Positions 1 through 47,976 of a stretch of 47,976 nucleotides of DNA are shown in pieces (the stretch's first letter is position 1; the number at the start of each line of letters is the position of its first letter). The position numbers and the translations under genes were made by a program. The stretch lies in NCBI GenBank assembly GCA_937128235.1, contig CAKZMG010000072.1:1-47976 (forward strand), read 5' to 3'. The notes beneath the pieces were generated by a model. That model ran no database searches. It was not told the origin of the DNA and worked only from the letters and a program-made list of their open reading frames with translations. Source of the DNA: an uncultured Verrucomicrobiales bacterium (GTDB taxonomy: Bacteria; Verrucomicrobiota; Verrucomicrobiia; Verrucomicrobiales; Akkermansiaceae).

Positions 1-2
1 TT

Positions 3-833
3 TTACTCAGCAGCCTTTGCTACACTGGCAGCATTAGCTTTTTCTGAGTCTGCCTTTGAGGCATCACTGCGTGACTTATGGAACTCGTTGAATGACTTCT
101 GAGATTCTACAGTCATCGTAGTCACCATGTTAGCATGTCCAGAGCCACAGAGCTGACCACAGACTACAGAGGTCTCCATTTCTTCGATAGGAGTAAACCA
201 CATCGGGATGTCTTTTCCTGGGAATGCATCCTGCTGGATTCGCATTGGAATAATGGAGAAGTTATGAATCACATCCGTAGAAGTCACCTGAAGGATGACT
301 GGTCTATCGACAGGGATTCTTAGCTTGTCCGCGGTAAAGTCATCCCAGCCATTTTTATCATCTGGTGCGATACAAGGATCTCCTTTCGCTGAAACGAGTG
401 AACGATCAATAAAACCAAACTTACCATCTTCACCTGCATAGTGGAAATTCCAGTTAAACTGGAAACCAACCGCTCTAACTCGGACTGGGTTCTCAGTAAG
501 AACTCGGTCATAAGAATCTGTTCTCTCACTCCATAATGGGAACGCGAAGCCTAAAAGAAGCACTGCTTCCACAATGATCACACCCACTTCAAGGTGAGTG
601 GATAGATGACTCTGCACACCGTAGTAAGATGCCTTAGGGTTCTTCTTCTGGCGGAATTTCACCAGTGACACGAGGAAGAATACTGTCCAACCAATGAAGA
701 GCGCGATCATGAACCACGTGACAACATCGATCATGTGACCAACGGTATCACCGTGAGCTGAATAGTTCTTAGGCAGTCCCATCCACTCTGCTGGTGAAAA
801 GGCTAGGGTGTTAAAAATGTTCTGAATAAACAT
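3..833 (-). CDS. coxB: Cytochrome c oxidase subunit II (CuA subunit, no fused cytochrome c)
   Basis: This 276-aa protein is the CuA subunit of an aa3-type oxidase. It accepts electrons from a periplasmic cytochrome c and passes them to haem a in subunit I. There are two N-terminal membrane helices (about residues 37-58 and 82-100) and a C-terminal cupredoxin domain. The CuA set is complete: a histidine near residue 190 (VIHNF) and CGQLCGSGHANM near 225-236, giving C-x3-C-x3-H-x2-M. The aromatic patch reads FQFNWNFHY. The glutamate at the start of helix 2 (LEVG) that supports the K-channel entry is present. There is no CxxCH, so unlike caa3 enzymes it carries no haem c. It is the last gene of the minus-strand operon. 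CoxII is often first in oxidase operons, so its place after CoxI, III and IV is unusual. Confidence 0.95.
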   Translation of the reverse strand: MFIQNIFNTLAFSPAEWMGLPKNYSAHGDTVGHMIDVVTWFMIALFIGWTVFFLVSLVKFRQKKNPKASYYGVQSHLSTHLEVGVIIVEAVLLLGFAFPLWSERTDSYDRVLTENPVRVRAVGFQFNWNFHYAGEDGKFGFIDRSLVSAKGDPCIAPDDKNGWDDFTADKLRIPVDRPVILQVTSTDVIHNFSIIPMRIQQDAFPGKDIPMWFTPIEEMETSVVCGQLCGSGHANMVTTMTVESQKSFNEFHKSRSDASKADSEKANAASVAKAAE

Positions 834-852
834 GGTGATAAATTAAATTAGA

Positions 853-1098
853 TTAATGATTAGAGTTGTTATCTGTTAAAAATGGATCGTCAAAGCTAGT
901 ATCTGCGTGCGCTTTCTGACGTTTGGCTATGCGGTAGATGAAGAAGCCTACCATCACTAGCATCGGAATGATGATGCAGAGCATAAACATGATTGCCCAG
1001 CCAGCAGCATCTTTGCCACCGTGCTCAAAAGCTCCCCGGCATGCTTGGCAAGCCAGTGTTAAATCGTTCGTGATAGAATGCATAGATAAGTTCGTCAT
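853..1098 (-). CDS. Small single-TM protein with N-terminal CxxC, between oxidase genes
   Basis: I do not recognise this 81-aa protein. It has a short N-terminal segment with C17-Q-A-C20, one strong membrane helix at about residues 33-56, and a basic then acidic C-terminal tail. The basic residues after the helix (YRIAKRQK) predict a cytoplasmic tail, which puts the CxxC pair on the periplasmic side. It lies 19 nt upstream of coxB and 1 nt after the preceding small gene, so it is co-transcribed. Its place next to the CuA subunit gene makes an accessory subunit or a copper or disulfide handling role for oxidase assembly conceivable. That is inference from location and the CxxC pair only. Confidence 0.7.
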   Translation of the reverse strand: MTNLSMHSITNDLTLACQACRGAFEHGGKDAAGWAIMFMLCIIIPMLVMVGFFIYRIAKRQKAHADTSFDDPFLTDNNSNH

Positions 1099-1099
1099 G

Positions 1100-1303
1100 T
1101 TAGCTGAATTCGTTAGATGATTTCTTATAAAAACTCACCCCATAAATAGGGAGGCAAATGGCAGCAAGTGCGCATGAATAGCCGAGAATATTAAACACCA
1201 CGTCCTGGCTCTCCCTTTCAAAATACAACGCCCAGATCGCTACTCCTAGACAGAATAGAGAAACTACGGTGATGAAAATGATGTGGAATGCGCGAAGTGA
1301 CAT
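1100..1303 (-). CDS. Small two-TM membrane protein of the oxidase operon
   Basis: This 67-aa, almost wholly hydrophobic protein has two predicted helices (about residues 6-27 and 36-58) joined by a short charged loop (YFERESQD), and ends in a basic tail (YKKSSNEFS). No family is recognised. It sits between the subunit IV gene and the CxxC small protein in the same orientation and abuts the latter. The position and size fit a minor oxidase subunit or assembly protein. The start ATG follows a leader with no clear Shine-Dalgarno sequence, as for most genes here. Confidence 0.65.
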   Translation of the reverse strand: MSLRAFHIIFITVVSLFCLGVAIWALYFERESQDVVFNILGYSCALAAICLPIYGVSFYKKSSNEFS

Positions 1304-1316
1304 GGGTAGTTGCTTA

Positions 1317-1348
1317 GTTATTGGGTTATTGGGTTATTGGGTTACTGG
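1317..1348. repeat. Four tandem copies of an 8-bp unit at the 3' end of the subunit IV gene
   Basis: Three exact copies of gttattgg (1317-1324, 1325-1332, 1333-1340) are followed by a fourth with one change (gttactgg, 1341-1348). The fourth copy contains the stop codon of the subunit IV gene. The block fills the short linker to the next gene and may vary in copy number. Confidence 0.8.
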
Positions 1349-1692
1349 TTGACTCCATCTGGGAGGAGTCCATCAAAAGTGATAGGGTCTAGGAAACCGA
1401 ATGCGAAAAGTAGAATCAGAATTAAACCGAAGGCTAGCGCACCTAGGAAAATCCAGTAAATCGCCTTCTTCTCATGATTTAAGTGCATGAAAATCAGTGC
1501 CACTAAACTAGCCTTAAAGGAGGCAATAGCGATACCAATAACGGCATCATAGGCATCAAACCCATGTCCACCAAAGTCGAGCGCAGGCACTGTAGCTACC
1601 GCCACAGTAATGCCCGTGAACACGAACAAGAGTAACCCGATAATGGTGTAGAGCTTGATTGATTTTTTGATTGCTTCTGGTGAGTCAGCCAT
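1342..1692 (-). CDS. Cytochrome c oxidase subunit IV (prokaryotic COX4/CtaF type)
   Basis: This 116-aa membrane protein has three predicted helices (about 15-36, 48-70 and 78-98). The segment KASLVALIFMHLNHEKK is the recognisable signature of bacterial small subunit IV proteins of caa3/aa3 oxidases, which pack against subunits I and III. It lies directly downstream of coxIII in transcription order. Length and topology match the family. The last codons fall in an 8-bp tandem repeat. Confidence 0.88.
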   Translation of the reverse strand: MADSPEAIKKSIKLYTIIGLLLFVFTGITVAVATVPALDFGGHGFDAYDAVIGIAIASFKASLVALIFMHLNHEKKAIYWIFLGALAFGLILILLFAFGFLDPITFDGLLPDGVNQ

Positions 1693-1743
1693 GATGTGAA
1701 TTAAGAATTATAAATTAAGAATTATGAATTGAGAACAGTAATA

Positions 1744-3471
1744 TTACATGAGGTAGAAGATCGGGAATACGAAGATCCATACAAGGTCAACGAAGTGCCA
1801 GAACAGACCGCCGATTTCTACTCGGTTAGCCAGCCACTCAGGATTAGAAAGATACATCTTACGTCCGAAGAATAAGTAGTAACCTAGCACTAGCGCACCA
1901 CCGATCACGTGCAGTCCATGCAGACCAGTGATAGTGAAGTAGATCGCATAGTAGTTATTCATCTTAGGTGAGAACACTGACTCAAATCTAATATCTTCTC
2001 TCGCTACGTGAAGCAGAGGGAAACAATGCATATCTCCATGGTTAAATTTACCGTGATTCGCACCTACAAATCCATCGATCATTCCTGGAGTGTGCTTCTT
2101 GACATTGTTTAAAGTCACCTCTTCACCTGCTTCTTTGATCTTCTTGTAAGCGACCATTTGCTTCCAAGTGATGCGGTAGAGTTCCACGTCGGTTGGCACG
2201 CGGTTCGGCTGACCTTCATCGTCCAGCTTGTATTCATCTTTGAGATAAGTAGTCCAGAGTGTGCGCCATTCCTTATGCATTGCCCAGTATTCTCTGATCT
2301 GCTCAGCACCCTTGCTATCACCAAGATTCTTATACCAATCCTCGATCATTCCATCGATCTTCTCTTGGCTATATTTGCGGTCACGCGCCTTCATCACGAG
2401 ATGTCTGTGATCCACAGCATCCACATCAATGTCCATACCCGAGTCCCCTGCTACTCCGAGGATGGCAGTTCTATCAAGCAATGAAACCGCAGTATCTGCA
2501 CCAATCTTAGAAGCAGACATTCTGCCCCAATCTGGACTAATTTTGATCTCAGCATTATCCACCTTGAGTTTGAATAGCCCGCTGTTGTCAACAATCGTAC
2601 CAAACTTGCCACTGTCTATAATTTTACCAGCCTCCTCATTTGCTGCATCCTTCTTAGCTTGGTCATACTGCGTAAGATCTTGCACAGCATTAAAATTGCC
2701 ACCATCAATAGACTTATTCGCTCTCACATTTCTCCAAGACTGCCTAGTAGCAGACTCCCTGACCTGCTCATTATGCATTCTTGTCTGAATGAATGACTCC
2801 TTTGCAGCTGCTAAAATATAGCGAAGTGAACCTTCCGTCTCATCATCACCCTTCAGATCAATCGCATCACCAGCATTGACCAATGGTTTCTGAATCAGCT
2901 TATCACCATCAAATTCATTAATGATCACATTTTTGGCAGCAGTGGCCTTTGTATCACCAATGCGCTTTGTGATCTCATCCAAGTAAGGTCCATGATAGCT
3001 ACCGAGATCGAAGTTAATCTCATTCGCATTCACTACGTAGAAATTTCCGCCATGTCCATCTTTCTCAGGATGCGTGTGTCCTTCAATGGTTGTCCAGTCA
3101 TTGTATTGTGCCGCTTGGTGATGGAATTTAGCATTGTACTCAAATCCCTTCAGCACCATGAAAATAAGCGCACAGAAAATAGTGAAACTCATGTAGCCCA
3201 CAAAGCCTTTCCAGTTGCGGAGCTTGAGAGATGCCCATGCGAAAACCACGGTGACAGACGAAGCGATCAGGATAAATGTGTTCACAAGTCCAGGCAGCAC
3301 AGGAAGCGCACGCTCTGGCCATGGGTAATCTGCGAAGATTCTCAAGAAAATATAGGATGAGAATAACCCTCCGAAGAGCATCACCTCGGATGCCAAGAAC
3401 AGCCAGATCGCTATTTTTGAGTTATTCAGACCCGTATCTTTACGGGCATTTACGATGTATGGGATTTCCAT
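1744..3471 (-). CDS. coxC: Cytochrome c oxidase subunit III with a ~375-residue insertion
   Basis: This 575-aa protein is subunit III of the aa3 oxidase, which stabilises subunit I and its proton uptake. The core is a five-helix form: helices near 20-47 (with the conserved glutamate in LASEVMLFGG), 62-82, 90-108, 507-530 (ITGLHGLHVIGG) and 552-573 (HFVDLVWIFVFP). Between the third and fourth helices lies a hydrophilic, charged segment of about residues 120-495 with no CxxCH, no membrane helix and no domain I recognise. The core alone would be about 200 residues. Basic residues after helices 2 and 4 place the insertion in the periplasm, where cytochrome c or complex III would dock. The frame is open throughout, so this is not a frameshift artefact. 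It sits between coxI and subunit IV. Confidence 0.92.
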   Translation of the reverse strand: MEIPYIVNARKDTGLNNSKIAIWLFLASEVMLFGGLFSSYIFLRIFADYPWPERALPVLPGLVNTFILIASSVTVVFAWASLKLRNWKGFVGYMSFTIFCALIFMVLKGFEYNAKFHHQAAQYNDWTTIEGHTHPEKDGHGGNFYVVNANEINFDLGSYHGPYLDEITKRIGDTKATAAKNVIINEFDGDKLIQKPLVNAGDAIDLKGDDETEGSLRYILAAAKESFIQTRMHNEQVRESATRQSWRNVRANKSIDGGNFNAVQDLTQYDQAKKDAANEEAGKIIDSGKFGTIVDNSGLFKLKVDNAEIKISPDWGRMSASKIGADTAVSLLDRTAILGVAGDSGMDIDVDAVDHRHLVMKARDRKYSQEKIDGMIEDWYKNLGDSKGAEQIREYWAMHKEWRTLWTTYLKDEYKLDDEGQPNRVPTDVELYRITWKQMVAYKKIKEAGEEVTLNNVKKHTPGMIDGFVGANHGKFNHGDMHCFPLLHVAREDIRFESVFSPKMNNYYAIYFTITGLHGLHVIGGALVLGYYLFFGRKMYLSNPEWLANRVEIGGLFWHFVDLVWIFVFPIFYLM

Positions 3472-3521
3472 GTCTAGTGAATGGTGTGAATGTTGATATT
3501 GAAATTACTGATAATGATTAT

Positions 3522-5384
3522 TTAGTGACTGTCCTTAGGTGCAATGCCGGCATCGAGGTCAGAAGATGTCGTCTCCACTGGCTCATGCCACTGTGGGTAG
3601 AAGTCCTCCTCACAGTCAGGGCGGCTGTATTCGTATGGTCCGCGGTAAGCGGCAACATCGAAGGTAAAGTTACCATGTCCCGGAGGCGTAGGTGTAGCCC
3701 ACTCCAGCGTAGTAGCATCCCACGGATTGTCATTTTCCACCTTCTTACCAGTTTTCCAGGCAGTGAAGAGGTTGATGATAAATGGAATCTGTGCCGCAGC
3801 GAGACAGAATACTGAGATAGACATCAGCTGGTTGAGACCGATCCATTCGGTGACAGTCTGCCCGAACACGTCTTCTGAACCTTCAGCAGGAAGGTAACCA
3901 TCACCACCATTATACCAACGACGGTGGAAACCTGCCATTCCCTGAAGTAACATCGGGAAGAACACTAGGTTAATAAAGATCAGTGATGGCCAGAAGTGAA
4001 GATGACCAAGGACATTGCTCATGTAGCGACCAAACATCTTAGGATACCAATAGTAGATACCGGCAAAGAGTCCAAAGAGAATACCCGGTGCCACCACGTA
4101 GTGGAAGTGCCCGATCACGTAGTAGGTATCATGCAAGTGCAGATCCACTAAGTTGAATGCAAGTGGCAATCCTGTCAGACCACCGATTCCAAACATTGGC
4201 AGGAATGCGCATGCCCAGATCATCGGCATCGAGAAGCGGATGGAGCCACCCCACAGCGAAATTAGCAATGAAGTAATGAGAACCACAGATGGCACTGAGA
4301 TCAGCACGGTAGTAGTCTGGAAGAAGGTAGAAACTGATGGTCCCATACCTGTGAGATACATGTGGTGAGCCCAAACAATGAAGGAGAGGAAACCAAGCAC
4401 GATCACCGCATACACCATAGACTTGTAGCCCCAGAGTGGCTTACGTGTGTTCGTAGGGATAATTTCTGCCACACAGGCAATGGACGGTAACAGTAGAACA
4501 TACACCTCAGGGTGGCCGAGGAACCAGAACAAGTGCTGGAACAGAAGCGGAGAACCACCACCTGCGTAGTCAGCTGCTCCTGCATCTGTGTAGAGACCAG
4601 TAGGCTGGAAGAATGAAGAACCGAACGTTCTGTCCACCACTTGCATGATACCAGCTACTTCGAGCGGTGGGAATGCAAGTAGAAGAAGGAATCCAGTGAC
4701 AAGCATCGCCCATACCAAGAAAGGCAAGCGCATCCATGTCATCCCCTTACAGCGTAGGTTAATAATGGTAGTAATGAAGTTTACCGAGCCCAACAAGGAC
4801 GAGGAAATCAAGAACACCAGACCTAACAGCCATTGGGTCTGCCCAGTGAAAAATTGGTTCGGATGCTGCGAGTCCGCGAATGAGGAAAGCGGCGGATAGT
4901 TCGTCCATCCAGATTTAGCTGAGCCAGACTCTAGGAAGAATGAGCCACACATCATGAGACCACCAACGGCGTAGAGCCAGTAAGAAGCACAGTTTAGCTT
5001 AGGGAATGCCATATCTGGCGCACCGATCTGAAGCGGAGTCACGTAGTTACCAAAGGCACCAAAGCCGAGCGGAACCACACCGAGGAAAACCATGATCGTT
5101 CCGTGCATCGCACCAAACATATTATAAGTCTCACCTTCCACCTTACCAGCAGTCAGCCATCTAGCCTTCCACTCATCAGTGAATACCCAGCTCATCCAAG
5201 TAGGAACTGGCTCTTGCGGGTAGGCGATGCTCCAACGCATCATCATCATCAGGAAGAATCCGAAGAGCAGAAAGAGCAAGGCTGTGATACCGTATTGCAT
5301 ACCGATCATTTTGTGGTCGGTGGAGAAAATGTACTTCTGCCAGAACGGCGGATTGTGGTGATCGTGATGGTCGTCAGCGCTCAT
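3522..5384 (-). CDS. coxA: Cytochrome c oxidase subunit I (aa3-type, catalytic)
   Basis: This 620-aa haem-copper oxidase catalytic subunit reduces O2 to water and pumps protons. Visible ligands are H94 (haem a, GAMHGT), H291 with Y295 in GHPEVY (CuB and cross-linked tyrosine), H340-H341 (WAHHMY), and H426 and H428 in GHFHYV (haem a3 and haem a). D-channel residues are present: D124 in GAPDMAFP and E293 in GHPE, as in A1-type oxidases. In the helix that normally reads VPTGIK the sequence is VPSVVL, so the K-channel lysine is replaced by leucine at about residue 369. There is a His/Asp-rich N-terminus and a long C-terminal tail. It lies downstream of the cbb3-like module and upstream of coxIII. 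Confidence 0.96.
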   Translation of the reverse strand: MSADDHHDHHNPPFWQKYIFSTDHKMIGMQYGITALLFLLFGFFLMMMMRWSIAYPQEPVPTWMSWVFTDEWKARWLTAGKVEGETYNMFGAMHGTIMVFLGVVPLGFGAFGNYVTPLQIGAPDMAFPKLNCASYWLYAVGGLMMCGSFFLESGSAKSGWTNYPPLSSFADSQHPNQFFTGQTQWLLGLVFLISSSLLGSVNFITTIINLRCKGMTWMRLPFLVWAMLVTGFLLLLAFPPLEVAGIMQVVDRTFGSSFFQPTGLYTDAGAADYAGGGSPLLFQHLFWFLGHPEVYVLLLPSIACVAEIIPTNTRKPLWGYKSMVYAVIVLGFLSFIVWAHHMYLTGMGPSVSTFFQTTTVLISVPSVVLITSLLISLWGGSIRFSMPMIWACAFLPMFGIGGLTGLPLAFNLVDLHLHDTYYVIGHFHYVVAPGILFGLFAGIYYWYPKMFGRYMSNVLGHLHFWPSLIFINLVFFPMLLQGMAGFHRRWYNGGDGYLPAEGSEDVFGQTVTEWIGLNQLMSISVFCLAAAQIPFIINLFTAWKTGKKVENDNPWDATTLEWATPTPPGHGNFTFDVAAYRGPYEYSRPDCEEDFYPQWHEPVETTSSDLDAGIAPKDSH

Positions 5385-5472
5385 AATATTTGGTTCAGCT
5401 TGTTAGCAGTTAAGCTACAGTTTGTGAAAGTGGTTTATTGTTTGTTAAATTGTTTTTAGAAAATCGTTCGTC

Positions 5473-6243
5473 TTACTTCTCTTGTTCGATGACCTCTCCG
5501 GTCTTCTTATTGATCAAAGTTCCTGGCTCGAACAGATCTCCTTCGAGTTGAATCTTGCGGAATTTATCAAGCTCAGCAGCAGAGCAGAGTCCTTCAGGAC
5601 GCTCAGCCACCATTGCTTTGACCTGGTTCATCTGCTCAGGAGTGTAAATTTTACCAACCTTGTTACCAAAGCTGTTCTGAAGATAGTAAACGAGTGCCGC
5701 CATCTCTAAGTTATCTGTGCTCTTGTTGAGCTGAGGATCCATCTTGCTGTTGAAGCTTTTGCCACTCACAGTGATCGGTCCTTCCACACCATTGATGACC
5801 GCCATAAGAACAGACACTGGTGAATCTATCACATACTCAGAGCCTGCTAGAGGAGGAAACGCTGCGTTTCCTTTACCGTCTGGCTGGTGACAACCTTTAC
5901 ACTTATTGTAAGAGCTTGCACCTTTCGCCATGTAAACTGCTTCCACTTCGCCCATAGGAACAGTTTTCACTCCTCCCACTTCATCAGCCTGCACGTAGCC
6001 AGCTTTGACAAATTTATCATACCCGAAGAGATTATTACTGCTGAAGAGCACGCTGCCGGCAATGATCGCCACGATGCTGCCTGCGATGAATATCCAGATA
6101 GAAACTGGCTCCAGCCCATTTTCACGGACTTGTTGCTCGCGCGTAGCCGCAGCAGATGCACGCGTCACTGCCGCGTGCTGCTCAGCCACATTGGTGGATT
6201 CTTCAAGATCTGGCTTTTTCGGATCTATTGGTTGAACTGACAT
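5473..6243 (-). CDS. Membrane-anchored monohaem cytochrome c in the CcoP position
   Basis: This 256-aa protein has a long charged N-terminus, one membrane helix (about 48-68) and one cytochrome c domain with CKGCH at about 115-119 and FPPLAGSEYV shortly after. A likely axial methionine is in SKMDPQL. In gene order it follows the ccoO-like gene, the usual place of ccoP, but CcoP has two haem c sites and this has one. It could be the third subunit of the cbb3-derived module or an electron carrier between ActE and CuA. Both are inferences from gene order. The C-terminal segment after the haem domain has a charged extension of unknown role. Confidence 0.85.
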   Translation of the reverse strand: MSVQPIDPKKPDLEESTNVAEQHAAVTRASAAATREQQVRENGLEPVSIWIFIAGSIVAIIAGSVLFSSNNLFGYDKFVKAGYVQADEVGGVKTVPMGEVEAVYMAKGASSYNKCKGCHQPDGKGNAAFPPLAGSEYVIDSPVSVLMAVINGVEGPITVSGKSFNSKMDPQLNKSTDNLEMAALVYYLQNSFGNKVGKIYTPEQMNQVKAMVAERPEGLCSAAELDKFRKIQLEGDLFEPGTLINKKTGEVIEQEK

Positions 6244-6302
6244 GTTGTTGATTGTTGATGAATGGTTACTGATGATTATTTCTAACTAAACTCGGGCTAG
6301 CG

Positions 6303-7121
6303 TTACTTTCCTGCCTTCTTCTTATCTTTAGAATACTGCATGGCATAGGGCACTGCACCGTCCTTTTTGAGGCTCATAAGATAGCTTACGATCGCGCGAC
6401 AGTTATCGTTAGGAACTACTTGCTTCCCGCATTTTATCGCTACGGCATCACTCGCGCCTTGTCCGAAGTTGCCTATCTTCTTAAAAAACTGTGGATTCGC
6501 CTGGCAAACTGACCATTCGTTCTCCTGCCCTCTGTCTTCGTGTCCTTCATTGCGTGGGCTGTAGAGGTGCTTATAGACGTAGAGTTCTTTGTTAAATGCC
6601 TTATCGCCAAGCGCATCAATGATTTCCTGCTTGGTCAACTTTGACTTATCTTCCCTCTCAAGAGCTATCCCCATCGCTATGGCAGCCTTCTCGTTCTCTT
6701 CGTTCTCAAGCGCAACGAGTCTGTTTCCGAAGTTACCAAGATCTGGTCCAATGCGGCTCTCACCGATGTGTGCACGATTCTCGCCAGAGAAATCCCAAGC
6801 ATTAGTGATTCTGCGGGTATCTCCCCTTTCAGCATCTTTCTTCGTTCCGCCTTGTCCTTCACGGAAAACATCCATTCCAGCATAGGTCGGGCGCGTCACT
6901 TGTGAGTGACACATGGCACAGCCTTCCTGAGCATAGATCAGTGATCCATTCTCAGTGCGTCCACTGCGCGTTGGTTGATAGAGATCGGTTCGCTCATCGT
7001 TCACCTCATCATAGCTAGGTGCCTCCATGGAGCGCATGGTACCAAATGGGACTGCGAGCATCACTAGCCATGGAAGACCAAAGCTGGCAATGAGTCCGTA
7101 GAAAAATGTCTTAACTGTCAT
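6303..7121 (-). CDS. ccoO: cbb3 oxidase subunit II-like monohaem cytochrome c (CcoO-like)
   Basis: This 272-aa protein has an N-terminal helix (about 7-26) and a cytochrome c domain with CAMCH at 68-72 in the context YAQEGCAMCHSQVTRP. That context is the CcoO signature, normally followed by HSQ(M/V)(I/V/T)RP. Further CcoO-like features are GRIGPDLGNFG-type wording (SRIGPDLGNFGNR) and a C-terminal NCRAIVSYLMSL helix. In true cbb3 oxidases CcoO transfers electrons from CcoP to CcoN. Here the neighbouring CcoN-like subunit appears catalytically dead, so the destination of electrons is uncertain. An insertion of about 70 residues lies between the haem motif and the C-terminal helix and contains extra cysteines. 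Confidence 0.88.
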   Translation of the reverse strand: MTVKTFFYGLIASFGLPWLVMLAVPFGTMRSMEAPSYDEVNDERTDLYQPTRSGRTENGSLIYAQEGCAMCHSQVTRPTYAGMDVFREGQGGTKKDAERGDTRRITNAWDFSGENRAHIGESRIGPDLGNFGNRLVALENEENEKAAIAMGIALEREDKSKLTKQEIIDALGDKAFNKELYVYKHLYSPRNEGHEDRGQENEWSVCQANPQFFKKIGNFGQGASDAVAIKCGKQVVPNDNCRAIVSYLMSLKKDGAVPYAMQYSKDKKKAGK

Positions 7122-7156
7122 CGTGATTCTAGTGGTGTAAAGTGATTAGCGGTAAA

Positions 7157-8677
7157 TTAATTTGCGGATGCGTTTGAATCTAATGATTCGAGTTTATCCA
7201 GATCTCCCTCTGGTCCGTGTGGTGAGGCATGTGCGTGGCGAGCCAGCAGCGTAGGATGGCTACTGCGGCGACCTAGTCTAAGCCACATCAAAAGTAGATG
7301 GCAGCAGAACATAAACGTCGCGATCAGTAGAAAAACAAACCCAGTAGTGAGTCCGATAGCATACGGGTAAAGTCTCCCCACAGCTGCCTCAGTAGGCTCG
7401 CCTACTTGCTCAAGAGTGTAACCATGCATGAAGCCTCCGAGAAGGGTGTAGAATAGTGCGATAAATGTCACACCGTAAACAGTAAGCCAGAAATGCTGAC
7501 TGATCATGCTAGCAGAGATCCACTCGCGGTTCGTGATACGTGGCACGATGAAGTAAATCGCACCGAACATGCACATAGAGAAGAAGCCGAGTAAACCAGT
7601 GAGCTCTAAGCCATATTGTGCTGTAGAGAACTGAGTATATTGAAGCGCACCTGGGAGTGATATGAGTGCGCCTAAAACAGTAAATGTAAGCATTCCATAA
7701 GCTCCTGCCACAGTGAAACGTAATGACGGTGAGTAAGACATGGCATCTTTATTGCTATTCGCAGTTTTGATGATGTTTACGAAGAGAGCAATCGCTGGGA
7801 TGATCATTAGCACTGCTGCACCTGCACTAAGGAACTGCATGAATGAAGGAATAGGTGTGCCCATCATGCGCTGCATTCCTGCCCATGGTCCCACAATCGC
7901 CAATGCCCAGAATCCGAAGATAGCAAGACTGTATGAATAAACAGGACGACCAGAAACCTTAGGTGCGATGTAGTAAGCACTCGCAGCAGCTACTGGCGTG
8001 AAGAAAAGGAACATCAATGCAGATCTAAACCACGCTGTGGATGCTGTGACCATCAATGGATGGCCATCACCAAGATAAATCTGTGAGAACAAGATTCCTG
8101 AAATCATGATCCATGGGAACCAGAATAATGCGGCAAGTAGATACCACTGAGAAATGTAGATGTGTCCACCACGGCGAACACGGAACGCAATCACTGCCCA
8201 AATACCGATGAGGAAATAAGTAGCTGCGAGAGCGATCATGATTGGCTTAGGAAATGCCATCCAGACAATACCTGTTCCAGACATAAAATTATTAGACCCT
8301 ACAAGAACACACAGAGTACCAATAGCAACCATGAGATTCCAGAAGTGACCAGCCGCTAGGATGATGCCAGACTTCTTGCACTCTTGGCGTGAGAGACGTG
8401 ACATCAGCCAGATGATGACTCCAAACGCAGCTTGCGCTCCCCATCCGTAAATGAGTGTGCTCATGTGCGCTGGCATGGTGCGCCCTACATTGAAGCAGGC
8501 ACAGCAGCTGAGGAAATCTGGTGAGTGTGTCTTAGCAGATGCAATGATGCCGAGCACCAGAGATACCGCTAACCAAGCAGCTCCGCTTGCGAAGAAGAAC
8601 ATCACAGGATGACGCAAAGAGCGGTCAATGTCTGCTCTAAGCTGAGCGTCTTCTATGTTTGGAATTTTTGTTGCCAT
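7157..8677 (-). CDS. CcoN-like membrane subunit lacking the haem-copper active-site ligands
   Basis: This 506-aa protein has about 12 helices and clear CcoN (cbb3 subunit I) similarity, such as SGRPVYSYSLAIFGFWAL, YFIVPRI and ISQHFWLTVYG. Against the CcoN consensus as I remember it, only the first low-spin haem b ligand remains (H71, in PAHMSTLIYGW). The CuB histidine of WWYGHN aligns with S219. The cross-linked tyrosine and paired histidines of YIWAGPHH align with G263, Q269 and R270. The IGHVHSG motif (haem b3 and second haem b ligands) reads YGLELTG, with L357 and L359. The fold is kept but oxygen chemistry looks impossible, and haem binding is doubtful. It is followed by intact ccoO-like and cytochrome genes, so it is probably retained for a structural or electron-routing role. 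That role is inference. Confidence 0.88.
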   Translation of the reverse strand: MATKIPNIEDAQLRADIDRSLRHPVMFFFASGAAWLAVSLVLGIIASAKTHSPDFLSCCACFNVGRTMPAHMSTLIYGWGAQAAFGVIIWLMSRLSRQECKKSGIILAAGHFWNLMVAIGTLCVLVGSNNFMSGTGIVWMAFPKPIMIALAATYFLIGIWAVIAFRVRRGGHIYISQWYLLAALFWFPWIMISGILFSQIYLGDGHPLMVTASTAWFRSALMFLFFTPVAAASAYYIAPKVSGRPVYSYSLAIFGFWALAIVGPWAGMQRMMGTPIPSFMQFLSAGAAVLMIIPAIALFVNIIKTANSNKDAMSYSPSLRFTVAGAYGMLTFTVLGALISLPGALQYTQFSTAQYGLELTGLLGFFSMCMFGAIYFIVPRITNREWISASMISQHFWLTVYGVTFIALFYTLLGGFMHGYTLEQVGEPTEAAVGRLYPYAIGLTTGFVFLLIATFMFCCHLLLMWLRLGRRSSHPTLLARHAHASPHGPEGDLDKLESLDSNASAN

Positions 8678-8715
8678 GAAATTATGTTTGTTCGTCTGAA
8701 ATTAGATTAAAAATA

Positions 8716-9048
8716 TTACTTAAACTCCTTATTATGCGGGACACCAGAGTCTGCTGGCTGAGTTTCTAGGATCTTTAGCTCACTCGCCGCACTGAAAAGC
8801 GCGCTTGGTGGGAGCTGAACTTCATTGCCCTCTTTTTTGTAGTCGAGCAAAGCCGCCTGTGCCGCTTCTACTTGCTCACGCTTGACGATGCGCTCTTTGC
8901 CGCGCTCATCGTCCACGCTATACATCTCATCAGATTGGATGAAATTCTTAATAATGAAACAAATAATTCCGAATACTACGAAAAGTGCCAGCCCCCACCA
9001 AAAGGTGTTGAAGCGGCGAAGCGGTGTGTCGCGTAGATTAGTTTCCAT
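8716..9048 (-). CDS. Small single-TM protein between actF and the CcoN-like gene
   Basis: This 110-aa protein has one membrane helix at about residues 16-36, a charged stretch (SVDDERGKERIVKREQVEAAQ) and a Pro/Ser-containing tail. It belongs to no family I can name. Its order of helix, acidic segment, EQVEAAQ and LPPS resembles the part of the operon's monohaem cytochrome around its helix, GEVEAVYM and FPPLAGSE, but without any CxxCH. It may be a haem-less relative or simply a similar topology. It is embedded in the ACIII/oxidase operon, 38 nt upstream of the ccoN-like start. Confidence 0.75.
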   Translation of the reverse strand: METNLRDTPLRRFNTFWWGLALFVVFGIICFIIKNFIQSDEMYSVDDERGKERIVKREQVEAAQAALLDYKKEGNEVQLPPSALFSAASELKILETQPADSGVPHNKEFK

Positions 9049-9077
9049 GATGTTGATGTGTTAGATTTAGTAAAAAA

Positions 9078-10478
9078 TTAGTTATGTAAATTTGCAGACT
9101 CCAGGATACGTGGATCGCGGTTCGGGTAAGTATTCGCGCTACCGATATTTCTTAAGAACATGAAGACGAAGAACGCACCCACGGTGAAGAAGGCAACGAT
9201 GTCACCAAGATAAGCTGAATGCTCTACGAAGAGGCTCTCACCATGCGTGAGTGAAACTCCGCGCTCAGGGATCACTGCGATGTAGAGATCGATAAAGTGA
9301 TACGCGAGTAGATAGAGACATACTGGAACAATGAACTTGGTAGTCTTCTTTACATAGTGAGGAAGGAGAAGCACGAATGGGAGTGCGAAATGTCCGAAGG
9401 TGAGTGAGAGACTCCAGCCCCACCATTCACCAGTATTTCTGAGAATGAAGTATGTAGTCTCCTCAGTGATGTTCGCATACCAGATGAGCATGAACTGTGA
9501 GAATGAAACGTATGCCCAGAAGATAACGAACGCATGCATCAGCTTACCCATGATGTGGTAGTGCTCTTTGCTTGCTACAGTCTGAAGGTATCCTTTACTG
9601 CGTAACCATGTGAGTGTGAGAATAAGAACTGCCATGGAGTTCAGCGCACAACCGGCGAAGAAATACACTCCATACATCGTAGAAAACCACTTGTAATCAA
9701 GCGCCATCATGAAGTCGAGCGCGATGAATGTGGCGACCACCGCGAAGACCGGCATGATCAGACAAGATGCCTTACGTGTCCAGATGAGTCGATCACATGT
9801 AGGGTTAGGATCTGTGTCTTGATTGATAGAAACTTTTCTCTGAATCCAGATACCAGCTCCAAGCAGAAGGAAGAATCCGATCACACGTCCGAGCCAGAAT
9901 GGAAGGTTCATATACCATGACTTGGTCGCAAGAAGTGATTCGTGTGCTGCTTTGAAAGTATCAGCATTAGGTGACGTGTAAGCTCCATGCTCTACTTTTT
10001 TCTCTTTCACATGAGCGTGGTGAGCAAGTGTCACAATCTGATGACGATCATTTTCATGAACAGTTCCGTCTTCATCAATATATTTAGAAGCGACATCACG
10101 GTGAGTTTCCATCCACTCATAGAGATCATTCTGCACGGATGGCAGCATAAGAGGAATAGCGATCACTGCCATGAATGGGAAAACAAATCCCAGATTCTCC
10201 ATCAAGCGGCGGACAGATACACCCCAGCCTGAGTTCGTCACATTATGCAGCGTGGTCCAGAAACAACCACCAAGTGCCAATGAGATAAAGAACATGAAAG
10301 CGAACAACCATGAATACGAGTATCCATCACCAAATGTCTTATCGGTGAAGAGGAAGAAGCTAGCCACCGCTCCGAGAACGAAGACGATAAGTGAGATGAG
10401 TTTCGGCAAGGCTAAGTCGCTAGACTTTACCTTCTCCCCGTTTACTGGGAGGTCCTTAGATGTGACGTGATGTGCCAT
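9078..10478 (-). CDS. actF: Alternative complex III subunit ActF (NrfD/PsrC-like)
   Basis: This 466-aa polytopic membrane protein has about ten helices and is the second PsrC/NrfD-like subunit of ACIII, the quinol:cytochrome c oxidoreductase that replaces bc1. Recognisable segments include SLALGGCFWTTLHNVTNSGW near the start of the core and the GEWWGWSLSLTFGHFALPFVLLLPH region. A hydrophilic loop of about 75 residues (around 118-190, His-rich) separates helices early in the protein. It is placed last of the act genes, as in other act operons, and in tandem with actE. Confidence 0.93.
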   Translation of the reverse strand: MAHHVTSKDLPVNGEKVKSSDLALPKLISLIVFVLGAVASFFLFTDKTFGDGYSYSWLFAFMFFISLALGGCFWTTLHNVTNSGWGVSVRRLMENLGFVFPFMAVIAIPLMLPSVQNDLYEWMETHRDVASKYIDEDGTVHENDRHQIVTLAHHAHVKEKKVEHGAYTSPNADTFKAAHESLLATKSWYMNLPFWLGRVIGFFLLLGAGIWIQRKVSINQDTDPNPTCDRLIWTRKASCLIMPVFAVVATFIALDFMMALDYKWFSTMYGVYFFAGCALNSMAVLILTLTWLRSKGYLQTVASKEHYHIMGKLMHAFVIFWAYVSFSQFMLIWYANITEETTYFILRNTGEWWGWSLSLTFGHFALPFVLLLPHYVKKTTKFIVPVCLYLLAYHFIDLYIAVIPERGVSLTHGESLFVEHSAYLGDIVAFFTVGAFFVFMFLRNIGSANTYPNRDPRILESANLHN

Positions 10479-10533
10479 GGGACTGTTAGATTAAATTGTG
10501 TGTTGTTGAGTGTTGATAAAATTGTCTTACTTA

Positions 10534-11205
10534 CTACTTCTTGCTGCCTGCATCAAAGATCTCCTTGATCTTCGGGTTGTTGTAGTCTGCTTTCGCGCTT
10601 GCCTGGAGAGCTTTCACATAGGCAACTACTGCCCAGCGATCATAGAGCGTCAGGTCAGATCCCATCTGCCCCATGTTGCCTCTGCCATTCACTACTACTT
10701 CGTAAATATTTCCTTCCACGAGAGTCGATGTGCGTAAATTACTGATCACTGGGACAAAACCATTCGCCTTCACCGTGCCTTCTCCGTTTCCAGAATCACC
10801 GTGACAGATAGCGCATTTGAATCCAAATACCTCGTGACCACGTGTGAGGAGAGCGGTGACGTTTTCAGGCTTATCCAGTTCTAGCTCGGTTGGGAATCCC
10901 TTACCGAAATTAGTCTCGTTAAATCTTCCTGTATGGAGGTAAGTTTCCTTATTTCCGTAGCCACGCAGCTCTGAGTGAACGTCTGCTTCAACAGTATGCC
11001 CCATTGGCACAGTGCCAGCCACTGGCTTACGAGCACCCATGCCGTCCTTGAAGAACTCTGATGGCTTTTGCCCTTTTACGAAATCCATCTCATCCATATC
11101 TGGGAAGATGCGGATTGGTGGCTTTTTAAATTTGTCACCTCTGAAACCGAACGTGCTGATCACGAAGACGATGGCGAGTGCGTATATGAGAAAAAAGTAG
11201 CGCAT
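10534..11205 (-). CDS. actE: Alternative complex III subunit ActE (monohaem cytochrome c)
   Basis: This 223-aa protein has an N-terminal membrane anchor (about 2-20), then the ActE-typical segment PPIRIFPDMDEM and KPVAGTVPMGH, and a cytochrome c domain with CAICHGDSGNGEG and a probable axial methionine in GRGNMGQMG. ActE passes electrons from the ActA/ActB side towards an external acceptor. Here the acceptors could be the monohaem cytochrome or CuA encoded downstream. The gene lies between actD and actF as expected. Confidence 0.94.
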   Translation of the reverse strand: MRYFFLIYALAIVFVISTFGFRGDKFKKPPIRIFPDMDEMDFVKGQKPSEFFKDGMGARKPVAGTVPMGHTVEADVHSELRGYGNKETYLHTGRFNETNFGKGFPTELELDKPENVTALLTRGHEVFGFKCAICHGDSGNGEGTVKANGFVPVISNLRTSTLVEGNIYEVVVNGRGNMGQMGSDLTLYDRWAVVAYVKALQASAKADYNNPKIKEIFDAGSKK

Positions 11206-11232
11206 GATAATTGAATCTTAACTGATGAAAAT

Positions 11233-11787
11233 TTAGTCCTCTTCTTCGACGAGTTCGATGTTCGTGCCCCCTGCCGCAGCAAGTAGCTCCTTAGTGTCTT
11301 CTGGAGAGAAATTTGGGTCTCTCGCTTCCACTGCGATGAAGAATCCATCATCAGTGGCGCGGTGAAATTGACGGCTCGCAAACAACGGATGATTTAGCCT
11401 AGGCAGCCCCATGAGACCGAGCAGACAGAATAAAACCGTGAAACCTGAGAAAAGAATCGTGAGCTCAAACATGATCGGGAAAAACGCCGAAGTCGTAAAG
11501 ATGTTCGCCGGCTTAGCCTGCACCACGGTAGGATAAATCATTACCTGAGTGATGTATGCCAGACTGAAACCTGTAAGCAGACCAGTAGATCCACCAAAGA
11601 ATACGAAGTAAGGCAGGATAGAACGCCTCATACCCATCGCATCATCCATTCCGTGGATTGGATAAGGTGAATAGCAGTCCCATTTCTTAAATCCGGCATC
11701 GCGCACTTTCTCAGCACCCTTGTAGAGGGCTGATGCGCTTTCGAATTCGGCTAAATAACCGTAAACTCTTTTTACTGATGTGCTCAC
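11233..11787 (-). CDS. actD: Alternative complex III subunit ActD (DUF3341)
   Basis: This 184-aa DUF3341-type protein carries the characteristic YGYLAEFESASALYKGAEKVRDAGF opening, WDCYSPYPIHGMDDAMG, and two hydrophobic helices (about 60-82 and 100-125). The C-terminal half is soluble (DDGFFIAVEA...). ActD is a peripheral/membrane subunit of ACIII without cofactors. The start is GTG at 11787, which gives the family-typical N-terminus. It is encoded between actC and actE. Confidence 0.93.
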   Translation of the reverse strand: MSTSVKRVYGYLAEFESASALYKGAEKVRDAGFKKWDCYSPYPIHGMDDAMGMRRSILPYFVFFGGSTGLLTGFSLAYITQVMIYPTVVQAKPANIFTTSAFFPIMFELTILFSGFTVLFCLLGLMGLPRLNHPLFASRQFHRATDDGFFIAVEARDPNFSPEDTKELLAAAGGTNIELVEEED

Positions 11788-11836
11788 TGTCTTGTGATTG
11801 GTTAGTTGTTGATTAAATTGTTACTTGATTTGCTTC

Positions 11837-13333
11837 TTAGCACTCCATGTTGCGGTGTTTTCCAGCATCATCTATCTCATACTGATAGGCTGGCTGTGCC
11901 TCCACGCCCTCATCTGGGTGTGCCTGCTTATCGTCAAAGTGTGCGTCACTTTCTAGCAGCGTCCATTTCACCTCAGCGATGTTGATACATGGTAAGAATC
12001 TGAGGAAGAGTAAGAAGAGTGTGAGGAACATACCGATCGTTCCAACGAAGGTAAGAACGTCCACTGGTGATGCCTCGTAGTACTTCCAGTCACCTGGGAG
12101 CCACATACGTGGAAGTGTAGTCACAATGATCACGAATCGCTCAAACCACATACCGATGTTCACCAGCATACAGATACCCATAACGATCCAGAGGTTCTCT
12201 CGGCAGGACTTCAGCCAGAAGGCTTGCGGGGCTACTACGTTACAGAACATCATCACTACATAGGCCCACCAGTAAGGACCAGTGATACGTAGCTTGAATG
12301 CCTCCATCTCATATTTACCACCTGAGTAGTAAGCCACGAAGAGTTCCATCAGATACGCGTATCCCACGATGGTTCCTGTTGCTAAAATGATCTTACACAT
12401 ATTCTCAATGTGCTTCATGGTGATCATGTCATGCAGTCCGTAGATAGAACGTGCCGGGATCATGATCGTCATCACCATCGCAAATCCACCAAAAATCGCA
12501 CCTGCCACGAAGTATGGCGGGAAGATCGTAGTATGCCAACCCGGGACAGTAGATGTCGCGAAGTCAAACGAAACGATAGAGTGAACTGAAAGAACAAGTG
12601 GGGTAGAAAGTGCTGCAAGTAACAGATAAGCCATTTCATAATGACTCCACTGACGGTTTCCACCTCTCCAACCTAAGGAGAAAATGCCATAGAAGAACTT
12701 GCGGATGCCAGGCTTAGCGCGGTCGCGGATGGTAGCCAAGTCTGGAACCATTCCGAGATACCAGAAGATGAGTGAAATCGTAAAATACGTAGAAACCGCA
12801 AACACGTCCCAGAGGAGTGGTGACTTGAAGTTCTGCCAGATCGCATTCGCATTTGGAATAGGAGCCAGGAACCACGCCATCCATACACGTCCCACGTGGA
12901 AGGCTGGGAAAATACCCGCACAACACACCGCAAAGATGGTCATCGCTTCTGCCGCTCGGTTAATCGACGTTCGCCAGTTTTGCCGGGTTAAGAACAGAAT
13001 CGCAGAAATCAACGTTCCCGCGTGACCAATACCAATCCAGAAAACGAAGTTCACAATCGGCCATCCCCACATCGTGCGGTTCGTATTTCCCCACACACCC
13101 ACACCGGTAGAGACCAGGTAGGTCAGTCCACCTACCACTCCGATGAGTGCGATGAGTGAACATGGAATGAAGAGCAACCACCAGAGAAGAGGCTGTGGCT
13201 TTTCCACAATCCCTGCAATACGGTCGGTGATCCAAGCGTAAGAACGTCCGTTGAGAATTAGCTTCTCGCGCTCAAATACGGGAAGAGTGATGCTGCCATC
13301 ATTTTGCTCTGCCTTGTTTTCGTTATCTGCCAT
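11837..13333 (-). CDS. actC: Alternative complex III subunit ActC (NrfD/PsrC-like, quinol side)
   Basis: This 498-aa NrfD-family membrane protein has about ten helices. Typical segments are [58 protein letters not shown] and [14 protein letters not shown]. In ACIII the ActC subunit holds the menaquinol oxidation site next to the Fe-S clusters of ActB. It lies immediately downstream of actB. The C-terminus ends in a short polar tail with MEC as its last residues. Confidence 0.94.
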
Positions 13334-13379
13334 TTTGTTTAATTTTCTAAATTCTTACTTCTAAATTTTTACTGCTTTT

Positions 13380-16300
13380 CTAGTGCATGTTGATCGTCGC
13401 TCTACCCACATTAGTCGCACCCTCCATCGCTGGATTCGGGTTCTTCACACGCGCCATGTAGGATGTTCTAGGGCGAGTTCCGATGTAGTTGAGTAAGTCG
13501 TAGGTTCTTGGATTCTTAAACTCACCTTGCACGTGTGCAGGTAAATCTTGATCCTCATCTCTAAGTGCCTTGGTCTTCTGGATGTCATCCTTCTTGTTGA
13601 GAAGATTTCCAAACATGATCGCTCCCGCGCTACATGCATCCTGACAGGCTACCGTCACACTATTTGCAGGTGACATGAGCATTTCGTGATCCACTTTAAA
13701 TTCTGTTGATGGCTTGCCAGATTTCTGCACGCCACGCTTCACACTCAGCTTCGCATCTATCTTAGCAGACTGGAGACGCTGCACACAGTAGGTGCACTTC
13801 TCCATCACACCACGCATACGAACAGACACGTTCGGGTTACGCTGGAGTGACTTCGCATCGCCTTCCTGCTTCTCACCAAATGGCCCCTTGTAGAGGTTCT
13901 TGTGGAGAAGTGGATTGCGCTTATTGTAGTCGAAGAAATTAAATCGTCTCGCTTTATATGGGCAGTTATTCGCACAGTAACGTGTTCCAATACAACGGTT
14001 ATACGCCATAGTATTCAGACCATCTTCAGTGTGAACAGTCGCATTCACCGGGCAAACTGTCTCACATGGAGCGCTCTCACACTGCACACATGCCACAGGA
14101 TTTGGAATCATCTCAAGCGGCTTATCCCAGTCCTCAGACGGGTTAGTTGCCTTGTGTTCACCTTCACTGTGTCCGTGATCTTGGTATTCTGCGAAATAAC
14201 GATCCATTCTGATCCAGTGCATTTCGCGGCCCATCGCCACTTGCACTTTTCCTACCACAGGAATGTTATTCTCAGCCTGACACGCCACTAAACAAGCACT
14301 ACAACCTGTGCAGGTGCTGAGGTCGATGGACATTGCCCACTGATGTGATTTATCCCAGAGATGCTCACGGTCGATCTTGTTGCCGTCCTTATCCTTCGCA
14401 TTTCCTACTGGCTTATACTGATCCACATTCTGCGGAGCGTGTGAGTCCATGCCGTGCTTTCTCACCGTAGCGAGTTGCTCTTTGTAGTCCTTCTGATGAT
14501 CGTGACCATCTGGCTCTGTTGGCATCGTTGAAATTTCACGAGCAAGCGCGCGTCCATACATAGAGTGGTGCTCCTGAGTTCTCGCTAGCTTGTAGCGTCT
14601 ATCAGCCACCTTCTCGATAGAAATTCCACCCGCGTAGTAATCACTACCACCTCTGAGCGCATAGCCGTTGAAGCCAGCATTCACGCCTACTGATGAGACG
14701 TTTGCAGTGTTGATGTCATAGTCCGGATCGTTCCCGATAAAGTTTTCTTTCCAGTGCTTATCATAGCCCTGTCCATATCCAAGTGGCAGTGAAACAACGT
14801 TGTCCGCCATTCCGAATGCTACGATCACCACTGCCTCAAGTGATTGATCGCCCACCTTGACGTTGACCATTGGTCCGAAGAGGCTTGGTCCCTCACCGTC
14901 TTCTGAGACAGGAGTAGTTTTCACACCTACATCGGTAGCGATTCCTAGATTCGCCCACCAAGCTTTTTCCTCCTTCTCAAGCTCCACGATGTCCTCGTAG
15001 AGTCCGAGATCCTTCGCAGTCTTCGGTGACATGTAAACAGCGTTGTCCCAAGTCAGTTTAGAAATGGGATCTGGCGCTTCTTGAAGCCACGCGTTGTTCA
15101 CGTAGCGTCCATCGAGCACTGAGTAGTCAGTTGCGAAAACGATGTCTGGCTTGCTCGCATCTGTAGGCTCTACTTCTTCCTTGATAGTAGAGCTTGGAGC
15201 AGCACCTGCTGATGCTGCCTCGTATTTAAACTCTGCATTAAATCCAGTTCTGAGAAGTGTGTTCCAGTTATCCAGTTTAGCCGCAGCGCTTCCGCCTGGC
15301 TTCACCTGAGCTTCAAACACACCTTTCACCGCATCATATGCTGGTGACACTGCATTCGCGTCAGATGAGTCATGTAAATCTACCTTATCCTGAGTCAACG
15401 CCACTAGTAGCTCTAGCTCTTGAATACCACCGTAAAGAGGCAGGATCATTGGCTGAACTACAGTGTAAACGCCCTCGTTCCCAGAGAACCCATCGCCCCA
15501 GCTCTCAAGATAATGAGCCGCAGGAATGTGAAGTGATGCCGCATTTGCAGTAGCATTCGTCTGGTCACCCCAGTGGATGAGCTTCTTGTCAGCGACAAAA
15601 TCTGTGAATGTTTGATCTCCTGAACCAAGGATAGGATTTTCATAAACAGGATTCGCAGCAGTCATCAAGATCACAGTCTCAAGTGAACCTGCATCGTTAG
15701 CGAAATCTTCCATGGTTCCAAGATCCGCATGTTGCTTCCCTTTACGAGCTGTTAGAACTCCAGCTGAGTATGCTCCGAGTGCTTCGTTGATTTTATAAAC
15801 AACATCGTGAAGCTCTTTCGCGTAGCGGCTACCGAGCAATACAACTCCCCCGCCCGCTTTTAAATCTTCATAGCAAGCCTTAGCCCACTTCGTTTTCGTA
15901 TCAGAAAATGATGTTGCTGGAGCAGTTCCTACGCCAGCATAACTAGCAAGCAAGCTAATGAACTTTCCAATCTGGCTAGGTGCCAATGGCGCGCGGTGAT
16001 CAGCCATGCCTCCTGTCACAGAGTAGGTTGGCTCCACACAGTAGAGTCGGTTGAGTTGCTTCTCGTAAGCTACTGGATCTTCATTGTATCCAGCACCCTC
16101 GGGGCGACGACGATCAAAGAACGCTTTCGTATTGCCCTGATTATCGAGCTCCAAGAAATCACAATCCAGTGAAAGAATCTTACCCGCCTTCGCGAAGTCT
16201 GCCTTTACCACCGCGTGCTTACCGAAGATTCCAGCATCAGATGCCTTCTTCCCTGCACCAGCAAGTGCCTCGTAAGCATAGAATTTTGCACCTGCGTGCT

Positions 16301-16922
16301 TCGCCTTGATCTTAGCGATGAGATCCGTTCTTGTCAGTGAGTCATCCTCACCGAAGACGATTCCGAAGTTTCCGCTCTTGGTGTATTCACCGAGCTTTTT
16401 CACTGCATCACCTCTGCCAATCGACTTGCCATTTTCTAGGAAATAACGTGAACGCGCAGGATCATACAACCCGAGAATCGATGCCTGAGTCATTGAACTC
16501 ACACCATTTGCAGATGGGTTCTGCTTATTAGGCTCTAGCTTGGTTGGGCGACCTTCGTAGTTTGCAGCCACCAGTGGAATCGCTCCAGTCGCGCTCGGCA
16601 TAGATGTCGCGTAATACGTAGGCTTCCCCGGGATAGTCCACTCCACAGAATCAAGAAACGGGACGATCAGTGACTCCGGACGGCGGCATGAAGCGAGACC
16701 TAGACCAGCAAGAGCAGTCGATGCTCCCATTAGTTTGAGAAAATCACGACGTGTGTTTTCTCTATCATCTTCATCGCGCATCACCTCTGCGGCACGCGGA
16801 AATTCTCTATCTACCCACTGACGGAGACCTGGAGTATCCTCTAGTTCTCCGGCACTGCGCCATACCTTAGTTCCACGTTCCTCAGCAGGAACTTCTGGGT
16901 GATGCCATTTACGTTTGCTCAT
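13380..16922 (-). CDS. actB: Alternative complex III subunit ActB (Fe-S / molybdopterin-like, Tat lipoprotein)
   Basis: This 1180-aa protein combines an N-terminal molybdopterin-oxidoreductase-like part and a C-terminal ferredoxin-like part. It has a twin-arginine signal (R58-R59, RRDFLKLMG) ending in a lipobox-like LASC with C79, so a Tat-exported lipoprotein is likely. The C-terminal third carries four cysteine groups: CTGCSACLVAC, CVQCESAPCETVC, CIGTRYCANNC and CTYC followed by CQDAC, consistent with three [4Fe-4S] and one [3Fe-4S] clusters. ACIII ActB is known to lack the molybdenum cofactor. It receives electrons from ActC and hands them to the haem subunits. It is flanked by actA and actC. 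Confidence 0.95.
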   Translation of the reverse strand: MSKRKWHHPEVPAEERGTKVWRSAGELEDTPGLRQWVDREFPRAAEVMRDEDDRENTRRDFLKLMGASTALAGLGLASCRRPESLIVPFLDSVEWTIPGKPTYYATSMPSATGAIPLVAANYEGRPTKLEPNKQNPSANGVSSMTQASILGLYDPARSRYFLENGKSIGRGDAVKKLGEYTKSGNFGIVFGEDDSLTRTDLIAKIKAKHAGAKFYAYEALAGAGKKASDAGIFGKHAVVKADFAKAGKILSLDCDFLELDNQGNTKAFFDRRRPEGAGYNEDPVAYEKQLNRLYCVEPTYSVTGGMADHRAPLAPSQIGKFISLLASYAGVGTAPATSFSDTKTKWAKACYEDLKAGGGVVLLGSRYAKELHDVVYKINEALGAYSAGVLTARKGKQHADLGTMEDFANDAGSLETVILMTAANPVYENPILGSGDQTFTDFVADKKLIHWGDQTNATANAASLHIPAAHYLESWGDGFSGNEGVYTVVQPMILPLYGGIQELELLVALTQDKVDLHDSSDANAVSPAYDAVKGVFEAQVKPGGSAAAKLDNWNTLLRTGFNAEFKYEAASAGAAPSSTIKEEVEPTDASKPDIVFATDYSVLDGRYVNNAWLQEAPDPISKLTWDNAVYMSPKTAKDLGLYEDIVELEKEEKAWWANLGIATDVGVKTTPVSEDGEGPSLFGPMVNVKVGDQSLEAVVIVAFGMADNVVSLPLGYGQGYDKHWKENFIGNDPDYDINTANVSSVGVNAGFNGYALRGGSDYYAGGISIEKVADRRYKLARTQEHHSMYGRALAREISTMPTEPDGHDHQKDYKEQLATVRKHGMDSHAPQNVDQYKPVGNAKDKDGNKIDREHLWDKSHQWAMSIDLSTCTGCSACLVACQAENNIPVVGKVQVAMGREMHWIRMDRYFAEYQDHGHSEGEHKATNPSEDWDKPLEMIPNPVACVQCESAPCETVCPVNATVHTEDGLNTMAYNRCIGTRYCANNCPYKARRFNFFDYNKRNPLLHKNLYKGPFGEKQEGDAKSLQRNPNVSVRMRGVMEKCTYCVQRLQSAKIDAKLSVKRGVQKSGKPSTEFKVDHEMLMSPANSVTVACQDACSAGAIMFGNLLNKKDDIQKTKALRDEDQDLPAHVQGEFKNPRTYDLLNYIGTRPRTSYMARVKNPNPAMEGATNVGRATINMH

Positions 16923-16968
16923 TTCTGACGAAAAGTTAAATTAAATTGATTGGTAAAAATTTCTATGA

Positions 16969-17712
16969 CTACCTGTGACAGGTGAAGCAGCTCTCCTTAG
17001 GTTGCACATTCCAGTGATCCTTCAGCATCAGACCCATAGCCTTCTGCGCGTCACCCTTATCATCTAGTTCTAGATCTAAATTATTAGCACTCATGTAAGC
17101 AGTCACTTGATCTGCTGCTGATTGATTCTTCTTAAGATAGTCAGCCGCGCTATACTTGAGGTTAAATACCTCCTCCAGCGGACGAAGTGCGTCTTCTGGA
17201 TTTCTGTGACACTCGATACACATTCCCATGCTGAGATTCTTAGCATGATAAACCACGCGCATCTCATCCACCTGACCGTGGCACTCGATGCAAGAAATTC
17301 CGCGTCCAAGGTGAGCGGAGTGGTTGAAGAAAACATAATCAGGCGCCTTATGAACACGCACCCATTTAATTGGCTTGCCGCTCTCAATGGCATCGAATAA
17401 TGGAGCTAACCGCTCACTATCAGATTTGATTCCACCTTTAACGTGGCAATTCGCACAAGTATTGGCAGTCGGCACGTTTGCGTGACCAGACTTCTCTACG
17501 AAACTATGACAATGGCGGCAATCCAAGCCCAACTGAGTCACATGAAGCTCGTGATCATACGGGATAGGCTGATCCGGCATATAGCCAACTCTCTGAGCCT
17601 TAGGGGTTGCGTAATATGTGAAAGCTGTGACAACGCCAATCGCAAGCGCGCCAATGCAGACTGCGATTTTGAGCGGTACTAGATTTGTCCAGCGAGGAAA
17701 GTAATTAGCCAT
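16969..17712 (-). CDS. actA: Alternative complex III subunit ActA (pentahaem cytochrome c)
   Basis: This 247-aa protein has one N-terminal membrane helix (about 12-33) and five CxxCH motifs: CRHCH, CANCH, CIECH, CIECH and CFTCH, the last close to the C-terminus. This is the number expected for ActA. Other conserved wording includes GYMPDQPIPYDHELHV and FNHSAHLGRGISC. ActA is the periplasmic haem relay of ACIII. It is the first gene of the long minus-strand respiratory operon, with a 10-bp inverted repeat just upstream of its start. Confidence 0.95.
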   Translation of the reverse strand: MANYFPRWTNLVPLKIAVCIGALAIGVVTAFTYYATPKAQRVGYMPDQPIPYDHELHVTQLGLDCRHCHSFVEKSGHANVPTANTCANCHVKGGIKSDSERLAPLFDAIESGKPIKWVRVHKAPDYVFFNHSAHLGRGISCIECHGQVDEMRVVYHAKNLSMGMCIECHRNPEDALRPLEEVFNLKYSAADYLKKNQSAADQVTAYMSANNLDLELDDKGDAQKAMGLMLKDHWNVQPKESCFTCHR

Positions 17713-17746
17713 GAATAAATAGTGCTTAGATGCGGTGCTTATATCC

Positions 17747-17768
17747 GCTTGTGAAAAATTTCACAAGC
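17747..17768. promoter_or_regulatory. 10-bp perfect inverted repeat upstream of actA
   Basis: GCTTGTGAAA, a 2-nt AA spacer, then TTTCACAAGC form a perfect 22-nt palindrome that begins 35 nt upstream of the actA start. It lies in the 5' leader of the respiratory operon and could be an operator for a dimeric regulator or an mRNA hairpin. No canonical sigma-70 promoter was convincing in the remaining A/T-rich stretch (17769-17909). Confidence 0.45.
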
Positions 17769-17909
17769 TTATTTTCGAGATATTTCAGGAGGCAAGTAGT
17801 ATGGAAATCTATCCCCCTCTGGCAACCCGAAAATGGTAATAAACGAATTTTTTTTCAATAATCCGCAAAAATAATTTGCAAAGTGTTCATTCTGAGGGAT
17901 GCGAAAGAA

Positions 17910-17943
17910 AAAAGCTCACCATGAACCAACATGATGAGCTTTT
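17910..17943 (-). terminator. Rho-independent terminator of the DUF5362 pair
   Basis: On the minus strand a 9-bp stem (AAAAGCTCA / TGAGCTTTT), one mismatch, then a 4-bp CATG/CATG inner stem with a 6-nt loop are followed by a T-rich tract. It lies 30 nt past the stop of the 153-aa gene and separates that pair from the actA promoter region. Confidence 0.8.
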
Positions 17944-17972
17944 ACAAACTTCTTATTTGATCAACATAAAAC

Positions 17973-18434
17973 CTACCTGAAAGCCAATGCCGGAACAAAC
18001 ATACTTAACAATGCCATCACTAAGGCGATGAGCGTTAAAATACCACAAAGCTTCCAGAACTTCATCTGGTGCATAATTGCTGTCTCCAGATCTCCCGGAT
18101 TCCGGCTGATTTCGGTTCTACCAATCGCAGTGGAATATTTAGATAAGCTATTTGCTAGCATAAACAGCACTACAGTCATCACCAGCATCAATAGCACTCC
18201 TAATATAGCAACACCTCCCACCTGACTCACTAAAGCAAACATGCCAAATAAGCCTAAGATCATGAATGCAAAATAAATAAACATTAGCACACTGATAAAC
18301 CTCACCCACCCCTTAGAGGAATAGAGATGAGACTGTGCTATACTAGTAGCTGAGATGCCATTTGCACCCTGTTGTTGTTGAAACACTCCACCGCTCGGTG
18401 CCTGAGATTCAGTTGTTTGATAAGGATTTTCCAT
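17973..18434 (-). CDS. DUF5362-like small membrane protein (second of a tandem pair)
   Basis: This 153-aa protein has a polar Gln-rich N-terminus (about 1-40) and three or four membrane helices. The block YSTAIGRTE...DLETAIMHQMKFWKLCGI is shared in form with the upstream neighbour (YGKAIGRLQ...DFERAMEVHTKFWKLTGI), which marks the two as paralogues. The FWK-x-x-GI feature is what I associate with DUF5362. The function is unknown. It is 18 nt downstream of the first copy and followed by a strong terminator, so the pair forms its own transcription unit. Confidence 0.72.
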   Translation of the reverse strand: MENPYQTTESQAPSGGVFQQQQGANGISATSIAQSHLYSSKGWVRFISVLMFIYFAFMILGLFGMFALVSQVGGVAILGVLLMLVMTVVLFMLANSLSKYSTAIGRTEISRNPGDLETAIMHQMKFWKLCGILTLIALVMALLSMFVPALAFR

Positions 18435-18452
18435 AATAATTTTCTTTCTATT

Positions 18453-18908
18453 TTAAGCTGATGCAATTCCTACGATCATCGTTAGGATCATAAGCGCGAA
18501 CATGACAATAATAACAATTCCAGTAAGCTTCCAGAACTTCGTATGCACCTCCATAGCGCGTTCAAAATCTTGATTACTAGCTGATCCCTGGAGCCTCCCT
18601 ATCGCCTTTCCATATTGAATGAGTCGAACTGCAAGTATTACCTGAATCACTACCATAATGAGAGGAATAACCCATACCAACATCATACTAGCAGGCACAC
18701 CTGCACGCATATTCGATCCCATAAAAACCATACTTATCAGATTCAAACCAATAATCACCAACATTGTAATGCCCACAAGAGACACCCAAAATTTAGTAGC
18801 TATAAGTGCAGACAGTGCAGCGGCTGTCACCGGCATTTCAGATGAGGGATCGCTGTATCCCTGCTGATGGGCTTGTCCAGCCTCATACGGATTTACTTGT
18901 TGTTCCAT
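18453..18908 (-). CDS. DUF5362-like small membrane protein (first of a tandem pair)
   Basis: This 151-aa protein has a polar N-terminus (VNPYEAGQAHQQGY), then helices near 40-62, 75-100 and 128-150, and the paralogue-shared block YGKAIGRLQG...KFWKLTGI. The N-terminal NPY(E/Q) wording is common to small DUF-type membrane proteins in this phylum. The function is unknown. It is divergent from the phosphonate operon and may share the 180-nt intergenic region with it. Confidence 0.72.
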   Translation of the reverse strand: MEQQVNPYEAGQAHQQGYSDPSSEMPVTAAALSALIATKFWVSLVGITMLVIIGLNLISMVFMGSNMRAGVPASMMLVWVIPLIMVVIQVILAVRLIQYGKAIGRLQGSASNQDFERAMEVHTKFWKLTGIVIIVMFALMILTMIVGIASA

Positions 18909-18997
18909 ACACAGCTTTTATGCACCACAATTCATTTTGTCAACTCTAGGATTTAGTTTAGCATACTGCCTCAAATTCACTAAAAATGTCGATTTTT

Positions 18998-19010
18998 ACA
19001 TAACTTATGT
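18998..19010. promoter_or_regulatory. Short inverted repeat upstream of the phosphonate operon
   Basis: ACATAA-C-TTATGT, a 6-1-6 palindrome, lies 77 nt upstream of the phnA ATG in the divergent intergenic region 18909-19087. It could be an operator half-site pair. A TTGTCA at 18937-18942 has no well-spaced -10 element, so no promoter is assigned. Confidence 0.25.
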
Positions 19011-19087
19011 CATTTATTCATGTTAAAAAGATTGGCTAATCGTTCTTGTTCCTATCAGTCTCTATCCAGATCAATCATACATCTAAC

Positions 19088-20338
19088 ATGTCAATATCAA
19101 CCACACCATTCACAGCCAATAATCGCTCTTACTCTCCTCCAGCTCAACCTATCGCCGTCATCTGTATCGATGGTTGTGCAGATGAGTATATTTCAGAATC
19201 CATCGCGCAGGGCTACATGCCTAGGCTCGAAGCGATGCTTAAGAAGGGTTACCGTGGAATGGTTCGCGGTGCGCTCCCCTCTTTCACTAACGTCAACAAC
19301 TCAGCCATCGTCACGGGAGCACCTCCAGCAGTCACTGGTATTTGTGGAAATTTCTTCCTCAACCCAGAGACCAATGAAGAGGTAATGATGAACTCACCGG
19401 AGTTCCGTCGCTGTGACACCCTTCTCAATGCTGCGGCAGACGCAGGCAGGAAAGTTGCCTTCATCACCGCTAAGGAAAAACTCCGCACGGTTCTTGGTGA
19501 TGGGATCGTAGAGCGCGGAGGCATCGTTTTCTCTACGGAAAAAGTAACTGAAGCTGAAAAAGAAACTCATGGTGTCGATAATGCAGAAGACATCATCGGC
19601 AAGCCACAGCCAGAGATCTACTCAGGTGACGCATCTGTCTATGTTCTCGAAGCTGGCGCAGCACTGGTGGAGCAAGGCAAGGCAGACTTCCTCTACCTCT
19701 CGCTCACTGACTACATGCAGCATAAATTTGGTCCTTGGGATCAAGAGTCATTAGAATTTTACAAGCAACTCGATGACCAGATTGGTCGTCTGTTAGACGC
19801 AGGCTGTATCGTAGCTGCCACTGCTGACCACGGCATGAATGCTAAAAACACTGACGCTGGCGAGCCACAAGTTATCTACGTTCAGACCCTACTTCATGAG
19901 AAATTTGGAGCTGAAGGCATCCACGTCATTTGCCCCATCACAGATCCATACGTAGTGCATCATGGTGCACTCGGCTCACTGGTAATGGTGCACCTAGAAG
20001 ATCCATCACGCGCTCCGGAGTTAATTGATTTCCTCATGCGTCAAGAAGGTATCACCGAAGCTCATGATCGTGAAATGGCAGCACTCAAGCTAGAGCTAGC
20101 ACCAGACCGCATCGGTGACATCACCGTGCTCTCTGGCAGAGACTACGTAGTAGGCAAAACTGCCGCAGACCATGATCTCAGCGTGCTCAAGGGTGGGCTC
20201 CGCTCACACGGTGGTCGCTATGAAGAAATGGTTCCACTACTTCTATCAGAGCCACTAAATAATGAGTACAAGCTCATCGCAAATGCCGACCCAAGAAACT
20301 TCGATGTCTTCGCATTCGCATGTAATGGCGCTTCCTAA
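19088..20338 (+). CDS. phnA: Phosphonoacetate hydrolase
   Basis: This 416-aa enzyme of the alkaline phosphatase superfamily cleaves phosphonoacetate to acetate and phosphate using two zinc ions. Visible residues are D28 in CIDGCADEY, the nucleophilic threonine T67 in PSFTNVNNSAIVTG, a metal-binding D and H in LTDYMQHKFGPW, DH in TADHGMNAK, and a late histidine in LRSHGGRYEEMVP. The ATG at 19088 is preferred over a TTG at 19046 because the extension has no family counterpart. It is the first gene of a phosphonate operon with phnY 26 nt downstream. It gives the operon the PhnW-PhnY-PhnA route, not the phosphonatase route. Confidence 0.95.
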   Translation: MSISTTPFTANNRSYSPPAQPIAVICIDGCADEYISESIAQGYMPRLEAMLKKGYRGMVRGALPSFTNVNNSAIVTGAPPAVTGICGNFFLNPETNEEVMMNSPEFRRCDTLLNAAADAGRKVAFITAKEKLRTVLGDGIVERGGIVFSTEKVTEAEKETHGVDNAEDIIGKPQPEIYSGDASVYVLEAGAALVEQGKADFLYLSLTDYMQHKFGPWDQESLEFYKQLDDQIGRLLDAGCIVAATADHGMNAKNTDAGEPQVIYVQTLLHEKFGAEGIHVICPITDPYVVHHGALGSLVMVHLEDPSRAPELIDFLMRQEGITEAHDREMAALKLELAPDRIGDITVLSGRDYVVGKTAADHDLSVLKGGLRSHGGRYEEMVPLLLSEPLNNEYKLIANADPRNFDVFAFACNGAS

Positions 20339-20364
20339 ATCTTCAATATTCAATCCAACACACC

Positions 20365-21786
20365 ATGATCGATTTACCATCATACATTGCAGGAAAAGCA
20401 GTTCACTCTGATGACAAACTTGAGGTGCATTATCCTTACGACGGCTCTCTAACAGGAACTGTTAGTAAGATCAATAATGCGCAACTCAATGAGTGTATCG
20501 AAGCCGCTATTGAGGGAGGGAAGAATCCTCTTTCTCGTTACGAACGCCATGCGATTCTGCGTAAGGCTGCGGACCTGCTTGCTGAAAATCGTGAGGAATT
20601 AGCCAAGCTGATTTGTCGCGAAACTGGTCTCTGTATGCGCGAGACTATGTATGAGACTGGACGGAGTTCGGACGTGATGGAATTCGCCGCGATCGAAGCG
20701 ATCAAGGATGATGGAGAAGTCTTCTCATGCGATATTTCCCCACAAGGCAAGAACCGCAAGATCGTAACCTTTAAACAACCAGTCCAGCTCGTCTCTGCGA
20801 TCACACCATTCAATCACCCGTTGAATCAAGTGGCTCATAAGGTAGCTCCAGCAATCGCTGCTGGAGCTCCTATGATCCTCAAGCCATCAGAGAAAACACC
20901 TCTAACAGCGATCCGTTTTGTGGAGATTCTCTACGAAGCAGGACTCCCCGGATGGATGCTCTCTGTCGTCTCTGGTGATCTCGATGAAGTCATCACTCCG
21001 ATGATCACCGATGATCGTGTAGAGATGGTTTCCTTCACTGGTTCAGTTGAAATTGGAAAAATTATTTCTAAGACAGCTGGCTACAAAAAAACATGCCTTG
21101 AGCTTGGTGGAAACTCACCATTGATCGTGCTGGAAGATGCCGATATGGAAAAGGCAGTTCTACTCGCGGCTGAAGGTTCATTTAGAAACTCAGGTCAGCG
21201 ATGCACTGCGGTGAAACGTATACTCGTTCAAGAGTCCATCCTCGATGAATTCACTGAGAAATTCGTAGAGAAGGCGAAAGAATACATCTGTGGTGATCCA
21301 GAAGATCCCGAGACGAAAGTGGGCACCGTGATCGATGAGCCGGCTGCGATTCATTTAGAAAATGTTGTCAACTCAGCAGTGTCAGACGGAGCTAAATTAT
21401 TACTAGGCGGCAAACGCACAGGAGCTCAGATAGAGCCTACAGTTCTGGGAAATGTCTCGCGAGAGTCTGAAGTAGTTGCCAAAGAATCATTCGGACCACT
21501 CGCTCCGATCATCGCCATCAAGGACCTAGATGATGCCATAGCCTATTACAATGGAGGCAACTTCGGACTCAGCACAGGCATCGTGACCAACGATCTCAGC
21601 AAGGCACTCAAAGCAGCCAAGCATCTGAGAACAGGAACCACAAACATCAACGAAGTCCCAGGATACAGAATAGAAAGCAGCCCATTTGGAGGCATCAAAG
21701 ACTCTGGCCTAGGCATCAAGGAGGGAGTCATAGAAGCCAAAAAATTCATGCAAAACACGAAGACCTTCTCATTCCCTTGGGAGTAA
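20365..21786 (+). CDS. phnY: Phosphonoacetaldehyde dehydrogenase
   Basis: This 473-aa NAD-dependent aldehyde dehydrogenase has catalytic C280 in [11 protein letters not shown], general base E246 in LELGGNSP, and N150 in [13 protein letters not shown], all in family order. It oxidises phosphonoacetaldehyde to phosphonoacetate, linking PhnW to PhnA. Assignment within the large aldehyde dehydrogenase family rests mainly on its position between phnA and phnW. The gene ends 17 nt before the chosen phnW start. Confidence 0.93.
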
Positions 21787-21803
21787 TCTTAACCAATCAA
21801 ACC

Positions 21804-22922
21804 ATGTCTAACATCGATACTTCTAACCCATATATTCTCCTTACTCCGGGACCTCTCTCTACTTCACCAACAGTCCGCGAAGCGATGCTGAAAGACTGGT
21901 GCACCTGGGATGATGACTACAACCTCGGAGTCGTCACACCGATTCGTGAGGGGCTTACAAAGCTCGCTTCATCGATCGCTCCTGAGAAATTTACCACCGT
22001 CCTGATGCAGGGTAGTGGGACATTTTCTGTAGAAAGCATGCTCGGCTCTGTCGTTCCTGATGATGGAAAATTATTAGTTCTCGCAAATGGAGTCTATGGA
22101 AATCGCCTCGCTCAGATCGCAGAATACGCAGGGATCAATCACATTGTTCACGATACCGGAGAGCTTGCTGGCCCTGATCTTGATCGCCTTTCTCAGACTC
22201 TTCAAGATGATACAGAAATCACTCACGTAGTCGTCGTACATAATGAGACAACTACTGGCATGATGAACCCTCTGGAAGAGATTGCTAAGATCGTCAAAGG
22301 TGCAGGTAAAATATTTCTGTTAGACTCAATGTCCGCCTTCGGTGGAGTTCCGCTCGACATGGAAGAACTCAAGATCGACTACCTTGTATCCAGCGCGAAC
22401 AAATGTATCCAAGGCGTCCCAGGCTTTGGTTTCATCATCGCTAGAATTTCTGAACTGGAGAAGACCCAAGGCATAGCCCGCTCACTTTCGATGGATCTCT
22501 ACGCTCAATGGAGAGGCATGGAAGACGGTAGTGGTAAGTGGAGATTCACCAGCCCTACGCATGTAACGCGAGCATTTTATCAGGCGATGTTAGAGCTCGA
22601 TGAAGAAGGTGGCGTAGCCGCGCGATACGCTCGCTATACTGAAAACCAAAAACGTCTCGTAGAAGGCATGGAGCGACTCGGCTATAAGTGTGTTTTACCC
22701 AAAGAAAACCACAGCCCAATTATCACTGGCTTCATCAACCCAGAGAACCCAGACTACGAGTTCAAGAAATTTTACAACCTGCTCAAAGAAGAAGGCTTTG
22801 TGATTTACCCAGGTAAAGTGACGGGGATCGATTCCTTCCGCATCGGCACCATCGGTCACGTCTTCCCAGAAGATATTGATCGCTTGATCATAGCGGTAGA
22901 AAAGTCTATGTATTGGGCTTAG
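21804..22922 (+). CDS. phnW: 2-aminoethylphosphonate:pyruvate transaminase
   Basis: This 372-aa PLP enzyme converts 2-aminoethylphosphonate and pyruvate to phosphonoacetaldehyde and alanine. It shows [28 protein letters not shown], the PLP-phosphate and aspartate region [10 protein letters not shown] (D174), and the Schiff-base lysine K200 in [12 protein letters not shown]. The ATG at 21804 matches the usual PhnW N-terminus and avoids overlap with phnY. An upstream in-frame ATG at 21777 lies inside phnY. Confidence 0.95.
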
Positions 22923-22966
22923 TCTCTAAACTCAAAAACTAACACCACACAAATAAACCCACATTT

Positions 22967-24274
22967 ATGAGTAAAATCCGGAAGGCTCTAGAGACAAAAC
23001 CCACAGCCGTTCTCGTCGTATACACGATGATCGCTGCCTTTGCTTCCTATGCCAGCATGTATGCCTTCCGCAAGCCTTTCACCGCAACCAGCTATGAAGG
23101 GCTGACCGCCTTTACGGCATTTGGAGTCGCCTTTGGCTACAAACCCATCGCCGTCATCGCCCAGCTCATGGGTTACATGGGTTCTAAATTTATAGGCATA
23201 AAAGTAGCCTCAGAAGCCAGCATGGGTCGCCGCGTCCCGCTCGTATTAGGGCTTATCTTATTTGCAGAGCTTATGCTCATCGGCTTTGCTCTCACCCCTG
23301 CTCCGTATAACATTTTCTTCCTCTTCCTAAACGGTCTCCCACTGGGCATGGTCTGGTCACTCCTCTTCGGAATCATTGAGGGGCGTAAGATCTCTGAGTT
23401 CCTAGGACTAGCCATGAGCGTGAGCGTCATCTTTTCCTCAGGCATCGTGAAGTCTGTGGGAAAATGGACTATGACTGATTTAGGCGTTTCTGAATTTTGG
23501 ATGCCAGCCACCACAGGTGCCATCTTCATCCCAGTATTACTGATTGCTCTATTCATGATGTATCAGGTCCCTGCTCCCTCAGCAGAAGACATAGAAGTCC
23601 GGAGCAAGAGGCACGCCATGACTAGGGATGACCGCAAAAACTTCATTCGCAAATATTTCTGGGGTGTTGTTTTTCTCGTCATTGGTTACCTCTTCCTCAT
23701 GACCTACCGCGACGTCCGTGATACATTCATGATCGATATCATGATAGAGATGGGCTATAAAACTGAAGACGTAAACTTCGCTGGCATAGAAAGCTGGGTC
23801 GGAGTAGGAGTCATTATTATCCTCTGTCTTTTCTGGAAGGTTAAGAAAAATTCCACCGCAGTAAAACTCAGCCTAGCTCTGGTCGCTATTGGTGCTTTCA
23901 TCCTCGGTGCATCCACGTTCATGTTACAAAAAGGTATGCTAAGTCCAGTTACCTTCTATGTTTTAAATGGATTCGGTCTTTACGTTTCCTTTGTTCTCTA
24001 TCAGAGTATCCTCATGGATCGCATGTTAGCATCTATCAAAACCGTCGCCACAGCTAGCTTCCTCATTGCCATTGCTGATTCCTATGGCTATTTTTCAACG
24101 GTCGCGCTCTATTTAGCGAAAGACATCATCTCAAAAATCTATAATATAGAGATCCAGTGGTTGCAAATCCTCAGCATCGCGAGCTACTGCGTGATGATCG
24201 TAGTGCCACTGATGACCGTGCTAGTTCTGGTTTACTTTAAACCAAAAATGATCGCTAGAAAAGAATTTCAATAA
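22967..24274 (+). CDS. DUF5690 / MFS-like transporter, candidate aminoethylphosphonate permease
   Basis: This 435-aa membrane protein has about twelve helices and the DUF5690 hallmark YASMYAFRKPFTA in helix 1, followed by YKPIAVIAQLMGYMGSKFIGI. DUF5690 proteins resemble major-facilitator transporters. It lies between phnW and the FAD/GcvT gene, with a 3-nt gap to the latter, and no ABC phosphonate importer is present. Uptake of (N-methyl) aminoethylphosphonate is therefore the likely role. The substrate is inferred from context only. Confidence 0.85.
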   Translation: MSKIRKALETKPTAVLVVYTMIAAFASYASMYAFRKPFTATSYEGLTAFTAFGVAFGYKPIAVIAQLMGYMGSKFIGIKVASEASMGRRVPLVLGLILFAELMLIGFALTPAPYNIFFLFLNGLPLGMVWSLLFGIIEGRKISEFLGLAMSVSVIFSSGIVKSVGKWTMTDLGVSEFWMPATTGAIFIPVLLIALFMMYQVPAPSAEDIEVRSKRHAMTRDDRKNFIRKYFWGVVFLVIGYLFLMTYRDVRDTFMIDIMIEMGYKTEDVNFAGIESWVGVGVIIILCLFWKVKKNSTAVKLSLALVAIGAFILGASTFMLQKGMLSPVTFYVLNGFGLYVSFVLYQSILMDRMLASIKTVATASFLIAIADSYGYFSTVALYLAKDIISKIYNIEIQWLQILSIASYCVMIVVPLMTVLVLVYFKPKMIARKEFQ

Positions 24275-24277
24275 CCA

Positions 24278-26791
24278 ATGTCTGTCCAAACACTACATAA
24301 CAACACTCCAGTCAAAGCAGAGCATCAATTTCCTCAACAAGACCTGCCGAAACAAGCCAGAATTGTCGTGGTGGGTGGCGGAATAGCCGGCACTAGTATG
24401 GCGTATCAACTCGCTCTTGCTGGCTGGAAAGACATCGTTCTGTTAGAACAATCTAGCATCGCCTCAGGAACGACTTGGCACTCGGCTGGACAGGTAGGGC
24501 AACTCCGCGCTAGCTCGGCTCAGACAAAGGTGAATAAGGCATCAACTGAAATTTTCGCAAGCCTGTTAGACGATACTGGTCATGATCCAGGCTGGTTACA
24601 GTGCGGTGGACTTCAGCTCGCATCATGCGATGAACGCCTACGTCAACTCCAGCGCAATGCAGCCATGGCACAGGTGTTCGGAGTAGAAGCCACCCTCATT
24701 AGTGGCGAGGAATGTGCGCAACATTACCCGATGCTGAACACATCAGACCTAAAAGGCGGCATCTATTTACCTAGAGACGGCAGAGTGCTTCCAGGTGAAG
24801 CCACAACCTCATTTGCCATAGGTGCGATGCATCGTGGAGCTACCATTATAGAAAACGTCAGAGCACAAAAACTCATCTACTCCGAAGACGGGCGCGGTAT
24901 GAAACGCATCAGCGGTGTAGCCACAGATAAAGGAGAAATTTCCGCTGACTGGGTCGTGATGGCTGGCAACATGTGGATGCGCCAGCTCGGGCTCGAAGCA
25001 GGGATAGATATTCCAGTTTACCCATGTGAGCATCACTATGTAATCACTAAGCCAATCGAGGGAGTAACGCGCGATAGTCCATGTGCTCGTGACCCAAACG
25101 CAGGATTGTATTTCCGTGCACTGGATGATGGAGGACTCAAACTTGGCGCCTTTAAAAAACGTTCTAAACCATGGCAGATAGGCGATGAGGTGCCGCATCA
25201 ATTTGCGCACGATCTGTTAGATCCGGACTGGCCAGATTTCGCAGAGCCATTTGCCGATCACATGCACCGACTCAAAGGCATCACTCGCGATGACGTAGTG
25301 AAGTTTGTCAATGGTCCAGAAGCATTCACACCGGATAACAATTTTATCATGGGACACCCCTTCATGACCGAAGGTTTATTTGTGCTCGGTGGCTGGAACT
25401 CAGCGGGAATTGCATGTTCACCAGGTGCGGCTAAATTTGCAGTAGAGTGGATCGAAAACGGCGGCATGACACTCGATCTCTGTAGCGTGGACATCAAGCG
25501 ATTCATGCCATTCCAGAATGGCAGAAAATATCTCCAAGAACGCGTCAGCGAAGTCCTAGGTCTCCACTACCAAATGGCTTGGCCAGGCAGACAGATGGAA
25601 ACTGCTAGAGGCATAAGGTCTTCAGCACTCAAAGAAAAACACCAAGAGCATAATGCTTTCTTTGGTGAGACCGCTGGCTGGGAACGCGCATTCTTCTATG
25701 CACCAAAAGGCGAGAAAGCCGAGATTGAGTATTCATTCCTGAGACAGAATTGGCAGAAATGGACCGCAGAAGAAGTCAAGGCCTGTCGTGAAAATGTCGC
25801 ACTGTTAGATCAATCTACCTTCGCGAAATATCTCTGTAAAGGCAGCGATGCGTTGTCGGTTCTACAACGCGTTTGCGGAGGAAATATCGATGTCGAAATC
25901 GGCAAGACAGTTTATACTGGCGTCTTCACTGAGAAGGGAGCATTCCAGAGCGATCTCACGGTTGTGAGAGAGGCTGAAAATGAATTTTACATCATCACCG
26001 CTACTGGTCAGCAGATGAGCGACTTTGACTGGATCATGCACCACACTCCCGAGGGTAGTGACGCCACCTTAACAGACATCACGGAAGACCGCTCAGTCAT
26101 GTCAGTGATGGGACCAAACTCGCGCGCGCTTCTCCAAAAACTTACCTCTACGGATCTGGGAAATGATGCCTTTGCTTTTGGCGAATCAAAACTGTTAGAA
26201 ATTTCAGGTATTCCAGTCCGCGCCATCCGCCTCACCTACGTAGGCGAACTTGGCTGGGAACTTCACGTAGCCGCAGAGCAAGCATGTCAGCTCTGGGATG
26301 CGCTGATGACGTCTGATCCCACACTGCGACCAGCTGGAAATAACGCGATTTCCGCCATGCGCATAGAGAAAGGATACCGCGCGCTCGGTCACGAACTCTC
26401 ACCAGAGGAAACACCGCTCGAAGCAGGACTTGGTTTTGCCATCGACTGGGACACAGACTTCATCGGTAAAGAAGCGTTGCTCACACAAAAGAATCAAGGC
26501 GGTCTAACAAAACGTCTAGTGACACTCATTCTGGAAGACACGGATGCCGTGCTCTGGGGCAGCGAGCCGATCCTATGGAACGGCAAGGAAGTAGGCTACA
26601 CCACGAGTGCTGCCTATAGTCCTACTCTGGGCAGAAGTGTGGCACTCGGCTATGTATCTGCAGATGAGCCGATCAAGCTATCGCATCTCAAAGAGGGAGA
26701 TTTCGCCATCGTCAATCACTCCGTTCCGCTGAAAGCAACCGCACAGTTCGCCAGCGCATTTGATCCGAAACGCAAAAAAGTAATCGCGTAG
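24278..26791 (+). CDS. FAD-dependent amine dehydrogenase fused to GcvT (dimethylglycine/sarcosine dehydrogenase-like)
   Basis: This 837-aa protein has an N-terminal DAO/FAD domain (VVGGGIAGTSMAYQLA at about 31-46), with the TTWHSAGQ motif whose H68 matches the histidine that covalently holds FAD in dimethylglycine dehydrogenase. A middle FAO-type domain spans about 390-440, and GcvT plus GcvT C-terminal domains span about 445-835, ending in SAFDPKRKKVIA. Family members oxidise an N-methyl amine and pass the one-carbon unit to tetrahydrofolate, giving 5,10-methylene-THF. In an operon with phnW, phnY and phnA, and without betaine or choline genes, N-methylated 2-aminoethylphosphonate is the most economical substrate. 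That is inference. Sarcosine or dimethylglycine remain possible. Confidence 0.9.
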   Translation: MSVQTLHNNTPVKAEHQFPQQDLPKQARIVVVGGGIAGTSMAYQLALAGWKDIVLLEQSSIASGTTWHSAGQVGQLRASSAQTKVNKASTEIFASLLDDTGHDPGWLQCGGLQLASCDERLRQLQRNAAMAQVFGVEATLISGEECAQHYPMLNTSDLKGGIYLPRDGRVLPGEATTSFAIGAMHRGATIIENVRAQKLIYSEDGRGMKRISGVATDKGEISADWVVMAGNMWMRQLGLEAGIDIPVYPCEHHYVITKPIEGVTRDSPCARDPNAGLYFRALDDGGLKLGAFKKRSKPWQIGDEVPHQFAHDLLDPDWPDFAEPFADHMHRLKGITRDDVVKFVNGPEAFTPDNNFIMGHPFMTEGLFVLGGWNSAGIACSPGAAKFAVEWIENGGMTLDLCSVDIKRFMPFQNGRKYLQERVSEVLGLHYQMAWPGRQMETARGIRSSALKEKHQEHNAFFGETAGWERAFFYAPKGEKAEIEYSFLRQNWQKWTAEEVKACRENVALLDQSTFAKYLCKGSDALSVLQRVCGGNIDVEIGKTVYTGVFTEKGAFQSDLTVVREAENEFYIITATGQQMSDFDWIMHHTPEGSDATLTDITEDRSVMSVMGPNSRALLQKLTSTDLGNDAFAFGESKLLEISGIPVRAIRLTYVGELGWELHVAAEQACQLWDALMTSDPTLRPAGNNAISAMRIEKGYRALGHELSPEETPLEAGLGFAIDWDTDFIGKEALLTQKNQGGLTKRLVTLILEDTDAVLWGSEPILWNGKEVGYTTSAAYSPTLGRSVALGYVSADEPIKLSHLKEGDFAIVNHSVPLKATAQFASAFDPKRKKVIA

Positions 26792-26817
26792 CATTTAGAA
26801 ACTGATAGAAAATTTCC

Positions 26818-27672
26818 ATGCAAGGTCTCATACTCAAAATCAACTGTCCAGATCAGCACGGCATCGTTGCTAAAATAGCATCTTACGTGGCGGACTACGC
26901 GGGAAACCTCGTAGAGTTTTCTCAGTTTACCGATGCCGCGAACGATAAATTTTTCGCGCGCGTAGAAATAGACACCACGAATCTCAGCGTGGATGTACAG
27001 GACTTTACTGATGGCTTCAACACCCTCGGAAAGTCACTGAACGGAACCTGGCATTTCCGCGCGCAGCCCTATAAAATGCGCACCGCTGTGCTTGTCACTA
27101 AGACTGATCATTGCCTCAATGAGATCCTCTGGCGCACCAAACTGGGCGAAATGCCGATTGAAATAACCTCCATCATTGGCAACCGCGATGTCTGTCAATC
27201 CATCGCAGAAAAAGCGGGCATCCCTTTTCATCACATCGAGATGGATGGCGATAAAAAGGAAGCCGGCTTCAAGAAAATCCGCGAACTTCTCATCGAACAA
27301 AAAGTAGAGCTCACCGTTCTAGCCCGCTTCATGCAGATTTTGCCAGATTGGTTTTGTCAGGAATTCAGCGGCAAAATTATCAACATTCATCACTCATTTC
27401 TACCAGCATTTATAGGTGCTAATCCCTACCGCCAAGCCTACGAACGCGGGGTGAAATTCATTGGTGCCACTTGCCACTACGTCACCGCAGATCTGGATGC
27501 GGGTCCGATCATTGAGCAAGAAGTCAAGCGCGTACAGCACTTCCACACTGCTCAAGATCTCATGCGCTTAGGACGCGATAGTGAGCGAGACGCCATCGCC
27601 AGAGGCATCCGCTACCACGTCAATGACCGCACCATCATCCACAATAACCGTGCGATTGTTTTCCCTGATTAA
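26818..27672 (+). CDS. purU: Formyltetrahydrofolate deformylase
   Basis: This 284-aa protein has an N-terminal ACT domain (LKINCPDQHGIVAKIASYV) and a C-terminal formyltransferase-like domain. The catalytic region shows INIHHSFLPAFIGANPY and the conserved aspartate in TADLDAGPIIEQ. PurU hydrolyses 10-formyl-THF to formate and THF. It is 26 nt downstream of the FAD/GcvT gene, the same pairing seen in betaine/sarcosine catabolic clusters, where it relieves one-carbon loading of the folate pool. Here it probably balances folate during N-demethylation. Confidence 0.94.
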   Translation: MQGLILKINCPDQHGIVAKIASYVADYAGNLVEFSQFTDAANDKFFARVEIDTTNLSVDVQDFTDGFNTLGKSLNGTWHFRAQPYKMRTAVLVTKTDHCLNEILWRTKLGEMPIEITSIIGNRDVCQSIAEKAGIPFHHIEMDGDKKEAGFKKIRELLIEQKVELTVLARFMQILPDWFCQEFSGKIINIHHSFLPAFIGANPYRQAYERGVKFIGATCHYVTADLDAGPIIEQEVKRVQHFHTAQDLMRLGRDSERDAIARGIRYHVNDRTIIHNNRAIVFPD

Positions 27673-27680
27673 ACCTTTTT

Positions 27681-28718
27681 ATGAAAATACTTCTCGCCCT
27701 AACATTTCTAACCAGCCCCCTGCTCCTTGCTCAGGAAGCTGTTTCTCTCTTTGATGGAAAAACGCTCAACGGCTGGCAACCTGTCAACACTGCGAATGCT
27801 AAGTATTGGTCAGTCATAGATGGCGTCATCACCGCAAGCAGTGGTGACAAGAAAATGCCAACAAACACCTACTTAGCCACCGAGAAGAATTACCAGAACT
27901 TCGAGTTCACCTGTAAATTCCGCCTCAGCGGAGACCATGTCACGGGGCTAATCAATAGCGGACTGCAATACCGCTCTCTGATGCAAAAGACTGGTAAGCC
28001 GGGAGTTCACAAAATCATCGGCTATCAGGCAGACATCGGCAAAGGCTATTGGGGAGACATCTATGACGAGCACCGCAGAGGGAAACTTGCTAAGGGTGAC
28101 ACCAGCAAGCTCTTTAAAAATTTTAAAGAAGATGGCTGGAATGATTACAAAATCGTCTGCAAAGGAAGTAATCACAAACTCTACATCAATGGACACCTCA
28201 CTGCGGATTACGAAGAGCCTAACAAAAACATCGAGACCTCTGGAGTCATCGCTCTCCAGTTGCATAGCGGCGGAATAGCTAAGATGGAATACAAGGACAT
28301 CTTCATCAAAGAACTCCCTGCTACTCCGATGGTTCTCACTCCTAGATTAGAAGCTACTGAGGCTGTTATTCATGGAAAAGGTCTCAGATTACAAGCTGGC
28401 AGCTTCATCGTCGCTTGGAACAAGATCGGTGACTATCTTGAGTGGACAGTCCCAAATCACATTAAGGCAGGCAACTACAACGTCATCCTAAATTACGCCT
28501 GCGAAATCAAACGACAAGGATCTGACATGAGCTTCTCAAATGGCAAACAAACCATAAAATTCCAAACAACGAGCAAGCACAGTAAATGGACAGTCGATGC
28601 TCATAACATCGGTAAAATGAGCCTCAAACCTGGAGACAAACTCACCCTGAAATGTAGCAAACTAAAAGCAGACTGGGTGCTAGACTTCCACAACATCCAG
28701 TTCGTTCCAGCTCATTAA
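27681..28718 (+). CDS. Secreted DUF1080 (3-keto-disaccharide hydrolase type) protein with C-terminal beta-sandwich
   Basis: This 345-aa protein has a cleavable signal peptide (about 1-17, ending LLLAQEA). A DUF1080 domain at about 18-205 shows SLFDGKTLNGWQP, SGLQYRS, GYQADIGKGYWGDIYDEHRRG and VIALQLHSGG. A second domain of about 215-345 looks like a carbohydrate-binding beta-sandwich. DUF1080 domains are laminarinase-like folds, some of which act on 3-keto-glycosides. Start-to-stop spacing from purU is 8 nt, so it is probably on the phosphonate transcript, although a glycan-directed role in that pathway is not established. Confidence 0.85.
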   Translation: MKILLALTFLTSPLLLAQEAVSLFDGKTLNGWQPVNTANAKYWSVIDGVITASSGDKKMPTNTYLATEKNYQNFEFTCKFRLSGDHVTGLINSGLQYRSLMQKTGKPGVHKIIGYQADIGKGYWGDIYDEHRRGKLAKGDTSKLFKNFKEDGWNDYKIVCKGSNHKLYINGHLTADYEEPNKNIETSGVIALQLHSGGIAKMEYKDIFIKELPATPMVLTPRLEATEAVIHGKGLRLQAGSFIVAWNKIGDYLEWTVPNHIKAGNYNVILNYACEIKRQGSDMSFSNGKQTIKFQTTSKHSKWTVDAHNIGKMSLKPGDKLTLKCSKLKADWVLDFHNIQFVPAH

Positions 28719-28748
28719 GAACCTTCACTTAAGCTTCTCAATCATCGC

Positions 28749-31700
28749 ATGAAACAATCAATTTATATCATCTCCCTTCTCGCATTTACTTCGATTCCAC
28801 TAAATGCGAAGAAATTCTTATCTGACCGTAAAGACCCATTATCTCCTGAGGAAGAAATGGCTGGCTTCACCGTCCCAGAAGGCTACGTCATCGAGCTAGT
28901 CGCGTCTGAGAAAAATGGCATCATTAACCCGATCGATCTCACATTTGATGATGCAGGCAGACTCTGGACCCAGACAGCAGGCATGTATCCGCTCGATCCA
29001 GTATCTGGTCAGTCATGGAGCCAAACTCTGCAAATGATGCAAGACCCGAAACTCGGTGAGAGATACCCCAAGGTCTATGAAATCCAGAAACTCTATAAGC
29101 TCGAAAAGCGAGGCACGGATAAAATTCTCATCCTAGAAGACCCGACAAAAAAAACGGAAGGTCAACTCAAAGTTAAAGTATGGGCAGACGGACTAACCAT
29201 CCCACAGAGCATCATGCCTTATAAAAACGGCTGCTACGTAGCGCACGGATCAGAGTTCTTCTTCATGAGCGATGAGAATAACGATGGCAAGCAAGACAAA
29301 GTAGAAACCCTGCTCTCAGGCTTCGGATTTTTCGACACTCACACCATGTCTCACTCGATTGTTAGAGGTCCGGGTGGTTGGATAAATTTCTCTCAGGGAG
29401 CGCTGAACTCTGGTAAGGTAAACGTGGTGAAATCTGGTAATAAGCTAGAAGTCACTTATGCAAAAAATTTACGCCTATCTACAGACGGAAAAGAATTTGA
29501 GATACTAAACACAGCCAGAGACAATGTCTGGGGCTACCAAGTCTTATCTAATGGTCAGTGGTATGCTACATCAGCGAATGATCACGGCCTATCTGTCCTC
29601 CCGATGGAAGACCAGACAGGCATTGATGGAATCGGCGGTCAGTCGATCCGCTCCTACCAGCCACTGATCAAAACTGTGCATAAATTTAGAGTAGGTGGCA
29701 CAGGCATCTCAGGTCTCGCATTTTCTGAAGACGGAGAACACGGATTCCCTCCAGCAGAGTGGAAAAACGTAGCCATCCTAGCCAACCCTATCACCCATTC
29801 ACTGAACCTTGTGAGAATAGAGAGAAAGCCAGATGGAACGATTCATGCCGAGCACCTCAAAGATTTCCTTACCTCTAAGGATGATTGGTTCCGCCCAGTG
29901 AATATAGAATTTGGTCCCGATGGATGCCTCTATGTCGCTGACTGGTATAATAAAATAGTCGGACACAATGAGCTCAGAACAGACCACCCAGACCGCGATA
30001 AATCACATGGTAGAATCTGGAGGATCAGACATAAATCACAGAAGCCACTCAGCATTCCTAATGTAGCAAAGGCAAGCAATGCAGACCTCATCAAGCACCT
30101 CCAAGGCAAAACCATCTGGGAAAAACGTGCGGCTTGGCATCAGATAGAAGAACGCCAGGCAAAGGAACTCACTCCTCAGCTCAGAAAAATAGCGCTCGAT
30201 CCAGCTACGAAAAAAGACGAGCGCATCCTAGCCCTCTGGTCAATAGAAGCCCTCAAGGCTTACGATCAATCGTTCATCATCACCATGATCGCTGATAAAG
30301 ATGGCGACATACGCAGAGAAGCCATCCGCTCACTTGCAAGTTATGAACTCTCCGCTGCTCAAGTAGCTGAGCTGGTAAAACCTTACCTCCACGATAGCAA
30401 TGTGATGGTGCGTTCACAAGTTTTACGCACGCTAGAAGAAATCAAAACTGCCAATAATGACACCATCGCACTACTTGTGGAAGCGTGTCAATCAGCAGCA
30501 GCAGACAACTCATTTGGTGGCAACTACGAGCGTAACTTCGAGAGATTCCTAGCGCGCAAAGCACTAGAAACCTACCAAACAGAACTTAAGGCTTACCTAG
30601 CCACACCAGCAGGAATCAAGCAACCAGCGGAAAACATTCTCTGGGCTATCCAGGCGCTCCCAGCAGCAGATCGCACCAAGGTCTTCGTCAACATCTGGGA
30701 AAAAGCCTCCTCTGGCGACATCGATAAAGACACCTTTAGCGCGGTCACTAAAATGTTAGACAACCCACTCGTCCAAAAAGCAGTGGCTCCTACCTTTAAG
30801 TCACGTTCGCAAGAAATGTTAGATCTATCCATCGCTAACTCCAGCACGATCAACGGACCATTAGTCTCTAAGTTTTTCATAGAAAAAATAGCCACTGGTC
30901 TGAAATCATCTGATAAAAACGAAGTCCGCAAATCACTAGACATCATCAATGCACTTAGATCACCACATCACACTGAGACACTTCTCAAGCTCTTTAGGAA
31001 TGCCTCTGACAGCAGCGAAAAACGCGCATTATTTAATGCTCTAGGTCACGACACAAGCATCAACCCAACATTCTATAGAGGGCTCCTCTACAATGATGAA
31101 CTCAGCTTTGATCTACGCCTCTCAGCACTTGCTAGTCTCGTGATTAAAAATGAAAAAATGGCTACATCAGATGCCAAGAAGTGGCTCCCATTTCTCGATA
31201 GCAGCCAGAAAAAACAACTCGTCAAGCGACTCGCATACACCCCACAAGGAAGCAATCTGATCAAAGCTCTCTGGCACATTTCCTACCTCGACACGAACGA
31301 CTGGGATCTCAACGCTGCCACCCTGACACTCAGTCACGACAAAAATGACTGGCGTGCTAAGACCATCTACGCAGCGGCGAATGCCATTGAACAAGTTGCT
31401 AAAAAAGCGCGACATGAGAAAATAGAAAAAATTCTCGCAGCCTCAAGAAAAATCAAAGGCGATCCTGTGGTAGGCAAAGCTGTCTTTGGCTCATGTCTCG
31501 CCTGTCATGCTGTAGGTGGCGAAGGAAATGAGTTCGCACCTCCGCTAGATGGTGGCAGAAAACGCGAGGTAGAGCATCTTCTCACAGCGATCATTAGCCC
31601 TGATGATGCAGTAGAGGGAGCCTACGGTCTCTACTACGTAGCCGCTAAAAATGGCTCTATCACCGAAGGTTATCTCGTCAAAAATGATAGCAATGGAATC

Positions 31701-31859
31701 ACTATCGGTCAGCCGGGAGGCAATAAATCATTCATCGCTAAAGACAACATCCATAAACATGGCAGTATCAACGGACGTTCATTCATGCCAGCAAGCTTCG
31801 GTGATTTCCCAGAGAAAACCTTGATTGATATTTCTGCATACATTAGAACGATCAAGTGA
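28749..31859 (+). CDS. PVC-type haem-binding protein: beta-propeller, HEAT-like repeats and cytochrome c
   Basis: This 1036-aa exported protein has a signal peptide at about 1-20 (ending LNAKK). A glucose/sorbosone-dehydrogenase-like propeller spans about 35-420, including FTVPEGYVIELVAS, GPDGCLYVADWYN and GRIWRI. Helical HEAT-like repeats span about 430-880. The C-terminal cytochrome c domain has CLACH at 916-920 and a probable axial methionine near 1013 in GRSFMPASF. This architecture is typical of Planctomycetes and Verrucomicrobia, where the proteins are thought to oxidise sugars or glycans. It lies 30 nt downstream of the DUF1080 gene, with which such proteins often pair. Confidence 0.9.
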   Translation: MKQSIYIISLLAFTSIPLNAKKFLSDRKDPLSPEEEMAGFTVPEGYVIELVASEKNGIINPIDLTFDDAGRLWTQTAGMYPLDPVSGQSWSQTLQMMQDPKLGERYPKVYEIQKLYKLEKRGTDKILILEDPTKKTEGQLKVKVWADGLTIPQSIMPYKNGCYVAHGSEFFFMSDENNDGKQDKVETLLSGFGFFDTHTMSHSIVRGPGGWINFSQGALNSGKVNVVKSGNKLEVTYAKNLRLSTDGKEFEILNTARDNVWGYQVLSNGQWYATSANDHGLSVLPMEDQTGIDGIGGQSIRSYQPLIKTVHKFRVGGTGISGLAFSEDGEHGFPPAEWKNVAILANPITHSLNLVRIERKPDGTIHAEHLKDFLTSKDDWFRPVNIEFGPDGCLYVADWYNKIVGHNELRTDHPDRDKSHGRIWRIRHKSQKPLSIPNVAKASNADLIKHLQGKTIWEKRAAWHQIEERQAKELTPQLRKIALDPATKKDERILALWSIEALKAYDQSFIITMIADKDGDIRREAIRSLASYELSAAQVAELVKPYLHDSNVMVRSQVLRTLEEIKTANNDTIALLVEACQSAAADNSFGGNYERNFERFLARKALETYQTELKAYLATPAGIKQPAENILWAIQALPAADRTKVFVNIWEKASSGDIDKDTFSAVTKMLDNPLVQKAVAPTFKSRSQEMLDLSIANSSTINGPLVSKFFIEKIATGLKSSDKNEVRKSLDIINALRSPHHTETLLKLFRNASDSSEKRALFNALGHDTSINPTFYRGLLYNDELSFDLRLSALASLVIKNEKMATSDAKKWLPFLDSSQKKQLVKRLAYTPQGSNLIKALWHISYLDTNDWDLNAATLTLSHDKNDWRAKTIYAAANAIEQVAKKARHEKIEKILAASRKIKGDPVVGKAVFGSCLACHAVGGEGNEFAPPLDGGRKREVEHLLTAIISPDDAVEGAYGLYYVAAKNGSITEGYLVKNDSNGITIGQPGGNKSFIAKDNIHKHGSINGRSFMPASFGDFPEKTLIDISAYIRTIK

Positions 31860-31888
31860 TAGATATAGTAATCTTACACCTCAAAAGC

Positions 31889-32803
31889 TTAAGCTAGGGT
31901 CTTTGCTTTTATCCGATGATAGAGTGATTCTAATTTTGGAACAGAGACATTTTTCACCTGCGCGCGCCTGAGAGGTTCGCCCCAGATGGCATCTACTTCT
32001 ACTGGCATCCCCGAGATGAAATCGATCATGCTGGATGGCTTGTAGTCTCCCATTTTATGGGTAATGTTTATCTGATGATCGATAAATGATGGCTCGATCG
32101 TATGCCCGAAGGCAGCCGCACTGAGAATCACCTCAGACATCAGTGCTCGGATTTCATGTTCTAAATTTAGCTCACCTAACAATTTCTGCGTGTCCACTCC
32201 CCCTTCAGCGATGGCTAGTCCATTGAATGGGATGTTCCAGACGAGCTTCATCCACTGAGCTTTTTCTAGTGAGTCCACCCACTCGCACGGGAAGCCAGAC
32301 TTGATGCAGGTTTCGGTAAAATTTTCTGGGCAGCTAGCACCAGCATACGAACCCACTCGCACGAGACCGGAGGCTGTGTGTTGCACGTGTCCTGGTGCGA
32401 TGCGATTGATACAGACAAAACATAGTCCACCTAGAATCCGCTCTGCTCCGAATAAATCTGCATAGTATTCACAGTTTCCAAGACCGTTTTGCAGGACGAG
32501 GAGTCTGGTATTCTCACCTATCAGGGGCGTGACTATTTCTTTTGCATGATGATTAGCCGTAGTCTTCCACGCGATGATCACGAGGTCAACTTCGCCTATA
32601 TCAGAGGTAAGTTTTTCGCATCTAACATTTTCTAACAAGTAGTCACCATCCACACTATCTATGCGCAGACCATGCTCGCGCACGTGATCGAAATCACTCC
32701 TGAGAAGAAAGGTCACGTCTTCACCAGCAGCTGCTAGGCGCGCACCGTAGTAGATGCCAATGGCACCTGAACCTACGATTGCTATCTTACCTAGCTTCCC
32801 CAC
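31889..32803 (-). CDS. panE: 2-dehydropantoate 2-reductase-like protein
   Basis: This 304-aa protein has an N-terminal Rossmann motif (VGSGAIGIYYGARLAAAG), QNGLGN in the central cofactor region, the catalytic-lysine segment EKAQWMKLVWNIPFN, and the C-terminal YKPSSMIDFISGMPVEVDAIWG signature of ketopantoate reductases. It reduces 2-dehydropantoate to pantoate with NADPH in coenzyme A synthesis. Many genomes carry paralogues of uncertain substrate, so the specific reaction is likely but not certain. It runs convergent to the PVC cytochrome gene and is 11 nt after the M42 peptidase gene's ORF boundary. Confidence 0.85.
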   Translation of the reverse strand: MGKLGKIAIVGSGAIGIYYGARLAAAGEDVTFLLRSDFDHVREHGLRIDSVDGDYLLENVRCEKLTSDIGEVDLVIIAWKTTANHHAKEIVTPLIGENTRLLVLQNGLGNCEYYADLFGAERILGGLCFVCINRIAPGHVQHTASGLVRVGSYAGASCPENFTETCIKSGFPCEWVDSLEKAQWMKLVWNIPFNGLAIAEGGVDTQKLLGELNLEHEIRALMSEVILSAAAFGHTIEPSFIDHQINITHKMGDYKPSSMIDFISGMPVEVDAIWGEPLRRAQVKNVSVPKLESLYHRIKAKTLA

Positions 32804-32818
32804 TCTTCAACTAACTTT

Positions 32819-33877
32819 TTAGAGTTTCCAGTCGCCCTTATCTACTTCGCAGACACAGGCAGCTAGGAGCTTGATGCAGTTTTCTATGTCTTTTGTGTGT
32901 GCCATTTCTATGGACTGGTGAATGTAGCGCGTAGGGATGGAAATAGCGCCCGCGATGGAGCCACCTGGAACCATGCGCTGGAGCCCTGCGGTGTCTGTGC
33001 CGCCTGCTGGGAGCACTTCTGGCTGCCATTTTATCTTTTTGGCATCCGCTGTCTTTTTCATAAATTTCACCATGCGGTAATCACAGATCGTAGAGCTATC
33101 CATGATCTTAATGGCTGCACCTTCACCTAGCTCGGTGATTCTGTTCTGCGCTGCTACTCCTGGCACATCACAGGCGAGTGTGGTGTCTAGACCGAAACCA
33201 AAGTCTGGCTGCACTTCTAGTGCTGAGACATTTGCGCCACGGATACCGACTTCTTCCTGCACGGTGAACGCTGCGTAGAAATCATACGCTGGCTTCTTGC
33301 GGCTTTTCTTGATCGCTCTGAGTGCCTCGATAAGGATGAAAACTGATACGCGGTTATCGAGCGACTTCACATTGACGCAGTCACCTAGCTCTATGAGTTC
33401 TCGCTCGCGGGTGATGGGGCTGCCGACTTCGATGATTTTTTCGAGCTGCTTTTTCGTGAGTCCTGTATCGATGTAGAAGTCTCCAAGTTCTATTTTTTTA
33501 CCACGCTCCTCAGGTGTCATGATGTGGATAGGCTTGCAGCCCATGACTCCGACCACGTCTTTTTTTCCATGAATAATCACGCGCTGAGCGGTGAGCGTCT
33601 TGGGATCAAATCCTCCGAGCGGGTTAAATCTCACGAAGCCTTTATCATCGATGTGTGAGACGATAAATCCGATTTCGTCCATGTGCGCGGCTGCCATAGA
33701 TTTCTTTTTATTACTCTTCCCTTTCTTGAGCGCGATCACATTTCCCATCTGGTCAACACGCACTTCATCGCAGAGTCCTTTGAGTTCCTTGAGCACAAGC
33801 TCTCTGATTTTTATTTCAAATCCCGGTGCTCCTGGAGCCTTACATATCTCGCCTAGTAGTTTTACATCGATTGACAT
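32819..33877 (-). CDS. M42 family metallo-aminopeptidase
   Basis: This 352-aa cytoplasmic metallopeptidase (M42, glutamyl aminopeptidase/endoglucanase-M family) shows AAHMDEIGF (metal histidine), SLDNRVSVF (bridging aspartate), VQEEVGIRG (catalytic and metal glutamates) and IHQSIEMAH (C-terminal histidine). The start at 33877 gives the normal MSIDVKLLGEICKAPGAPG N-terminus. A further upstream ATG at 33940 would add 21 residues that look non-homologous. Such enzymes form large dodecameric shells and trim peptides. It is transcribed ahead of the panE-like gene and divergent from the AguB-like gene. Confidence 0.92.
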   Translation of the reverse strand: MSIDVKLLGEICKAPGAPGFEIKIRELVLKELKGLCDEVRVDQMGNVIALKKGKSNKKKSMAAAHMDEIGFIVSHIDDKGFVRFNPLGGFDPKTLTAQRVIIHGKKDVVGVMGCKPIHIMTPEERGKKIELGDFYIDTGLTKKQLEKIIEVGSPITRERELIELGDCVNVKSLDNRVSVFILIEALRAIKKSRKKPAYDFYAAFTVQEEVGIRGANVSALEVQPDFGFGLDTTLACDVPGVAAQNRITELGEGAAIKIMDSSTICDYRMVKFMKKTADAKKIKWQPEVLPAGGTDTAGLQRMVPGGSIAGAISIPTRYIHQSIEMAHTKDIENCIKLLAACVCEVDKGDWKL

Positions 33878-33979
33878 AAAAAAGACGCTATCTAAACCGC
33901 CCCAAAGCACAAATGAAAAATCAGCTAATTCACTCCCCATTCTCCACTAAAACTCTAGCAAAATCGCTTGCATATTAAG

Positions 33980-33999
33980 ATGAGTAGTATCTTACTCAT
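33980..33999. promoter_or_regulatory. 7-bp inverted repeat directly before the AguB-like start codon
   Basis: ATGAGTA, six bases, then TACTCAT form a perfect inverted repeat ending 3 nt before the start at 34003. It overlaps the place where a ribosome binding site would lie. An operator or a start-masking hairpin are both possible. Confidence 0.4.
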
Positions 34000-34002
34000 G
34001 AC

Positions 34003-34890
34003 ATGCCAAGGATCGCACTACTTCAGCTAGAGTCCTCTGATGACCCTGCACAGAATATTAAGAATACCATGCGTGCTATCGAGCGGGCGGTAGATGCTGG
34101 TGCGCAGATAGTCTGCACGCAGGAGCTTTTTAATACGCACTACTTTTGCAATAAACAGGACGCCTCCGCATTTGATCTGGCAGTGGAAATACCAGGGGCT
34201 TTGACGGATGAACTTTCATCACTCGCGGCGGAGCTAAATGTCGTCATCGTGGCGAGTAGCTTTGAGAAACGTGCCAAGGGAATTTACCATAACACTGCCT
34301 TCGTCATCGATGCAGATGGCAGCTACATGGGAAAATACCGCAAGATGCACATCCCGCAGGCTCCTGGGCTATGGGAGAAATTCTACTTCACTCCAGGCGA
34401 CGATGGCTACCGGGTGTTCGACACCAAATACGGCAAGCTCGGTGTGCTTATTTCCTGGGATCAATGGTATCCTGAGGCAGCCAGAATCAATGCTTTGAAA
34501 GGAGCGGACATTCTCATTTATCCTACCTCCATAGGCTGGCTAGATGATGAGGATCAGGAGAAGCTCAGCACCCAATTTGAAGCCTGGCAGACCGTCCAGC
34601 AGAGTCACGCAATAGCAAATGGCTGCTACTTAGCGGCGATCAATCGCTGCGGCAAAGAAGGCAATACTGAGTTCTGGGGCAGCTCGTTTGTGGCGAACCC
34701 ATTTGGAAAAATCATCGCGGAGGGAATGGAGGAAGAAGAGAGCATTGTTTACGCAGATGTGGACTTCCCAGAGATCGATTCTCAGCGCTGTCTCTGGCCA
34801 TTTTTCCGTGACCGCAGAGCACAGAGCTACGTGGGGATTAGCGAGAGATTTCTGGATGAAGATAAACAGGCAAACGAAGACCAGCAGTAG
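34003..34890 (+). CDS. aguB: N-carbamoylputrescine amidase-like nitrilase with Cys-to-Ser at the nucleophile
   Basis: This 295-aa nitrilase-superfamily protein is close to AguB, which cleaves N-carbamoylputrescine to putrescine, CO2 and ammonia. It has E41 (TQELFNTHYF), K114 (KYRKMHIPQAPG) and the family context GVLI-x-WDQWYPEAAR. The residue at x is S151 (codon TCC at 34453-34455), where AguB and relatives have the nucleophilic cysteine. The rest of the sequence looks well conserved, so either the enzyme is inactive, it has a changed chemistry, or there is a one-base error (TGC to TCC). No agmatine deiminase gene is adjacent. Confidence 0.88.
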   Translation: MPRIALLQLESSDDPAQNIKNTMRAIERAVDAGAQIVCTQELFNTHYFCNKQDASAFDLAVEIPGALTDELSSLAAELNVVIVASSFEKRAKGIYHNTAFVIDADGSYMGKYRKMHIPQAPGLWEKFYFTPGDDGYRVFDTKYGKLGVLISWDQWYPEAARINALKGADILIYPTSIGWLDDEDQEKLSTQFEAWQTVQQSHAIANGCYLAAINRCGKEGNTEFWGSSFVANPFGKIIAEGMEEEESIVYADVDFPEIDSQRCLWPFFRDRRAQSYVGISERFLDEDKQANEDQQ

Positions 34891-34900
34891 ATAGCTTGTA

Positions 34901-34928
34901 TTGACAAAGCACTAGATGCAAGTATCGT
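34901..34928 (+). promoter_or_regulatory. Candidate sigma-70-type promoter of dapF
   Basis: TTGACA (34901-34906), a 16-nt spacer and TATCGT (34923-34928) lie 36 nt upstream of the dapF start. The -35 box is perfect and the -10 box matches at four of six positions. The region is otherwise non-coding. Confidence 0.45.
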
Positions 34929-34964
34929 TAAAAAACTTACCTCTAACTATTTTATTTCACCACC

Positions 34965-35777
34965 ATGTTACTCCATTTCTACAAAATGAACGGTGCTGGC
35001 AACGACTTCGTTGTCATCGATAATCGCGACCTCAGCATCCAGCTTGACAAGGCAGACATAGAAGCTCTCTGTGATCGACACCGCGGAGTGGGTGCTGATG
35101 GACTGCTAGCTGTAGAGCCTGCGGAGGACGGTGCGGATTATAAATTCCGCTACTACAATGCTGATGGTGGCGAGGCTGAGATGTGCGGAAATGGCGCGCG
35201 CTGTTTTGGTAAATTCACGGCTAACTTAGATGAAGAGCCAAAGGAATCTGTTAGCTTTGAAACCATCGCGGGGACTCTAACAGCTGAGATTCTGGGAGAC
35301 AATGTTCGCATTGCTATGTCAGATCCATTTGACCTAGAAATGAATGCGAACTGCCAGATCGAAAGCCTAGGAGCAGACGTGCATATCATCAACACTGGCG
35401 TGCCGCACACGGTTTCCTTTGTGGATGATCTTGAGAATTTAGATGTTCTTAAAAACGGTGCAGCTGTCCGTTACCATGAGAGATTTTCACCCAATGGAAC
35501 CAACGCAAATTTCGCAAAAGTCCTCGCCAACGATCACATCGCGATCCGCACTTATGAGCGCGGAGTGGAGGGTGAGACATTGGCGTGTGGGACAGGCATG
35601 TGCGCCGCTGCCATCATCCATAATCTCCTAACAGATGCTCCCTCACCAGTGAAAGTAGATGTCGCAGGTGGTGATACGCTGGAAATAGGCTTCGAGAGAA
35701 CTGGTGAGAACAGCTTTAAAAACGTGACTCTATGTGGCCCTGCGGACTTGGTGTTTGAGGGTGATATTTTGATTTAG
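34965..35777 (+). CDS. dapF: Diaminopimelate epimerase
   Basis: This 270-aa enzyme interconverts LL- and meso-diaminopimelate for lysine and peptidoglycan synthesis. It shows KMNGAGNDFVVID at the N-terminus. The two catalytic cysteines lie in EMCGNGARCFG and TLACGTGMCAAA, in the normal symmetrical half-domains. Length and motifs match the family. It is preceded by its own candidate promoter and followed by a degenerate non-coding repeat. Confidence 0.96.
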   Translation: MLLHFYKMNGAGNDFVVIDNRDLSIQLDKADIEALCDRHRGVGADGLLAVEPAEDGADYKFRYYNADGGEAEMCGNGARCFGKFTANLDEEPKESVSFETIAGTLTAEILGDNVRIAMSDPFDLEMNANCQIESLGADVHIINTGVPHTVSFVDDLENLDVLKNGAAVRYHERFSPNGTNANFAKVLANDHIAIRTYERGVEGETLACGTGMCAAAIIHNLLTDAPSPVKVDVAGGDTLEIGFERTGENSFKNVTLCGPADLVFEGDILI

Positions 35778-35801
35778 AGTCTATTTCTTTACTGTTTTTT
35801 A

Positions 35802-35952
35802 CCACGAATCTGCACGAATTTTCACGAATGATGGACGATGATGGCTTGGGTTGTGGCTAGGGTTGATGGATTTTTTTTGACCACGGAAGACACGGAATTA
35901 CACGGAACCTACACGATGAAACGGAAGCTTGGGTTGTGGGCTGGGTTGTTGG
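35802..35952. repeat. Two degenerate tandem copies of a ~80-bp unit with 10-bp-phased CACGAA/CACGGA motifs
   Basis: Copy 1 has CACGAA at 35803, 35813 and 35823, exactly 10 bp apart. Copy 2 has CACGGA at 35882, 35891 and 35901 and CACGAT at 35912. Each copy is followed by a nearly identical 26-bp block (35844-35869 and 35927-35952, beginning gcttgggttgtgg). The intergenic gap 35778-36057 contains no open frame of substance. Similar CACGAA-phased elements are scattered through intergenic DNA of several PVC genomes, as far as I recall. Confidence 0.75.
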
Positions 35953-36057
35953 TATAGGACTTATGGAGCTTATGGTTCGTGTTTCATTTTGGTGGAAATG
36001 ACTCCATACCGAATGATAGCAAGCTAAATGTTAAGGCGTGATCGAAAGATTAGATTT

Positions 36058-36687
36058 TTAGAGTTGGAAATCTTGTCTTGGATTGTTGGTGCCCCAGTTA
36101 CCTCCGTAGTGGACTGTTTCATGTCTGTGCTGGGCCATGCTGGGATTGATGTATTCTGCTGGGGTTAGAAAATTCTGGATTGCTAGCTTCATTTGTAAAC
36201 TAGACTCTAGTGCCTGCACGCCTCCGGTACCTGTGCCGAGACTCGTGGTTACTAGGTGCTCGATCTTGCGCTGATTGGTAAGATTATGTTGGTGCACAGC
36301 AATGAGACTCGCCCACATCGCATTATAAATATTATCTGTTAGATTGATATTCATAGGTGCTCTCATCGTGGGCGCGTGGACTACATAGGGATGCATGATG
36401 TTATGAGTCTCAGCAATAAATGCGGTTCCTACCAACTGCTCTCCTAGATACTCACGAAGAATTTTCTCTTGAATATCTTCCATTAACTGAGTACCAAAAA
36501 ACTTTACTACAGCAAGATCCATGCCTGCATCCATTAATCCAAAACTGTTACCAGCAGTGATCAGACACTGATACGCATTCAAGTCTTCAAACTTTCCAAA
36601 GTAACATTCCACCTCCTCCATATCTCTGAATCTCCATTCAAAGACATCATAAATTTCCTTATCTCTACTCGCTATCGTGATTTTCAT
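36058..36687 (-). CDS. Macro-domain protein
   Basis: This 209-aa protein shows the macro-domain features LITAGNSFGLMDAGMDLAV (nucleotide-binding loop 1) and TSLGTGTGGV (loop 2), near residues 43-62 and 148-158. Macro domains bind or hydrolyse ADP-ribose and its derivatives. The C-terminal 50 residues are polar and unrelated to anything I recognise. It is a single gene divergent from the HMA protein gene, with no obvious ADP-ribosyltransferase partner nearby, so its biological role is open. Confidence 0.8.
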   Translation of the reverse strand: MKITIASRDKEIYDVFEWRFRDMEEVECYFGKFEDLNAYQCLITAGNSFGLMDAGMDLAVVKFFGTQLMEDIQEKILREYLGEQLVGTAFIAETHNIMHPYVVHAPTMRAPMNINLTDNIYNAMWASLIAVHQHNLTNQRKIEHLVTTSLGTGTGGVQALESSLQMKLAIQNFLTPAEYINPSMAQHRHETVHYGGNWGTNNPRQDFQL

Positions 36688-36968
36688 AATGAGGGTTTCT
36701 GACTGGTTATATTCTTTTTAGTTTGAAGCTGTGAATTTAATGAAATTTAAACATCTTAACCTAGTGAGCAACAGCCATTGATAGGAGTCCCCAATATAAC
36801 AGAGGCAAAATGCATAACAATTTGAATATGAGAACACTAAGCATTTAGCTCTCTGGATTCAATTTTATTTTATCTGGCACTTTCATAAAAATGTCTTTTT
36901 TCGGAATAAATTTCAGAGCGAATGCTCCTATAGAGACAACCAATAAATAACTACTAAACTACAAAAAA

Positions 36969-37583
36969 ATGAAATTACTATACACAATCACATCGTCTAT
37001 CGTTCTCGCTGTTTCTGCTACTACTGCTTCTGCGGAGTGTTGCGCAAAGGATAAGACATGTAAGGCTAGCTGTACAAAGTGCGACGACGGAAAATGCGAC
37101 AAAGAAAAATGTAAGAGCGACTGTAGCAAGTGTGACTCCAAGGATGAGGCAGCTCAGACTAAGTTCGCGGTCACAGGGATGACTTGCAAGATGTGCTCTG
37201 GAAAAATCACAAAAGCGCTCGAAGGAATAGATGGCGTCACCGTCAAAAAGGTGTGTCATAAGTCAGGCACAGTAGCAGTAAACATCGATGAGAAGAAGTC
37301 TAACAATGCAGCAGTTCAGGCGGCTATTGTTGCGACTGGTTTCAAGGTAGCTGGTGAGAAACTAGAAGTTCCAGTTTCAGGAATGACATGCGGCAAATGC
37401 TCTAAGAAAGTGGCTACTGCTGTGAAAGCTCTCGATGGAGTTAGCAATTGCTCAGTATGTCACAGGTCAGGCCACGCTAGCATCACACTCGATACTAAGA
37501 AGACATCCAAAGAAAAAGTCATGGAAGCAATCAACGCAACAGGCTTCAAAACTACAAAAGCTCAAGAAGCCAAAGCAAAATAA
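36969..37583 (+). CDS. Secreted Cys-rich protein with two heavy-metal-associated domains
   Basis: This 204-aa protein has a signal peptide at 1-22 (cleavage after ASA). A mature N-terminal segment follows with nine cysteines between residues 24 and 55, spaced like a small metallothionein. Two HMA domains come next: GMTCKMCSGKI (C73, C76) and GMTCGKCSKKV (C141, C144). Each HMA domain also has a second Cys-His pair on a later strand (C96-H97 and C164-H165, both in CH-x-SG), which ordinary HMA domains lack. A periplasmic or cell-surface copper, mercury or other soft-metal sequestering or carrier role is likely. No transporter is adjacent, and a strong terminator follows, so it is monocistronic. 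Confidence 0.85.
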   Translation: MKLLYTITSSIVLAVSATTASAECCAKDKTCKASCTKCDDGKCDKEKCKSDCSKCDSKDEAAQTKFAVTGMTCKMCSGKITKALEGIDGVTVKKVCHKSGTVAVNIDEKKSNNAAVQAAIVATGFKVAGEKLEVPVSGMTCGKCSKKVATAVKALDGVSNCSVCHRSGHASITLDTKKTSKEKVMEAINATGFKTTKAQEAKAK

Positions 37584-37618
37584 ATTCAAATTAATTAGTT
37601 CAAGTATCCCTCTCATCC

Positions 37619-37658
37619 ACACCAGCTCTTTTTTATTTTATTAGGGCTGGTGTTTTTT
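37619..37658 (+). terminator. Rho-independent terminator of the HMA protein gene
   Basis: ACACCAGC (37619-37626) pairs with GCTGGTGT (37646-37653) around a U-rich loop of about 19 nt, followed by a run of T. It lies 36 nt after the stop codon. Confidence 0.88.
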
Positions 37659-37742
37659 GTAATTGGAATTAGTGGATTCAACTAAGCTTAAATGTGATCA
37701 TTGATCTCAGGAGCCTAGAAAACACCTTGAATTATCAGACTA

Positions 37743-38057
37743 TTAGCTCTGCTGAGTAGTCTCCAACACTTCAGTCCTAAAATCTTGATCTATAATGCAA
37801 GAGAACGGATGATTACTCATAAGCCATTCCACTTCATCCCAGTGACTATTGATTGATTTCAGCATCCACTTAAGTTTACCTTTCCAGTCAGTCATTACTT
37901 GCCACTCTCTTAAACCTGGCCGATGATCAGAAACAAACTCATTTAACCAAGAGATAACACGCTCCTCATTCCCATCTAATCGAGACAAAATATGCTCTAG
38001 CATGAGACGAGTCCGCCTCTGCTTGAGCTGTGTTTTTTCCATTCTATTATAAGTCAC
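37743..38057 (-). CDS. Small unknown protein translationally coupled to the DUF6036-like gene
   Basis: I recognise no family for this 104-aa soluble, charged, Trp-rich helical protein. Its GTG start at 38057 overlaps the TGA stop of the preceding gene (GTGA), which supports translational coupling. An alternative ATG lies five codons later at 38042. It follows a DUF6036-type nucleotidyltransferase-like gene interrupted by a stop, so if coupling matters its translation may depend on read-through of the downstream half. It could be a partner in a toxin-antitoxin-like unit, but nothing in its sequence proves that. Confidence 0.6.
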   Translation of the reverse strand: MTYNRMEKTQLKQRRTRLMLEHILSRLDGNEERVISWLNEFVSDHRPGLREWQVMTDWKGKLKWMLKSINSHWDEVEWLMSNHPFSCIIDQDFRTEVLETTQQS

Positions 38058-38596
38058 TTTTCTTTGATTTCCAGTTTAGTATAAAGGAGTTTTTCTGTTC
38101 TATGTTTATCAGAGTTTGCTACATTGTCAATTTGCCAAATACGTTTAACTAATTCTGATATATCCAGTTGAGTCACCTGAGATAAGATCTTAATAAATTT
38201 CCAATCTTTTTCTCTGCCTGCTACCGCCTTTGAAGCACACAAATCATTAACATCTGGACACACACCTGTAACCCCATTAGTCTCTTCACTGTATATTCTT
38301 CTTGCTCGCAATTTCCAATCTGGCGGCAAGCATGAGACACCTTCTACTACTCCTTCCGCGTAATAGCCAAATGTCATTGCAAATTGAGAACCCTCACCTA
38401 ATGGACCTTCTATCTCATTGCTGAGGTCTCCTTTATCACCTGGAATGGCTAAATCAGCTTCCATGGATCGATGGATTACATCATTAAATTTTAGTGAATA
38501 CGCTAAAATCGCTTATGAACCAAAAACAAAGACTTCCTTTGCTCCAGTGACTTCCCCTACTGCTCTTAGTAAATGTTCTAGTTCTTCACGTTTCAT
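38054..38596 (-). pseudogene. DUF6036 nucleotidyltransferase-like gene interrupted by an in-frame stop
   Basis: Read from an ATG at 38596, preceded by a GGA-containing leader, the frame encodes KREELEHLLRAVGEVTG, then VFVFGS, stop (TAA, plus-strand 38513-38515), AILAYSLKFND, then SMEADLAIPG, LGEGSQFAMTFGYYAEG and ASKAVAGREKDWKFIK. The segment matches the DUF6036 layout, where the motif reads GSQAIL. A single CAA-to-TAA change at codon 28 explains the break. Codon 29 to the end is intact and open, with an internal ATG at 38464 that could start a 136-aa product without the first motif. It is divergent from valS and coupled to a small downstream gene. Confidence 0.82.
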
Positions 38597-38714
38597 CTTT
38601 AACATCCTTTTATCAGTGATAAAAATAACTGTCGAATTTTAATTATGCACTCACCATAGATCCATTCACTAGGCACTTTACAAACCCTCCCCTTTCTGGC
38701 ATTTCCTCCGCACT

Positions 38715-41390
38715 ATGTCAGAGCTACCCAAAGCATACAAACCAGAGGCTGTTGAGAAGCAGTGGTATGAGAAATGGACAACGAATGGTTGTTTCCACGC
38801 GGATGAGAATTCTTCTAAGGAAGGATATTCCATCGTGATACCGCCACCCAATGTCACTGGGATCTTGCACATTGGGCATGTTCTGAATAATTCTATCCAG
38901 GACATTCTCGCTCGCCGTGCGCGCCAGCAAGGTAAAGAAGTGCTGTGGCTGCCGGGGACGGATCATGCGGGGATCGCTACTCAGACTAAGGTTGAAAAGA
39001 AGATCCGTGAGGATGAGGGAACGACTCGTAGAGAGCTGGGGCGTGAGGAATTTCTCAAGCGCGTCTATGACTGGAAGGATGAGCACGGCGGCATCATCAT
39101 CAAGCAACTGAAACGTCTAGGCTGCTCATGTGACTGGGAACGGGAGCGTTTCACGATGGATGAGGGCTACTCAGAGTGGGTGGCTAAGGTGTTTGTAGAT
39201 CTCTTCAAGGAAGGTATGATTTATCGCGGTAAACGGATGGTGAACTGGTGCCCAGTGTCGCTCACTGCTCTGTCTGATGAAGAGGTCATCGCTAAGCCAC
39301 AGAACTCTAAACTCTTCTTCATGAAGTATGAGTTTGTGGATGCTCCTGGTGAGTTTTTAGAAATTTCTACCACTCGTCCGGAGACGCTGATGGGAGACAT
39401 CGCGGTGGCGGTGAATCCTAAGGATGAGCGCTTCGCGAAATATGTGGGACGCAAGGTCAGGCGACCATTTCCTGAGGCTGAGATACCTGTGATAGCGGAT
39501 GAGCATGTGGATATAGAGTTCGGAACAGGAGCGCTTAAAATCACTCCTGCGCATGATAAGGCGGACTTTGAGATTGGCGAACGCCATGATTTAGAAATCA
39601 TCGATGTCCTACATCCTAATGGCACAGTAAACTGCCCTGCTGTCCCTGAGCTAGATGGGCTAGACCGTTTCCAAGCCAGACGCAAAGCAGCGGAAATGCT
39701 AGAAGAAAAAGGCCTACTCATCAAGATAGAGCAGCACGAGAATAGCGTAGGCTACTCTGAGCGTGCAGACGTACCTGTAGAGCCACGTATTTCTATGCAG
39801 TGGTTCCTCAAGTATCCATCTACTCAGGAAACGACTGATGCCGTTCTCAATGGAGACATCACTTACCGCCCAGAACGCTGGGTGAAGACGCATGCTAACT
39901 GGATGGGAAATCTCCAAGATTGGTGCATCAGTCGGCAGCTGTGGTGGGGACATCAGATCCCGGTTTGGTATAAAAAAGACAAAGTATTTGAGCTCAAAGA
40001 AGCAGAATCTCTCGATGCTACAGACCTCACCGCAGGCGACATCTACGTAGGCACTGAGCCACCTGCCGATGGAGAAAACTGGGAGCGCGATGAAGATGTG
40101 ATGGACACATGGTTCAGCTCGTGGCTGTGGCCATTTGCTACGATGAATGATGCTACCAGAGCTAAATTCTACCCCACGACGGATCTCGTGACTGGCCCAG
40201 ATATTATTTTCTTCTGGGTGGCGCGCATGATCATGGCGGGTTATAAATTTGCTGATGGTCTGCCATTTAAGAACGTGTTCTTCACCTCGATTGTGAGAGA
40301 TGAAAAGGGACGGAAGATGTCTAAACAACTCGGCAACTCACCAGATCCGATCGATCTCATGGATAAGTTTGGAGCGGATGGGCTTCGTTTCGGACTGATG
40401 CGCATCGCCCCTACGGGAACTGACATCAAGTTTAATGAAGACACTATTTCTGAGGGTAGAAATTTCGCTAATAAGCTCTACAATGCTTGTCGCTTTAGGC
40501 AGATGAACGGCTCTGAGAAGATTGAGCTAGATTCATTTGAGAAGCTTGACCCTCATCATATCGATATTTTAGCTAAGCTCGACCAGCTCGCTGTGAACCT
40601 AGATAAAGCATACGAAAACTATCGCTTCAATGACGTGACCAGTCATCTCTACGAGTTCTTCTGGACCGAGTATTGTGATAAATTTTTGGAAGCTATTAAA
40701 TTTGATTTCAAATCTGGCGATGAGGCAGCCAAGGCGCGCACGCTCTCAGTGATCGATACCGTTCTCGCTCGCTATCTCGCCCACCTCCACCCGTTGATGC
40801 CACATATCACTGAGGAGCTTTCAGCGAAGATGGGATATATTTCTGATGAACAGTTTCTGATGACCACGGTGCTTGATAGGACTCCTGTTTTAGCGAGTAT
40901 GTCAGCTGCGGATGTGCAGAAATTTTCTGAGCAAGCAGCAGCAGTCTATTCGACAGCTAGCAATCTTAGAAATCTTAAAGCTGAGTATCATCTCGGTGCC
41001 AGCAAGGATGTAAAATTCGTAGTAAAACCACTCAGTGGTGCAGACTGGATAGCGGGGCAGTGTGATACGCTGATTACGCTAGTAGGAGCTAAAGGAATGG
41101 AACTAGATGCCGACTACGACGCGCCACAAGGCACGCCTGCGGCGGTGACTGCTATCGGTGAAATCTACATGCCGCTCGACGGACTAGTGGATATGGATGC
41201 TGAGAAGAAGCGTCTGGATAAAGAGATAGAGAAAGTCTCGCTAGAAGTAGAGCGTGCTGGAAAGAAGCTAGGGAATGAAAAATTCGTAGCTAATGCTAAG
41301 CCAGAGGTTGTGCAGAAGGAAAAAGACCGCCTTGCAGAATGGGAAAACAAGCTCACTCAACTCAAAGAAATGCGCTCAGCACTAAGCTAA
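38715..41390 (+). CDS. valS: Valyl-tRNA synthetase
   Basis: This 891-aa class I synthetase charges tRNA-Val. It shows PPPNVTGILHIGHVLNN (HIGH at 52-55), the editing domain region (STTRPETLMGDIAVAVNP), and GRKMSKQLGNSPDP as the KMSKS loop, with Q in the last position. A C-terminal coiled coil of about 820-890 is typical of ValRS (LDKEIEKVSLEVERAGKKLGNEKFVANAKPEVV). Length is normal. The start at 38715 fits the family N-terminus LPKAYKPEAVEKQWYEKW. It is a single-gene unit. Confidence 0.97.
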   Translation: MSELPKAYKPEAVEKQWYEKWTTNGCFHADENSSKEGYSIVIPPPNVTGILHIGHVLNNSIQDILARRARQQGKEVLWLPGTDHAGIATQTKVEKKIREDEGTTRRELGREEFLKRVYDWKDEHGGIIIKQLKRLGCSCDWERERFTMDEGYSEWVAKVFVDLFKEGMIYRGKRMVNWCPVSLTALSDEEVIAKPQNSKLFFMKYEFVDAPGEFLEISTTRPETLMGDIAVAVNPKDERFAKYVGRKVRRPFPEAEIPVIADEHVDIEFGTGALKITPAHDKADFEIGERHDLEIIDVLHPNGTVNCPAVPELDGLDRFQARRKAAEMLEEKGLLIKIEQHENSVGYSERADVPVEPRISMQWFLKYPSTQETTDAVLNGDITYRPERWVKTHANWMGNLQDWCISRQLWWGHQIPVWYKKDKVFELKEAESLDATDLTAGDIYVGTEPPADGENWERDEDVMDTWFSSWLWPFATMNDATRAKFYPTTDLVTGPDIIFFWVARMIMAGYKFADGLPFKNVFFTSIVRDEKGRKMSKQLGNSPDPIDLMDKFGADGLRFGLMRIAPTGTDIKFNEDTISEGRNFANKLYNACRFRQMNGSEKIELDSFEKLDPHHIDILAKLDQLAVNLDKAYENYRFNDVTSHLYEFFWTEYCDKFLEAIKFDFKSGDEAAKARTLSVIDTVLARYLAHLHPLMPHITEELSAKMGYISDEQFLMTTVLDRTPVLASMSAADVQKFSEQAAAVYSTASNLRNLKAEYHLGASKDVKFVVKPLSGADWIAGQCDTLITLVGAKGMELDADYDAPQGTPAAVTAIGEIYMPLDGLVDMDAEKKRLDKEIEKVSLEVERAGKKLGNEKFVANAKPEVVQKEKDRLAEWENKLTQLKEMRSALS

Positions 41391-41419
41391 GTAAGTATTG
41401 ACCTACTTTAATGCTTGCC

Positions 41420-41445
41420 GATGCCTAGTGCCGCCCACTAGCATC
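41420..41445 (+). terminator. Hairpin downstream of valS, possible terminator
   Basis: GATGC-(C)-TAGTG pairs with CACTAGCATC around CCGCC, a 10-bp stem with one bulge, starting 30 nt after the valS stop. The following tract is only moderately T-rich, so termination is uncertain. Confidence 0.45.
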
Positions 41446-41491
41446 TTCTATCTCACTTTTATAAACTAGACTAAGACCCCGAATAAACACT

Positions 41492-42553
41492 ATGTCCATG
41501 AAGCCAATTCACGATATTGAAGACATGCAGCCAGAAGCCATCGAGCTACTTGAGGCGGCAGGATATATGGATGCTAAAACCATATTTGATCATAAGATAT
41601 CAGACATTACTGCTGAACTGGTGAAGGCAAACAACGTGCTGGAGATCATCGATACTGAGCCTACTCGGACGCTAGTGCTACAGTGGCTGAAGCCACTGGA
41701 AAAGAAATTCGGGAAAGAGATAGATGAAGGTGGTGTTGAAATCGACTCCGATGTTCTTATCGAGCCTAAGGAAATACTTAACACACCGTTCGCTATTCCA
41801 GTTTCGGAAAACTTCATTAAAGAACATCACATTGATCTGCAGGAGATACCACAAGGGACTGTACGTTTCTTAGATAAAGAGCAGGCTACCGCATATTTTT
41901 CAAATGAGGAAGCAGCTCCAGTTAACTATAAAGTAGTAGCTGACCAGCCATTGAGCGAGGAAAGCGAGAACAAGGAGAAAGAGAAATCTAGCTTATTTAG
42001 TGACGCCGTTTTTAAGGGGAAAGACTCCGAAATTCTAGATAAAAAACGTATTCTGAAAATGGAAACGTTTAAAAATGAAGGCAGCACAGTAGCTCCCGTT
42101 GATCGCCCAGATGGAATCAATCTAACAAAAACAACAAGAAAAGAAACCAATGCTGGGGTGAATCCAGAATCAAGATTTTACATCAAAGGCGTCCTTCACA
42201 AGAACGTCGCCAGATTCAAATCTGGATGTCTAGCATTCATTGCAGTGAATATATTGATCCTGCTTTCCTTTGCGATCACTTCATTAGTCCTTGTGGATCG
42301 GGAACAATATTGGTGGGCTGTTTGGGCTCCGCTATTAGGTGTCTTGGCTATCATCATTTACTTCAGCAGTGCACAGAATGCGTCTTGCCCGATCTGTAAT
42401 CAAAGGCAGTTCGCACCAAAAAGATGCCTCAAGCATAAGAGTGCACATCATTGGCCGATATTCGGCTACATGCTACCTACAGCTATCCATGCTCTTTTTT
42501 TTAAGTGGTTCCGTTGTATCTTCTGTGGCACATCAGTTAGACTAAAAGAATAG
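41492..42553 (+). CDS. Unknown protein: N-terminal helical/HhH-like region, two TM helices, C-terminal zinc ribbon
   Basis: This 353-aa protein has no family I can name with confidence. The N-terminus (PEAIELLEAAGYMDAKTIFDHKISDITAELVKANNV) resembles a helix-hairpin-helix (DUF4332-like) segment. Residues about 95-225 are acidic then Lys-rich and look disordered. Two membrane helices lie at about 238-262 and 272-292. The C-terminus has CPICNQ and CIFCGTS, spaced as a zinc ribbon, around a hydrophobic segment. It lies between valS and the PAS-phosphatase pair and may be separately transcribed. Confidence 0.7.
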   Translation: MSMKPIHDIEDMQPEAIELLEAAGYMDAKTIFDHKISDITAELVKANNVLEIIDTEPTRTLVLQWLKPLEKKFGKEIDEGGVEIDSDVLIEPKEILNTPFAIPVSENFIKEHHIDLQEIPQGTVRFLDKEQATAYFSNEEAAPVNYKVVADQPLSEESENKEKEKSSLFSDAVFKGKDSEILDKKRILKMETFKNEGSTVAPVDRPDGINLTKTTRKETNAGVNPESRFYIKGVLHKNVARFKSGCLAFIAVNILILLSFAITSLVLVDREQYWWAVWAPLLGVLAIIIYFSSAQNASCPICNQRQFAPKRCLKHKSAHHWPIFGYMLPTAIHALFFKWFRCIFCGTSVRLKE

Positions 42554-42616
42554 TTTTTCACATTAGGCGTTGTTTTGAATTGCCATATCAAGCTACGTGC
42601 ATGATAGTAACTAACA

Positions 42617-44200
42617 ATGACAGATGTTTTTGACCAGCAAACTCTAGAATTAACCCTCAAGGCATCTAACGAAGGGATATGGGACTGGGATATTGTAAGC
42701 GGGGAAATATTTTACTCTGAACGCATTTTAGATTTCTTAGGCTATAAAAAACTAACACCTCCTAACTTGATGACTCATCCCGAGGAGATCATCCATGAAT
42801 CTAGCATTGTTTATTTTCAAGACATCCTTTCTCTGACTCTACTAGATGCTGATACCGAGAATCTGGGTATTGACTGTAAGATTCGCCGACCAGACGGAAA
42901 GTCCAGATGGATCAGAATCCGGGGAATTGTGATCCGAGAACCTGATAGAGCGGTGAGAGTTGCCGGCTCAATGATCGATATTTCTAAAAGAAAATTTGCT
43001 GAAGAAATGGTGGCAGAAGAGCGCAACATGCTACGTTTGATTATTGATAACATTCCGCTCCAAGTTTACTTCAAAGACACCGAATCCCGCTATAAACTTG
43101 TGAATCAGCGTCAAGTTGACTGGCTAGGAAAAACCGAAGCTACTGAGGTACTGGGCAAATCTGGCAAAGCATTCTTTTCCCCAGAAAGCTGGCAATCTAG
43201 CAGACAAGAAGAGCTAGAAATAATGAAAACGGGAGAACCCGTGATCGATGCCATTCAGAGAGAACGGTGGCCAAATAAGCCAGACACTTATGTCCAGAAA
43301 GTGAAGCATCCCTGGTATGATAGCTCTGGAAAACTACTAGGCACATACGGTATATCATGTGATGTTACGAACTTGATCCAAGCCAAGAAAAAGTTAGAAA
43401 ATTTAGCGATAAACCTCCAGCAGCAAAACAAAACTTACCAAGAAGAGCTGATGTTGGCTACTGAGATACAGCGTGCCATTTTACCAGAAAACTCACCTGA
43501 CTGGAGCGACACTATTTCAAAATGGCAAGATAGAATCAACATCAAAACACTCTACTCCCCCGCCTCTGAACTCGCTGGTGACTTCTATGATGTCATCACA
43601 GTCTCGGATGAAAAAGTAGGCTTCCTTATTATCGATGTCATGGGCCACGGAGTCCGTTCCGCTATCATCGTATCGCTCATAAGAGGACTGATGGAGCAAG
43701 CTGAGCACTTAGGTTCAGAGCCCGCGCACTACTTAGAAGAAATCAATAACGGGCTCACAACAATTTTACATAAAGCCGGCATTACACTGTTCGCATCGGC
43801 TTGCTACACCTTGATTGATTTCGAATCTAACACAATCAACATCACCAGTGCTGGACATGATTTCCCATTGATTCAATTTAAAGAAAACACAAACCCACCC
43901 AATATTGACAAGAGCAGCAAAGGCTCAGCACTGGGGATCTGTGAGGGAGCACATTATCCTGAAACGATCTACTCACTCGACGAAATAAAAAGCATCCTTC
44001 TCTATACTGACGGAATCTATGAAGCTTCCAATAAAGATGATGATGAATGGGGAATTGAAAACCTTAAACAAGAATTCGAAAACGCTCAAGCTAACCATAT
44101 ATCATCATGTGTCCATCATCTCTACGGAAAAGCAACTAAATGGATGGGCCATACCCGGTTCCAAGATGATGTCTGCCTACTCAACTTAGAAATAGTCTAA
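42617..44200 (+). CDS. PAS-PAS-PP2C (SpoIIE-type) serine phosphatase, first of a tandem pair
   Basis: This 527-aa cytoplasmic protein has PAS domain 1 at about 5-130 (ending AGSMIDISKRK), PAS domain 2 at about 140-260 (NIPLQVYFKDTESRYKLVN, GTYGISCDVT), a coiled linker at about 262-290, and a PP2C/SpoIIE domain at about 300-525. Metal and core motifs of the phosphatase are SELAGDFYD, IDVMGHGVRSA, SAGHDFP, LLYTDGIYEA and FQDDVCLL. Such proteins dephosphorylate anti-anti-sigma factors in partner-switching pathways after sensing a ligand or redox state by PAS. No anti-sigma kinase or STAS gene is adjacent. Its paralogue starts 8 nt downstream. Confidence 0.9.
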   Translation: MTDVFDQQTLELTLKASNEGIWDWDIVSGEIFYSERILDFLGYKKLTPPNLMTHPEEIIHESSIVYFQDILSLTLLDADTENLGIDCKIRRPDGKSRWIRIRGIVIREPDRAVRVAGSMIDISKRKFAEEMVAEERNMLRLIIDNIPLQVYFKDTESRYKLVNQRQVDWLGKTEATEVLGKSGKAFFSPESWQSSRQEELEIMKTGEPVIDAIQRERWPNKPDTYVQKVKHPWYDSSGKLLGTYGISCDVTNLIQAKKKLENLAINLQQQNKTYQEELMLATEIQRAILPENSPDWSDTISKWQDRINIKTLYSPASELAGDFYDVITVSDEKVGFLIIDVMGHGVRSAIIVSLIRGLMEQAEHLGSEPAHYLEEINNGLTTILHKAGITLFASACYTLIDFESNTINITSAGHDFPLIQFKENTNPPNIDKSSKGSALGICEGAHYPETIYSLDEIKSILLYTDGIYEASNKDDDEWGIENLKQEFENAQANHISSCVHHLYGKATKWMGHTRFQDDVCLLNLEIV

Positions 44201-44208
44201 CTACCTCC

Positions 44209-45804
44209 ATGCATAAACCAGACAAAAACAGCCTAGAACTAGCACTACGTGCATCCAATGAAGGTATCTGGAAATGGGATCTGTTAGAGGATAAAATTTA
44301 CTACTCACAGATTCTGTTAGACTTCATGGGAGTCGAATCACATGATTCAGCACCGCATTTATTCAAAGAACTAGAAACCATTTACAGTACTGAAGACCAA
44401 GCCAATCTTAAAGAAAAACTAGATTCCTTCTTACTAGCTAGTGGCGAAGAAACCTTTGGAGCAGACTGCCGATACAAGCACCCTAACGACACCCTGCGAT
44501 GGTTCAGAATACGGGGAGCTTGTAACCGAGACGAATCAGGAATCCCTACACTCGTGGCTGGCTCAGTTATTGACATTACCAAAAGAAAAAAAGCTGAGTT
44601 ATTGTTAGCTGAGGAAAAGCATTTGTTAAACCTGCTCACAGAATCAATACCTGTGAACATTTATTTTAAAGACAAAGATTCCAAGTTCGTGATGGCTAAC
44701 ACTGCTACCGCTGAGAAGATGGGGCTGAAAAGGGCTAAAGACATCATTGGTAAAAGCGACCACAGCTTTTTTGATGCCAGACACGCGGACAAATCACGCA
44801 AGGATGAAGTCATGATCATGCACACCAAAGAAAAGCTCGAAGGCACACTTGAGAAAGAACTCTGGGATGGTGACATAGAAACATGGTGCATCACGAGCAA
44901 GCATCCGTGGCTAGATCATAATGGCAAAATCAAAGGCACATTCGGTGTCACGAATGATGTCTCTGAGATAGTAAAAACACAGACACGCTTAGTAGAAGTT
45001 GCTGAGACCTATAAATCCAGAAATGATTTATACAAAGAAGAACTCAAGCTAGCGTCAGAAGTCCAACAGGCGATTCTAGCGAAAAGAATACCTTCGCTTC
45101 CGACTGAACTGAAAAATAAAATCAACAGTAAATTCACCGCAAATTTTGCAGTCACCCACATTCCCATGCACGGTTTGGCGGGTGATTTCTACGAGGCTAT
45201 CCCCATCTCAGAAAGCAAAGCAGGAATTCTGCTCTGTGATGTGATGGGGCATGGAGTTAGAGCATCACTCATTGTAGCAATGATCCGCGGACTTATTTCT
45301 AAAGAGCAAGCATCTGCATCATCTCCTGAGGAGTTTCTTAGTGGTCTCAATCGCGGACTCTGCCACATCTTAATCAAGGCTGGCATCACAATGTTCTCCA
45401 CAGCTATCTATTGTGTTATCGATGTGGAAACAGGAACCGTCACCATGGCTAGCGCAGGGCACCCGCTACCTATTTTAAAAAAAGAAAATGAGTATAAACT
45501 TCTAGATTCAACCTCAATCGAGACCGGAACAGCATTAGGCCTGGTTTCCGATAGCCAATATACTTCTATGCAACTTCCTCTAGAAAATCTGGATGAACTT
45601 ATTTTTTACACCGATGGCATCTATGAAGTAGTCAATGCGCAGAATGAAGAACTAGGGGTGGAGCAGCTGATTGAGACGATGAATACTTCCTTCGATCACA
45701 ATAATTCTTCCATAGAAAATCTCAGCCGCATCGCCAAAGAACACTCACATGATCAGCAATACAATGATGATGTCTGCCTACTAAGCGTCAGCATCAAGAA
45801 ATAA
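44209..45804 (+). CDS. PAS-PAS-PP2C (SpoIIE-type) serine phosphatase, second of a tandem pair
   Basis: This 531-aa paralogue of the preceding gene has the same layout. The two proteins open alike (ALRASNEGIWKWDLL here, TLKASNEGIWDWDIV there). PAS 2 has ESIPVNIYFKDKDSKFVMAN, and the PP2C motifs are HGLAGDFYEA, CDVMGHGVRAS, SAGHPLP, IFYTDGIYEV and YNDDVCLL. The metal-binding aspartates are kept, so it should be active. The 8-nt gap indicates one transcript, and the pair probably arose by tandem duplication followed by divergence of the sensor half. Confidence 0.9.
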   Translation: MHKPDKNSLELALRASNEGIWKWDLLEDKIYYSQILLDFMGVESHDSAPHLFKELETIYSTEDQANLKEKLDSFLLASGEETFGADCRYKHPNDTLRWFRIRGACNRDESGIPTLVAGSVIDITKRKKAELLLAEEKHLLNLLTESIPVNIYFKDKDSKFVMANTATAEKMGLKRAKDIIGKSDHSFFDARHADKSRKDEVMIMHTKEKLEGTLEKELWDGDIETWCITSKHPWLDHNGKIKGTFGVTNDVSEIVKTQTRLVEVAETYKSRNDLYKEELKLASEVQQAILAKRIPSLPTELKNKINSKFTANFAVTHIPMHGLAGDFYEAIPISESKAGILLCDVMGHGVRASLIVAMIRGLISKEQASASSPEEFLSGLNRGLCHILIKAGITMFSTAIYCVIDVETGTVTMASAGHPLPILKKENEYKLLDSTSIETGTALGLVSDSQYTSMQLPLENLDELIFYTDGIYEVVNAQNEELGVEQLIETMNTSFDHNNSSIENLSRIAKEHSHDQQYNDDVCLLSVSIKK

Positions 45805-45811
45805 TTAGCAA

Positions 45812-46120
45812 ATGGACTTCACAGAAATTGACCGCGATGACTTCCGAAATTTGCTCGGTGAAATTGGCAAGACTCACATGCCATTCGGAAAGTTTGGTCC
45901 AAATTTCCACCCACCAAAAGGAGTCCCGATCATGGATCTCCCACCAGAATATCTCACTTGGTTCAAAGAGAGAGGATTTCCTAAAGGGCAACTAGGCGAA
46001 CTCATGGCACAGGTCTGTGAGATCAAAGACCTAGGCATGGATCAGATTTTTGATCCTCTCCGGCAAGCTAACGGCGGAAGAGTCAGCATCCGCAAACGTC
46101 GACCAAAATCAGACTTCTAG
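45812..46120 (+). CDS. DUF3820 family protein
   Basis: This 102-aa soluble protein contains the DUF3820 core: MPFGKFG, then IMDLPPEYLTWFKERGFPKGQLGELMA. DUF3820 proteins are sometimes labelled putative quorum-sensing-regulated virulence factors, but the function is unknown. Compared with the family there is an inserted PNFHPPKGVP segment between the two motif halves. It starts 7 nt after the second phosphatase and ends 3 nt from the stop of the convergent HAD gene. Confidence 0.85.
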   Translation: MDFTEIDRDDFRNLLGEIGKTHMPFGKFGPNFHPPKGVPIMDLPPEYLTWFKERGFPKGQLGELMAQVCEIKDLGMDQIFDPLRQANGGRVSIRKRRPKSDF

Positions 46121-46123
46121 CCG

Positions 46124-46741
46124 CTACTTCACACAGTGAAATGGAGCCGGCACAGTCACCACATCCATTCCCGCGCACTGAGCAGCCATGATGCCAGCTG
46201 GAGCATCTTCGAACGCTAAACACTTGTTAGGATCTACTTCTAAGCGGTTTGCAGTTTCAATGAAAATGTCTGGAGCCGGCTTACCACACTTCACATCACT
46301 AGCTGTCACCACTTCATCAAATAGGTCGCTAATGCCAACTGCTTGGAGTGTCTTCTCAGCTACTACTCGCGTGCCGCCAGTTGCTATACCCATAGGCACT
46401 TTGCCGCGCATTGACTTAGCATAGCTTACCACATCTTCATTGATTTCCACTTGGTCTAACAGATTCATAAACGCTTCTCTCTTCGCAAGCGCGACATCAA
46501 CAGGATCTAGATTCAATCCAAACTCACCATTGAGTTCAGCCACTATATCCGTAGTAGGTCTGCCGCCCATAGAATAAAACACGTCCTCGGGGAACACATC
46601 TTTAGGAACATTAAACTGAGCTAAGGCCTCACTCCATGCCGCGAAATGTGCAGGCATCGAATCCACCAAAGTTCCGTCTAAGTCAAAAATCACAGCTTCA
46701 AAGCTACCAGCAGGAATGTCAAGATCACCAAATTTATTCAT
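46124..46741 (-). CDS. HAD phosphatase of the beta-phosphoglucomutase/YqaB type
   Basis: This 205-aa protein has the HAD motifs I FDLDGTLVDSMPAH, II GIATGGT, III CGKPAPDIF and IV AFEDAPAGIMAA, with a small helical cap between motifs I and II. The second aspartate of DLDGT and the EDAPAG motif are typical of beta-phosphoglucomutase and sugar-phosphatase (YqaB-like) members. Which sugar phosphate is used cannot be told from sequence. It is convergent with the DUF3820 gene. Confidence 0.9.
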   Translation of the reverse strand: MNKFGDLDIPAGSFEAVIFDLDGTLVDSMPAHFAAWSEALAQFNVPKDVFPEDVFYSMGGRPTTDIVAELNGEFGLNLDPVDVALAKREAFMNLLDQVEINEDVVSYAKSMRGKVPMGIATGGTRVVAEKTLQAVGISDLFDEVVTASDVKCGKPAPDIFIETANRLEVDPNKCLAFEDAPAGIMAAQCAGMDVVTVPAPFHCVK

Positions 46742-46851
46742 CGCACGTGCTTAGTGACAAACCACCAAAATAAAGCAAGCCAGTTTCTAAAATTTATGTG
46801 ATTATTTTGTTACACCTTGATCACTGCCAAATAATCGATCATCCTCAGTCC

Positions 46852-47454
46852 ATGAAACTCCTGACAATCCTTCTCATTTTCACGATGCTAAACTCCTGCT
46901 CATCTAGTAATCACGGCATGGTCAACATCCAAGACGTTGATCCGACCATCCAAGTAGATCTCCGCTATAAAACGAGCAACAACATCACCAAGAAACCACT
47001 CTATCCAGCCAACATGAAAGCATGGATCAGACCTGCCACTGCCAAGAAATTAGCCCATGCGAACCAACTAGTGAAAGAAAGCGGATACAGGCTCAAGATC
47101 TGGGACGCCTACCGCCCACAAGCTGCTCAGATCGCTCTCTGGGATGCCTCTGGACAGAACTCAAATTTCGTTGCTGACCCGTATAAAAACCCATCACTTC
47201 ATACGCATGGAGTGGCGGTGGATCTCACGCTTGCATTCCCAGATGGCAGACCTGCACTGATGCAGACCGACTTCGATGATTTTTCTAAAAAAGCCTCCCC
47301 GCATTACATCCATCCGAACCCGCTCGTGAGGAGGAATCTCCGAATTCTAAGAGACGCCATGCACAATGCTGGCTTCCAACACATCCACTCTGAATGGTGG
47401 CACTTCCTCGATAGCGACTACAAACAATACGACATCATTCCTTCAATCCAGTAA
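46852..47454 (+). CDS. ddpX: D-alanyl-D-alanine dipeptidase (VanX/DdpX-like), lipoprotein
   Basis: This 200-aa M15D peptidase has a lipoprotein signal ending LNSC (about residue 16), then VDPTIQVDLRYKTSNN, WDAYRPQAAQ and the zinc site SLHTHGVAVD with a later EWWHF. The start at 46852 is chosen because it yields a normal lipoprotein signal. A GTG at 46798 would bury it. It cleaves D-Ala-D-Ala, probably for murein peptide recycling in the envelope. No vanH, vanA or two-component genes are nearby, so resistance is not suggested. Confidence 0.9.
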   Translation: MKLLTILLIFTMLNSCSSSNHGMVNIQDVDPTIQVDLRYKTSNNITKKPLYPANMKAWIRPATAKKLAHANQLVKESGYRLKIWDAYRPQAAQIALWDASGQNSNFVADPYKNPSLHTHGVAVDLTLAFPDGRPALMQTDFDDFSKKASPHYIHPNPLVRRNLRILRDAMHNAGFQHIHSEWWHFLDSDYKQYDIIPSIQ

Positions 47455-47458
47455 CCCC

Positions 47459-47976
47459 ATGCAACAGAAAAACATCGCCATCATCGGAGCCGGACCCGCT
47501 GGCTTGCGAGCTGCGGAAGTAGCGGCAGAGAGCGGAGCTAGCGTCACCGTGTACGATGCCAAGCCATCCTCTGGCAGGAAATTTCTAGTAGCTGGAAAAA
47601 GCGGGCTTAACCTCACCAACGATGACGACTGGGAGATCTTTCTGAGCCGCTACACTGGCAATGATCTTCCTACAGAACTCTGGAATCGGATTCTAACAGA
47701 ATTTGATAATACCGCGCTGCGCGAATGGGCAGCATCCCTTGGCATAGCCACCTATACCGCCTCATCTGGCAAGGTCTTCCCTACCGAGATGAAATCTGCT
47801 CCCCTCCTTCGCCGCTGGATAGAAAAACTCCGTAGGCTAGAGGTAAGTTTTCATTTCAACCACCAACTCATAGAACTCGACTCCTCAGAAAACGGAGCTG
47901 CACTGACCGTGAGATCTAAGGAATTAGATACCACACATCACTACCACTCCATCATCCTAGCCCTAGGCGGAGGCTC
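47459..47976 (+). CDS. NAD(P)/FAD-dependent oxidoreductase (HI0933/TIGR03862-like), 3' end outside window
   Basis: The ATG at 47459 opens a frame that runs off the right edge; 172 codons are visible. It starts with an FAD-binding motif (IAIIGAGPAGLRAAEVAAESG) and has GRKFLVAGKSGLNLTN at about 41-56, the typical second motif of the HI0933/BaiN-like flavoproteins (GRK-x-L-x-(S/A)G). A later hydrophobic strand ends in ALGGGS. The substrate of these proteins is not known in general. It starts 4 nt after the VanX-like stop codon, so co-transcription is likely. Confidence 0.85.
   Translation, partial: MQQKNIAIIGAGPAGLRAAEVAAESGASVTVYDAKPSSGRKFLVAGKSGLNLTNDDDWEIFLSRYTGNDLPTELWNRILTEFDNTALREWAASLGIATYTASSGKVFPTEMKSAPLLRRWIEKLRRLEVSFHFNHQLIELDSSENGAALTVRSKELDTTHHYHSIILALGGG

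Follow-up and report, generated by a model that had tools for sequence, protein, structure and literature searches.

The window, by which we mean the whole stretch of 47,976 nucleotides that was analysed, carries a respiratory operon on its minus strand, in the order ActA-ActB-ActC-ActD-ActE-ActF-110-aa protein-NN-CcoO-like-CytP-CoxA-CoxC-CoxD-CoxB. The genes are listed below, NN being our shorthand for the product of the open reading frame at 7157-8677 and for its family.

16969-17712, minus strand: ActA, pentahaem cytochrome c with five CxxCH motifs, from reading of the operon family
13380-16922, minus strand: ActB, TAT-variant, molybdopterin-like plus FeS part (TIGR04519, 46.8 bits, cut-off 20.6)
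11837-13333, minus strand: ActC, NrfD family (PF03916, 3.9e-25)
11233-11787, minus strand: ActD (PF11821, 5e-57)
10534-11205, minus strand: mono-haem cytochrome c in the ActE position, from position and operon-family similarity
9078-10478, minus strand: ActF, from position and similarity within the operon family, with no Pfam match
8716-9048, minus strand: small protein between ActF and NN, an open reading frame of 110 aa with one hydrophobic stretch (by eye)
7157-8677, minus strand: NN, a CcoN-fold protein whose metal ligands are gone except H71 (PF00115, TIGR00780, HMMER against solved CcoN, fold search)
6303-7121, minus strand: CcoO-like mono-haem cytochrome c with an N-terminal helix (FixO, 3.2e-5, below cut-off; 2.6e-12 to solved CcoO)
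5473-6243, minus strand: CytP, mono-haem cytochrome c with CxxCH and distal Met kept (PF00034, 9.2e-8)
3522-5384, minus strand: CoxA, aa3-type subunit I whose ligand columns hold His (TIGR02891, 564.7 bits, below the cut-off of 670.75)
1744-3471, minus strand: CoxC, subunit III with a long insertion (subunit III models)
1342-1692, minus strand: CoxD, subunit IV (PF03626, 1.3e-11)
3-833, minus strand: CoxB, subunit II without CxxCH, by eye and operon-family similarity

The pentahaem ActA, together with ActB, ActC and ActD, identifies an alternative complex III (ACIII) operon. No family above cut-off was obtained for the 110-aa protein, and some relatives (L013, L018 and L021) have in the slot between ActF and NN a longer protein that carries one CxxCH motif or two. 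CoxC is 575 aa in length, with about 375 residues separating the two stretches matched by subunit III models, and in pMMO-bearing relatives this gene is an open frame of about 268-295 aa. On the plus strand, positions 19046-24274 hold what we take, by eye, to be phosphonate breakdown genes (hydrolase, aldehyde dehydrogenase and aminotransferase). The genome of the window contains three PF00115 genes, namely CoxA, NN and a separate fused CcoNO, which lies on another contig and has all seven ligands.

The NN gene runs from an ATG at 8677 to 7157 and encodes 506 aa with zero internal stops, in agreement with the preliminary description, which called it full length and in frame. It matches Pfam COX1 (PF00115) at 5.9e-38 and scores 113.5 bits over residues 30-458 against the ccoN equivalog TIGR00780, far under the cut-off of 583.15. 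HMMER aligned it with the solved CcoN chains 9g6b, 6xkw and 3mk7, and a profile of 28 sequences (the window NN and 27 relatives) recovered the same chains, with a best E of 4.6e-37. The AlphaFold2 model (pLDDT 82.2) had as its nearest PDB structure CcoN 3mk7 of P. stutzeri (C-type, cbb3) at a TM-score of 0.82 by query, and places 1-7 of the search were all cbb3 CcoN. NN therefore has the COX1 fold and CcoN kinship, and the earlier alignment with cbb3 subunit I is borne out by both sequence and fold searches. The adjoining CcoO-like gene is a further likeness to the P. stutzeri system.

The ligand positions of NN are H71, S219, G263, Q269, R270, L357 and L359, with six of the seven catalytic positions replaced. 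In the alignments to the three solved chains, the His of WWYGHN is matched by S219, the Tyr column by G263, the HH pair by Q269/R270, and the two His of IGHVHxG by L357/L359. Unlike CcoN of cbb3, the protein thus lacks the three CuB His and the haem b3 His (S219, Q269, R270 and L357) and the cross-linked Tyr (G263), and it retains only one of the two low-spin haem b His (H71, the other being L359). These are exactly the losses that had first been listed, with H71 as the only survivor. The three helices due to carry the lost ligands (207-242, 249-272 and 353-382) hold no His, the nearest being H206, immediately ahead of the first helix. A mere slide of the ligands along the chain, or their displacement to nearby residues, is therefore rejected for the window NN. 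A sequencing error or pseudogene was also rejected, since dozens of genomes show the same pattern in open frames.

A profile of 16 sequences was searched over 288 genomes of the phylum, of which 91 matched at E ≤ 1e-10. NN-type and related short proteins (open frames of about 457-603 aa) scored 172-810 bits, and canonical fused CcoN (about 715-918 aa) scored at most 144 bits, with two further short genes at 146 and 158; G078 (42 bits) was left out of the NN counts. NN was found in 65 genomes of the window's class, 21 with all seven ligands (HHYHHHH, hereafter intact) and 44 with three or fewer (hereafter dead). The same degenerate CcoN, which the preliminary description had thought worth seeking in other act operons, is thus present in 44 of the 65 genomes, and ActF lies upstream of NN in every one of the 65 loci (64 by distance scan, and G072 on reading the region). 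The fetched region includes ActB in 60 loci, the others being G187, G190, G199, G072 (ActE-ActF only) and G134 (ActC at a contig end), and CytP lies downstream in 63, the two without it (G131 and G210) having intact NN. CcoO fell outside the distance limit of the scan in 12 loci, all of which show it on reading the region. NN is a Verrucomicrobiota family: the profile searches were made within this phylum, and the reach across phyla is that of the close-relative scan only, whose 31 loci were all titled Verrucomicrobiota groups.

Among 64 aligned dead rows, named loci included, ten keep none of the ligands, 42 keep one, ten keep two and two keep three, and none of the rows read keeps four to six. 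Retention at the seven positions, with H71 first and Tyr third, is 58, 16, 0, 6, 20, 2 and 5%, a loss far beyond chance or error, and an open frame without an inner stop was observed for every dead NN listed. The cultured strain Rubritalea marina DSM 17716 (L009) is among the carriers of a dead NN. Intact NN scored 216-258 bits against TIGR00780, also under the ccoN cut-off. In family f6 (L085 and L086) the low-spin ligands H71 and H359 are kept and the haem b3/CuB ligands are gone, possibly a partial state, judging from the sequences. Two more short intact CcoN groups occur outside ACIII operons (L069, L071-L074 and L117-L119; L076 and L078), the first adjoining a seven-CxxCH protein of about 590-614 aa in all eight of its loci.

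The partner cytochromes were compared between 64 dead-NN loci and intact-NN loci, two of the seven canonical rows not covering the haem motif. The preliminary description had called the CcoO-like partner intact, and this did not hold. The window CcoO has the N-terminal helix, the CxxCH and the RxGPDL motif, and matches solved CcoO by profile at 2.6e-12, with a Cys column aligned to the distal Met of the solved protein; its model (pLDDT 72.3) gave no fold match at E ≤ 0.001. CxxCH is kept in all 64 dead-NN and 25 intact-NN loci compared. The distal Met is kept in 25/25 intact-NN loci (16 ACIII-linked and nine from the short CcoN groups outside ACIII operons), whereas 29 of the dead-NN loci have Met there, another 29 (the window with 28 close relatives) have Cys, and the last six show A, H, K or R. 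Our guess is that the c haem of CcoO in the window's group may be ligated by His and Cys. CytP keeps CxxCH and Met in 62/64 dead-NN loci, the other two ending short at contig ends, and in 15/15 intact-NN loci, one of them from a short CcoN group outside ACIII operons. Since CytP keeps both ligands and CcoO has lost its distal Met, the partner that is certainly equipped for electron transfer in the window is CytP, not CcoO.

A tree of ActB plus ActC, built by a quick method for the 62 loci in which both proteins were long enough, requires at least eight changes between the intact and dead states, seven of them forced by starred branches. The NN tree was built from 102 rows with the ligand columns removed; it left out 27 loci as near-duplicates or repeat fetches of the same place, the CoxA rows and 11 of the 19 fetched canonical CcoN, and L002 was added. 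In it the dead rows need three changes, two of them forced, and a single clade takes in 61 of the 64 dead rows; its support (86) is unstarred, and long branches were flagged. The fused CcoNO of the window's genome is separate from NN in this tree, and the short CcoN groups outside ACIII operons (eight rows such as L069, and the two rows L076 and L078) branch deeper. One dead clade is not rejected by the NN data (AU p 0.135, or 0.0555 on a subset). The subset tree unites the 15 dead f5 rows in one clade with full SH-aLRT support, yet ActB plus ActC reject such a clade (p 0.004), the f5 group having been chosen after the tree was seen. The two data sets therefore conflict on the number of losses (two to three by NN, seven to eight by ActB plus ActC), which could be explained by transfer of NN between operons or by long branches. 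L104 (G172), which is dead and placed inside an intact family in both trees, is the cleanest separate loss. We claim that the ligands were lost at least two times, and several losses are likely.

The state of NN was also compared with the presence of an aa3 oxidase. A match to TIGR02891 (aa3 subunit I) was detected in 61 of the 65 NN genomes, and NN is intact in each of the other four. All 44 dead-NN genomes have a match of at least 530 bits and 17/21 intact-NN genomes have a match (Fisher p 0.009, with genomes that are not independent); the curated cut-off of 670.75 is reached in 33/65 genomes, and the best matches in dead-NN genomes are often below it. A CoxA gene follows NN within 6 kb in 21/44 dead and 1/21 intact cases (p 0.0006, again with non-independent genomes). 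The simple rule that NN dies when aa3 joins the operon was rejected, as it holds in only 21 of the 44 dead-NN genomes; the other 23 have no CoxA within that distance, the contig of one (G166) ending 1.3 kb beyond NN. In the single intact case, G257, NN is followed by CoxB-CoxA and adjoins dead lineages in both trees, which fits a halfway state. In G001 and G146 (99 and 98% complete) no PF00115 match other than the intact NN was obtained, nor was any cytochrome bd subunit I, which argues that intact NN works; the intact forms probably still reduce O2. G128 and G228, which have no aa3, have intact NN, canonical CcoN and cytochrome bd.

The best explanation, and one that we hold to be fairly probable, is that NN is a non-catalytic membrane scaffold between ACIII and aa3. 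The ancestor of NN would have been the catalytic subunit of a cbb3-type oxidase encoded in one operon with ACIII. In the lineage of the window the aa3 oxidase would have taken over O2 reduction, and NN would have lost the sites for its two b haems and for CuB while keeping its fold and contacts, to serve now as a scaffold holding CcoO and CytP, and the small protein as well, between the two complexes. Electrons would then pass from ActA/ActE to CytP and on to CuA of CoxB, and in the window's group CcoO may have ceased to be a high-potential carrier. The part of this reading that makes the scaffold a wire is weakened in that group because the distal ligand of CcoO has changed. The reading is built on the lost ligands, the modelled fold, purifying selection, the constant operon slot, the intact relatives and the aa3 subunit I of every dead-NN genome. 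Counting against it are the 23 dead-NN loci with no CoxA close downstream and the four loci whose fetched region showed ActE-ActF and no ActB. A physical supercomplex of these proteins would be a prediction of this reading, gene order being what was observed, and NN would be expected to lack haem.

Conservation within NN bears on what the protein may now do. Among the 28 sequences 68 columns are invariant. Besides the seven ligand positions, 46 positions reach at least 85% identity in the dead rows and in the intact rows alike, and dead and intact NN share 19 conserved positions that are not conserved in nine canonical CcoN rows, as expected for an interface special to the ACIII setting. Of 126 conserved positions other than the ligands, 47 are mostly lost in dead NN; no significant clustering of these near the ligands along the sequence was observed (p 0.08 within four residues and 0.84 within eight), so looser constraint over much of the core explains them as well as a precise refit. 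It is conceivable, though we think it unlikely, that NN gained some other metal-free membrane function, for example passing protons or ions, binding quinone or helping to assemble ACIII/aa3. The many-helix fold is kept, and 29 of 32 close relatives have D or E between the two lost His (position 358), both of which would suit this reading. However, T330, S333, S337, H303 and H349, conserved in intact NN, are mostly lost in dead NN, and no new polar set common to all dead lineages was seen, D18, N114 and Y179 of the 19 shared positions being found in intact NN as well.

Purifying selection acts on dead NN. The dN/dS ratio is 0.044-0.287 in the 11 pairs, out of 13, that had a measurable dS, rough values as many dS exceed 1; these are similar to those of ActB and ActF, in several pairs up to about twice as high, and well above those of CoxA (0.012-0.042 where comparable). 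That NN is a relic, a cbb3 core drifting after the aa3 takeover and slowly being lost without a function of its own, is improbable. The somewhat raised ratios, the long end branches of some dead NN (up to 1.34 changes per column), the 47 lost conserved positions and the loss of the CcoO distal Met in 35/64 dead-NN loci would all suit a relic, but the low ratios themselves, the 46 positions shared with intact NN, the unbroken frames and the retention of dead NN across many families speak against it. The invariant columns, the ratios and the constant operon slot instead agree with the earlier proposal of selection for a non-catalytic role, and the view that the active site is erased in a whole gene that looks selected for such a role is supported. 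That NN still holds a single low-spin b haem and relays electrons is most improbable, for although H71 is kept in 58% of dead rows and f6 keeps both low-spin ligands, position 359 of the window NN is Leu with no other His in that helix, and H71 is replaced in many lineages (by F, A, Q, S and others), leaving f6 as the only family in which such a relay is possible.

The dead form of NN also touches the methanotrophs. Since pMMO/AMO genes were found in 5/5 family f4 genomes tested, we call f4 verrucomicrobial methanotrophs. NN was found in 11 of the 13 f4 genomes, with G288 (fragmented) and G008 yielding none, and all 11 copies are dead, their ligand columns reading SESSHFV in five genomes and ADAAHQT/I/V in six. 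None of the 13 genomes has a ccoN match above cut-off, the best being 45.7 bits, as against 216-258 for intact NN elsewhere. In the excerpts consulted, PMC6688271 describes ACIII genes co-located with a cbb3 oxidase, in line with the high O2 affinity of Methylacidiphilum; PMC8498564 lists cbb3, aa3 and ba3 and gives the C-type beside ACIII as special to these methanotrophs and Opitutaceae; PMC11102522 places aa3 and cbb3 genes next to ACIII; and PMC10205796 lists the three oxidase types. Missing ligands are not mentioned in those excerpts of the four papers. As far as the descriptions in PMC8498564, PMC6688271 and PMC11102522 allow, their ACIII-linked 'cbb3' is of the same family and in the same slot as NN; in the same excerpts the gene is treated as an oxidase, whereas here the ligands are gone in 11/11 pMMO-family NN. 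The O2 affinity linked to the ACIII-adjoining cbb3 in the excerpt of PMC6688271 would thus be attributed to a gene that is dead in all 11 f4 genomes where it was found. We lean slightly towards a joint statement: intact ACIII-cbb3 operons, of which some survive, were the starting point from which the class repeatedly made the cbb3 core into a metal-free adaptor of an ACIII-aa3 chain, and verrucomicrobial methanotrophs are without a working cbb3, which goes against the explanation published for their O2 affinity.

The core proteins of the mitochondrial bc1 complex are enzyme-derived structural subunits of a respiratory complex; they differ from NN in fold and enzyme, and intact and dead NN coexist in one bacterial class. 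The series of intact, halfway and dead forms lets the change from enzyme to structural subunit in a respiratory chain be tested directly. The ACIII-aa3 supercomplex of Flavobacterium johnsoniae resembles the arrangement proposed here in that ActABCDEF works with an aa3 oxidase, and it is not known to have a CcoN-like or CcoO-like subunit. This supercomplex is mentioned in the excerpt of PMC8498564.

Among the matches listed in the open-access literature, as judged by titles and the openings of abstracts, no ligand-less CcoN was found. The consulted portions of PMC3578206 (Nitrospina), PMC8407424 (Acidobacteria) and PMC5492636 (Melioribacter) describe cbb3 genes and no ligand-less CcoN. The genes are taken as a sign of low-O2 respiration in the part of PMC8407424 consulted. 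One family here spans a working-looking and a dead cbb3 core, and some bacteria credited with cbb3 are probably without it. An 'unknown group' of PF00115 from Muntyan 2015 is mentioned in the consulted portion of PMC5492636, and this group may overlap NN.
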